Below, in pieces: positions 1 to 64,000 of a stretch of 64,000 nucleotides of DNA (position 1 is its first letter; the number at the start of each line of letters is the position of its first letter). The stretch is from Ridgeia piscesae. Taxonomy: Eukaryota; Annelida; Polychaeta; Sabellida; Siboglinidae. The notes below the pieces were generated by a model. That model searched no databases. It saw nothing but the letters and a program-made list of their open reading frames with translations, and was not told where the DNA came from. Location of the stretch: the NCBI GenBank assembly GCA_025642075.2, contig JAODUO010000156.1:186001-250000 (forward strand). Reading direction: 5' to 3'. The position numbers were made by a program, and so were the translations under genes.

Positions 1-1020
1 CCATCTTGGCTTTTTGTTCCTTTTCTTTGTTGAGATAGGTACAAAACGCTGCACAGCAGAGTTAACTACAGCTTTAAAATGATCCCATTTTGTGTTTACA
101 TCAATATTCTGGAATGCCTGTTCCCAGTCATAGTCACTTAAAAATTTCCTCATTTCCTCATAATTCCCTCTCTTGTAATCATAATATGTCTCTCTCCACT
201 CTTTAACCTGTACCGATACTATGACATCACATGTCACAATGTTATGGTCACTGAATGGATCTTTTACCCTAACGGCATCAATCATATTCGGTTCTGTTGA
301 TAAAATCAAATCTAATATGGTCTCACCCCTAGTTTCAACATGTACATGTTGGTTAGAAATAAATCTTGGGTAAGTTCAAGGAACCTTGCCCCTTCTGCTC
401 CCGCCTGCATCCTCTTCCAGTCTATACTTCTGTGATTAAAATCACCAAATATCACAACATTGTTGCATGCTGCACATGCTTTCCGCATGACGTCATGTAA
501 AGCTAGTTCTTTCTCTAAATCTGCAGATGTGCTATGGTAACATACCCCGACAAGTAGGGACCCTGTCATGGTATTTATTCGACACCATACTGTTTCAGTG
601 TTTGGAGTTTTAGTAAGCTCCTCACAGATAACATAATGTAAATTGCCTCTTATGTATATGATACAGCCACCTCCTTTCATGTCCTCTCTATCATTTCGAA
701 CTAAATTGTATCCCTCCAGGTTCAGTTCTGCATCTGTTATGTCTTTGTGTGCCCATGTTTCGGTTATGCATATTATATCCGGGTTTTCCTCAACTGCAAT
801 ACACTGCAGTTCATCCAATTTGTTCATAATGCTTCTAGCATTTACAGATACAACTTTAAGTTTATGTACAGTTATGTGCCCAGTGCTCATTTTTTCGTCA
901 TTTTTATCCCCTTCACCCATTTTGTGCAAATTTTTAGTGTCATTATACAAGTCAGTGCTGGTGCCTACTTTTTTGCCGGTTTTGTGGACTGGCTTCCCCT
1001 CCTTGTGGTTGTCATTTTAG
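1..1020 (-). pseudogene. LINE fragment: apurinic-type endonuclease domain, truncated by the window edge
   Basis: The minus-strand frame is open from about 1017 to 312 and reads VSVNARSIMNKLDEL, PDIICITETW, GGGCIIYIR, VGVCYHS and FGDFNHRSIDW: the ordered motifs of the endonuclease/exonuclease/phosphatase domain in Jockey/CR1-like non-LTR retrotransposons (ITETW with catalytic Glu, GDFN with Asp and Asn). Near 345 the frame shifts by one; the other frame continues to position 1 with DLILS and the SDHNIV motif holding the catalytic histidine. Reverse transcriptase would lie beyond the left edge. The frameshift means this copy is probably dead unless it is a sequencing error. Confidence 0.88.
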
Positions 1021-1129
1021 GCTGGCTATTCCTTCGAAGAGGTGGTGTTTTACGTGCAGCAGATGTTGACCTGCTCCTCCTGGGGGGGACTCCCTCCCTG
1101 GTGCCTAGGCCCAAGCCCAGTTAGGCATT

Positions 1130-4100
1130 GCTAACTGTTTTCAATATTTACTGCCATTCGCTTGTATTTATTATTGATTTGTGTTATTTATATTTTGATG
1201 ATTGTTCATGTGCAATTTATTTATTCTGATCCTGTTTTATTATTGTGAATAAAATATCACTACAACTATTCCTAATTATAATTAATAATAATGCATTTTA
1301 CTTCTAGAAATTTAAGCATTACTAAGAATTGTGTATTTGTTATTTCTAGTATATGTATTTAAATGCTTGGCATGGATATACAATAATTCTATGTGTTTGA
1401 TTAATTATTGTAGTTATTACATGCACTTTGAATTGTTTTATTTCAGAAATCTCGCACCTGAAAGTTACACACATTACGTGTATGCATGATTACAAGCTTC
1501 ATCTGGCTGAAGATGACACAGCAACATATCTACGCTGTCTAAAGATACAGTCCCTGTGAACATGACATATACACTGCAGTTTTAATAGACAAGAACACAG
1601 CATTATTGCATTGCCTGAACAAATATAAGTCCGTGGTTATATCACAGCTGCAAAATAATTATATTTGTCAGACAGTGAAAAGGTGCGTATGCATACAGGT
1701 GTAATTTGGCCTAGAGGTGTCAACATTGGCAATCGGCCGCTGATTGAAGCAAAAATGAAGGGGTGTCAGGTTAGAGACTGGATTGTAGGAGAAAGAGATA
1801 TGTAATTTTCACGAATTTTATACATGACATGTGTTGATAGAGACTAATTAATGTCTGAAATTTCCAATACCATGGATTTATAATCCTAGTGGGAAATCAA
1901 AGAAACGCCTATGGAAAATCAATTGGTGGTCTCTACCCACGAGGGAGCCATGTTTTCGACATACTTATAAATCTGGGTAGTGCTATAAAGATATGGCAGT
2001 AGAGCTTAGCCTTGTGTATGTGCAGGGAAATTCACATACTTTTGGAACTGACAGGTACTAAGGATAAGGCTCACGTATAGAAATCAGGTATACCTGGATT
2101 TGGCTGGAAATCATGCGAATGCGCCTATCGAATGCCGTACCTTAAATTTAGACAAACGATGCTAAAAATACAGTCAAGTAACAAAAAATAAAAGCATGCG
2201 CAGAATGAATGCCGTACTTTTAGACTGGCAACCCGCCTAAACCACGGACTTATATGCACATAAGTCCGTGCCTAAACGTACTACGGTATACGGGTCACGT
2301 GCGCGTGCTACTGCCATACAATAATGGGTCTTAATTAACACGCAGGTTTTACACATTTCTGTCCATTTACTCAAATGTTTCCATTTGCCCTTATTCATAT
2401 GTTATGTTTAACGTTGACCTATACATCTTTGTAATCAATTAGTATAAAATAACAACAACAAACTTTCTAAAACACGCTGTTACACCCTATCTACCAAGAC
2501 ATGCTACGGTTAGGGTGCTTCCTCTATTCAAGCCATCAAGGCCAAGTATCCATCACCTGATGCCCGATCATATTCCAAAATACCTAGATTCCATACGTTT
2601 AGAAAAATTGAAATACTGTATTTTGCATAGGTGATAATTATGATAGAACGCACTTAATCAAATGTTAATTCTCCATCTTCCACCACAATGAATGCTGTTC
2701 TGATTTTTAGCATTTGTCAAATTTCCAGTGAATCATAAAACAGATGGACACATATTTCCTAATTATGTTTGAATCTCTGCACTGTGGAAGATACATCAGG
2801 CAGATTTGAGAAGATCCAAGGGGATGTATCAGTGATGAAAACAGGAAATAAAACACTGAAGACCAATGCCACCCTCACTTGGGACTTCAAGGAATTAGGG
2901 AATATTTGAAAGTCCACCAAACATGATGCTTTTAGCACTGGTTCAATGGCCACTAATGCATGATGTAGGCCTTATGGTTTTCCAATCCAAAACTGCTATT
3001 TGCATTTATCTAATAATTGGTTAATGCTATTGTAACAATCAATTACACCATGGGCATGTTTTTTTTCACTGTACATGGCTCCATTTCACTCAGCTTTATG
3101 AAAGATTATCTGGCTATAGAGAGCGGTGGCAGTATGAATAGTTTCCGTTCATTAATTGCAGCATTGCTGGATGCTTCTCAGAGAAGCCGACATGGTGTTC
3201 AATTGAACATGTCTGCCAGCAAGCAAAGTGCTTTGAGCAATCCTTAGGATGGGAGATTGTGATATAAGAACTTACCTTTTTACTTTTCTATTTTTACTCA
3301 TCCCATAGGCCATGTCATTGGGCTTGAAATTAACAACAAAAAGCTATGCTTATGAGACAGTTTCAATAATTACCCTGATACACAGCTGCAACAACGAGAA
3401 TATCTTGTGAATAAGAAAAACAAATTGTTACAACTGTTCATTTGGAACATTTATTGGGAAAGTTTTAGTTTCACATACATTACAGAGAAATATGCACTGT
3501 TTCCATTAAACCATTCCATTTTGGGAATGATGTTGTATAACCATTTCTCAACAATGTAAATACAGCAAAACTTAATAATGTATATGCAGTGAAGGCTCTG
3601 ACTTATAGCACCCATGGCACCACAAACAAAATATGATAATAAAGATCACCTTTCACATTGTTTTGGAAATGGCAAGAAACAACAGAGGAAACAAATATTG
3701 GCAAGGAACAGACATGCTACTGGAATAGACGTGAAACTCGACAAAAAACACAAACTAATGCAGTACATAGAACATATCACACAGTCTCACATCATGTTAT
3801 TGCACCAAAGTCTTATAGCAGCACTGGCCACATTAGACATATTAAATAAAAAAATACTCTATTATCATTCATGCTGCATTAATTAACAGCTAAAAACGGA
3901 AGAATTACGTGACTGAAAATCCCTTAACTACTATGTAATCCACTTCTGAATTATGAATATAATCCTTTGGCACATCCAGTATAATAAATTCTGTCAATAT
4001 CAGTGACAGAATGTCAGAAGGTGACTTATTCACCACGTATTGCACAGAATCACAGTCGAGGTACAATAATGACATTGCTTGGCCTTCGTGAACACTTGGT

Positions 4101-4793
4101 TGCCATTCGACAGGAATGAGTGACCAATTCACTCACTACGACGTGGAGCCATATTTATGTTGGAAACTAGATCTTGCTTGATCCAGTCAGTGGCAGGAGG
4201 ATGTTATACAAAAAAGAACATTACTAACAAAACATGAGCACATCCAAACAAGATTTGGGTGAAATATATCAACTTGTATAAATGCACCCTATTTTATATT
4301 TGCAAGTGTAACTTCACAGGTAGCAAGCAATCTTCAGTATTTGGTCTTTCGAACTATTTATCTGTGTAAAATATTAATCTAATCTGTCAAAGCATTATAA
4401 GTGTATAACATATAAAAAGGTGAACTCCTTGTTGATTTTAGCTGTTACAGAAGCAAATAACTGCCAACATTGCAAAACCATGGCAGACCTCACAATAAAT
4501 GTAAAGTAAGTTTAAAATTGTTACCATGACTAATGCACAGGAAATAAGTCCTGCGACACTTCGGCACACTGCCATAGGTGACTTTAGTAGCTAGTTTCCA
4601 ATACAGTTGAAACTATATACCCCCGGGGTAGTTATATAATTATGAAATAGAACAGTTGCAGCCAACTATATTTTCTCCAAATAGTTCATTTAACACAGCC
4701 ATGGTGTATAAAGATAGAATACATTTAAAATCAGCTGAAAGATCATGCTGAAAGTCACAATCAGGCATCACATAAATCAAGATGTCCACGCTG
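1130..4793. other. 3' flank and probable 3' UTR of rhophilin, no other gene seen
   Basis: AT-rich sequence. Short open frames on both strands here show no family resemblance or splice context and look like chance. The only structure I see is an inverted pair of TATAAGTCCGTGG motifs at 1624-1636 and 2242-2254. Confidence 0.5.
3450..3455 (-). terminator. candidate polyadenylation signal of rhophilin
   Basis: The first AATAAA I find on the minus strand after the stop codon, about 1.34 kb downstream. This implies a 3' UTR of roughly 4793 to 3430. No transcript evidence is available, and weaker variant signals could be used earlier. Confidence 0.35.
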
Positions 4794-5126
4794 TCAGTGC
4801 TTCCCATTTGCAACAATGTTCCTGTCCGCCTTTCCTTCCCGTGATTTACTACGCCGTTTGCGCAGTTTCCAAGAGCCTCCAGTCCAGCTCTTCCTGTGAA
4901 CCCTGGTGTCACCCTTATTTAGGGTACCTGACTGCATGCAGGTCATGACCTGGGGTGAACATGGTACCGGGGGCTGCAGGTAGTTACAGTCGAGTGGGGT
5001 CACCAAATGCAAAGTGAGGTTATCACCAGCTGCCCGGATGAGTGAGATGACTTCGTTGTGACAGCCCCGTTTGACATCATTGTAACTGACAGCAGTTATG
5101 AAGTCTCCCGCTCTCATGCATGCTCT
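4794..5126 (-). CDS. RHPN: rhophilin exon 15 (residues 578-687, second half of PDZ and C-terminus)
   Basis: Acceptor ATGTTTACAG, then 110 codons and a TGA at 4796-4794. It contains RAGDFITAVSYNDVKRGCHN and EVISLIRAAGDNLTLHLVTP, the PDZ strand-helix-strand region (A..GD.I..V......H.EV..L....G..L...VV). The tail is rich in lysine, arginine and serine (WKLRKRRSKSREGK) and matches the family only weakly. Confidence 0.93.
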   Translation of the reverse strand, partial: RACMRAGDFITAVSYNDVKRGCHNEVISLIRAAGDNLTLHLVTPLDCNYLQPPVPCSPQVMTCMQSGTLNKGDTRVHRKSWTGGSWKLRKRRSKSREGKADRNIVANGKH

Positions 5127-8100
5127 CTGTAAACATATACATAAAGAAGAAATGGGCCAAGTGGCACTGAAGTCTTGTGGACTGTATAGTATTTTGTGAA
5201 AACAGCAGACAATATCGAATAGTGTATAATTTTTCACTTCTAGTTATTTAGAATATAAATTTTCTATCTTTGTCAATTGTATCTTTAACCAGTAGACACC
5301 AGTCACATCAATTTAAAGATAATTTCTTTGCTTATCCATATGAGATGACAAGAAATACAGCCAAATTGCATGAATCGAGTGACACAATTTGTCATTAATG
5401 GTTTTTAGTCAAGATGGAGTTACCTACTTCCAATCCAATGCAGCAGGCAGTATCAATAAAGTGTATGAATTTTCACTTGGTAGTTGTCTAGAATATTAAT
5501 TTTCTATCTTTGTTAATTGTCACTTACAGACAACAATATATATTTAACCAGTAGACACCAAAGTCATAATTTTAAAGATACTTAAACACCAAAATAAACA
5601 CAAACAAGCATATAAAATTGGTAGTTTAAACGAAGATATAGCTTCAAACATTATTATATGCAGTAACTGTCCAGTTTAACAGGGATCTGCTGGGTTAGTG
5701 TTATAGCCCGCTACCAGGCTATGGACCAGCAATTAGCTATGTAGTCGTCCCTATACACTCTACTGGGCTATTTACATAGCCTCTAACAGAGAAATTACTT
5801 ACGCAGCTTCTTTGTATATACAAATCACCAAAGGAGGGCCACGAGAGGAGCTAAAAGTTCAGACAGAAATAGGCAAAAAAAATACATTTTGCTTTTTGGG
5901 CAGGCCCTGAGATGCCCTTACAAGACTAGCGAACTAAAAATTTCTTATCTACAATGAAAATAGCCTCAGATACATTTATGCAAAATTAGAGGAAAAGCTT
6001 CCGAAAAGTGTTTGAATAAAATAGGAAAACTTGTAAATGTACAATTTTTAGTCGAGTTGCCACCCTATTATGTACAGTAGGGAACCTGGAAATAGTTGGT
6101 CGTGTAAAGTGTTTTTGCTGAATCATAGATTATGTGCCCCTGAACTCAAATCTGTGGGTTGGCAATGCGCCATCCTTGGGCAACTCGTGGGAACCACTAA
6201 AATCCAAGATGGCTACTATGATCCTGGTAAATTACAAAATATGCTAGGAATATAATTTTTGTATGTACACGCATGCTTTGGCGTATGGGGAATTATTATG
6301 AACCGTTCATAATAATGTCCGACTGTTCCCGTGACCAAAATGGCCGCCATTTTCACCAACAATAGCCAAAATCGAGCATAATTTTATTGACTTTTGCTAT
6401 ATAAATATGATTTAATTTTTTCCATTCCTATGTTTTACCATATCAGGACTTAAAAGTAACTATTTCAACTGATGATGTGCAAGAGCCATGATTTTGTGCT
6501 TATTCCTACGTTTTAGCATATGGACAAGAACATACTACTGGTATATACTTATACTGCCTTAAATATACGTGAAATAAATACATTTACTGTTTCAACATTA
6601 TGAGGAATTAAAAGTAAGCATTCACACCCAATTAATTTGTTCTTATAAAATAAAAATTGACACCATTTTACAATATCATGGCTACCGGGATGTAACGTGA
6701 ACTAATAAAGAGAATGCTTGTATTAATTGTGCGCAGCTGTGGCCATGGTGTATCTCATAGTGAACCTCCCGTGTGTAGACATAGGTCTCAACAGCTAGAC
6801 TTGAAAACACATTGCTTTTTTGCGCCGAGGAGTATCTGCCCACAGATCCCAAACATCTTGAGAGATAAGCATTTCTGCCTGTGTAGATAGGCCTGGTATG
6901 AAGACATTCAAAGAAGTGTACTGGACATCTGTGAGTGTAGAAATGATGAATAGAGTTATCGGGTTGATGTAAGAATCTGCGGGGAAGCAGATCTTATTAA
7001 GGCTGAAGCCCGATATTGTAAGTTATGCTACGATAGGTTCTGTAAACTTCCTCGTGCCAGTTGTACATGTAGGTGTGTCAAGCCTAGCCATGCTCGCTAA
7101 TCTCTGTGATTACTTTGGTGAGGAGATCGTTGTTTTACACATTGAGGGTTGTGCATCTATTGTTGGTTTCACAGATGGTGTAGGCAAGACAGTGAAGGTG
7201 GTCAAGTATGACGGTGTAGATGATGAGAGTGTAGAAACTGTTGTACGTAGGGTGAAAGCTGAAGCTCTAGCTCTTCATCGTAGCAATGATTATGATTTAA
7301 GCCAGTTCACATTTGAGATGACAGTTGCCAATATATGTCCTACTTTGCTAGCATTAGTTTCTCAATTGGTATCCAATGGAGAATTTAATTAATCAGCAGT
7401 AACCATATCACAGTGCATTCAACAGCACATTTCCAACTGCACAAATCGAACCACTCTTGGTCTTGCTGTGAAGTTACATCATAAAAGGTAGTTCAGAATA
7501 GATAAAGTTGCTCAACGTTGTGATGGAATGGTACACAGGCCCGAAGAAAGTGAACCCCCTCTTATGGTATGTAGGTCTGGCCCACCATTCACTGTGTATG
7601 CACTACAGGGAAGTCTAGAATGTGCCCAGATCGTGGATACTCAATGGCTGAACTCCCTCCTGTATGATTCAAATGCTATCGAATGGGAGGCTATAATGCT
7701 GCTTTGGCGAGAGTGGAATATTCCCCCAAACCAGCCACTATCTACATGTTTGGTCCTCTGGTCGACGCACCACCATCCCACCCTGACACTGTTCTCACGA
7801 CGCTGTCATACTTCGAGAGAACTCTCACTGAACTTGGGATGAAGACCTCAAATCTATCCGCTGACATGCAACTTTACATCGTAGCAACACTTATCAAGTG
7901 GGCCAGTCACGGGAACCGCTTCAAGTCAGTCATTCTTCGACCTGGTGGCATGCATACCCTCATGTCGTTCAATGGCTGCATTGGACACTTGATGAAAGCT
8001 AGTGGTCTTGGTGTACTTGTTGGGGCTGCATTTAGTGACCATGAATGGCAAGGCGTGGGTGAGATCAATGCGTGCCTTTCGTATGGTGACAGCAGCATTG

Positions 8101-11100
8101 CTATACGACTTCCTCAAAGATGGTCTCAAGACATTCGAAGATATCAGTCAGTATCTTGACACAGCTGGAGAACACCCAAACGGTAGGCTGTGGGTTGACT
8201 GCCTCATACGGCCTATGCTCATTGAGCACCAATTCGAATGTGCTGAGTGCGATTGTGATTATCTTTTGCAGCAGCACTGCTACCAGCAAATGCTACCCTA
8301 CTTCTTCGCAGCTGGCCACTGGCAATACACTAGATACATTACATGGCACGTGATGGATCATGAGATGAAGGAGCAGAAATGTAAGGAGAATGGGGAATAA
8401 CCTTTTCTATGAGAACGTAATGGGAATGATTTATCGTTTAAATACCAATGGTTAATAATGTACACTCTGTTAATGCCCAAATGAAACTTGTCATTGCAAA
8501 CAAGTTCTCAGTGTGTACCAATTATATAATTGAGTACTTCTGACGTTATACTTTTAAATTGTACCATTTTGTGTCATTTCCCAAGCTTTTTGTGCTTCTT
8601 ATCCGCTGTAGTAGACTAGTAGTATACATATATATGAAGGTACAACTATTAGCCTTCCTGGAACTCAGTCATGATGAATGTTCAATGCTGAAGAGGAACT
8701 GTAAATAAATCTTCAAGCTATTTTCGGTTGAAATGGCGGCCATCTTGAATTTGTGTCACGTGACCATAGACATACATCATTGAACATTTTTACATAAAAT
8801 TCCTCATATGTTGGTACATTGCATGTATTTATTTCATGTATAATTAAGGCAGTACAACTATATACCAGTACTATGTTCTTGCCCGTATGCTAAAACGTAG
8901 GAATAGGCACAAAACCGTGGCTCTTGCATATTTTTGGTTAAAATGACGGCCATTTTGAATATTAATTGGTTTTCTTGGGCGGGCATCAGTTGAACTAGTT
9001 CTATTTAAGTCCTGATATGGTAAAACATAGGAATGGACAAAATAAAATCATATTTATATTGCTATTGTTGGTGAAAATGACGGCCATTTTGGATTTTGAT
9101 CACGTGAACATAGTCGGACATTATTATACATGGTTCCATTGAATTCCCCATACGCCAAAGCATACGCATGCTTTTCGGCATTGTACATAAAAAAATTATG
9201 TTCCTAGCATGATGTATAAAGATGAACACATTTTGTAATTTACCAGGATCACGGCAGCCATCTTGGATTTTCGTTGTTCCCACAAGTTGCCCAAGGATGG
9301 CGCATCGCCATCCCACGGATTTGAGTTCAGGGACACATAATCTATATGATTCAGCAAAAAAACTTGCAACCATTTCCAGGTTCACAAAATGGCAAATCGA
9401 CTATAAACGACCCTAGGAGCCTTAAAAATGTGTCAATCAAATTTACATTTTTTCTGCATAGTAACATTATCCTAAGAAATGTCTATGCAAAATAAAAAAA
9501 TAAACAGATCTTCAACGGTTTCTGAGATGTGAGAACTATTAGCAGACAGCGCCCAGCGCATGGCTGACACAAAATAATACCTTAAGTCCACTGGACCTCT
9601 TGCCCTAAGGACATTCTGGATTAATTTACTATAATAAGATTTGAATGTATTAATTTGAAGAAAAACAAATTGCATGTTAGGTAAAACGTCCCTTACTGAT
9701 TGGTTGTTTTTGGATCAATTGCAGAACATTTTCATATTACAAATACTCAGTTCAGTTCTCTATGGTATGCCACAAACCATAAACTGACAAGAATCCTTAA
9801 TCAACACTGAAATTTGAAAAATAAAGTTGTTTTCTTGAAAAAAGGTTGTACTTTATCAATGAATGTTTTGCACAAAATGAGGAGGAGAAATAGATAGAAA
9901 TAGTGTGTGTGTGTGTGTGTGTGCGTGTGCGTGTGCGTGTGCATGTGCATGTGCATGCGTGGGTTGGTGCATGGGTGCGTGTGTTAGCATATTAGCATAT
10001 GTACATACACAGTATTACATACAAACTAGCATGTTCATAGTTACTCTCATAGAACTGTTTCTTGCCGTGAGATTTTGCGAATATTTTACAACCAGCTTTG
10101 TCTAACCTGAGCAAGACTAGAGTTCTCAACTGCAGTGATAATGACTGGTGACTGGCCCCGCACGCTGAAACCAAACTCTTCATCACTTGACCTTCGACGC
10201 AGGTTGATACACCTTGGGGCTGTCCACTTGTGGCGGGCAGAGAATATGTTTAGTGGGCCCTAAAACAGTAGTTGGGTGCCTGATTAAAACACAGAAATTA
10301 CAACTTATACAGAGAGGGAGAGAAAGGGAGAGAGAGAGAGAGGGAGAAAGAGGACGGAGATGGAGGGGGACAGAAGGGGGCGGGCGGCAAGCGGGCGGAT
10401 GGACGGATGAAGAGAGAGAGAGAGATGACTACTTGCATAATGATAGCTAGTTGCATACCAGCTCATGAAACAAGTCATCCACTTTGTACTTGGAGAAATC
10501 TGGCAGAATCGGAGTCGCCACTGATCTTGTGAGGGCTGCAACACAGGTGTTTTTGTGAGCTACTTAAGAATGATAATATCCTAATTAATTTCATTAAGAA
10601 CTTACCATAAGTAAGAACCAAATTGTTCATGCAAGTTATAGTATAAAGATCCAACAAAGCTCAATCGGTATTGTATATAAATTAATGAAACTGTTTAGTT
10701 AATGCTATTTTAATGCAAATGTTGTGTTAGTACCAGATGTATTAGGTTAAAACATCTACACTGTCTAAATCGTCAGTGACAGAAGTAAAACAAACCAGAA
10801 TAGTTCAAAACTGTGTCATTATGAGACTACTAGTATATTTGAGGATAAATGAAAGTGAAAGTGTTATATGGGCTCACGCTGTACACTTGGTGCTGGACAC
10901 GGGTCTGTGAAGTCATCCTCATCATCAAATTCTGCAAACTTCTGCAGACACCTGTTGACCACACAAACACATCCACGAGTCTTGTTGCACATAATCATTG
11001 GTAGGAATAAACAGACCTTTGGGTAACTCATTATCAAATAGTTCTTTGATACAATGCTGATGAAAAGCACTAACATGGTTAATATTAATAAAAAAATATC

Positions 11101-12024
11101 CACTGCATATAATTCTGCTTTGAAGAATTAATGTTAGTTAGAACAGCAAACAGTTGACATCACAAACTTAGAATAAAACAAATTCCTAAACCAACCAGCT
11201 GTGTATAAGAACAAACTCATATTTGTGTATATCTGCCCTAAAGCCCTGCGTGGACTGGAAATCTGAGCCCGCCCCACACATCACAATTCAGCCGGCAGCC
11301 CGCACCGCCACGCAGTAACTTGGCCTACAACCAGCTCATATCGCACATTTCTTCACACCCTGCCCCGGCCCTCGGTAACTTGGCCCCCAGCCCGCCCCGC
11401 AGTAATTTGCCAAAGATCACCCTGCAGTCCATAACAGATTTAATATCTACCATGGAATAATAAAAAATAACTAATCACTGTTGATCTTACTTAATTTATT
11501 AACTAAATTTCATTATTTTATTGATTAATTGTGTATGAGAATTAATATATTGCTAGTTATATTTTCTATTCACCTGTCTTTTTAACCAGTTAATTACTTG
11601 AAATTTAATCAACCACATCTTTCAGTCAGATAGAAATAACTATATTGGAGGTCACTGTGGTTATTCACCATGACAACATTGAGCATATCAGAGAAGCTAA
11701 AATCCACTACCATATAGTCAATTGTCACCTATGACCAAGGTGGCCCAGCTGCAATTACTTAGCAACAACAGACCTCTTTTGCAGTGGCCTGCCTTGCCTG
11801 TCTTCTGATCTTGGCTTGTCGCCTTCTAACCAGCTCAGCTAGATGGCAGCTGCTAAGGCCTGCTATTGTGTCAGTGCCTCATTGGTGGTGCAATCCCAGT
11901 GCAATGTGATAAGAAATAATTATTTGCCTAAGGGAAGGATCTTCAATTGCTTTACATTTTTGTTGTTTTACAGTTTACCAGACTGGGAAATTGGGTATCC
12001 TACCAGACATTGCCATTACTCGGT

Positions 12025-12100
<76 letters not shown>

Positions 12101-15100
12101 CATTAAATAGACACCAGCCAACACAGTCAACACTCGGCCATTAAGTGAAATCTGTATTAGGATCCTTCAAGAATAGTTATTTTTTAAATTAAATACTTAT
12201 TATTACATTAGAACCAATATTTTGTAACAAATGTTATGCTAAATACATTAAACATGGTTATCAAGAAACTAGGTTTCTGCTAAGAGTCAGCAATGAAATC
12301 ATGCAGACCTTATTTACACAGATTAGCACCTGTGGGTACTGGGCAGTAAATTGGACACCACCAGCCTGCTTTGTGTGTTAGAGAAGGTCTGGCATAGATA
12401 AGCACGTCCTTTGTCCAAGCCAGGTATCCCAAATGAAACAAATCTCCTTGGGAGTTGTTCACTCAGTCTAGCAAGACAGGGCGGCCTGGTGAATGGTGAT
12501 ACTGGTGTTAAATGAGAACCCAACTTGGCTGTCAGCTAGGTCTGTTATCATTGCCATGATTTTGTAAAAAGGGCAGTCTATGGCGATCTGTGCCACAATA
12601 ATGTTATTTTGTTACCTTATTTCTGACTGTAATGCACTCACTTGTCAGTGATTCAAAAGATTTTTAAGTGCTTGTGTATGCAAGACCAAACCTTTGTAGT
12701 AACTAGACTGTGTCTGAAAAAATTTTTGGTGACCTTATTTACTGTGACTTTTCCTAGGCAAAACTGTTACTTTTTCTGTGACTTCTTTTACTGAGAATTA
12801 ATTTTTGACAGCGCAAAACAACGAAACAATTACATATTCTGAATTTTTTCAACAATTATCAAAATGTTCTGTTACTATAGAATGCCCACTGGCAACGTGT
12901 CATTTACCAAAACGTTATGGATCTGATTAGCACTTAGCACACATAGTTAAACGCACACATGCACGATATCAAGTTGCACGCACACATGCATGCATGCATG
13001 CACAGCATTAGATGCTATACACGCAAAGGGCTATCAGGAAATCCCCCAACTAACAGACACAAACAATGTGCAATTTTTGAGAGATATCATTCGGCCTACA
13101 GCCTGCCACGCATATTTTGCCATATCCTGGCCCGCACCGCGCTAGTCTGGCCCACAGCCTGCCAAGCATATTTTGCCATATCCTGGCCCGCACCGCGCTA
13201 GTCTGGCCCACAGCCTGCCACGCATATTTTACCATATCCTGGCCTGCACCACGCTAGTCTGGCCCACAGCCTGCCACGCATATTTTGCCATATCCTGGCC
13301 TGCACCACGCTAGTCTGGCCCACAGCCTGCCACGCATATTTTACCATATCCTGGCCTGCACCACGCTAGTCTGGCCCACAGCCTGCCACGCATATTTTAC
13401 CATATCCTGGCCTGCACCACGCTAGTCTGGCCCACAGCCTGCCACGCATATTTTGCCATATCCTGGCCCGCACCGCGCTAGTCTGGCCCACAGCCTGCCA
13501 AGCATATTTTGCCATATCCTGGCCCGCACCGCGCTAGTCTGGCCCACAGCCTGCCACGCATATTTTACCATATCCTGGCCTGCACCACGCTAGTCTGGCC
13601 CACAGCCTGCCACGCATATTTTACCATATCCTGGCCCGCACCGCGCTAGTCTGGCTCACAGCCTGCCACGCATATTTTGCCATATCCTGGCCCGCACCGC
13701 ACTAGTCTGGCCCACAGCCTGCCACGCATATTTTGCCATATCCTGGCCCGCACCGCGCTAGTCTGGCCCACAGCCTGCACTGCAACACACACAAAATCCG
13801 CTAAAAGGCCAAAACCCGCCCCATGCAGGGCCTTGAATTAGCTGCACACCACTGACCTATTGTTCATATTCACAATGTGTGTTGTCATTCTCACCTGTCA
13901 TGAGACCTTTTGAGCATGCTCTGTAACGTGTCGATGCGACGCAGCTGCTTGCAGGACTTGTGTAGTCGGAGTGCATCTTCAAGAGCCAGGATGGCACTAC
14001 GCAGATGGCTGCGAACTACACAGAAAACAGAACACATCATTGCAAGAAAACCTTAAAGGAAATAAAAAACACATACTGTTTGCATCAATGTTATAATACA
14101 TGCTGTTAAATAGCTCCATGTCCAAATATATTGGCAAAGAAGCCCCCTGATGTCTGTTGGACTATATAGTGAGTTGGTAATTATGAATGAAATGTATTTT
14201 GATGAATCATAGTCACTCCCTATACAGTTGAAGTTTGTAGACGATACAAGTGTTTAGAAAAATAAAAAGTGATGCAGATAGACAGCATTTACAAGGTGAT
14301 CTTAATAAGTTGACCAAATGATCTGAGAAGTGACAAATGCTGTTTAATTTTGGGAAGTGCAAGTGCCTCCACACACGACATGGGAATGAAGATGCACAAT
14401 ATACAATGGGTGGTACTGTATTAAATACTACCATAAAGGAAAAGGACTTAGAATTAAATATTAGTGCTGATATGAAGGTATCAGAGCGGTGTGGAATTGC
14501 AGCAGCGAAGGGAAACCAAATTCTTGGATTAATTAGGCGAAATATAGTGTACAAGAAAAAAGAACTAATAATACCGCTATACAAAACAACAGATAGGTCT
14601 CATTTAGAATATTGTATACAAGCATGGAGGCCATATCGCAAGAAGGATATTAATATACTAGAAAGAGTAAAAAGGAGAGCCACCAAAATGGTACCAAAAC
14701 TCTGGAATATTAGTTATGAAATGAGTCTAAAAGAATGTGGTTTAACAACACTAGAAACCAGGAGATTGACAGGAGATCAAAAAGTATTTTAAGTATTGAA
14801 TGGGTATGAAAATATTTACAGAAATATCTTTTTCTCGGTTAAGGAAGAGAGAAGGCCTAGAGAACATGGAGTTACATTAACGTGTAGACTAGATATTAGA
14901 AAATTCTCATTTTCACAAAGAACAGTAAATGAATGGAGCCGATTATCAGCTGATTGTGCTAGTAAGTAATGTTAATATATTTAAAAGTAAAATTGACATA
15001 TACCTAAGAAGGGCTGGGTACACTTAGATAGATAGGTTGGACTCTCGACAAGCCAAAGGGCTTCCTAATCCACCTGCCATCTATAGGTGGCAATCTTGTT

Positions 15101-18100
15101 AAATCTTGTTGTTAAATGTGTCTCTTCACCGTAATCACGTAACTGGAATTATCTCTGGTTATTCATATGAGATTACCAGAAACACAGCCAAATTGTGTGA
15201 AAACAGCAGACAATATTACATATCAATAAAGTTTATGAATTTTCACTCTATAATTGTCTAGAATAAAACATTCTATCTTTGTCAATTGGCAATATATCTA
15301 AAACCAGTAGACACCACAATCACATAATTTTAAAGGTATTAAACAAACATCAAAATAAACACAACTTGAGTATAAAATAATAATAATATTAATGAATTCT
15401 TATGTGCCAATGTCCTCGAAGATCAAGCTCAGTGGCAGGACAAAACCAAGGCATTAAGCAATAACTGTAAACAATGCGCGAGTCGTTGACGGGTGGATGA
15501 AGATGCTAGGAAGCTAAGCATGACAGGCAACATTAAAGAGATAGGTTTTGAGACTAGTATTAGTAGTTTAAACTGATTATCTATATGACATGAAAATAAA
15601 CACAGCCAAATTGTGAGAATGCATTCACAGGACTGGTCATTCGTGGTTTTTAGTGAATGTAGAGTTATCTACTTCCATGCCACACAGCCAGTCCAGGAAT
15701 CAGAATGCAGTTGATCTCAATAGAGTATGATATTTCATTCTCTAGTTGTTCAGAATATAAATTAAAAGGAAGCAAAAGTCAATGCTTTGGCGATACGAGC
15801 CTAATAGAGTTAATAAAAAGTAACAATTTCCAACAACAATCATATTTTTAATGTTAGCGGTTTACCAGAATAAAATTAGAACACATAGACATCGAAAGTC
15901 TGTGGACTATGCAATTTTAGAAACAGAATGACATAGTGGAGTCGACTTGAGTGGCATGAATTGTGCATACTTTCTTTCTGACCTAACCATGAAAACGATC
16001 ACCAACAGCTGCCAAACTTCTCACATATATTACATACATATACATTAAATTAATATACATACAGTATGTTACACCAAAATTAACTTGCATTCCTTTAATG
16101 AAGACAAATGTGCAGCTCTCGACAGCAATTTCTTCTGTGGCGCCACGGTTACCGTAAAATCACTATATATGTTAGCTTTATACAAAATACTGTTACATGG
16201 CGCATTTGTGTACGAATATTTATCAACTTTACGTATGGCATTCACATGCATGAAATAGTTTAATTTATTATTAATTAAATTAAATTATAAGTTTTATTAT
16301 AATATAATAATATTTGATGATTGTTACATCAGAGATGGCACATACCGGTACTGGCATCAGGCGAACTCTTTCTTTGCATTCAGAGCATGTTTACAATGAT
16401 AACTTTTGGGTCGTTATAAACATCAGAATGAATTATTGTGCGGTATTCTGATGTACTACATACACTGGTCATAAGCTGGTAATATACAACATTTATTTTA
16501 AGACTGCATACAAAACAAATTGTTTTGAAAAAGTGAAGCCAGACATTTCACAGAGGCCTGGCTGAGCTTCGAGATCGCCACTGGTCGCTTTCAGAGAATT
16601 ATATCAACTACAGCCTACATGAGATAATCTATACCTGGATACATACATTACAAACAGATAGTATGTATTTATCGTAAGAAAAAAGTTGTGTAAGTCATTA
16701 ATATCACTAGTATGTCGATGTATGAAGGAGTTGTAAATTTAGCATAATACATTAAATCCTGGAATGGAATCCTGGTTGTCGCCGTAACTCAGTTGGTAAA
16801 TGCATTCATTAGGTGTGTTCGCTTTTACAATTGGAAGGTTACAACCTGATACAAAACCACTGATCTCTTTTTGTAATTTTTTTAACTTTCACAAAATAAT
16901 AATTTTGACCAGTATTTGTAGTACATCAGAATAGCACACAATAATTCATTCTGACACTTATTTCAGCCCAAAAGTTATCATTGCAAACATGCTGTGAATG
17001 TGTAGCAAGGATGCACCTGATGTCAGCGTGTGTGACATCTCTCACTCCACGATACCCTGTCATTGCCTAGCTAGTTCAATTTCAGCTTTTGGCGGGAATA
17101 GCTATACAGACGGATTTAAAACCAAACTACAAATGTATTTTTATTTATTTATTGAATGTTGTAAAAAGTTACATACTTTGCATATACATGGAAGGTATCA
17201 CGTTCATATGAACAGAGGCATATGTATGCAAGAAATAAGGTAAAGCTACGTGACAATAAGGCTAGAACACAGCCGACTAGCAGGGCCAAGCTGAATTGGG
17301 GATCAATTCGCATAAACGATAATATTGGGCCGTCCTAATATAGCACTTTGACATCACTTGCTAAATAAGTTTTCAAAAGTACTGCCTTTCGTAGCTACAT
17401 AGTTCCTTTTTTTCAGGTTGACCACTCAGAACTCATTACAGATGTGCAAGGAGCACTCGTTACATCACAGACTATCAACAATGGCACCTCTCATGAAGTT
17501 TTATTCATAAACCAGACCAGTGACATTAAAAATGTGATTATGGTTCGAAATGGTTGGTTTCTATTAACCATTTGACATACAGTGTACATAGCATGTAACT
17601 TATCCATTGTTGTTCCCTATAACAGCTGTAACATAGATTTAATAAAGTCAGTTAACTCTTTACTGGTTAGACAGCCTTCTTATTTTATACCCTGCTGTGG
17701 GCAGACAATTTTAAGATGGCAGCCATCTGTGAATTATGCTGCATGTTGTTTGCATTAAAATTGTAATAACTTGACAACCGATGCATGAAAATATATGAAA
17801 TTAATTGCACTGTACATGGAATGTTTGTGTGAATAAAATGTGGTATAAATTTTAATGTGTTGCAATCAATTACATTTTAGATCTTGAAGCAAACTTTAAC
17901 AATTATGATGACAAAATAAATAAGCAACTTCATCATGCTACATATTAATTTTTTTAGAACACATAACAGTGAACCTGTGGAACTAATGTAGCCATGTATG
18001 TTAGTTTTATCCTAGTAAAACATTTATCCAATTTTGACGGGTAGTTTTCAAATTATAATTGCTTTTGTAAACAATGCCAATGCGACGGAAGACAAAAATC

Positions 18101-21100
18101 ATGCCATAATTTACAAAATGACTATCGTTTACCGATCATATTGCCGAATGGAATGTTCTATTCATATGTAAAATCAACACTTGAATAACGAAGGATAGCA
18201 GACTCCTTTCACAAACAGATGCTCCCTTATCAGAAGCTATGTGCATATTAATAAAATACCCTAAAATAAATAAACCAAACGAAGTACAGACGGTGATCCG
18301 ATCAACAAAATGGCTGCATATCGGCGAAATGAACATGCCGCCGACGGGTCATCTTCTTCGTATCTCAACAACAAAAAGTCGCACAAACAACATAGATGGA
18401 TGATAACAGGGTCTCCGTGATCGCAAACATCGATATCCGACTCGAACTCGTCGAGAAATGATCTCAGTAATATCCGCCAAATGCTGCACGATGTCGGAGG
18501 TTAATTAGACGAACGCACTTCAATATCCTTCCAAATAGACTCATTTAATTCGCAAACGAAAACAATTTTTCACAAGATGGCAACAGCACATGTTTCTGTG
18601 ACCTACATAGAGCTTAGATCAGCAGTTTGAGCTGGCTGGTTAATGTAAAAGAAGGATGTGATCGTGGTAAACGAAAGACCCATGAACTGTGAGTTCACTG
18701 GGCTGTTTTGGATGGTCTGCGTGTACGAGGGGTTGGGCGGTTTTGGACGGTCTGCGCAGTAGAGAGTTAATCTAAGACAATTTAAACTGAAAATAGTCAG
18801 ACAATAATACAAAATAATTTAAATTTTACTGTAACATATGTAGTTAACTTACTGAACATTCGTTGTTCATTGTCTTGATGCCACACATTGCAGAGTGAGC
18901 AGTGTGTTCGACTGGTACCACTCTCCTGGGTGTGGAGGCTAGCAAACTGTTCGGCCAGGATGTCAACAGTCTGTGCTTGGCCAGCGATGGCGAGTGCAGA
19001 ATGGTAGTGTGCCAGTGCGAGGAAGTAGTATGTCTTCACTTCGACCATGTTCAGCCAGGCCCCTGGGATGTAATCCCTCACCACACTTGCCAACATCTGT
19101 GTGTGTGTCTCCTGGTACTCTGTAGACACCTGGGCAACAAATATCACAGTCAGCAAAGGAAAACATCATTTTACATTGTAACATGTATTCTTTACATTGT
19201 AACATGTATTCTTACAAGTGAGGGGAGGGGGAGACGGAGGAAGGGGAGAGAGAGGGAGGGGAAAGGGAAGAAGGGCAGAGGGAGGGAGGGCAGAGGGAGG
19301 GGCAGAAGTGGAGATGGAGAGACAGAGGGAGGAAGGGATGGGGAAAGGTAGGAAGGAGAGAGGAAGGAAGGGGAGAGGGAATAGGAGGGGAGAGGGAAGG
19401 CGGGGCAGAAGGGGAGAGGGATATGGGAGGAATGGGAGAGGGATATGGGAGGAATGGGAGAGGGAGGGGAGGAAGGGGAGAGGGAGGGAGGAAGGCAGAG
19501 GGAGGGGCAGAAGGGGAGAGGGATAGGGGGAGTGAGGGAAAGAGAGAGAGGGAGAGTAGAACTAACCTTGGCCGACTCGTGTGCTAGACTCATGTGCTGC
19601 CGGCGACTTCCTTGTGCTCCAACTAACTGGATGCCCTCGAACATGCACTCCTGGGCCTGGCTCTGTCAATCACACTCTCTTCTGTTAACCCATTAGGCAC
19701 TAGGATTTTATTAAAACATGCCCTCTTGTTCCCAGGATTTCTAGCAATTGTTAAGTGATTTTACATCTATGTGTAGAAAAACATCTACTCATTTTTTTTA
19801 TTACAAGTTGTGTTTATTTTGAAGAGTACTAATTTCTCCACATTTCTGTATACATAGAAATATGATTTAGTCATAAAATGTTGATCACAATTTGCAAAGC
19901 AAATAATAATTTTTTTAAACTTGAAAGTTATTCTACACAGCGACTGACATTTGAAATTGAACCCCTATTCAAAATTGCAGCTATAAATGTTAGCTTTGCA
20001 ACAACGAAAACATTACAAAATACTGACGGTTATTTTTAAAGTTTGAATAAACATTTTAGAAATGGCCGACATAGTGTTATACAGGCATGTATTGATATGT
20101 ATCTGTAATAAAGCCGTTGAATCAATCAAATTGGTTGCAATTGTGTTTATTGACAAACAAAACATTGTGTCTGTTCATGTTGCAAGTTGTTTGAAATGGT
20201 ATAGTGTGTGTGTGTGTTTTATGTGAAATACTGGTCAAAGAAAACAGATTTCTTCTTCGTCTTCTTCTTTTCATCTTCCTGTAATGAAAAAAGAGTCAAA
20301 ATAAATAAACAAGAAACGAGAGAAATATAAAATAATTATGAAAATATAATTGTAAACAATTATGAAACAATTATTGTGTTTTATTATGACAACATAATAA
20401 AAAACACAATAGCTGGTGGCTGAGGTTAGAAGTAACATCAACAGAACAGAACAGCAACACATTCAGAAACAAACTGCCAGGTACACATGTATGTACTTGG
20501 CACTGACACTGACAGCTGTCAGAATTTGACAGAAATTGTATTCCCTAGTTGATATATTTATTTAGGCCTTATTTTATTTCAGGTGTCCAAGTCGGCCATA
20601 TACAGAGAGTTTTACCTGGTGGATCCATGGCAGGCTTGGTCGAAGGGTACAGAGAGTCATACCAGTGTATACCAGCCATAAGATGGAACTTCTGTGCTCT
20701 CAGCGGAGAACAAGATATGGGATAACACTCAGCCCTTGTTGACTGCTGCCCTTACAAATGATCAGTTGATTTGTAAATAAGCAGTTGGATTGATTATGAA
20801 CAAATCAACTGACTCTTGACACCAGCAGATCTTGTTTCATTAGCTTGGGCATATCTGTACCAAGGACTGCAATTCCGACATGGACAGTCATTGTGGGCAG
20901 CGGCCAGGCCAGAGTTCTGACAAAGATGTAATTCACCATTCTCTCTTTCTGTCTGCCATGGGCTGGTGGATCTGCAGGTAAACATACAGCTGTAGTGTCT
21001 TCTGCAGTTCCAATTGCTTGCGTCCTGAACAGAAAACAGCCATGTTGTCAGGGTTCGCTAGGACTTGGCCGGACGTTCTTGCTAGAGCCATGGTTCCATC

Positions 21101-24100
21101 CCTATAAATAAACAGGACATGCTGTAGTGCTAAATATTGACTGTTTGAATTTACTGTTTTTATATGAAAAAAGATCATCCAATCTGCACCTAATAAGCAG
21201 CATATATGTTACAGTGTAATAGTGAACAGTGTCCTTTACTTTGGTGCAGTGTGTTGGAAGTGACAATATCAACAACCAGGACAGAATTAGGCTAGATACA
21301 TTTATCAAGAAAGCAAATGGGACTGTAAGGATGGAACGGGTCATGGATAGAGTACAGAAGTTTTCAGGCAGATGACATACACTCACTAAGATCTTAATTT
21401 GACAGCTGACAGGAGTGACAGATACTGAGTTGCCTTTATTATTGCCCATATTATTGCACAGATAGATAGATGGTGATGCTGCTCCAGCTGCTGTCTTCAT
21501 TGAATAGAGATGTGTGTATGTTTGTGTGGTGATACATATTACATAAACTAAGGTTTGATAACTGATTACATGATCACTTAGTGTTTATGCACTAGAGTTG
21601 ACAGTGCTCAGTCATGCAATTTCCTAATGTTGGTAAGTGTGGTATTGAATACATAATTGGTAAAATAATACTGCGTCTTACAAACATTTCACTCCACTAT
21701 GACATTCCTCTCACAAAATGACAATAGCATTTATCGCTACATTGTTTGTGTCATGTTGTATCTTATATTAAGTGCTTTAATTTATATTATCCAATAAACA
21801 CAAATGTTGGCACCTCAAAATATTAAACGAACAGGAATATCTATGACAATGTATATTGCAGAGATGGAGTAATCGTACTCGTGTACTCATACTCGTACAC
21901 GAGTACTTTTTGAGTACTCGTACTCGAGTACGAAGGAAAGTAATCGTACTCGTACTCGAGTACATTACCAAAGTAATCGTACTCACGATTACTTCTCACG
22001 ATTACATATTTTTCATATGAACAGTTGCAAGCAAATATATTAGACAGATAAAATGGCAATATTAGAAGTAATCTAATAAATGTAATCATAATCAAGGTAT
22101 TAATTTTCTATTACTGTTGAGCATTTCAGTTAAATAAATATTCAGTCAGATTTCCCTAATTAATACCTTCTCTTCCCAGAGAAGCCACATCACCTCACCC
22201 TCCTGTTTAGTACAAAGTACAAGTTATACTGTGACAGTCCCTGGGAAGCACTGCAGGAGATAAGCATCCCCTAACATCTTGCTTTGTAATTTTAGAAGCC
22301 AGGCCATATGCCCCACCTGTACTGTTTGCTTTGTCAGTATGGTGTGAATGACTGGTCATATTTCCAACATCCAGAATCCTGACTGGGTCTGGGTGGTTAG
22401 CTGCTAAATCCCTGTCTAGTATTATGTTTAATTAAGTGCAAACTGTAAACCCGTCTAAATCCACAACTATTCTGTGTTTGTCCCATCCAGACATGGGGTC
22501 AAATACATTGAAATTTTTATTTAAATACAAATATTCTTGAGGGATTACAAATACTTTGTATTTAAATACGAATACATTGAAAAGTATCTCAAATACTTCT
22601 TCATATATTTTTCAAATACTTTTCATTTTGTATTACTATGTAAATATAAGAAAAGCAACACATATATTGAGACATCTAGTTTATAGGCATATTTAGTGTT
22701 TTGCTCATATGATGACAGGCAGACCAGTGCTAGGGAGTATTGTTATTGCTAACTGCATCACAGTGACATCTGACTGAAAGACGTAAAGGCCAAAATATAT
22801 TGTTTGTATGTTAAGCCAGGAGTTCCATGATAATATAATGCCTATGTTGCCCTCAGAAGAGACACTGCTAATCATTGCTAATGTTGTGAGGAAGGCTCAA
22901 CTTCAAAGTCAGCCAAGAAACCAGAATAAACTGGTGCCAAATTGAAGCCTGACTAAAGAACAAAAGGGGATATTGACCTATGGTCACTGTTAGGTATTAA
23001 TCCATCCTCTGGCTCTGAACAATCACAAGTTGTGGTCACTGCAGGGCCATAGGGGAAGCCTGCTGTTAAGTGTCTTCATCAGTAATTAGCAATGTTGGGT
23101 GAAGTTGCAGTGCATTAAGGTAATCAGTTTGGCAGGCATTACATGTGACAGTGAAAAAGAAATGTTGATACTGACAATGTATTTGAAAAAATATTTGAAA
23201 AAGTCAAATACTTTAGGAAAGTATTTAAATACCAATACTTTTAATTCCTAAACATCAAATACAAATACTTAAAACAGTATTTAAATACTTTCAAATACAA
23301 ATGTATTTGACCCCATGTCTGGACCCACCTGATATACTACATAATATTATTTGAATTGGGGATCCATGACATTTTGGTAAAGGATACTTTGGTAATGGAC
23401 ATTTCGGTAATAGACATTTCGATAACAGGACATTTCGGTAACTAGACATTTCGGTAACAATTAAGACATTTCGGTAAAACTACTGAAAATAATCAGAGTC
23501 CAGTCTGCCATATTAGGAGGTAACCTGTTGAGATGTCAGTCAGTTAAACCATTTGTAACTTAGGATGGTCCAGACATGGAACTTAGCTTTCTACCAGTAG
23601 TCAGGCAAGGTGTAAAGTAGTGCTTGCCTCTGAAGGGAACATGGCTTCCAAATAGCAGTGGTGGTGGCTAAAGTGTTCAACCACTACAGCAAATCACTGG
23701 CTAGCAGGACACATTTAAATCCAGACACATAAGGTGAAGCTATACATGTGAACATGGAGCTATCAACAACAACCAGGGGAAAAGCAAAGCTATTGTGGAA
23801 TGGCTATACCAAGCATACAGAGAAAAATGACATGATAAGGTGGCATTGTACATGTCATGCAAGCAAGCTCTGCCCTGCTAGTGCATACACAGACTTGCTA
23901 CCAGCATATCCAGTGTTAAATTTTTTTAAAGAAATATGCCTTTATAGAATATTTATTGGTTTTACCAAAATGCCATGCTACCAAAATGTCTGTTACCAAG
24001 ATGTCCTATTACCAAAATGTCTGTTACCAAAATGTCCTGTTACCGAAATGTCAGTTACCAAAACGTCCATTACCAAAGTGTCCTTTACCGAAATGTCTGG

Positions 24101-27100
24101 ATACCTTGAACTGGATACTCTTTTGAATATGCCCCCCCTGGTTTTGAAGTGTTGTTATTGTAATGTATTTGATCATGTGTATTTGAAATTTGTAAATGCC
24201 TCATATTTGTATTTGATTCAGAAACCATAAATTAAGTTATTAATCCAGCGTTAAATGATTCATCCAATACCTGAGAAAGTCGTCTAATTATTAATAATAA
24301 TAACACCTGGATAGTGGATAGCAGTAATCAGTTAGAACATTAGTGACACAACAACAGAACAAGAATGACACCTAGGGATTCCATGAAAGTCGCCTTTATG
24401 TTAGAAACAGGATATTCATTAAAGTAATCATGAAAGTAATCATGATTACACTGTAAAGTAATCGTACTCGTACTCGAGTATATTATAAAGTAATCGTACT
24501 CGAGTACATTTGTTTTCTGAGTACTCGTACTCATGCATGTTCAAAGTAATCATACTCGTACTCGAGTACATTTGTATTGTACTCACTCCATCTCTGGTAT
24601 ATTGTTAACTGGCAAAATGTCATATTGAGACATCACGCTAATGTGCATGGTGGATCATCTGACTTACTTGCTAAACCATTGGATTAATTTTTTTTGGAAT
24701 TACATTAGTGATTTGCACGACACAATGGTTGAGGGTAGAGAATTCCACTCATTGTAGTGGAGAAGAAACTAGTTCCAAATGTTTACCGAGTGTTTACCCG
24801 AAGATCTAGTGTTGTATTGGATAGAGTGATCTTGTGGGATATCTACAAGTCCACGTTCCATCTAGTATATTATGCTAGTCTGTTAATATTTCTTCTTGTT
24901 TGCTCAGTGTGTCCCCAATATTTCAAGAAACTACCAATAAAGGCAATAATATTGCAAATTTGCAAAAGTGATTTTTTTTATACAGTACATAAGTTATGTC
25001 TCATCATAGGTAATTATTCATCCTTTACTGTAAGCCTGTAACATGTGCTAGTATCAATGTTGTATGAGTATCTGAACTGATACAGCACACAGAATTTGTA
25101 ATTTGTTCTCTCACTGAACAAATAACATGAATGATTGAAAACAACATTCGCAATGCTATTTTTTAATGTTTGAATAATATGTTTACTGAAAAATATAGCA
25201 GTCATGTTGGCACTTTCAGAGCGGTCAACCTGAAAATAGGAACTGCATGCGTAGCTACGAAACTCGAAAGGCAGTACTTTTGAAGTTATTTAGCGAGTGA
25301 TATCAAAGTGCCTATATTATCGTTCATGCGCGCGGATTGACTATGACGTCTATAATCTGGCTTGTATTCAGCTGTTTTTTTTTATTGACATGTAGCTTTC
25401 CCTTATTTTTATGCCTCTGTTCACGCTAACGTGATATAAACCATTCAAAGTAGGATAAAATAAAACAAATAATCATGAATAACAATATCGGACGGCCTAA
25501 CTCGCTTGGACCTAGTTAGCGGCTCCATGATCCCGTGTACATACCTTCTAGAACGTTAACTGTGGTGGACGTTTACGAACAATATCAGTATGTACATAAG
25601 TCATCTCGACAGACATCGCAATGTGTCTAATGGTACAAGATTCAAATAATTTAGATACAGAAGACTTGATAATATTTACTAACCTTCTTGCGCGCTTTGA
25701 TGACTTGGCTACGGCGACGGAAGGATTCGACCGGTAACCCGTTTCGACGACTATCGTTGGTGATTAAATATCGCGCTAATATCGTTTGCACAGCTCCATT
25801 CTTGAAAACTCGACGTCGCCGACGTTTCTGCGGATCTTGACCCAGTATATACGGTGAGAAACATCCTATTCGAAGCAACGTTCTTCGAACGGATGTCCTT
25901 CTTCGAAGTTCACGTATCTTACAACATTGTGTTTACAACGGCGATAGCATTGACGCACGCAATCGGACACGTGACTTTAAGGCCGGTTCTGCGTGCTGAG
26001 TGGTCAGACCACGCACGGTCAGACAACAGGAAGAGGCGCATCATGGACGCCTCTATGAAGCCGATGATTTCAGTAAAATTATCCACTTTGGAATTATTTT
26101 ACTAATAAACCACTGACGTTAAAAATGTGATTACCGTTCAGAATAGTTGCTTTGTATTAGCTCTTTCACATGCATAGCACTTAATATTTCCCTTTTGGTT
26201 CCCTTTAATTCAAATGAAATACACAGACTCCACTTTTACACCATCCAGCATTAAAGGGATCAAGTCCTTTAATCATCTGTCACACTAAGTTACACATGTT
26301 TCAACAAGAACTACAATCAAAGAAATTTTTACTAATACTAAGTTGTTCAAGGAGAATGCCTTCAGTTTCAAAACGAGTTTACAATGGAGATCATCCCCAA
26401 TAACATTTCTTGTGTTAGTTGCTTTTTGGGAGTTTTTTTCTGGGAGGGCTTATTTCTAGGGGGCTTATTTTTGGGAGGGCTTTTCTGAGAGGGCTTATTT
26501 CAGTACCTGAACACACAGGACACACAAAATGTTTTTGTCAAAAATCAAGTCATATGTAAGACACTGGTGGCACAGCTGTAGATACACAGATGTGTTGTAT
26601 TCTATTGTATGCACAGGTGTGTTGTATTTTATTATATGCACAGGTGTATTGTATTCTTGTGTATGCACAGGTGTGTTGTATTCTATTGTATGCACAGGTG
26701 TATTGTATTCTATTGTATGCACAGGTGTGTTGTATTGTATTCTATTGTATGCACATATGTACATCGGTAGGCTGTGTGCCTATTATATTGTACACATGTG
26801 TATTGTATTCTATTGTATGCACAGGTGTATTGTATGCACAGGTGTATTGTAATATATTGTATGCACATGTATATTGTATTGCATTCTATTGTATTCTATT
26901 GTATAAGTGTCAACCTACCAGTATGAGTTGTATGCACATAAGTGTCAACCTACCAGCATGAGTTGTATGAGCATAAGTGTCAACCTACCAGCATAAGTTG
27001 TATGAGCATAAGTGTCAACCTACCAGCATGAGTTGTATGAGCATAAGTGTCAACCTACCAGCATGAGCTGTATTAGCATAAGTGTCAACCTACCAGCATG

Positions 27101-30100
27101 AGTTGTATGAGCATAAGTGTCAACCTACCAGCATGAGTTGTAAGAGCATAAGTGTCAACCTACAGCATGAGTTGTATGAGCATAAGTGTCAACCTACCAG
27201 CATGAGTTGTATGAGCATAAGTGTCAACCTACCAGCATGAGTTGTATGAGCATAAGTGTCAACCTACCAGCATGAGTTGTATGAGCATAAGTGTCAACCT
27301 ACCAGCATGAGCTGTATTAGCATAAGTGTCAACCTACCAGCATGAGTTGTATGAGCATAAGTGTCAACCTACCAGCATGAGTTGTAAGAGCATAAGTGTC
27401 AACCTACAGCATGAGTTGTATGAGCACAAGTGTCAACCTACCAGCATGAGTTGTATGAGCATAAGTGTCAACCTACCAGCATGGGTTGTATGAGCATAAG
27501 TGTCAACCTACCAGCATGAGTTGTATTAGCATAAGTGTCAACCTACCAGCATGAGTTGTATTAGCATAAGTGTCAACCTACCAGCATGAGTTGTATGAGC
27601 ATAAGTGTCAACCTACCAGCATGAGTTGTATGAGCATAAGTGTCAACCTACCAGCATGAGTTGTATTAGCATAAGTGTCAACCTACCAGCATGAGTTGTA
27701 TGAGCATAAGTGTCAACCTACCAGCATGAGTTGTAAGAGCATAAGTGTCAACCTACAGCATGAGTTGTATGAGCACAAGTGTCAACCTACCAGCATGAGT
27801 TGTATGAGCATAAGTGTCAACCTACCAGCATGGGTTGTATGAGCATAAGTGTCAACCTACCAGCATGAGTTGTATTAGCATAAGTGTCAACCTACCAGCA
27901 TGAGTTGTATTAGCATAAGTGTCAACCTACCAGCATGAGTTGTATGAGCATAAGTGTCAACCTACCAGCATGAGTTGTATGAGCATAAGTGTCAACCTAC
28001 CAGCATGAGTTGTATGAGCATAAGTGTCAACCTACCAGCATGAGCTGTATGAGCATAGTGAGTGTAGGTGGCTGCATGTCCACACTGGGGGCATGGCTGA
28101 AGTTCTCACTGAGGTACTTGAATGCACCAGCAGCTTCCTGAAAACTCCTCCTTGCGGCGTCCGTCCCGTCTCTACAACTGCGGTCCTGTTGCGATGGAAA
28201 CAGTCATATCACTCATTATCATCACTCTGTCATCCATCAGTCTTTCAACAAATCTCAGATTTATTATTTATATTATAACTGTAATTAAATTATCTTTATA
28301 TTTTTAATACACCACCAATTCATAGATCTGAAGCCAGTGGTTCACGAACATACATGAACATAGAAACACAGCATCAAGGAAGTGTTGCCTCAAAGTAAAC
28401 ATATTAACATAGATATCATGTCAGCTGAGTTGACCCAGCTTTCTATAGGAAAAACATACATCAAGACTGGGTATTACTGGCACTAATACATCTACAAGCT
28501 CCCACCTGTCTCGCTGCTATTTGTGTCTGCAGTGCTCCAATATTGAAAAGGATGCTGCCCTTCTCAAAGCCAACTGTCTTTTGGGCACTGGGTACTCCGG
28601 TGAGGGAGTCAAACCTGAGTGACAGTCAAAGACACCAGTTACAATGACGATGTAGCCACTGTCATCAGAATGGATAAAACTCACTGAAATGTCCCTAGTC
28701 ATTCCAATGTTGCTGCTCATTATATTTCAGAAGAATCAAACTGACATAAATGGTTTATTTAGTTTCAGTTAAGACAGTGAAGACTCGGTTAACATGAAGT
28801 AACAACGGTAACCAAGGTCCACCTCTATATGCAAGGCTATTAATACTTTGGCAAGTTACCAGATTTAACAAAGTAATTTTGTATGAAATGTTTGAATGAT
28901 TATGTTACTGGACATCTGCGCCTATTACCTAATACATCAAACAAAGTGTTTGTGTTGGCCTAAAGTAACTGAAGACAGAGTCAGTCCAAATGCAGACTGT
29001 CTGGTCCTAGTTTTTCATTTGATCAAATATTATGACATATATTAAAGCTGCTCCCTCCACTCGTTTGCTAATCGCCTAACCGGTTCGTTTATGACCAGAT
29101 GTGTAAGGTGTTAATAGTTTAACTAATATGCATAGTCAGTTAATTTTTTAAATGCATACTTGTCATTTTTTTAATCGTAAAAATCGCCATTACACCGGGT
29201 ATAACTGGTGAAACAATCAGCAGCTGCCGATGTCCTGTGCTTTTTGGGTCATGTGCTTTATGCGAGATCGACCTACTACTGCACAATAACAAATCGCACG
29301 TGCTTTTGCGCGTCATTCTTCTATGAAGGTGCGCATTACATGCATTCACACAGTTAGCAACAAGAGCGAGTAGTCGGGGGCTAATTCACTCTTGTGAACG
29401 TCTACTTGACGTGGAATCTCTAACTTGTAAAATTATAATAATTATAAGTTTGACAGTGTCACTGACAAGGCAAGCCAGTTTGAGTTGACAGTCACCATCG
29501 ATATCGCTTGGCATCACTCAGCCAGACACAACCTGTGTTAATATGTACCAGTATTGTATTTGATTATGCATCATCTTGCTAATAAACTTAGTAATTGCGA
29601 AAGTACATATCCAGAGAGAATATATGATGTGAGGGACGAAATGATAAATAAAATTGACAAGGGGGACTGGTAGTAGCTCTTGTTGGTCGGGCAAGTAGCG
29701 TTGTATTTGTAGGGGGAGCATCCGTTATCTCGTGTAACAGAACCTCAAATGGAGAATTGTTGATTTCCATTATATTTTATGCAAACTAATTTAGATTTTT
29801 ATGACAACGATGATTGATGGTGATGGATTTATTCAATAAAAAATAAACATGAAAATAGGTGTACACTATATCATGCAAGTATTACATATAACATTATTGT
29901 ACTTGTTTCCATTGTAGTCAATGATGCCTGGCTGTAGTCTATGTACCTGGTACCTTTCAACTCGCACGAGCCAGCTGTTTTCATATATTTATCAAAATTT
30001 TCATCACAGCACTGAGCAGTATATGAATGCATAATATATTCGAATTATAATATTGCTACAGGCCACACTTCAATACAAGCGTGAGACAAGGCAGAGGAGA

Positions 30101-33100
30101 GGCTAAGATTAAGGCAGTCACATGGGTATGGCAGATGCAGGGAGGATATGTAGTCTGCGGGAGGCTCACAGCTGATAAATCCAGGTAATTTAAACATTTT
30201 AACAATCAACAACGTATAAATTATCAAAATATTTTAATATGTCCATTTAAATACACATTCACATATTATCTTGAACACGTAAAACTAGAATGACCTTTGC
30301 ACTTGTATAATGCATATTATACCCAGTGTGTCAACACAGACATTAATGCACATACACTGAGCATGGCTACATAGATCAATTTTTAACATTACTTTCAAAA
30401 TGGTGCATTCTGATGGATGTTTTAACTTATTCCCTGGGAAATAGAGAGGAAACAAATGCACAGCTACAAGTGTAAACATGTTCATAGCAAGAAATACTTA
30501 TGAGCTGGCCATCCTGGCATAATTTTAGCAAATTGGCTTAGAAAAACACTGAGGTGGTCTACCTCACTCATCATATAGCAGGGGAAATACTGCAGCAATG
30601 ACTGAAGAAATCAATAATACAGTGTTGAAGAAGGTAGACATACATATTATGAATGCTTGAATATTTTCTGAGGGGAATGTGCTGTTGGCATCACAAAAAC
30701 CTTTATATTGTCATTTCCAACATTTGCTTCGACCAAACAACCTCACATATTCATGTTTGACATAAAATTAAACAAATGAATATGTGTACCTCATGTAATA
30801 CAGTAGTTATTACATGACATCATTATTTACTCCCAACTCCACTACCATGATGCATGTTTTTTGTTTACTGAAATTGAATACATGCTTTTCTTTACAGGTC
30901 AACAAGAAACTGAGCAATGTTCAACAAGTTAATATGCTATACAGGACAGTTGTATTTGTGGACAAGACTATACATCCATGAGCCGTGCAAGATGCTGCAT
31001 ATTATATGTCAAGTATTTGAATGTCGACCAAGTGAAGTGATCCCAGTTGTACTGTGTGTTGCATCGTGACAGACTCCGCAGTACTGGTGGTGTGTACATT
31101 GGCTTCCATGCTGGTCAGATACCAATGTAGAATGCAGAGTGCTTGACATGCGAATATGGCTGACTAGCTTTGCAGTTGGTGATGGAATGGTGGATGCCAT
31201 GGTCTGTCAAATATAGCATGAGCCTTTGGTCAACCTCTCTCGACGCTGTAAGACAGGTTCGACATTCTTTGGTGAACTACATCAGCTGGGATATCGATGA
31301 CATTGTGTGAGTTCACTCTCTTTGATGATACTGCATACCAGTTTCCTGGCATTTCACTGCACATCCACATCTGCCTATACAAGAAACAAAGTGACAATTA
31401 ACATGGCTCTGACATGTATGATATTTTATATGTGATGACACACTTAGCCAAACTTTCCATGGTAATATAATTGTTTTATTCATGTCATAAAATTGACATG
31501 CCCACATGTTATATATACATTACTCAGACCTGTTATATTGAACATTTCAACTAATGTGGGAAACATTCCGCGACATTGAAATTAATGTGAAAATACTAAT
31601 TGTACAAAAGAAAAGTATTCACCATTATCTCTAGTCAGTACTTTTCATAGAATTGAGTGTAAACATGTAACTCTCAGCAAGGACCCTGACTAGTTTAGCC
31701 ACTTATTAAGTGTAACGATACAATGCATTAAATAAAAACAATTATATCTACACCTTTTTTTTAATAAAGTATAATCTAGTTACTTTATTTAATATATTAA
31801 TTATTTATAAAGCACAATATCTAACATGGTCAAAGTGCTGTACATATTTGTTATGTACACAATGTTATTATATGTACATAGTAGTGCTCGTTCGATATTC
31901 GATATATCGAAGTATCGTGATACTTGCGAAAGTTCGATACCGATACCTAGTGGTATCGTGATACTTCAATATTTTTGGTATCGAACGCCCACTGTTCGAT
32001 ACCTTCGATACCTTCGATACTTTCGATATTTCGATACCTTCGATACCTTCGATACCTTCGATACCTTCGATACCTTCGATACCTTCGATACCTTCGATAC
32101 ATCGACGTCCATTCGTTGTTTACGGGAACTACCACTTCGCTGCTTAACTTGACTTAGACGTGGTTGTTTAAAAAATAATATAAAATCAAATGTGAATTGT
32201 TTTCTAAAACTTTATTGTAGAGTTAGTCTGTATAATAACTGTTTTCTGTGCGCGATCTTAGCCTAGGTCATACTTCGTTTAGCTTCGGTTATCCAAACCA
32301 AGGTTTGCGACTCTCTCGTTTGGTGGCACTACCATCCATGCCGTCTGTCTCCCTACTTTACTTACAGTTATGCGTACAAAACACACATCCTATAGTATTT
32401 TTATAGAGTGTTTATTGCACGCACTAGTATATATGAAACTAATTTAATAATAATATTATTAATATAAATAATTATTTGAGCGCGATGCGCAAGCTTTGTT
32501 TATCCGGGTTCCGTTTGGTGGCGCTGTTTTGCTGTTTCGTGGCGCCACCGTTTGCCGTATTCGACTCCCTCAATCAACACGAACGACAACAAGTCAGTTG
32601 TCCAAGTTTGGCAGTTTTCCAACAAAGAGTGTCTGCTTTGCCAAAAGCGCCCCAAAGATTGCGGGGGAAATACATCGAATTTGACAAAACAAGTTACTGT
32701 CCACCATTCAAGAAACTATTAAAACGTGCTGATCAACTTTCATCGAAGGACACGTCGACGTCGTGGACAACGTCGCAACGACTCGAAAGTGTTCTATCGA
32801 AATATTTAACAATGAGCAAGCAGTAGACATCTAGTTACAGTTGAAGCGAATCGCCATGGGTTGCCGAATTTACTACTGCAGCCACAGCGTCAAGAATGAC
32901 ATACACGATGACGATACGCTTTCTGCATCTACTGTTATTGGCACTGGCCAAACAGGTTCACCACTGCCACTGGCAGAGGTAGAGGAAGGACTTGAACAGT
33001 TGCAAAATCATTATGGGGCTTGTTATGTGTACTTAATAACGTGGTAATTTAAGTTTTATATTAAACAATATTGCTGTGAACTGGGAAGTACAAAATTATT

Positions 33101-36100
33101 GTAATTTTAATTAATATTTTTTCTATTATTAATTAGTGTTATTTTTATTTTCTATTATTAATTAGTGTTATCTATATAATTTTGATGTTAAATTATAATT
33201 ATCTTTACGATACACTTAATAAAAAACAGTTATAACAGTGAATGTGCAACTGGCACTATTATAAGTGATAGACCATGTGTGTTTAGCAATAACATATTAT
33301 TTGTTGATGGTAACTTTAGAGGACACGTTAACTTGAAATTAAGCTGCTTTATAGTGTATTTGCAAACAACTGGGGTGAAATACTGTTATTAATTTAAAAT
33401 AATTCAGTGCAATTAATTAAAGTATTTGTCACTAGGTATTTTATTGCAGTTGTCTTTATTATTTTAATATTATATTACAATTACCTTTTAGTTTTACAAC
33501 AGTAATCAATTATATTGAAACTGTTGTTTGTTTACTTAAATAAAATGAAAATTGCATATTAATCATTGTTTGCATGGTTAAAATTATCATATACTTCCCT
33601 ACAAGTGGAACATTGTGTGTGTTTCTGTGGCATTACTCTAAGTGGATAGTGTGTTTCTTTGAAGATCTCTACTGTACTGAATTAGACTTACAACATAAAT
33701 TTCGAGTATCAAATAAAACTCTGGTATCGATTGATATCGAAGAATTCTGGTATCGAACCTGCAATATAACGATCAATATCGAAGAATTCTGGTATCGAAC
33801 CAGCACTACTTCTGTTGCATACTGTGCTTCTACAGTGAACTGTGTTCTATGTGAATATTACACATACAACGTAAGTATCGAGCAAAATTCAGGTATCGAT
33901 CGGTATCGAACAAAACCTGGTATCGAACCAGCAATAGTACATAGTATGTATATATTATCTATTTACAGCATGTTTCTGTAACAATTGTGTGTGTGTGTTA
34001 TGGGTGAACTCTTTGCCAAATTTATTTCCAGAAATATGTTTTGTAACGACAATTCTTTCAGAATATTGAACAATTTTCCCATGACATGTATCACTAAGCA
34101 CATGTTTGCTAAAGCTAATGTCTTCTCTGTGAAAGGCATAATTTGAAAGCCTAATGAATGGGATTAATGTTTTTGAACTAATTAATATTTGATATACCAT
34201 GTGCTGGATGCTTAATGAAATGAATATTTATAAAAGTAAATGTTTTGTTACATTTACCTAACACGTTTTCAACTTTTTCCTAATTCTTTATTGCTGCTTT
34301 GCTTGTTATCTGATTAAATAAAATACATATATCAAGTGCAGTGACTGTACCTTTAGTTATACTTATATTGTGCTTGCCATTATTTTGTAGTCAATTTCAT
34401 GAAAGTTTTGATAAAATACAGACAAATTAAATATCACATAGAGAGGCAGATTCAGAAATCGTCTTGAGGGACCAAAAACATCTACTGGCCTGTGAACCAA
34501 ATTGAGTAGTCTACATATTTGTTGATATGTAGACTGGAGTGGTGATATCGTAAAATGCCACAACTTATTATTATCACTTAAACCGGGTCATATTTCAAAC
34601 AATATTGAGGCACATTAGCATTGACCTATTATAAAAAGTTTGCAGGCATACCAAATTCCTACAGTGTAGGAGGCACATCCACAGGGCCCCAGGCCCCTTG
34701 GATTCACAAATGACATATATCTGTATATTTTTTATAATAGGTTTGTTGAGAGAGTAAATTAATGTATATCACAACGCTCATTTACCTGAGATGAAGACCT
34801 TTTCCGCATGCCCTATGGTGATGACACCTCAAGTTCTGAAAATGTGACACATTTAAATTTTAATGTACTTGGAAAACTTGCAATGTTTTGAACAATCACT
34901 GCCCAGGCTTCCAAATGCAAGCAATATCTTGTTGTTTTATTACATTAATGTTACTAATAAATTAAAATAATATATATATACCTATTTTTATGTATTAAAT
35001 TATCATTATTGCTTAATGTATTAAATTATTATTATAAATGTATTAAATATTGTCATTTTAAATAAGTATAACGAAGGCCTAAGTATAACTGTTACGGATC
35101 ACTTATAATGCATTTACATTATGCCTAGCTACTATTAGGCTAATTAAGCCTAGTTAATCTTAGCCTTAGGATACTAACCTGCTACATACCATGTGACATA
35201 AACATTACATAGTTACAGTATTATAATAAATCACTGACATGTCGTAGTCATCTAAGTATAGGCCATTGTTTATGCCTGGCGTAGTCATAGTATAGCCATA
35301 CCTTGGTATTTTGTCATATTTTGGCATTGGCTGAATAAGTGCCAAGGTTGAAGGTAAACAATAACATTTTTTTTTTTTAACAACAGAAATATATGAATGA
35401 CGTATACTCCTAAGCCTAAATATATATATACGTGATTATAGCTGAGCAATTCGTAATTACTAACCTATCTGGAAGAACATCTGTGCGAACGCTGCATGTG
35501 GACTGTAGTCAGTGACAGTGTAGAGTGTAGACATTGACCGGTCATTGTAAACGATATTGTAACTGACGTACGTACTGACCACACACCAGCCTACAGCCTC
35601 AACGCCAACAGCTCGCCGGCCCACGGTGCCCGTAGCTTGCAAAGGGCACTGCCATTATATCACTGTTCTGAAGTCATGCTGTTCACTGCTAAGTTCCATA
35701 TTCTTTCCCAATCATGCGTTGATGCTGTCTTTGTCTGCTTAATTTGCCGTGTTGGTGGCATATAAAAATCATGTTTGTGCCTAGACTCGCTGTTCCTAAA
35801 CATAAACAACTCGACAGGGTGAAGGTCAATCTCGCCCCCAAGCCTTGTTTGCGTGAAGACTAAAGCGTATTCTGCTCAAAGCTCAATTTCCATAGTTAGG
35901 TTTCGTACAGAGTTTTATTCGGGCCCGATTGAAACGAAAATCGAAATAGTTCATATTTATTTTATTAATTTCAGAAAAAAGAAGTAAATGTATGCATAAA
36001 CCAATTAGGCAATCATTAGGGAGTATTTGATACCTCTGTATGAAATTACTAATAATCGCTAGGAGCAAATGATTTTTACGGGAACGAGTGGAGGGAGCAG

Positions 36101-39100
36101 CTTTAATACATAATATATTGAAGTTGGCAAACATTTTTTATTGTATTTAGTTACTTTATTAAGCTCATAACAATGTTTTCAGTTTGACACTTTCCATTGG
36201 GCAATATGTTCAATTGGTAAACAAAACATCTTGTTTCATGACAAGTTTTATTGGCATTACAACTGCGTGCTCTGTCTGTAACTACAATGTCCTTTGTTGT
36301 TCTTATGTCCTAGACATCTCTTCCTGATATAAATGACTATGCTGGCTTATTCCAGGTGTAGGAGCAGACACTCCTTAAGTTAATAACAGTGGCTTACTCC
36401 AGGTGTAGGAGCGGACACTCCTTAAGTTAAAACAATGGCTTACTCCAGGTGTAGGAGCGGACACTCCTTAAGTTAACAACAATGGCTTACTCCAGGTGTA
36501 GGAGCGGACACTCCTTAAGTTAACAACAATGGCTTACTCCAGGTGTAGGAGCGGACACTCCTTAAGTTAACAACAATGGCTTACTCCAGGTGTAGGAGCG
36601 GACACTCCTTAAGTTAACAACAATGGCTTACTCCAGGTGTAGGAGCGGACACTCCTTAAGTTAACAACAATGGCTTACTCCAGGTGTAGGAGCGGACACT
36701 CCTTAAGTTAACAACAATGGCTTACTCCAGGTGTAGGAGCGGACACTCCTTAAGTTAACAACAATGGCTTACTCCAGGTGTAGGAGCAGACACTCCTTAA
36801 TAACACTGCCACAGCAGGTGCTACGAGACAGTCAAAGTAGGCCAGCAAAGTTGAACTGTTATCTCTAGAAGTAGACTCACCACTCCAACTGGATGTAAGT
36901 GCGGGAGTCTGGGGGGAAGAACCGCTTGTCAATGAAGTACAGCTGACAGTAGTAGTTGACCAACAGCTCCACTCCTGTCTCTGTACGAACTGGAGTCTGT
37001 ACTGCCTGACAACACAGTACAGTGTCAGCATTGTGTTCAGTTGGAATGTGTCAGCATTCAGTGGTACGGTTGAACCATTTTAGTATATAGTACAGTTGAT
37101 CATGTCAGTGCACAGTGCAGTCAGTTGGTATACAGAACAGTTGGATCCTGTTGTTAGTGCATAGTACAATTGGGTAATTTCTGCTCAAAGTACGGTGGAT
37201 CATACAATACAGTTTGGTCATGTCAGCATATAATACAATTGGATCATTCCAGCAAACAGTACAGCTGCATAATGTCAGCACACAGTACAGAAGGATAATG
37301 TAACTTATGTAAGCATCATATACATACATTAATACTTCTCATAGCAACTTACTGGTTCTCACGTTAGGTGCAGCTAAGCTGATCAACATAAACAATATTT
37401 ATGTATCTGACCTGGTATCTGGAAGATAAGAATGAAACTATTGTTGTGATTGGACGAACCTGGCGTAGGTCAGTGATCTGTTGCAGTGCTTCGGTGTAGC
37501 CCTGACTGTTCTCATGGTAGTGCTCCTTAATATACTCCTAGAAAGACACCATAAGTCATGACAGAGAACTTGGTTAGGAATTTTTTTTTTATTACTTTTA
37601 TTGTTTATTTGCATTTTTCCGGGAAGCTGAGATACTTTTTTAATACCACAGCCACTGTCGAAATTGTATTTCTGTGATGGTGTCTGTATTGTTGTATTCT
37701 TTTAGACATGGTATAAACATTGACTAATTTTGTTTATGTTTCTTTAGACATCGTGTGTTCATGTTCACTTACCGGGTAGACATTTTACAGACTCTGTGTA
37801 CTGTATATTCATGTTTGTCTAGACTTTTTACAGACACCGTGTATTGTATAGTGATGTTCTGTTAGACATTTTTCCTACAGAAATGTTCACAGATGTTGCT
37901 GCAGATGTTTACAGAATGTTAATTTTACTTTAGATATTTTACAGACATTGGGCATTATAATATCATGTTTGACTTAATATTTTCAGACACAGTTTAATGA
38001 ATTTGTACAGGTTTCTATGACCTGTTGACAACACAACCCTCTCAGAGAGCGTACTGCATTCTGGCAGGCCGGGGACCAAGGCCAGGAACTACCTCTGACA
38101 CATCACATGCAAGTTATCATAATCAAACTCATTATTACTTCACAATACCTATCAATTGTGAAAACAGTGCAAATTATTAACACACGTCTGACTCACATTC
38201 CAGTTCCAAGACGAAGCCCTTGAGTTCAAGGAATCCCAATACAATTATCCATTCTGTGATTCAACCATTCACATAACTCACTGAACAGTATTATGTAATT
38301 AGATAATTATGTAAAATTACATCCCAAATTCACCATAACTTGCTGGCAAGTGAAACTTTTATTATTGGATAAGCTGACATTTAGAGTTTCACAAGAATGT
38401 GTCGAGATAGATGAGACTGGTGTAATCAGCAGTGTCACCTGGTGTGTGAGGAAGTCATTGTGACACAGATGCAGACGTTAGGGCAGCTGCATGCCATCCA
38501 CTCACCCTGAACACAGGCTTCATGTCCACATCCTTTGTCTCCTTCAGTCCAAGAGGGATCATGGGCACATTCTTGATGGCACTGGGAACACACACAAACA
38601 TGTGACAGACCCACACACTACATAACCACTGTATGTGTCCAAACACTGTTTTTGAGTATCCCAAAAAGTACAAACAAATTCTATACTGGCCAGCTGTTAT
38701 TTTGTGTGTCGTAATTTATACATTCTGTAATGCAGTACCTATATATAATTATTTGGACACTTTCTTGGCCAAAGTTCAGTTTAAAAAAGGGCAAACTGAA
38801 AATGTCGTGGTTTTTGAGTCATTGAAGGCCATAGGATACATAGGAACAATCCAATCAAACATAATTTGTTCATGCATAGTGACAGTGCCCTAATATATGT
38901 CTGTGCCAAATTAGAAAAATAGATCCCAAAAGGTTTTTGAAATATGGGCGCTAACAGCGGATGGTGCACAGCTCATGGTGCATGCAGACTGGTGCTATAA
39001 CAGAAAATCTATATTTTTAGAATTAAAATATGTATTTATAAGTAACATACCTGGCTCCGTCGCTTCACAAAGTGCAATAGACTTGACCGTGCCCAAGTTG

Positions 39101-42100
39101 CTCGCCATAATTCATAAAATGAAAAAATTACCTATCCCCACAGCTCCCACCACTCCATCCAATCACTGAGTCTCTTCTCTTCGCACTTGGCAAAAAGGCT
39201 CATACTGGGAAGGAGGGAGGGTGATATGGTGAAGCAATGGAGCCAGGTAAGTATGTTACTTATAAATACATATTTTAATTCTAAAAATATATAATTTATT
39301 GCCTAACATAGACTTAGCCTGGCTCTGTCGCTTCACAAGGTGCAGAATCTAGATGAATGGATGGTGGGATATAGACAATGTTACCTCTAATGATCTCTAA
39401 TATTGGGTGCAGAATTGATTCTGCAGCCACTACCGGTCCTAGTTGAATAAGATCGGCAGAACAGTCCTTGAGATAAAAGTCCATGAAGGTGTTATGACAG
39501 CGCCAGGTATCAGCTCACGGAATCTGTTCCATGGAGGCCTGTCTATGCAATGCGAGCGATGCAGCCATGGATCGCACCTGGTGCGCCTTAACCTTGTGGG
39601 ACTCAAGGAGAGGTGTAGAGGAATTTGTGTAGCACTCCAGAATCGTTTCCAGATCCACCCGGAGATTGTGGACGGTACAATGTCTTGTTTATGCCCCAGT
39701 TTGAATGACACAAAGAGGAGGCGCTTGTGCTCCCTCCAAGGCATGGACCTGTCTAGGTAGAATCTTAGTGCCCATATTGGGAACAGGAGTCGGTCTTCAG
39801 CCATGCCATTGCTCAACTGATGGTTAAGTGTTGGAATTGTGCATGAAAGTACGCATTTCAGGCACTTGCCCAATACTTGTGTCTTTGATATGAATGACAG
39901 GTCCGTTGTAGTCGGGCATGTTCAAAGGGTTTCGCCCCAACGTTTGCTGGAAGTAACCGTGATGAGGAAAACTGTCTTCCATGTAAGCAGCTGATCCGAT
40001 GTTTGGGCTCGCATAGGAAATAACGTTGATGTGCCCGTTCCATTTCGATATTTCTAAATAGTGACTTCAGTGCAGGATTCCTCCCTACTTCCGCACCACA
40101 AGATCGATGGAAGTGACCCAGGCGTCTCGAAGGAGAGATCGCCGAATGCTTTCCGCACTCTCCATCGTGAAGGGGGGAATCTCTAGGAAGAAGTGACTGT
40201 AACACCCGGGAGATGTAGTGTCGCAGACTACCTCTACAACTTTGTTTGTTGCATGGACTGTATCAGTGACCGGGGGGCTGTGCGCTTCACGATAGAGCCC
40301 TTGTCTATAAACGCAGATGGGGCGCCCGTCATGGGGGGACACTCTCGGAACCGAAGACGGACATGGACTTCCAGAACATTGCACACCCACTCGCTGCATT
40401 TCCTTCGTCTCCAGACATCGCAGAACAGGGACAGAGTTCCCACCTTCCTTGTAAGCAAAGGAGGTAACACACCACCTGTCGTGGTATGTCTAGAGGGTCG
40501 AGGGTCGAAGGTCGCGTAACGATACGGCTGACCGGTGCCCTAGTCCTGGGACACAGGTAGTCTTGACCTGTGTCGTCGTCCTCCTCGTTGGTGAAAGGGA
40601 GGTCCTGAACCACGTTCTCTAGTGGCGAGAAAGGGCTGCTGACGCGAGAACGACAGTGGCATTGGTATAGCAGCCTGCCGTCATTGCGTGGATCTAGCCG
40701 GTGCTAACCGATGTGAAGCAGCACGTGTTTACCAACGGTAAAAGGTTCCAAGCCCCTCTATAGGGTATAGTCTCATTGCCGACTGGTCACCTTGTCCCGC
40801 AACAGTAGCTTAGTTGCGAGCTCATCGAATAGTGACGATGCCCCAAATGGAGCAGTACCAAAGCGTTCCCGTTCCTGTAGTGGCACAAGGGGAGAGACTC
40901 CTCATAGAGCTTGGTCCTGTTGATGCAGTAGGATGTTGTAGGTGATGGCGCAAGCCAAGGTAGCACCATCGTACCAGGCCGTTGCCACTGACTGAGACAA
41001 CTGTGAAGTTGCGAGGTCGCGGAAATACTTCTGCTCCGTGCTGAGTCATGCTCCCTGCCACCTGAGACAGAGAAATCTCAGTGAAGCTCTTATCTACAAC
41101 AGGGGAGTCTCGTGAAAACAGATAACCTAAAGAAGAAAGCTCTAACGAAGAGTGCAGGGCCTCTCTGGAGCGAAGTACCAAAGTTAATTGGTGCGAATTG
41201 CCCACCTGAGGGTTTTTTAATTCCTGCTGAAATTTCTGAAGTGATTGATCAATGCCTCAGAAAAAGGAAAACTAGGCTGGGGGAGCGACTTGTGTCAGTG
41301 TTGACAGACGTGGCACTGTGCGAGGGACAAGACTGTCAGTTGCCGGCAATTCATCACAGAGAAACGTGTGGGCCAGGATGACCTGTTCTGAATGTGATAT
41401 CTTGTCACATTGTTCGTTCGGTTGTACGGTAACTGATTGTGGAGCTGTATCAGTATGTTGTTCATGTTCGTCGACAGAACTCCAGGCACCATCGTCATCC
41501 GAACAGGAATACACGAGCCTATCATCAAACGCCACGTGGGTGCATAGGAGAACGGCAAGAAAACATAATTTTTGTCTGTCACGCTGCCGGACGTAACCGG
41601 CAGCTTCTGCCGGTGTACGGCGTGGGTACTCACCTACGTAATGTCACTAGTCGGGAAGTCATGTCCGGGAATCGCCTGTGTATTCCCGGGACCAACGTTT
41701 CGACGCCCAGTCAACCGTTAATTTCGGTGAAAACGGCGTCGATTCGCCGGCCGAAAACCGGCTCTTCCAGCCGCGAGTGGGTTGCGGGTCACGAAACAGG
41801 ACCCCATGTCGTGGAGTCGGCAAAAGCAAACTCCAGTTTTAAAGTGCCTAATTTTTCCCGTAATTGCAGCCTGTTTGTTTGGTTGCCTTTCCCGGAGACC
41901 GGGCGATCTCGACGATGTCGAGAAACGCAATTGTTGTAACGCATATTGACGACAACTGGTTGCGATCACCCTAAGCCTAGCCTATGGTTGTGGCGTTTTC
42001 TGATTGGCTTCGGTCGGTGACCTGCGCCGAACGGGGTAAATCTCCGGCTCTCCGGATAACCGGCCGGGTCTCCGGCCTCAGGTATAGATATGGCCGAATG

Positions 42101-45100
42101 GTGTTAATCTCCGAGGTTCGGCCGGACCTCAGCCTCGTCTCCGTTCTATTCGGAGGAATGTCATCGGTTTTCCGCCCGGGCCTGTCGGCGTAAGTCAATA
42201 GACATGGACTGCCGGGTATTTGCTCGGATTCTCTTTTGGGAATCCAACTGGCGGGACTATGTTTTGTCCGGCCAGTTCCATCAAACGCCTAGGTCGTACT
42301 AGGCCTCTGGGAGCACAACAGGGCCAATTATTCGCGCCCCCAACGACGGTTGAAACGTCGCTAATCGTGTGTTGATAATATCAGCTGGTCGCGAAGATGG
42401 TTGAGGAATATCTTCAAACCTGTACTATTGGTCACGGTCTTGGACCATCTCCGGGGATGGCACTGGAGAAAACCCAAGAAAGCTGCCGCGAGATATGCTA
42501 CATGTCTGTAGGCTAGCCCGCTTGTGGCTGCGCATCTAATAGCGCGGGTTGTAGCGATGTTATATGTGTCAGGCGCCTGCGTTTCTGAAACGGAGTGGCG
42601 TTTATACTATTCCATTCCATACTTAATCAGTCCACTGTGACCAAGTGTCGTACTTGTTGTCGATTGTAATACCATGACAAGAGACACCTGAGTCTTGTGC
42701 AGACGGTGGCGTGTTCGCGAGTCGTCGCCATTACAAACTGAAATGGCGAAGTCGAAAAACGGCTAATAATAGAAAAATACAACTGAAAATTGGTCTGTAA
42801 ACAGCCCATTATATTGCAGAGGTGAAAAGAAAAACAATAAACCGTAATTTCATTAAAACAAATTATGATATCAGCTCACAAAACTGATAAATACGGAGCT
42901 ACGCAAATGCAAGACTTAAACAATGGCGGCACCAAGTAAGAAGAGAAGAGACTCAGTGATTGGATGGAGTGGTGGGAGCTGGGAGGTAATGTTTTTCATT
43001 TTATGAATTATGGCGAGCAACTTGGGCTAAGTCTATGTTAGGCAATAAATTTGGTGCTTTTCCCATGGCACAGGTTTTGTATATAAGCAAGGGTAAATGG
43101 ATATGGTTTTAGAGTGTCACTTAGTGAAGAGTTCCTACTTGAAGTCCTGACAGATGCTGACTGGGCTGTTCAGATTTGCAAGTTCTTCTTTCAACAACTG
43201 AAGATTTGAGTTGACACATCCAAGTTCGTGGGCCACTGTCTCTCGCAGTTTTTTGTTGCTGGTGGCCCTGAAAACACAACCCATTTTCAATTAACCTGCA
43301 CAGCACAGCAGTTGTTTCACTGGTGTATCATTTCTTTTTGGGAGGATATAGAGAGAAACAGAATGTGTTCTGGTAATTACTGTGATACTGTACTAGAAAT
43401 TAAGAATGGACATGTTAACCACATGTATTCTCATCAATTACACTTACAGTCGTTTACTCGGTGTGCATTTTTCTATTTAAATTACTAGTTTTTGTATCCT
43501 AATGCGAAACCCACAATTAGTACAAACAATACACCCATAATTCGTTGGCTAGAGACCAGTGGAGTTACAAAGTTGTCTGCCTGTCTGCAACGTTAGCATA
43601 AACAAGGGTTATAAAGTTGTCTGCCTGTCTGCAACGTTAGCATAAACAAGAGTTATAAAGTTGTCTGCCTGTCTGCAACGTTAGCATAAACAAGGGTTAT
43701 AAAGTTGTCTGCCTGTCTGCAACGTTAGCATAAACAAGAGTTATAAAGTTGTCTGCCTGTCTGCAACGTTAGCATAAACAAGAGTTATAAAGTTGTCTGC
43801 CTGTCTGCAACGTTAGCATAAACAAGAGTTATAAAGTTATCTGCCTGTCTGCAACGTTAGCATAAACAAGAGTTATAAAGTTGTCTGCCTGTCTGCAACG
43901 TTAGCATAAACAAGAGTTATAAAGTTGTCTGCCTGTCTGCAATGTTAGCATAAACAAACACACATGCAGTGGCACGAACACTTTGTTAAGACCAGAAAAC
44001 AGTCTTTCAAGACTGTTTTACTGGGAGCACTTTCAAGTTAGACTCCTACTGCAGTATATAAAATACTGCAGCATTTAATATAAATTAAGATTCATGCAGT
44101 TCAATTTTTTTTATAAAATCACGAAAATAAGAACGCTTCCTCACACACCACCTCTGGAATTTTCGCTTCTTTGTTTCCTCGAGTGTGAGGTAATATACCA
44201 TAGACGTTAGCATCAGGTTGAGGCTGTCCATGTTATTCTGTGGTTGTCACACAGTTCCTTGATTAATGACAACCAATCAACATATGTTGGATGACAGCTA
44301 TGGAAATGCTTCAGCAAGAGTTGTTTATTTTCGATTGAATGCCAAAAACAAAATATGCATGGATTATGTACAGATAAATCGACGGAATTTGATGACAATC
44401 AGCATCTCATCATCGTCATTTCTCAACTTGGACTTAGAAGTTGAATTCACGTCTGCTACACCTTTATCAGTGTGATCAGTGACAGTAGTTGTTTCATGAA
44501 GGATACTGCAGTTTGTGAATTCAGATCATATAAGTTACATTACCCATCATCTGTCTATTGTTGACAGAACGACTAAAACAGACGACGTTTTGACGTCCCC
44601 AAAATAACGAAGTGAGCTACAAAGATGAAGTAATGTCTTGGACTTGGTTGGACTTAGTTTTCAGTCGATGTTAGCCAAATCCAAGAAAAATTACAAAATG
44701 CAGACAACTGTGATTTATTCGCTAAACACATGTATATTTAGGAATTGTTGTTAACCATATACAAAATTACAAAGAATATTTCTTTTTTTTGAACGAACAA
44801 ACCTCAGTGAATGGAAATAGACCGTTCATTAATAGATGCTGAACACTGTTTGCACTTCAGACTGTTGTTCGACTTGTCTATTCGGCTATTGTCAATAATA
44901 ATAGCCATAATAATAGCTTTATTCCCATGCTCTATGCAACATACAAGTATGTGTTACACTGCTTCTCTAGTTGTGTTTGAAACAATTGTTACCATTTATA
45001 GAATGAAGTATCAACCATCAATTGAATTTACAGTAATTTAATACAGGGAAATGATTGAACCAGTCAGTAGGTCTGTATATTTCATGTTACTGTTAATAAT

Positions 45101-46529
45101 GCCACATATCAATATATGAGGAACTGCAGTCAGCATAAAAATCTACATTTCATATAACAACAGCACAATTAGGTATTTTTTAAACAAACATTTCTCTAGC
45201 TCTACAATATAATCTGTGATAACCTAACACCAATCAAAATATATAAGTGTAAGAGCCATACAGTTATTTCATGATAACAGCTTTGAAAATTCTACCAGAT
45301 AGACAGGATTGATAGGTGAGCAAAATGTAGTAATTAATGTTTCATTCACATTATAAATTTTTGGTTCACATGTGACATTTTGTATAATCATGCCCTGCGC
45401 GTACACAACTGGTGACATTATGTACATAAATCATTATCACCTAGCATGCTTTCTGAAATTATATAACCCAAACAGTTCACATATTCTAACTCACATAGCT
45501 AATCATTACCAAGCATAAAACTAGAAAACTTTACGCGACCCTTAAAACTCTTCCTATTAATCATCATTACCATCAACATTTTTCCATTTTTTAAATTTAT
45601 AAAAACCGGGATGATCACCTAAAAAAAGAAATTTAAATTTCGTAATTTCGAAAATGTTTATAGTTGTATACAATAATAGGCCAGTAAGTTGGGGTTTTTA
45701 TTTTTTTAAACCAACGGGGCAACTTTTTAGTTTTAAAATTTTAAAATAAAAAATAAAGGGTTTAAAACTTTTAAAATTTCACTGAATTATTATAAAATTC
45801 TTTTGTATTGCAGTTTTTCCTCGGATTCCAAAAAGAAGGATTTTAAGGGGGAAAAAGTGTTAAAAAACTTCAATTGTAATACAAAATAAAACTTTCATCA
45901 TTTACCGGGACAGAAATGCTCAAAATGCAATTTAAATTTGAACGTTTCAGAGAACAGTAAACAACAACATGTGTACAGGTATATCATTTGATATCCCAAA
46001 AACAACTATTATTAGTAAATGAAAAGTGCCTAATAAATCTTTTATTTACTGAATAAATTGTTTGTTTTCAATACTGCGGATTGCCACATTGAAGGCATAG
46101 GAACAAGTATTATAAAAAACTTAAATGTGTGTCCCTGAATTTCATTACCATGTGGCAAAATATCATAATGTTTTGTGGGAACTTTTGAGAGAAAAGCCCT
46201 TTGTACCGGAGCCTGTTTTTATATCAACCCAAAACGGAACTGACTGCCTAATAAAACCCCGTTCTTTGACGCAATAAAAAATTTTTAAATGTGGTTGCCT
46301 TTATTAAAAAATTTTTGAATGGTCCAAGATTACGATAGTCTGAAAATTCACGTAAGTCTCATCAAAAATGTTGTGTTTGGGCTTCAAAGTGCCCTTTAAA
46401 GTGTTTATTCGGCCCATCGTTTTTACTCGGCCCCCAAATTCTTTGGGTTTTTAAAAATTTAAGGCCCACCTGTGTGTTTTTCAAAACCAGGGGATTTAAG
46501 GGTTTGGGGAAGAGGTATATAATATAATG

Positions 46530-46628
<99 letters not shown>

Positions 46629-49600
46629 CAGGGTGCGAAATAAGGCCAGTCCGATCGTCCGTGACGAGCAGTTTTAGAGCTCGGACTAGTAAGAGCAGTC
46701 CCTTTTACATAGTGCACCCTGTATATATATATATATATATAATTATATTGTGTATATAAATATGTTGTGCCTCTACATACACTCATACATAATTGATATA
46801 CAAATATTATTTCAAATGTTTGTGTTATTAAACGTGCGCCCGTTATAGTGTAACAAGTTAATTCCTCTATATGGATATTTTAGGCCTTACCACGTCTGTA
46901 TTGTCTGCGATTAGTTCCCTTTGAGATAAACAATTGTGCGTACATTTGTTGTTTAAGTTCAGTAGCACTAACGGCATCATAATAAATAGTGGCCTGCGCT
47001 AATCTAATTGAAGATGTTGAGCATATTGTTCCCTTTGAGATAACACCCTTAAATTGTGCATGCATTTGTTGTTTTATTGCATTAGCACTAACGGCATCTT
47101 TATAAACAGTGGGCTGTGCTGATCTAATTGAAGATGTTGAGCACATTTTCCCTTTGAGATAACACCCTTACAGTGTGCGTTTATTTGTTGTTTGATTGCA
47201 TAGCACTAACGGCTTCTTAATAAACAGTGGGCTGCCTACCTGCGCTAAACTAATTGAAGATGTTGAGCACATTGTTCGTTCTCAAAGCCTTCATGTCTTC
47301 ACCTGACTGCAACTTATTTGAACTTATGCAATGTGTGACAATCAATCTTTGGAGAAGGCTACATTATTTACCAATGTGTCTCATTCATACTTCACAATAG
47401 AAGATATATATATATATATTACACTCTAAAAAAAAAAAAGATCGCACATAAACACCACGCAAAAACGTTCAGCAACGTAAAATAATAATCACATAACAAC
47501 ACAAACGCCGCGCCATACACAAATTAAACCAAATATCTCGAATAATTACCATCAAACAATTTCGCAGTTGCATAAATTTCTACACATATCAGGACGGACG
47601 ATTCGGCCCATGTAGCTCGCCGGGAAACGTTGCAGATACGGATGATTCAGCACTACGAGCCAAGCTATTGTTAAAAAAACAATGTTTTAATGTACAGTTA
47701 ATTTTAACTTCCAGTTAGTTTAATAGAAGCATATATTAAGACTGTACAAACAGTCCCAATAGCATAGGATGGATCGAGATCGATGTGGGCCGATATAGAC
47801 TAGAAAGCTTAAAAGAACATAGAAGTCCATCTAACCTTTTATTTTTGTACACAAACACATATATTTAATTAGATTAGGACATGTAATTATATAAAATGAA
47901 ATGGTGGGCCGAGGTTGACGTGGGCCGAGGTTGACATGGGCTGAGGTCGATGGGCCGAGATCGACAAGGGCCGAGATCGACGTGAGTCCTTTGAACAACT
48001 ATAACTACACTGGCACCATGTATGTTATGAATTTGTTTATGTAAACCATCGCAATAAAATGTGACATGTAAACAACCCATTTACTAACTTATTTTAATAG
48101 ACAGAGCCATTAATGACCAAAACGGTGTGTCTAATTACACAGAGAATGGATATTTCACAAGTGTACTATGGGTTATGAATATTCTACAAATGACAGAATC
48201 TGGACAAAAATAATGCCTGCTCCCAAAGCTGTCAGCGGTGAAATGCCGACTCAGGCTTGCAAACCCGCTTCTCGACATGTTGCATTGTGGTTGTTTTGAT
48301 GACTGCAGGTTCCTGTTACTAAATATGGGACCACTTTATCATCTTTGGGTTACAACACTACAATAGTGTTACCAAATTATGTAGTGTTTTCAAACATCAA
48401 GCTGCCTTCTCGCTGGAAGTAACTAAACTCCCTGAATCACTAAATCAAATGTAAACACTAAAACAGGCTTTGCAAGGTCAAGCAGTTATGCTATAAAACA
48501 GATTGACTGATGCTATAGCTTATGTGCAACACATTTATTATATATCACACAAACAGACACAGTCATATAAATGCACATACAATATACCATACACTATCCT
48601 GGTGTTTCATCAATATTAATATTATCCACTTGGATGTAGCTTTCACACCAAGAAATGTTTGGGTCTTTATATAGCACTACAAGTGTACTATGCTGCCGAC
48701 AGCAGCAGCAGATGGATAAATCCTCCTCTCTGCTGCCCTCATGGTACGTGGTACGTGTGTGGTGAGTGTCGCTGTCCTGCTTCACCAGTGATGCAAGTGG
48801 TTCACCACTGTACACAGTGACAAACCAACAAGTTCTCACAGTCGCAACAGAACTCTCCAAATCTGAGTCACCAGAATCAAACTCAATGTCATCCATGTTA
48901 CCAGTGGTATGACAAAACTTAGTATGGTACATATTACATCATCAGTCCTTTCCAAGTGGCAGCCATGCACACTATTCACTTCAGGATTTAATTCGGAAGT
49001 TGACCAGATGGGCTGATTGTTAGATGGTAAACCGCGTGTAAAGCTGTATATATCAACTACACAACTTGTCACGGATTAAACCTGTTTAAATAGCATCATA
49101 TGCGGATGTTATTTATTTGGTTTAAATATTAATTTTATGGCAGAGATAATGCTGTTTGAACCATGACACTTGTAAACTGTTGATGTGTGGCATTGTGTAT
49201 GGCAGGGCAATCAGAGGTGACCACTGTTTATTGACCAGTGTTTATTCATGTGGACAGTTCCTGGTTGTGTGTCAGCTGGTGTTTACATCAATATACCAGT
49301 GTAGCTCTGGCCTATTTGCCTGGGCATTAACACGGTGATAAATCACAGCTCTCTACTGCCGCAGGGTAGCCATGCAATGGCTGTGTGTTGTGTAGGTGGA
49401 CTTTCACATCTGACAAACAGTTCTCTCCACCCTCTCACTGACTAACTCAAGGCAAATGGAGTTTTTTTCCCTTCAAAAGCTCACACCAAAAAATAACTAC
49501 TTCAGCTATGGTTTAAATATTCGAAAAAGACTTAAGCACTTATATGTATACATGTATACAAAATGTAAATGGACAAAATAATGAGACTGCTTTCTAAAGG

Positions 49601-52600
49601 CATATTTCCATGTTGCTGCAAACATTAGTATACTTATTAGTTTTTTTATGAGATTGCCGTTGTTGCGTGTATTCCTGGGAAGTTTGTTCCACAGAGTGGG
49701 TCCTACATAAGCAAATATACAGTGGCTGAAACATTCTAAGTGCACTCTCGGCACTTCAAGGAGTAACCCGCCTGCAGTTGTGAATGGGATGGTTACTATC
49801 ATGGACCTTATGGTGGGCTATGTAGAAGGAATATAGTGACTTACTTGAAGAGGTTCTCAGCTCCTACCCTCAGTCTCAACTCGCGCTCTATCTGGTTGTG
49901 CAGTCTGGAGTGTGTGCCGTGTTGTTTGCCCCGGGTCGTCAGCAGAAGGGGGTCGGAGCCCTGCAACAAACACAGTGTCAGGCCATCACTGGGGCCACTC
50001 AGTGCTGCAGATCTTACTAGGGCCACTCAGAACTAGGGCTGTCACTGGGGCCACTCAGTGCTGCTGTTCTTACTGGGGCCACTCAGAACTAGGGCCATCA
50101 CTGGGGCCATTCAGTGCTATGGCTCTTACTGGGGGCCACTCAGAACTAGGGCTGCCACTGGGGCCACTCAGTGCTATGGCTCTTACTGGGCCACTCAGAA
50201 CTAGGGCCATCACTGGGGCCACTCAGTGCTATGGCTCTTACTGGGGGGCAGTGGGGGCCACTCGGAACTAGGGCCATCACTGGGGCCACTCAGTGCTATG
50301 GCTCTTACTGGGGGCCACTCAGAACTAGGGCCATCACTGGGGCCACTCAGTGCTATGGCTCTTACTGGGGGCCACTCAGAACTAGGGCTGCCACTGGGGC
50401 CACTCAGTGCTATGGCTCTTACTGGGGGCCACTCAGAACTAGGGCTATCATTGGGCCACTCAGTGCTATGGCTCTTACTGGGGCCACTCAGAACTAGGGC
50501 TGTCATTGGGCCACTCAGAGCTGTGGCTCTTACTGGGGGCCACTCAGAACTAGGGCTGTCATTGGGCCACTCAGTGCTATGGCTCTTAATGGGGACACTC
50601 AGAACTATGGCTGTCATTGGGCCACTCAGTGCTGTGGCTCTTACTGGGGCCACTCAGAACTAGGGCTGTCATTGGGCCATTCAGTGCTATGGCTCTTACT
50701 GGGGCCACTCAGAACTAGAGCTGTCATTGGGCCATTCAGTGCTGTGGCTCTTACTGGGGGCCACTCAGAACTAGGGCTGTCATTGGGCCACTCAGTGCTA
50801 TGGCTCTTAATGGGGACACTCAGAACTAGGGCTGTCATTGGGCCACTCAGTGCTATGGCTCTTACTGGGGCCACTCAGAACTAGGGCTGTCATTGGGCCA
50901 CTCAGTGCTATGGCTCTTACTGTGGGCCACTCAGAACTAGGGCTGTCATTGGGCCACTCAATGCTGTGTCTCTTACTGGGTCCAATCAAAGAACTAGTGT
51001 CATTACTAATAAAAAAACTGCCAGATCTGAATAAATTAGCCAAGAGGCCCTAACATCCTTTGGACTATATTGTGATTTGTGTGCATCCAAAATTTGAGAA
51101 AATGTCACTACATTTTTTTGTAAAAAGCTCCAACTTCCTACATAACAACATGGCCATTGACAATATTCTCCATTCCATAAAATCACCGTAAAAGTTATAT
51201 TTTTAAGCAATTTTTAATTCTATGTACTCCTCTCGCACCGCTGTGTGGACATTCCTTGATTGTGTCTGTAGTCGACAAGGTGGTGACAATGACATTGTAA
51301 TATGGTGACAAAATATTCCAGGTACAGGTGCCAAACTAGTGTATACATTTTCCTGTAAACGCCATAGGGGCAAATGTGTATTTATAGTGGGTTTGAGGAT
51401 CATGGCTATCACCGATGGTCACTGGTCAGCACTAGTTGTTTGGTGTCTACAGGCAGAAGTTGGCATTAGTTGGTGGAACTACTGTAATTGGCATTGAGCT
51501 TTAGCACCAACTCCTTTTTACACCGACTGCCAACCAAAGTTGGTGCTAGTCGGTTAGTGTATGCACAGCATATGCCTGTGTATAATTAGAGAAAAAGTTA
51601 CATAAGAGATTTGAAAAATCTTTTTACCAGTTTTAGGGCCTTCAGAATTATCCAATCAAAAAAACATTATACATCTATGCCAAATTAGAAAAATAGATCT
51701 TCAACGGTTTCTGAGACATGGGATCTATAACGGCTAATGGCGGATGGTGCATGGTGGACAGTGATGCCGTAAGACCTTCAGTCCAAAGGACTAAAAATTT
51801 GAAAAAAAGAACTACCCTAATGAATGTTCAATAAGCTAGGCCATTACTGGGGCCACTGTGTACAGTCAATACTTGGGCCACTCAGGCCATTCAGTGCTAT
51901 AGTTTCTTCGGCCACTCAGTACTGTAGTTATTATTTGGGCCACAAAATATTAAGGGCAATACTGGTATTTGGGTTGCCCACTGCTTGGACCAATGTCACG
52001 GCCACTCAGTGATACAAACAAATACTTGGGTCACTTAGGGCTATGACCACTACTTCAGCCACTCAGTGTTAGGGCCATTACTTGGGCCAATCAGTGTTAT
52101 GGTCATTACAATTGACAGTATGTATTTGTCTGCATCTGCACATTGCCCCTACCTATGTAGTGGAGCTACATAATAACATGTAAATGTTAAAGTATTGTCA
52201 TCATCAGTTATCTCACATTTTATTAACATCAGCATACAACTCATGGGTAAGTTCCTGCCTCAAAGTTGTTTCACTTTAAATGCTTAGTTGAGAATCTTTC
52301 TGCCAAAAAAAATTCCTTTGACATTTGTGAGATAGATCACTGACCAAGTGGCAAAGTTGCTGTCACACTCCTGAGAACCAAAGGTGACAGTGCAAGGCAA
52401 ATACATACGTACATTCCAGTGCTTATTATTTTGATCTCACTGTGCACTTAAAATGTTCAGCAACACCCTTACACCACATGTCAAGTGTCCAGCACTGGCT
52501 ATGTCAGTCACAGTGCCACATTCTTTAACAAAATGCCTGTCAACTGCCAAATAAACTTTGACCCATTCTGTTCTATAACAACGCGTCATCAGTGCAATAC

Positions 52601-53460
52601 AACGAAATGCAAGGAAGGTTACCAAAGATCCTGTCTCCAGTCAGAATAGTGGTCCATAAAGACAGGACAGGGTTCCTGTCCACCTCAGCCATTTAAAAAT
52701 GCCTCAGCCTGCCTGTTCCTTTTGGAACAGACCTTCCACATTAGCCCCAGACAATCAGACACTGTTGTTTGAAATAAAAAATCTTATGAGTCAGTATCAC
52801 ATTCTGATCAATTAGTTGTTGTCTTACTATGTAAAGAAGTCACACAGTGAAACTTGATACAATCTAATTGTAAACAACAGAAATTTTACCAGATAGGGAA
52901 ATGTTTTCTTTCTACTCAAAAGTCAACACATCAACTTTCATAATTATCTACCCTTTTTGAAACAGCAAGTCTACAAGGCACAATTAAAGTGAAAGTGGCT
53001 GATTGATAATAATGTGTCTTGACATCAACTAACCGTGTGTCACTCTCTAAATACAAGCAAAGCACAGTAAGGCCAACTATCAGCAACAGAACTGCCTGAT
53101 CCAGACAGTCATGACAGTGACAACATGTCGGGTGATCAATTAATGGTTGTCAACAATGCTATATGCTAGCAGTAAACAGATGACTGAAATGCCACAGTGC
53201 CATCACATAACTTACATGCGTACACAGCTAGTATACATTTAATCACAGCACTTGTAGATCATTGATCCACTATCACTACTATCAATATCAATCATGAATT
53301 AAATACTCACTCGAGCAAACACAAGCTGCATGTCAACCGGTTCCGACTGCGACTTGACATGGTGACATGATTGTGACTTGACATGGTGACACCTGACAGA
53401 CTGACAACTGTCCACTGGCACTGTCAGGAGGTTGCTACCAGACACAACCCATTTCAACAT
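4794..53460 (-). CDS. RHPN: rhophilin, complete coding region in 15 exons (join of the exon entries below)
   Basis: Rhophilins are cytoplasmic scaffolds that bind active Rho GTPases through an N-terminal HR1 coiled coil and carry a central BRO1 domain and a C-terminal PDZ domain. The spliced minus-strand frame gives 687 residues: HR1 about 55-131, BRO1 about 136-500, PDZ about 535-615, then a basic tail. Family signatures seen are RVGAENLFKATSNKKLRE, MIPLGLKETKDVD, FDSLTGVP, ENFSHAPSVDM, SQAQECMFEG, LALAHYH and GPLNIFSARHKW. All 14 introns start GT and end AG, and every junction phase agrees (0,2,2,0,0,2,0,0,0,1,2,1,0,0). The length fits my memory of vertebrate RHPN1/RHPN2; several stretches look nearer RHPN1 (QDRSC, ENFSHAPS, EDDF). 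The first codon is the first in-frame ATG after a TGA at 53503-53505; upstream non-coding exons cannot be excluded. Assignment is from remembered family sequence, not a search. Confidence 0.93.
5150..6048 (+). repeat. dispersed repeat family R1, left part, split by a DNA transposon
   Basis: Begins with a GGCAC-TGAAGTC-TGTGGACT motif and contains blocks such as AACCAGTAGACACCA, ATATGAGATGACAAGAAA and CAATAAAGTGTATGAATTTTC. The same blocks recur near 15118-15770, 57470-57700, 59816-60046 and 61480-62220. No coding potential is seen. The family continues at 9404-9640 after the inserted transposon. Confidence 0.7.
6049..9403 (+). mobile_element. DNA transposon with about 600-bp terminal inverted repeats and a decayed gene
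   Basis: The left arm (about 6049-6611) and right arm (about 8797-9403) are colinear inverted copies. Shared landmarks are TAGTCGA-TTGCCA, AACCTGGAAAT, GCTGAATCATA, CTGAACTCAAATC, GCATGCTTTGGCGTATGGG, TTACCATATCAGGACTTAA and AACGTAGGAATA. Between the arms lie remnants of one plus-strand gene. The arms carry recurring AAAATGGCGGCCATTTTG-like motifs. The flanks are two halves of the R1 repeat, so it inserted there. I cannot assign a superfamily from memory. Confidence 0.8.
6900..8400 (+). pseudogene. broken gene of an invertebrate mobile-element protein of unknown function
   Basis: Three frames read in turn give one degraded protein. A cysteine motif (IKAEARYCKLCYDRFCKLP, about 6998-7055) is followed by an open stretch at 7054-7392, an in-frame stop followed by NCTNRTTLGLAVKLHHK, then 7683-8159 with VILRPGGMHTLMSFNGCIGH and a last frame to 8400 containing MLPYFFAAGHWQYTRYI. 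The order (Cys-His motif, AVKLHHK, LR.GG.H..MSF.GCIGHLM, MLPYF.A.GH..Y) matches a large, uncharacterised protein family I recall as multi-copy in corals and molluscs. Enzymatic role unknown; possibly the transposase. At least two frameshifts make this copy non-functional. Confidence 0.65.
9404..9640 (+). repeat. dispersed repeat R1, right part
   Basis: CGACCCTAGGAGCCTTAAAA, then AGATCTTCAACGGTTTCTGAG and a TTAAGTCCACTGGACC end. It is the continuation of 5150-6048 interrupted by the long-TIR transposon. Similar text occurs near 51660-51800 and 62110-62220. Confidence 0.6.
9905..9960. repeat. (GT)n / GTGTGC microsatellite
   Basis: Simple TG repeat grading into GTGTGC and GTGCAT units in intron 14, about 150 bp from exon 14. 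Confidence 0.9.
10107..10259 (-). CDS. RHPN: rhophilin exon 14 (residues 527-577, first half of PDZ)
   Basis: 51 codons, phase 0 on both sides, acceptor TGTTTTAG, donor GTTAGA. It starts GPLNIFSARHKWTAPR and contains EEFGFSVRGQSPVII. The EFGF stretch occupies the position of the PDZ carboxylate-binding GLGF loop; RG.SPV is shared with vertebrate rhophilins. Confidence 0.95.
10310..10430. repeat. GA-rich low-complexity tract in intron 13
   Basis: Purine tract (GAGAGAGAGGGAG and variants) occupying most of the 199-bp intron between exons 13 and 14; in the sense strand it is a C/T tract. Confidence 0.9.
10459..10535 (-). CDS. RHPN: rhophilin exon 13 (residues 501-526, linker before PDZ)
   Basis: 77 nt, acceptor GTGTTGCAG, donor GTATGC. 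It encodes TPILPDFSKYKVDDLFHEL, matching the family linker LP.FSKL.V.D.F..LG that precedes the PDZ domain. Confidence 0.93.
10878..10951 (-). CDS. RHPN: rhophilin exon 12 (residues 476-500, end of BRO1)
   Basis: 74 nt between acceptor GGTCAACAG and donor GTGAGC. It encodes CLQKFAEFDDEDDFTDP and CPAPSVQ, matching the acidic family block YAE.D.EDDF....APS. Phases 2 in and 1 out fit both neighbours. Confidence 0.93.
11240..11420. repeat. degenerate C-rich tandem repeat in intron 11
   Basis: Three or so diverged units around CAGCCCGC and AGTAACTTGGCC. The wording resembles the 56-bp minisatellite at 13093-13790 (CAGCCTGCC, CTGGCC), so they may share an origin. Confidence 0.5.
12030..12099. repeat. 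(TA)n microsatellite
   Basis: About 35 uninterrupted TA dinucleotides in intron 11. Confidence 0.95.
13093..13790. repeat. 56-bp minisatellite, about 12 copies, in intron 11
   Basis: The unit starts CAGCCTGCCACGCATATTTT and ends GCTAGTCTGGCCCA; successive copies are spaced exactly 56 bp at the start of the array. Two versions alternate (CCCGCACCGCGCTAG and CCTGCACCACGCTAG). It lies about 100 bp downstream (sense) of the exon 11 donor. Confidence 0.95.
13895..14015 (-). CDS. RHPN: rhophilin exon 11 (residues 436-476, BRO1)
   Basis: Acceptor TTCTGTGTAG, donor GTGAGA, 2 nt in and 2 nt out. It encodes RSHLRSAILALEDALRLHK then CKQLRRIDTLQSML, the rhophilin K(S/A)HLR.AI...EEALR and LR.ID.LQ helices. 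Confidence 0.95.
14130..14222 (+). repeat. repeat R1, left piece split by a LINE
   Basis: TTGGACTATATAGTGAGTTG and ATTATGAATGAAATGTATTT followed by CATAGTCACTCCCTA. The same order runs uninterrupted at 57476-57545, where the text continues into TCTTCACCGTAATCACC. Confidence 0.75.
14223..15117 (+). pseudogene. CR1/L2-type LINE 3' fragment: end of reverse transcriptase
   Basis: The plus strand encodes an FVDD version of the RT F-A-DD motif (14234-14245), then with frame breaks FNFGKCKCLH, GGTVLN, LGLIRRNIVYKKKE, HLEYCIQAWRPY, RRATKMVPKLWN, SLKECGLTTLETRRLTGD, VLNGYENI and CRLDIRKFSFSQRTVNEWSRL: the ordered C-terminal blocks of CR1-like reverse transcriptases. Several stops and frameshifts show it is dead. 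The 3' end is two copies of a TTGTTAAAT(C/G) motif, the short tandem tail usual in this group. It interrupts a copy of repeat R1, and its 5' end is truncated. Confidence 0.9.
15118..15770 (+). repeat. repeat R1, right piece
   Basis: Continues from 14222 after the LINE: TCTTCACCGTAATCACGTAA, ATATGAGATTACCAGAAACA, CCAGTAGACACCACA, ACATCAAAATAAACACAA. Colinear with 5230-5700 and 61545-61690. Confidence 0.7.
16378..16993. mobile_element. foldback/MITE-like element with about 90-bp inverted ends and a tRNA-like core
   Basis: The left end reads ATTCAGAGCATGTTTACAAT and TGATAACTTTTGGGTCG up to ACACTGGTCA (16474); the right end (about 16903-16993) is its inverted copy with a few changes. The interior contains TAACTCAGTTGGTA (like a tRNA A box) and GGTTACAACC (like a B box) about 50 bp apart, followed by T-runs. 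Confidence 0.6.
16779..16870 (+). ncRNA. tRNA-derived SINE-like segment
   Basis: A-box-like TAACTCAGTTGG, B-box-like GGTTACAACC and a downstream CTCTTTTTG that could terminate polymerase III. It does not fold into an obvious complete cloverleaf by eye, so it is not called a tRNA gene. Confidence 0.35.
18853..19129 (-). CDS. RHPN: rhophilin exon 10 (residues 344-435, BRO1)
   Basis: The longest internal exon: 92 codons plus 1 nt, acceptor TTGCCCAG, donor GTAAGT. It includes VSTEYQETHTQML, YIPGAWLNMVEVKTYYF and LALAHYHSALAIAG, matching the family's IP.SW...V.VKA.HF.ALAHYH region. The part between about residues 395 and 425 is divergent, as is common there in rhophilins. Confidence 0.94.
19205..19560. 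repeat. polypurine tract filling intron 9 (polypyrimidine in the transcript)
   Basis: About 350 bp of GGGGAGAGGGA-type repeats with very few pyrimidines, inside a 437-bp intron between exons 9 and 10. In the rhophilin sense strand this is nearly continuous C/T (CCCTCTCCC). It begins right after the exon 9 donor region and ends about 75 nt before the exon 10 acceptor. Confidence 0.95.
19567..19662 (-). CDS. RHPN: rhophilin exon 9 (residues 312-343, BRO1)
   Basis: 32 codons, phase 0 on both sides, acceptor GATTGACAG, donor GTTAGT. It reads SQAQECMFEGIQLVG then HMSLAHESAK, matching the BRO1 block LAQAQEC.FE and the AQEAAK helix. The following intron is almost wholly a C/T tract in the sense strand. 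Confidence 0.95.
19663..20936. other. intron 8 segment without recognised genes
   Basis: AT-rich sequence with a short GT run near 20203. No coding similarity or bounded repeat seen. Confidence 0.5.
20937..21102 (-). other. candidate orphan exon, not part of the rhophilin frame
   Basis: Acceptor TTTATTTATAG before 21102 and donor GTGAAT after 20937 bound 166 nt that are open in one phase (2 nt + 54 codons + 2 nt). It reads DGTMALARTSGQVLANPDN and SGRKQLELQKTLQLYVYLQ. The second part is amphipathic and faintly like a spectrin-repeat helix; I cannot name a protein. As a rhophilin cassette it would shift the frame between exons 8 and 9, so it belongs to something else or is a chance or pseudo-exon. 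Confidence 0.35.
22488..23321. mobile_element. second hAT-like element (834 bp) nested inside the first
   Basis: Ends CAGACATGGGGTCAAATACA and its inverted partner TGTATTTGACCCCATGTCTG, a perfect 20-bp terminal repeat. Flanks GTCCCATC and GACCCACC agree at 6 of 8 bases. Subterminal AAATACAAATACTT repeats. No coding capacity. Confidence 0.75.
23360..24105. mobile_element. third nested element (746 bp) with tandem-repeat inverted ends, Mutator-like
   Basis: Both ends are made of about 15-18-bp units (GACATTTCGGTAA on the left, TTACCGAAATGTC on the right), inverted, each with GGTAAAGGA(T/C)ACTTTGGTAA as its outer part. Flanks TTGAATTGG (23351-23359) and TTGAACTGG (24106-24114) look like a 9-bp duplication with one change, which suggests Mutator-like. 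The interior shows only short frames. Confidence 0.65.
24605..26580. other. intron 8 segment with a CpG-rich block and no confirmed gene
   Basis: Contains the second arm of an inverted repeat pair (25206-25440, partner 17195-17435) and a CpG-rich block (about 25540-26060). In that block, minus-strand codons are open from about 25925 down to a GTTAGT donor after 25684, with PQKRRRRRVFKNGAVQTILA, but no in-frame ATG and no family resemblance known to me. Confidence 0.45.
26583..26900. repeat. 24-bp minisatellite, about 12 copies
   Basis: Unit TTGTATTCTATTGTATGCAC followed by AGGTG. It abuts the 35-bp splice-site minisatellite. Because 24 is a multiple of three it creates long repetitive open frames on both strands (CILLYAQV.. 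and EYNTPVHTI..); these are artefacts of the repeat. Confidence 0.95.
26903..28057 (-). repeat. 35-bp minisatellite built from rhophilin exon 8's 3' end and splice donor, about 33 copies
   Basis: Sense unit TTATGCTCATACAACTCATG then CTG|GTAGGTTGACAC. The first copy is the exon itself (TATGCTCATACAGCTCATG then CTG, donor GTAGGT). GTAGGT is kept in every copy I checked, including variants that lost 2 bp before it (CATGCT|GTAGGT). Recurrent variants (TTACAACT, CAACCCATG) reappear in the same order in blocks about 255-350 bp apart, a higher-order structure. It occupies the 5' end of intron 8. Confidence 0.95.
28036..28185 (-). CDS. RHPN: rhophilin exon 8 (residues 262-311, BRO1); its 3' end and splice donor seeded a minisatellite
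   Basis: 50 codons, phase 0 on both sides. It starts DRSCRDGTDAARRSFQEA and contains ENFSHAPSVDM and MLIQLML. The donor is CTG|GTAGGT. Downstream in the transcript the final exon bases plus donor are repeated about 33 times (minisatellite 26903-28057). Only the exon-proximal donor keeps the frame: continuing past it gives Val-Gly-stop. Confidence 0.96.
28506..28614 (-). CDS. RHPN: rhophilin exon 7 (residues 225-261, BRO1)
   Basis: Acceptor GTCACTCAG, donor GTGGGA. Encoded sequence starts FDSLTGVPSAQKTVGFEKG and continues SILFNIGALQTQIAARQ. FDSLTG and the FEK-S-LFN-GAL-TQI block are diagnostic of BRO1 domains. Phase 2 to phase 0. Confidence 0.97.
31882..33936. mobile_element. hAT-like element (2055 bp) with TATCGA-rich ends
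   Basis: The ends TAGTGCTCGTTCGATA and (inverted) TATTGCTGGTTCGATA match at 14 of 16 bases and are flanked by GTACATAG on both sides (31874-31881 and 33937-33944), an 8-bp duplication typical of hAT. Next to the left end is an array of about 13 TACCTTCGA units (about 32000-32100); near the right end are GGTATCGAA repeats. Confidence 0.75.
32476..32826 (+). CDS. hypothetical protein inside the hAT-like element
   Basis: Open frame of 116 codons whose first true ATG is at 32485 (MRKLCLSGFRL). The N-terminus is hydrophobic (FRLVALFCCFVAPPFAVF), the rest basic and serine-rich (KKLLKRADQLSS). It is more CpG-rich than the surrounding intron. Not recognised; it could be a decayed or captured exon carried by the transposon. 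Confidence 0.3.
   Translation: MSAMRKLCLSGFRLVALFCCFVAPPFAVFDSLNQHERQQVSCPSLAVFQQRVSALPKAPQRLRGKYIEFDKTSYCPPFKKLLKRADQLSSKDTSTSWTTSQRLESVLSKYLTMSKQ
36351..36800. repeat. 47-bp minisatellite, about 9 copies, next to exon 6
   Basis: Unit GGCTTACTCCAGGTGTAGGA, GCGGACACTCCTTAAGTTAA, CAACAAT. It lies about 80 bp downstream (sense) of the exon 6 donor in intron 6. Copies are nearly identical. Confidence 0.95.
36881..37005 (-). CDS. RHPN: rhophilin exon 6 (residues 184-225, BRO1)
   Basis: Acceptor TTGTCAG, donor GTGAGT; phase 0 in, phase 2 out. It contains TPVRTETGVELLVNYY and KRFFPPDSR, the family's RTPSR-E-GVELL and RFFPP blocks. The exon sits between degenerate tandem repeats on its 5' side (about 37012-37300) and a 47-bp minisatellite on its 3' side. 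Confidence 0.96.
37012..37300. repeat. degenerate tandem repeat of about 32 bp filling intron 5 next to exon 6
   Basis: Recurring ACAGTACAGTTGGATCATGT / CAGCATAT phrases, about nine diverged copies, ending a few bases before the exon 6 acceptor. Confidence 0.65.
37460..37537 (-). CDS. RHPN: rhophilin exon 5 (residues 158-183, BRO1)
   Basis: 26 codons, phase 0 on both sides, acceptor TTTCTAG and donor GTTCGT. It reads EYIKEHYHENSQGY then TEALQQITDLRQ, matching the family pattern FI.EHY.ED...Y...I..L..LRQ. Confidence 0.95.
37560..38500. other. intron 4, no gene
   Basis: T-rich stretch with diverged repeats of TTTTACAGACA and TTTAGACAT between about 37690 and 37990. Nothing coding seen. Confidence 0.5.
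38506..38581 (-). CDS. RHPN: rhophilin exon 4 (residues 132-157, start of BRO1)
   Basis: Acceptor TGTTCCCAG, donor GTGAGT. It encodes AIKNVPMIPLGLKETKDVD followed by MKPVFR. The PMIPLGLKET block is the conserved entry into the rhophilin BRO1 domain. Phase 2 at the 5' side matches the end of exon 3. Confidence 0.96.
38810..38990 (+). repeat. fragment of a dispersed repeat
   Basis: ATTGAAGGCCATAGGATACA and GCCAAATTAGAAAAATAGAT followed by a GCGGATGGTGCA phrase. The same order occurs at about 51640-51800 and, more weakly, 9420-9600. Confidence 0.55.
39009..39290. mobile_element. short palindromic element (about 280 bp) at the left end of the DIRS-like element
   Basis: Arm 39009-39055 (ATATTTTTAGAATTAAAATA ... 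GTAACATACCTGGCT) is inverted at 39240-39290 and extends inward as CTGGCTCC-TTGCTTCAC. Between the arms, 39086-39180 is an inverted copy of 42942-43035 from the right end of the neighbouring retroelement. Confidence 0.65.
39326..40065 (-). pseudogene. tyrosine recombinase (DIRS type), frameshifted
   Basis: Reading across frames on the minus strand: LKSLFRNIEMERAHQ, SDQLLTWKTVFLITVTSSKR, IWALRFYLDRSMPWREHKR, LFVSFKLGHKQDIVPSTISG, VKAHQVRSMAASLALHRQAS, ADTWRCHNTFMDFYLKDCS and LGPVVAAESIL. AHQVR supplies the H-x-x-R catalytic motif and DFYLKD the nucleophilic tyrosine of the family. The chain ends at a TAA inside the terminal repeat. At least two frameshifts and one stop interrupt it. Confidence 0.85.
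40085..40620 (-). pseudogene. reverse transcriptase N-terminal remnant of the DIRS-like element
   Basis: Minus-strand pieces MFWKSMSVFGSESVPPMTGA, SPGCYSHFFL and FTMESAESIRRSLLRDAWVT SIDL (split here for length) match the DIRS RT entry region (S-GF-SR-FLV, then F-MES-ESIR--L---WVTSIDL). The conserved DAYFHIPI continuation and the YxDD box are absent, so the domain is truncated directly before the recombinase. Confidence 0.7.
40700..42930 (-). other. upstream part of the DIRS-like element, including gag-like remnants
   Basis: CpG-rich. Around 41090-40900 a minus frame reads YFRDLATSQLSQSVATAWYD GATLACAITYNILLHQQ (split here for length), plausible for a DIRS gag-like ORF1. The remaining short frames on both strands to 42930 are not recognised. 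Confidence 0.4.
43139..43267 (-). CDS. RHPN: rhophilin exon 3 (residues 89-132, end of HR1)
   Basis: Acceptor TGTTTTCAG, donor GTAGGA, starts with 1 nt and ends with 2 nt. It reads ATSNKKLRETVAHEL then CVNSNLQLLKEELANL, the second helix of HR1 and the most recognisable part of that domain. It joins exon 2 through a split lysine codon. Confidence 0.95.
43566..43957. repeat. 44-bp minisatellite, about 9 copies, in intron 2 near exon 3
   Basis: Unit TTATAAAGTTGTCTGCCTGT, CTGCAACGTTAGCATAAACA, AGAG (or AGGG). Copies nearly identical; it ends about 300 bp upstream (sense) of the exon 3 acceptor. Confidence 0.95.
43970..46520. other. intron 2 segment without genes; 45590-46520 looks like poor-quality sequence
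   Basis: AT-rich with no bounded element recognised. From about 45590 the sequence is packed with short runs of the same base (GGGGTTTTTATTTTTTTAAA, AAAACCCCG, GGGGGAAAAAG), unlike the rest of the window. Confidence 0.45.
46541..46626. repeat. (TA)n / (GTATAT)n microsatellite
   Basis: TA repeats broken by GTATAT units, directly left of a small inverted-repeat element; TA repeats resume at 46723-46742. Confidence 0.9.
46627..46723. mobile_element. 97-bp MITE, Tc1/mariner-like ends
   Basis: TACAGGGTGC at the left and GCACCCTGTA at the right; further inside, CCAGTCCGA and CGGACT are also inverted. CAGGGTG ends with TA borders are usual for Tc1/mariner relatives. It sits in a TA microsatellite, a rich source of TA target sites. 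Confidence 0.6.
46913..47275. repeat. tandem repeat of about 120 bp, three copies
   Basis: Each copy runs TTCCCTTTGAGATAA, TTTGTTGTTT, GCACTAACGGCATC, AAACAGTGGGCTG and TAATTGAAGATGTTGAGCAC. Diverged by substitutions and small indels. Confidence 0.85.
47885..47990. repeat. short tandem repeat of GGGCCGAGGTTGACGT type
   Basis: Five or six diverged units of 16-18 bp (GGGCCGAGATCGAC and GGGCCGAGGTTGAC). Confidence 0.75.
48594..48899 (-). CDS. hypothetical small protein inside rhophilin intron 2
   Basis: From an ATG at 48899, 101 codons to a TAG: MDDIEFDSGDSDLESSVATV, then SICCCCRQHSTLVVLYKD and VDNINIDETPG. The start is acidic, as in some mobile-element proteins, and the middle has a CCCC cluster. 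The frame is also open upstream to 48932. Not recognised; could be a chance frame or part of an element. Confidence 0.3.
   Translation of the reverse strand, partial: NMDDIEFDSGDSDLESSVATVRTCWFVTVYSGEPLASLVKQDSDTHHTRTTYHEGSREEDLSICCCCRQHSTLVVLYKDPNISWCESYIQVDNINIDETPG
49506..49802 (-). pseudogene. LINE fragment: last part of a reverse transcriptase ORF
   Basis: The minus-strand frame contains FAYVGPTLWNKLPRNTRNNG then NLIKKLISIL, the typical C-terminal block of CR1/RTE-like elements (F....PTLWN.LP..IR....L..FK..L). It lies between the exon 2 donor (49844) and the rest of intron 2. Confidence 0.75.
49845..49960 (-). CDS. RHPN: rhophilin exon 2 (residues 51-89, start of HR1)
   Basis: Acceptor TTTGTTGCAG before 49960 and donor GTAAGT after 49845; 38 codons plus 2 nt. 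It begins GSDPLLLTTRGKQ and ends RLRVGAENLF, matching the first helix of the rhophilin HR1 domain (vertebrate form around MRTGAENL). HR1 is the antiparallel coiled coil that contacts GTP-bound Rho. Confidence 0.93.
49985..50990. repeat. dimeric minisatellite of about 56 bp (two 28-bp half units), about 18 copies, at the exon 2 acceptor
   Basis: Half units GGCCACTCAGTGCTATGGCT (CTTACTGG) and GGCCACTCAGAACTAGGGCT (GTCATTG) alternate through the array. It ends about 24 nt from the exon 2 acceptor. The long repetitive open frames on both strands here are by-products. Confidence 0.95.
51035..51800. repeat. R1-like fragments in intron 1
   Basis: CCTTTGGACTATATTGTGA near 51058 and, at 51640-51800, CCAAATTAGAAAAATAGATC, TTCAACGGTTTCTGAGA and a CAGTCCAAAGGACTAAAA end. 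The ends share the AGTCC..GGACT motif of the R1 family. Confidence 0.5.
51840..52110. repeat. degenerate outliers of the 28-bp minisatellite
   Basis: GGGGCCACT, GGCCACTCAG and CTTGGGCCA phrases at irregular spacing, clearly related to 49985-50990 but diverged. Confidence 0.7.
52111..53310. other. remainder of intron 1, nothing recognised
   Basis: AT-rich unique-looking sequence. No exon, repeat array or bounded element seen. Confidence 0.5.
53311..53460 (-). CDS. RHPN: rhophilin exon 1 (residues 1-50)
   Basis: Open from ATG at 53460-53458 to a GTGAGT donor at 53310-53305, phase 0. It encodes a short N-terminus containing two adjacent copies of CHHVKSQS (residues 24-31 and 32-39) and ends in QLVFAR. 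The region before HR1 is poorly conserved in the family, so the exact start rests on the upstream in-frame TGA and on the open frame. An internal ATG (the M of VDMQL) is an alternative start. Confidence 0.75.
53344..53391 (-). repeat. in-frame 24-bp tandem duplication in exon 1
   Basis: Two adjacent 24-nt copies encode CHHVKSQS twice. The three nucleotide differences (TCA/TCG, CAA/CAG, TCA/TCG) are all synonymous, supporting translation of this frame. Confidence 0.85.
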
Positions 53461-56333
53461 GGCTGGGACATCATTGTGACAATGACCACAAGCAAGTAAT
53501 CCTCAGGGTCCCACAGCAATGTTGTACTGTCACATCGCATGCTCCACAAATGACTCAAGGATCAGACCACTCAAGTGTGCTGATCTAATGTCTTCAAAGA
53601 AGAGTGGTAATCCTTGTCTTCAAGTACTTGCTGGCACAGAGTAGCAACCTGTTTAATCAAAATTCTTTCATACTCATTTGGTGCTAAGGTATCCTACAGT
53701 TCCAGTTTACTATGTACATTCTGTGGAATCAGTTATGAAGTATCAGTAAACTGTAGTGAACAAAGATGAACCTTAAACCACCATGACACCCTAAATCTGT
53801 GCATTCCAGTGTGGACTCCCCATCCTGTGGTTCACTACACAGCCTTTGCCTGGCTCACAAACAGACACATGTGTATAATTACTGCACCCTGTGGGCTGGG
53901 TCTAGCAGCCTGTGCATTGCTCACTGGCCTGTTGCTGGCTCGTTAATGTCTAGCTGTAGTTGATTCTAGTGTGCACAGCCCTTCACAAGTACACACAAAC
54001 ACACCCACTGGCAACATTCTAGACAATGACAGCGCAACAGGTGTGCAACTGGTGTCCCTGGCCCAACACATGCACTCCACTCAGCACCATCACTTTAACA
54101 ACTGTGACTGTGTACAAAGGTTAACATATTAGCATTCGCTTATTCTCACTCATCGTAACAATGGGCTGTCATTAAACACTACTTGCAGGTCAGCAGGGGT
54201 GCATGACTAGACCCACAGTTAAACACCTCACTAGAAATTTGTGATTCACCCCTGTGACCATTCCATGCCTACTGAAACATCAAAGGAATTGTTCAACTGG
54301 AACATCAGTTGCCTTTAAACTATATAGTTATCATTGGTGAAGAAGTTTTCTGTGATTCATCACCTACAAATATGTTATGTAAACACCAAATCAAATTCAA
54401 TGAACCAAGATCTTTCCTTCAAAGAGGGATAAAGCATGATTATGATTTACAAAGTCAACCTTGCTCGGGGGGGATGTAATAAAATCTCAAGCACTTCATG
54501 GTAAATTTGGAAATCACTGGACCATGACAATATGTTGGCTATTAAATGGCAAACGATGTCAGTTGTAAACAGACCAATGAAATAACACAATTCCATCACA
54601 TAAGTTACACCCACAGCAATTTAATACATTATTCACAGCACTTGTAGATAATTGGTCATTCAACTTAATTAATCCTTATCAGTAGTTAAGTAAATCACTT
54701 CACTACAGTTGATTTCTTTGGAAGAATACACTAATAATAGATCTCAACTTGTGAATTCCTGATATTGTTCCCAGCAAATCACACAAAACGCAACACTTTC
54801 TTATCTCACCTTAGCAACCAAATCTGTGCTCTAAATGAAATGATACCATTATACACATGAAAAGCACTGACTGTCACTTACTCATGTGCATGCATGTAAT
54901 TGCATGCATGTAATTGCATGCATGTACATTCACAACCTAACAATGACAGCCTTCAGTTGCGCCAATGTCTTTCTCCCCTATATCAGTAGAAGTAAGTAAG
55001 TATCCCGCTGTCTTATAGGACATTCCACTGTCATGTTGTTGACACACTGTTGCCTCTCGTGTCACTGAGTCAATGCTCTTATCTTGTCACACAATAGGGC
55101 CAAATGTACATTCAGCTTGCGATAAATTGAAACAATGAAAACATCATGTTGTCTTACTACTCAGAAATATCTGAACAATATATGTATCAGTGTACATTTA
55201 AAACCAAACAACTAAAACATCAAAATTGCCATTATATTCGTTTGTTAATTAACTAGAGACTAGAGTTACGACTACTTCTGTTCATTCCATTTCGGAAACA
55301 CTGAATATTTATTTATCTAAATCTGTTGCAATTGTTGTGGTAAATACTTACTTACTGACTGTACATACTAAATGTAACCAATTCTGACAAATAATTACCC
55401 CTTTGAAGGCATTTTAGTGACCTTGCTCATGTTTATGTTTCTGAGTACACTGTATGTAAATTCAATCGCATCAGTAATGATCACAATGAATAATGCAATC
55501 AAATATGAGCGTTAAATAGCAAAAACTTCAGCTGGCATGTGAGAAATGCATGACCTGGAACCAATGAACACTGTTGGGTTGGAATGTAGCTCCAGGCTAA
55601 AAAGAACAGAGTGGAAAGCTAAGATTCTTGGAAAATAACGGCTGGGAATCTAACTCTAGAAGTGTGGGAACAATTAGTAGTGCACACAGATTACTGCTCT
55701 ACGGCACTTCTTGTCACTTCATGAAACATGGGTGAAATTTATAGATCTCTTACATTCAGTTAATAAGATATGTTAGCACATTTTTGTGATCTGCCTGTCC
55801 GCCCGCCCGCCCGCAAGCACATGCCAGCCTGCCCACCCACCCACCCACCCACCCACTGAACTCTGTGTTTAGGCTACCTAAAAATTAGGTATGCAAGATG
55901 GGTAGAGTAACAGTGATTACATACAGTGTTAGTGTGTGTGTAGTGTGTACATGGGGAGCAGGTCTAGCATAAATGTGTACCCAATACTATATGTAAGGTC
56001 CAAACATACTGTATGTTTAGACCTGATGTACAGTAATTACTGCATACAGGTGGAGCTGCCCATGTGGAGGGGTAACCAGATAAGACTGAGAATAGCAGTG
56101 TCACACCTGATGTATAAAACTAGGTCCTGGTGTGTGTCAGTATCAACTGTAAGGTACCCTCTCTCAAATACAGAAAAAGTACTGTTTGATTAACTGGCTA
56201 ATTCTAACCCCCATGTACATAATATTAAATAATTCTGTAGTGTGAGCCATTGCATCCCCCAAAATGATGAAAAATCTTCCTCCGCCTGACAAGTTTGTGT
56301 CGTAAATGAACATTTACAAGCTTTTTAAGTGAA
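53461..56333. other. 5' flank of rhophilin; no other gene recognised
   Basis: Should hold the 5' UTR and promoter unless non-coding exons lie further upstream. I see no convincing TATA or initiator context. There are GCATGCATGTAATT repeats at about 54890-54926 and a CCCGCCCG / ACCC tract at 55799-55856. Confidence 0.45.
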
Positions 56334-57811
56334 CACAATTGACCTTTTTCTACCAAACAATTTCCAATGCTCATATGCTTTGATTTAATACAAAGATGAC
56401 CTCTCTATCTCAAAAACTATGTTCGTGAAAAGCCCAATGCACCCCCTAAATCACTGACATTTTAGTTATCGAATGTTGCATCTTCTAATGCGCTACTATC
56501 TTAATTTTATAGACAATGATTTAATGTTTTTCAATGTTGTTCAGTTTGATTGTGAACATTTGAAATATACTGAAGGTCAAAGACAACAATAAAAGTTAAT
56601 GCATTTCCCCCCCCCTACACGCTTGAAATGTGTGTGTGTGATTGGGTTCAAATTTGTACTCATTGTTATGGTATTTTTCCATTTGGTTGGTTTTCACTGT
56701 GTCTTCTCTAGCCTTTCAGTTGTATTTTCTAGAGTACTTTATAGTCGTTTGAGAACAGATATATCAGTCTGTAGTTCTTGGTATCTTGGATATTTTCTTT
56801 CATGGCGATCATCACCATCTTCACATTCTCCCATGCTGTGGTATTCGTATTTCTAATAAGCATTTGGTATCTAGCTTAACAATTATTGTATTAGAAAAGG
56901 TATCTTTCAGCTTGGTGTGAATTATAGTACTCTTTTCACTGTCATTCAGCTCAGTGTAGAATTCTTCTATTCCTTTTATGATCTTAACTCGATCATAGAT
57001 TTCTTTACTCTGGTTGTTTAGAAGTGTAATCAGTCTATATGTGTTCTCTGACTTTCATTAGACTTGTATTATGTATGGAAACATCATGGGAACTCCTTTC
57101 CATATCATTTGGCACAAATGGAAAAATGACAGAACAATGACCACATTATGACCCCAATGACACATACCCGGTATACTTGATTATGAGGACACAAAGTCTG
57201 GAATTGACATCTGGAGATGCAGAGTTTCCAAATGGGGTATTCCATATCACATGGTGAAGCAGTTTGATTTTCAAGCCCACCTAGGATTTTAATATATTTC
57301 ACATAGTGCCTTTAGGGGCTGGCAGTAACACAGGAGTTCATGTCGTGTATTCATTGAGCAGGTGCATACACATGTACATAGTTTTATCTAGAGACATGTC
57401 CAGCCATCATCTGGATGGGTCAAGTTTCTTTTGAAGAAAGGAAGTGGACAGGCAAAAATTAAAAAGCAAACCATTGGACTATATAGTTGAGTTGATAATT
57501 ATGAATGAAATGTATTTTGGTGACTCATAGTCACCGCCTAGTGACTTGACTGTCTTCACCGTAATCACCTAATTCGCATTTTATCTAGTTATTCATTATG
57601 CGATGACCAGTAATATAGCTATATTGTGTGAATGCAGCAGACGACATCAATAGTGTATGAATTTGCACCGTATTGTTGTTTAGAATATACATTTTCTGTC
57701 ACATCATTTAAAAAATAATTAAACAAGTCACATAACAATCCACTATACCATGCCAAACATATGTAATTAAAATTACTTTGAATCAAAGATGAAATTAGTA
57801 TTTTTTTGTTT

Positions 57812-58450
57812 TTATATTAAACTTTCTGGCATTCCTATAAAAAACTTTAGTTTGTTTAACGTTTTAGAAAGGATATCAGAGGCTATAGCATCATCAGAAA
57901 GAGACTGATTTAATGTTATGCCTAAATAGGTGACGGTTGACTTTGACTCAATGACATTTCCATTACATACAATATTAGTAGTGTTACATTTGCATAATTT
58001 TCTCTTCGTTCCAAAACACAATGGATTGTGTTTTACCCAAATGGAGTGACAACTTGTTGTTGATTAACCAGTCATTCATGGATTCTAGTACAGAACTTAG
58101 TTGCCTCGATTCCTACTACAGGTGTATGTCCCTTCCTGATGCAAGCAAGACTGAATAGTCCATGTATAACAACAGCTTGCATTTAACTGCAGCAGACATG
58201 TCATTTATATATAAAAGAAATAATAGTATAGAACCTTGTGGCACGCCGCAAGTGATACCTTTAGCCACAGACTATCGATATTAGTGAACTGTACTCTACC
58301 CGTCAAATACGATTTAAGTTCACCAACACCTACACCCTTAAGTTTCTTCAAAAGAATTGCATGTTCCGCAGTATCAAAAGCTTTTTGCAAATCCAACAAT
58401 ACAATGATGGAATACGACAACCTAAAACCAGACTGAAATTCATGATTAGT
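57812..58450 (-). pseudogene. LINE reverse-transcriptase fragment, copy 1
   Basis: On the minus strand, in order: VLLDLQKAFDTAEHAILLKK, LKSYLTGRVQF, (frame change) YINDMSAAVKCKLLLY with MDYSVLLASG where the YADD box should be, NDWLINNKLSLHLGKTQSI, and GTKRKLCKC / VTYLGITLNQSLSDDAIA. This is the order of a Jockey/CR1-like RT from motif A to the thumb. Catalytic ADD is altered to MDY and frames are broken, so it is dead. Confidence 0.85.
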
Positions 58451-58527
58451 TTATGTTCCGTTAAAAAGTTGTTTAGTTGGAACACTATTGATGTCATAAG
58501 TCCACTGGACCTTAATAATGTAAAGCT

Positions 58528-58580
58528 TTTTAGTCCTTTGGGCCATAAGTCCATTGGATCTTTGGCCCAAAGGACTAAAA
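58528..58580. repeat. perfect 18-bp inverted repeat (hairpin), R1-family end
   Basis: TTTTAGTCCTTTGGGCCA at 58528-58545 pairs with TGGCCCAAAGGACTAAAA at 58563-58580 around a 17-nt loop. Duplicated at 60874-60926. The AGTCC..GGACT core recurs at the ends of R1 copies. Confidence 0.85.
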
Positions 58581-58679
58581 CTTGACAGTATTCACTTTGT
58601 GCATGTTTAGACTGAATTGTGTGTGCACACACATATGCATGCACGCACGCACGCACGCACGCGCACGCGCGCACGCACG

Positions 58680-61025
58680 CACAATTGACCTTTTTCTACC
58701 AAACAATTTCCAATGCTCATATGCTTTGATTTAATACAAAGATGACCTCTCTATCTCAAAAACTATGTTCGTGAAAAGCCCAATGCACCCCCTAAATCAC
58801 TGACATTTTAGTTATCGAATGTTGCATCTTCTAATGCGCTACTATCTTAATTTTATAGACAATGATTTAATGTTTTTCAATGTTGTTCAGTTTGATTGTG
58901 AACATTTGAAATATACTGAAGGTCAAAGACAACAATAAAAGTTAATGCATTTCCCCCCCCCTACACGCTTGAAATGTGTGTGTGTGATTGGGTTCAAATT
59001 TGTACTCATTGTTATGGTATTTTTCCATTTGGTTGGTTTTCACTGTGTCTTCTCTAGCCTTTCAGTTGTATTTTCTAGAGTACTTTATAGTCGTTTGAGA
59101 ACAGATATATCAGTCTGTAGTTCTTGGTATCTTGGATATTTTCTTTCATGGCGATCATCACCATCTTCACATTCTCCCATGCTGTGGTATTCGTATTTCT
59201 AATAAGCATTTGGTATCTAGCTTAACAATTATTGTATTAGAAAAGGTATCTTTCAGCTTGGTGTGAATTATAGTACTCTTTTCACTGTCATTCAGCTCAG
59301 TGTAGAATTCTTCTATTCCTTTTATGATCTTAACTCGATCATAGATTTCTTTACTCTGGTTGTTTAGAAGTGTAATCAGTCTATATGTGTTCTCTGACTT
59401 TCATTAGACTTGTATTATGTATGGAAACATCATGGGAACTCCTTTCCATATCATTTGGCACAAATGGAAAAATGACAGAACAATGACCACATTATGACCC
59501 CAATGACACATACCCGGTATACTTGATTATGAGGACACAAAGTCTGGAATTGACATCTGGAGATGCAGAGTTTCCAAATGGGGTATTCCATATCACATGG
59601 TGAAGCAGTTTGATTTTCAAGCCCACCTAGGATTTTAATATATTTCACATAGTGCCTTTAGGGGCTGGCAGTAACACAGGAGTTCATGTCGTGTATTCAT
59701 TGAGCAGGTGCATACACATGTACATAGTTTTATCTAGAGACATGTCCAGCCATCATCTGGATGGGTCAAGTTTCTTTTGAAGAAAGGAAGTGGACAGGCA
59801 AAAATTAAAAAGCAAACCATTGGACTATATAGTTGAGTTGATAATTATGAATGAAATGTATTTTGGTGACTCATAGTCACCGCCTAGTGACTTTACTGTC
59901 TTCACCGTAATCACCTAATTCGCATTTTATCTAGTTATTCATTATGCGATGACCAGTAATATAGCTATATTGTGTGAATGCAGCAGACGACATCAATAGT
60001 GTATGAATTTGCACCGTATTGTTGTTTAGAATATACATTTTCTGTCACATCATTTAAAAAATAATTAAACAAGTCACATAACAATCCACTATACCATGCC
60101 AAACATATGTAATTAAAATTACTTTGAATCAAAGATGAAATTAGTATTTTTTTGTTTTTATATTAAACTTTCTGGCATTCCTATAAAAAACTTTAGTTTG
60201 TTTAACGTTTTAGAAAGGATATCAGAGGCTATAGCATCATCAGAAAGAGACTGATTTAATGTTATGCCTAAATAGGTGACGGTTGACTTTGACTCAATGA
60301 CATTTCCATTACATACAATATTAGTAGTGTTACATTTGCATAATTTTCTCTTCGTTCCAAAACACAATGGATTGTGTTTTACCCAAATGGAGTGACAACT
60401 TGTTGTTGATTAACCAGTCATTCATGGATTCTAGTACAGAACTTAGTTGCCTCGATTCCTACTACAGGTGTATGTCCCTTCCTGATGCAAGCAAGACTGA
60501 ATAGTCCATGTATAACAACAGCTTGCATTTAACTGCAGCAGACATGTCATTTATATATAAAAGAAATAATAGTATAGAACCTTGTGGCACGCCGCAAGTG
60601 ATACCTTTAGCCACAGACTATCGATATTAGTGAACTGTACTCTACCCGTCAAATACGATTTAAGTTCACCAACACCTACACCCTTAAGTTTCTTCAAAAG
60701 AATTGCATGTTCCACAGTATCAAAAGCTTTTTGCAAATCCAACAATACAATGATGGAATACGACAACCTAAAACCAGACTGAAATTCATGATTAGTTTAT
60801 GTTCCGTTAAAAAGTTGTTTAGTTGGAACACTATTGATGTCATAAGTCCACTGGACCTTAATAATGTAAAGCTTTTTAGTCCTTTGGGCCATAAGTCCAT
60901 TGGATCTTTGGCCCAAAGGACTAAAACTTGACAGTATTCACTTTGTGCATGTTTAGACTGAATTGTGTGTGCACACACATATGCATGCACGCACGCGCGC
61001 GCGCGCGCGCACGCACGCACACACA
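58680..61025. repeat. second copy of the 2346-bp tandem duplication
   Basis: I noticed only two substitutions outside the microsatellite: G to T near 57549/59895, and C to T (minus-strand Ala to Val) near 58371/60717. The distal microsatellite is longer here, with GCGC and ACAC runs. Confidence 0.95.
60158..60796 (-). pseudogene. LINE reverse-transcriptase fragment, copy 2
   Basis: Duplicate of 57812-58450 created by the tandem duplication; it differs in one residue seen (AFDTVEHA instead of AFDTAEHA). It carries the same broken catalytic box. Confidence 0.85.
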
Positions 61026-61221
61026 CACACACACACACCTAACAGATCTACCAAGTTCTACCTGGACATAATTTTTGGACTGGTAATAATTGATCCTGCA
61101 TGGTCTGGGTGCATAATGGTCCGTAATGTAAATAAAGTGAATTGTTCAAATGAATCTTACAATGTGCCAAGACAGAGCATGTACAGACTAGGCTGTATGT
61201 GCTGACAGCTGAAAGCCCCAA

Positions 61222-61268
61222 CACTGTCTGGCAGCACTCAGACTGAGACTGAGTGCTGCCAGACAGTG
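61222..61268. repeat. perfect 20-bp inverted repeat with 7-nt loop
   Basis: CACTGTCTGGCAGCACTCAG, loop ACTGAGA, then the exact reverse complement. It is GC-richer than its surroundings. It could be a cruciform-forming site or a recent foldback duplication; the stem is short for a microRNA precursor. Confidence 0.85.
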
Positions 61269-61479
61269 GTTAGTTTCAACCTCACCACTATTACGTCTTC
61301 ACCTGCCCTAGCAGTTGGGTTGTAGCCACTGTACTGTTACTGTATGTCTAGGTATGCATTGTCAGATCTATTTTCCTTAGACAATTCATATTATGCATAC
61401 ATATATTACATTTGTAATTTTGTTTCAGTGGCCTGGGCCTCAGTTGTACCAGGATTTCTAAGTGGTTTGAATAAATAAA

Positions 61480-62220
61480 AAAATGGGCCAACTGGCCCTG
61501 AAGTCCTTTGGACAATTATTACAGTGAGTTGGTGAATCATAGTCACTGCCTAGTCTCTTTACTGTAATAACCTAATAGAAATTTTCTTTGGTTATCCATA
61601 TGAGATGACCAAAAAGACATCCAATAATTAAACAAACATCAAAATAAACACAAGTTGCATTTATAGAAAATCAGTAGTTTTGAAGATATAGCTTAAAACA
61701 TGCAGGCAGGGTATTGTCCACTTAACAGGGATCTACTGTGTTATTGATACAACGCTATCAATGCTGCAACCGCATTTAGACAAGGTACCACATTAACAAT
61801 AGAAGCCTGGGAATGTCCAGCTTCAATCTGGATGAAGCCTGGTCTCTAGTGGAATATACAGATATCCATAGGAGGTCTGTGTCCTGAGAGGAGCTAAAAC
61901 TAAACGTTCAGGCAGAAACAGGCAAAATGTTATCATTTTGCATTTTGGGAGGCCCTGAGATGCCCTTACAAAATACTAATGACCTACATATTTCTTGTGT
62001 ATAATTAAGATACCCTCAGGTACATCTATGAAAAAGAATACAGGAAAAGCTATAGAACAATTTTTGAGAAAATAGGAAAACAGAAAATGTACCAGATTTT
62101 AGACCATAGATGATTGACCCTAAGAGGCTTAAAAATGAGTTAATCAAACTTAAATGGTTTCTGAGATCTGAGAGCTATAATGGCAGACAGTGCACACAAA
62201 GTGATGGCATGCTATACATC
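61480..62220 (+). repeat. repeat R1, most complete uninterrupted copy
   Basis: GGCCCTGAAGTCCTTTGGAC, ATTACAGTGAGTTGG, TCATAGTCACTGCCTAGTCT, ATATGAGATGACCAAAAAGA, ACATCAAAATAAACACAA, CTTAACAGGGATCTACTG, ATTTTGGGAGGCCCTGAGAT and GACCCTAAGAGGCTTAAAAA. Two other copies of this order are interrupted, by the transposon at 6049 and by the LINE at 14223. Confidence 0.7.
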
Positions 62221-64000
62221 ACCAGCAAACTTCCTTTTTGAAATGAACATCTTATTTTTTATTTTAAACTCAAATATAGATAATTTGTATGGAATGAGTA
62301 ATCATGCTTGTCCTTGGGATGGAGGATGCAGTTTGGGTTTTCAGTAAGCTTCAATGTCACTGTCGGTGGGAGTGTAGTTGAAGTTTTCACCTACTCAAGG
62401 ATTGTTATGGAACTGGAGTATTGTTTTGCTTGACATATAGCTAGGGCAAGCCCCTTATTAAGTTATTTGAGAAAAAAACAGGCAGACCCTCTAGTTTATA
62501 GCCACAGGCATCTAGTAAATGATAACATTATGATTATCAGATCATGAATGTTCTACTGTAGACGGATATAGCTAGTTAGCGTCACCCAATTGTTTTACTA
62601 AGGCTAAGCTCTTCAGCCAATCACTGAATCAGTATTACTATTATCTTAGAACTCGACTTAGTTGCCTACGGCTACGTAGCATTTTTGTACGCCTGCATAA
62701 TAAGCAATACGTTTACATCAAATACACATTTGGCGCACTGAATGAACTTGTCCTGACGTATCTTTAGACCATTGTGATTCGAGCTAATAATACCGTTCAA
62801 TCAGCGCACACGCCTCGGCTTATCGCCCTATCCGTTATTACTTGACCGTTTTATAGCGGCTTTACTCTTGATTATCTGGATCAGCCACCAGCTGAAGTCT
62901 CCACTCATCACCTTATGACCTGTACCTGTCTTTGGTGACTTGGTTCATAGTCGTTTGCTTTGTCTCTTAACCTCGGTATTGTGTGCATAGTTATACCATT
63001 GCTGTAAGGCCACACAACAACGAAGTTACGTAGTAATCGACCTGCCTCCCTAGAAGATCGAAGATCAGCCGATGCAAATGTTGACGCTGCATCCCCCAAG
63101 GCGGCCGCTCACTGCGCTACCTGGCGAATGATACGGAAAGTGGGTTTCTCCAACGATGTCCCTATAGGCTGTGTAAGTTTCCTTGAGAAATGCTCGGGGG
63201 AATACCCTGCCTATATCTAGTAGTACTGTATAGATATGTGTTGACTTCAAGGCTCCTTAGATCAGCTTCAAGTGTTCGCATGTTTATCGGCAACTACTCT
63301 CGGTAGTTTTCGAGGGAACTTATTTCAATTATCTTCAATTTCTCATACTTTTTTTGATATTTAATGGTTAGGTACTGAGCTGGCTGCCTAATAGCAATTT
63401 GTTTAGCTTCCCCTATACCCACTTGTAAGGGTTGATGAACCCCAGGGGAGGAACGCAAACGGTAAACGGTGGAGTCAGTATGTGTTCCGGGGATTCCTAC
63501 ACTAACGGGCGGGCGTGCGGGCGAGCTGTAATATCATTCCATGGCATTGACGCTCATCATAAAAACATTGAGGTTCATTCAGAAACATCAAATTGCACCC
63601 CAAAAATCCTCTTCTATAAATATTGGGGATAGTTATTATCTTCAATATAACAGATGCGAAAGAACCTCATATATAGATTATATACACAGTTACCGTTGAA
63701 GGAAGAACGAATTTTTTTTTATTTGATTATATATCGATACCATATCAGGAAATGAAAAAAAAAGTGGACAACCTACTAAACCAAGCCCTCAGATAAAACC
63801 TCTACAGATTACGAATTTGTTAATAAGCGCGGAGAAAACAACGTAACGATCCTTACTAACAATGCAAATGGCCATCTTCGCTAGCCAGGGCCGTGTGCCA
63901 TGCAAACGAGGGTTCGAAGAGCTGGTACTGACGTCATCAGCCGCCGCGACACGCGCGCGAGGATGACATGATATACATACAAGTCGACGGGAAACAATAA
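62221..64000. other. right flank; CpG-rich blocks, no gene recognised
   Basis: CpG is more frequent at 62640-63130 and 63830-64000. Short minus frames (62908-63250) are not recognised. A TGACGTCA (CRE consensus) sits at 63929-63936 within a GC-rich block, which could be a promoter of a gene beyond the edge or a distal rhophilin promoter. Confidence 0.35.

Follow-up and report, generated by a model that had tools for sequence, protein, structure and literature searches.

The rhophilin gene of the vent tubeworm Ridgeia piscesae carries at the end of its exon 8 a minisatellite, of 33 copies in the assembly, that is likely a product of slippage through the splice junction. Of its donor sites the first is predicted to be the one mainly spliced (probability of this reading roughly 0.7). 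First-donor use is predicted because every later donor adds a stop codon.

In the window (the whole stretch of 64,000 nucleotides that was analysed), the gene lies on the minus strand and extends from approximately position 63042 to approximately position 4797. The spliced exon model encodes HR1, BRO1 and PDZ domains, the last of which scored barely above its cut-off, and agrees exon by exon with P0001, a R. piscesae protein. Splice model, reading frame, domains and the match to P0001 bear out the identity of the gene and of exon 8 as proposed in the initial annotation. The exon is number 8 if the segment 63042-62926, which matches the N-terminus of the Lamellibrachia satsuma protein, is counted as exon 1. 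Exon 8 (28036..28185, minus strand; 150 bp, BRO1 domain; assigned by splice model, frame and homology) ends with ...LTMLIQLML in phase 0 and is followed by GTAGGTTGACACT. Intron 8 (19663..28035, minus strand; 8373 bp, phase 0 in the splice model) starts with the donor GTAGGT at 28030..28035 and ends with the acceptor GATTGACAG, after which exon 9 (19567..19662, minus strand) opens at 19662 with SQAQECMFEG.... The predicted protein P0001 has LML joined to SQAQEC, as donor 1 would give. The position of intron 8 also matches the point at which P0152 and P0137, predicted proteins from contigs of other animals, enter intron sequence (...LMLVS...).

The array occupies the first 1.1 kb of the intron. 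Tandem Repeats Finder (TRF) delimited it to 26903..28057 (minus strand) with a period of 35 bp, 33.1 copies and 96% matches, and copy alignment divided each unit into 22 exon-derived and 13 intron-derived bases. The array begins inside the very exon whose donor it multiplies: the last 22 bases of exon 8 are copy 1, with one mismatch to the array consensus. This confirms the tandem 35-bp unit of about 33 copies that had been described as spanning the end of exon 8 and its donor, as well as the presence of a usable-looking GTAGGT in each unit (33 of 33 copies on the minus strand). Donor-to-donor spacing is 35 bp in 29 of 32 cases and 34 bp in the other three; in the 34-bp copies, whose donors lie at 27756, 27407 and 27163, the G at position -1 is absent, while it is kept in the remaining 30 of 33. 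Apart from the array the rhophilin gene is intact.

The frame consequences of donor choice were followed by donor scan and translation. Only donor 1 joins exon 9 without a stop; each of the other 32 of the 33 leads to ...LIQLMLVG-stop, in agreement with the initial annotation, which had stated that any donor but the first brings an immediate stop. In terms of P0001, which has 679 residues, two residues are added after position 303 before that stop, and seven exons lie downstream of it. A premature stop with exons downstream is the usual target of nonsense-mediated decay in other animals, and by analogy the R. piscesae messages ending in Val-Gly and a stop are likely targets as well. With a human donor matrix, the exon 8 donor scored 8.1 as compared to 5.4-10.7 for ten other rhophilin donors, and 30 of the 33 equal the first donor in strength; in the entire 58-kb gene, 30 of the 56 sites that reach this score by the same matrix fall inside the array.

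The number of later donors that match the first one in strength, the identical stop that all of them bring and the invariance of the intron-derived part of the unit (see below) would all suit a regulated poison-donor cassette, in which donors 2-33 send transcripts into decay and array length sets the output of rhophilin. We regard such a cassette as improbable, given that unrelated genes carry similar arrays with other units and frames, which points to a general process, and that the unit predicted at the same junction in L. satsuma is in frame and free of stops, so that poisoning would not be common to both species.

Since a long intron opens here with 33 good predicted U1 sites, the array might also be taken to be maintained for the binding of U1, for instance as a shield against early cleavage and polyadenylation within the 8.4-kb intron. 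Against this stands the predicted folding of the transcript: the donor 9-mers in the array are mostly paired, with unpaired probabilities of 0.0001-0.0042 as compared to 0.011 for the median 9-mer of the stretch, and a role in U1 binding is the least credible of the functions considered. Local folding predictions for the first donor were no different from those for the other 32, and the suggestion that the later donors are protected decoys thus found no support.

Variation among the copies was examined column by column. The array contains 10 distinct copy types with a mean pairwise identity of 0.96, and 25 of the 35 unit columns are invariant. Since so many columns never vary, the unchanged GTAGGT is weak evidence by itself; the chance that six given columns stay invariant is 0.11, and we rejected its conservation as proof of selection. 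Variation is, however, confined to the exon-derived part of the unit, where 10 of the 22 columns vary, and the 13 intron-derived columns are all invariant; for this split a post hoc test gave 0.0035 by columns and 0.0096 when changes were counted as independent events. This distribution hints at a constraint on the donors and speaks against pure neglect.

Two blocks of 349 bp within the array, each of ten units, are identical at 347 of 349 positions, which may reflect real turnover or an effect of assembly. SOAPdenovo and GapCloser were used to assemble the published R. piscesae genome from Illumina reads (PMC9921365). Because of this short-read assembly and the near-identical blocks, the copy number of 33 is an assembly estimate. 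The same two circumstances would be compatible with a short array having been inflated or misjoined during gap closing. Such an origin of most of the 33 copies is nevertheless very unlikely in view of the 10 distinct copy types and of the repeats found at the same junction in an independent genome, that of L. satsuma. Moreover, short-read assemblies tend to shorten tandem arrays.

The strongest new result came from the comparison with related species, carried out at the protein level. P0002, a predicted protein of L. satsuma, contains at the exon 8-exon 9 junction five tandem copies of QPPTLAMLIQLML, the last of which is followed by SQAQEC. The copies are linked by VSC plus one more residue, and relative to the R. 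piscesae junction P0002 has four extra in-frame repeats of 17 residues (51 bp). VSC starts exactly where the intron starts in R. piscesae; we infer from this that the repeats fit a donor-spanning unit of 51 bp in which a donor GTRAGTTGY would encode VSC. The junction is covered by 152 of the 168 related proteins compared, and an insertion at this point occurs in P0002 alone; gaps in the vicinity were seen in 19 others, always at least nine residues further on. No further junction insertion was present among 48 proteins from a profile search, and a fragment search for other tubeworm proteins over the junction returned a single match, P0121, which corresponds to exon 7 of a close relative and stops short of the junction.

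As judged from sequence, the same exon end thus appears to have been amplified in two tubeworm genera, out of frame in Ridgeia and in frame in L. satsuma. The shared location would fit a single ancestral donor-spanning array that was rebuilt with different units in the two genera, as opposed to two separate origins. The unit ends differ (22 exon bases of 35 bp in R. piscesae; approximately 42 of 51 bp in L. satsuma, as deduced from the protein), and the split is old: L. luymesi is dated to have diverged approximately 65 million years ago from the three other tubeworms with sequenced genomes (PMC9921365). One common origin is on these grounds less likely than not. Such a history is compatible with the mechanism favoured here.

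In the gene models, P0002 uses the last donor and P0001 the first; the model of P0002 therefore speaks against a preference for the first donor. Both are predictions; for R. piscesae, gene prediction is reported to have drawn jointly on RNA reads, ab initio models and homology (PMC9921365). Structure models of both proteins were built without templates. In that of P0001, the junction lies within a confident helix (residues 292-316). In that of P0002 the last copy forms this helix (residues 414-438), and residues 341-410 are of low confidence with block means of 37-52. The end of the exon recurs in every copy, so that the downstream helix could be built from whichever copy is last, with the other in-frame copies looped out.

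The array unit itself was not found elsewhere in the R. piscesae genome: all nine DNA matches to a 168-bp query and all 13 matches to a 38-base pattern fall inside this array. This confinement to rhophilin in both searches is at odds with a dispersed satellite or a transposon-borne repeat. An exact 26-base pattern of the unit had no match in prokaryote and viral collections, and positions 26000-29000 gave no Rfam match at the gathering threshold.

Arrays of the same kind with other units, by contrast, are not peculiar to rhophilin within the genome, so far as sequence can tell, and the view of the array as a one-off, implied in the initial annotation, did not hold. One of them multiplies an acceptor. 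It was found among 20 stretches taken around PDZ exons (L021) and has a 79-bp unit that includes the acceptor together with the initial 39 bases of a PDZ exon; it contains 25 acceptor copies and adjoins a PDZ profile match, and the two joined exons matched the Pfam PDZ domain at 5.5e-15.

Donor arrays were sought with patterns of three perfect tandem donors. The pattern AGGTAAGT gave 2098 genomic matches as compared to 1953 for the reversed pattern, and AGGTGAGT gave 6788 as compared to 4346 (in both cases matches were not collapsed to arrays), so that any genome-wide excess of tandem donors over the reversed patterns appears small or absent. Among the matches listed, approximately 24 tandem-donor arrays were recognized (13 and 11 for the two patterns, by our own grouping); one was an 8-base simple repeat and was dropped, and the other 23 were read. 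A clearly homologous exon was present at three of these (L040, L050 and L053). The genes concerned encode OXCT1 (PDB 3dlx, 2e-13, residues 1-31 of 31; unit of 29 bp in 15 copies), a GLD2-like polymerase (5jnb, 3.6e-10, residues 3-29 of 31; in-frame unit of 42 bp) and PRP16 (7a5p, 1.3e-16, residues 2-46 of 46; unit of 31 bp). Homology reaches the last codon before the donor or ends at most two residues short of it, and the exon-side bases common to the first two copies number 11, 39 and 17, respectively, with at most two mismatches.

A fourth array, L060, has weak PH domain homology (E 0.002). Seven more (L042, L045, L047, L054, L055, L057 and L059) have an open frame up to the donor with no homology in two Pfam searches and, for L059, also in one PDB search. 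At the remaining 12 of 23 no convincing exon was recognized (L041, L043, L044, L046, L048, L049, L051, L052, L056, L058, L061 and L062). When open frames were compared with resampled sequence in 21 of the 23 arrays (L048 and L049 were excluded as the array fills the stretch), five had p<0.05 where approximately one was expected, and all five belong to the seven open frames without homology. The three arrays with homologous exons did not pass this test individually (0.083, 0.333 and 0.183).

Given similar arrays on other genes, a by-product of slippage is a simpler reading than a one-off with a role. The best reading of splice-junction minisatellites would accordingly be that they are made by slippage and tolerated through an intact first site. 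Slippage or unequal exchange through a splice junction would create a duplication after which the exon still directly abuts an intact donor, so that the change would be nearly silent and do little harm. The array could then grow into the intron, and arrays on acceptors would be the mirror case. With a unit that is a multiple of three and free of stops, as predicted for L. satsuma rhophilin (51 bp) and the GLD2-like gene (42 bp), splicing at later donors would yield a longer protein; for R. piscesae rhophilin the outcome would be Val-Gly and a stop. The unit is bounded by similar sequences (CACTATGCTC within the exon, CACTTATGCTC where copies meet and CACTTATACAA past the last copy) and GCTCAT occurs twice at the end of exon 8, features that may have made this junction prone to slippage. 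More tentatively, the genes of vestimentiferan tubeworms might possess a class of self-renewing splice-site minisatellites, in which duplication through a junction would recur, shielded by the site that every copy brings along, and which would make of some junctions adjustable cassettes, either in-frame ones encoding repeat peptides (L. satsuma rhophilin, GLD2-like) or poison-stop cassettes (R. piscesae rhophilin, OXCT1, PRP16).

The closest known system is the minisatellite of human IFI6 (also 6-16 or G1P3), which, as reportedly described by Turri et al. 1995 (NAR 23:1854), supplies several splice donors. Two downstream repeat units are stated to act as donors and to give rise to three mRNA species (PMC4526556). 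In both systems units that act as donors, or hold them, are arrayed in tandem where an exon ends. The R. piscesae array differs in that its 35-bp unit is out of frame and introduces a stop at 32 of the 33 donors, in its 33 copies, and in that its donors are predicted; IFI6-type in-frame units do occur in the predicted 17-residue repeats of L. satsuma, which is thus closer to IFI6 than R. piscesae is.

Expanded minisatellites at exon-intron boundaries are also described for human segmentally duplicated genes, with a mean unit of 30 bp and approximately four repeats on average, where they alter splicing in young paralogues, either through longer exons or through introns that are new (PMC2812944). 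Expansion at a boundary is shared with the case reported here, which concerns many copies of an existing donor in an animal-old gene of an annelid. Exon sequence that contains AGGT is further said to have given rise to introns when duplicated in tandem (Rogers 1989, Venkatesh 1999). Splice-site sequence is likewise multiplied by tandem duplication in that process, but there a piece of exon becomes a new intron, whereas in R. piscesae rhophilin a pre-existing intron is merely lengthened. Intron gain by tandem duplication was discarded for rhophilin; the intron stands at the position seen in other animals and no new intron is needed. In the open-licence literature, searched for rhophilin and for repeats separately, no arrays of this kind were found described for rhophilin or for tubeworms.

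Arrays of this kind would provide natural minigenes for the choice of the spliceosome among many identical donors, and a route by which minisatellites could enter coding exons without breaking them. With one exon end amplified in two genera, it can be asked whether the fate of these arrays is drift, restraint by decay or conversion into alternative repeats of the protein. As array length likely varies between animals, natural populations could be used to relate effect to dose.

Finally, the location of arrays relative to exons was analysed. Seven of 24 PDZ profile matches in 20 stretches have an array of at least 300 bp at a distance of at most 300 bp, as compared to 3.8 expected (P 0.043); this proximity of arrays to PDZ exons is suggestive only. 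Coding sequence recurs at least twice within 4 kb in two of 40 exon entries, namely rhophilin exon 8 and a hand-added PDZ exon that was chosen after its array had been noticed; recurrence was seen in none of the 24 PDZ profile matches. In the rhophilin gene, all six arrays of at least 300 bp (a cut-off set post hoc) touch an exon or lie at most 295 bp away from one, and none of 20,000 random placements came as close.

Besides the array at the end of exon 8, the rhophilin gene contains five arrays of at least 300 bp, none of them more than 295 bp from the nearest exon (window positions 13093-13778, 19221-19556, 36343-36800, 43562-43957 and 49988-50997). Inspection of unit sequences from these other arrays revealed splice-like motifs, for example GCTAACGTTGCAG in a 44-bp unit and GTAAG in units of 47 bp and 55 bp.

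Arrays that span splice donors were also found in other genes of R. piscesae. The genes with such an array at an exon are OXCT1 (L040), one for a GLD2-like polymerase (L050) and PRP16 (L053), which is itself a splicing helicase. At eight further tandem-donor arrays (L042, L045, L047, L054, L055, L057, L059 and L060) the reading frame is open up to the first donor. A 47-bp donor-bearing unit is almost identical in two array stretches located on different contigs (L056 on C10 and L061 on C21), which indicates that some of the arrays with tandem donors did not originate from exons but are repeats dispersed in the genome.

An array with a unit of 79 bp was found to span a splice acceptor in a stretch around a PDZ exon (L021; G000:C1306:171000-180999). 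Within the array (locus positions 6444-8573), the acceptor together with the first 39 bases of this PDZ exon is present 25 times. A degenerate copy within this array, at approximately 7920-8030, covers more of the PDZ exon.

With respect to the gene model, window positions 63042-62926 match the N-terminus of the L. satsuma rhophilin, and the first exon of the predicted R. piscesae protein P0001 (53460-53305) may therefore be a misprediction. Exon 7 of a close relative is encoded on a public contig of 5,321 bases (P0121), which could extend into the exon 8 array. When compared by eye, protein P0164, encoded on a contig of 10,399 bases, agrees with the exon 6 region (window positions approximately 36880-37420) once TGA is read as Trp; the contig looks like tubeworm DNA that was translated under a different code.
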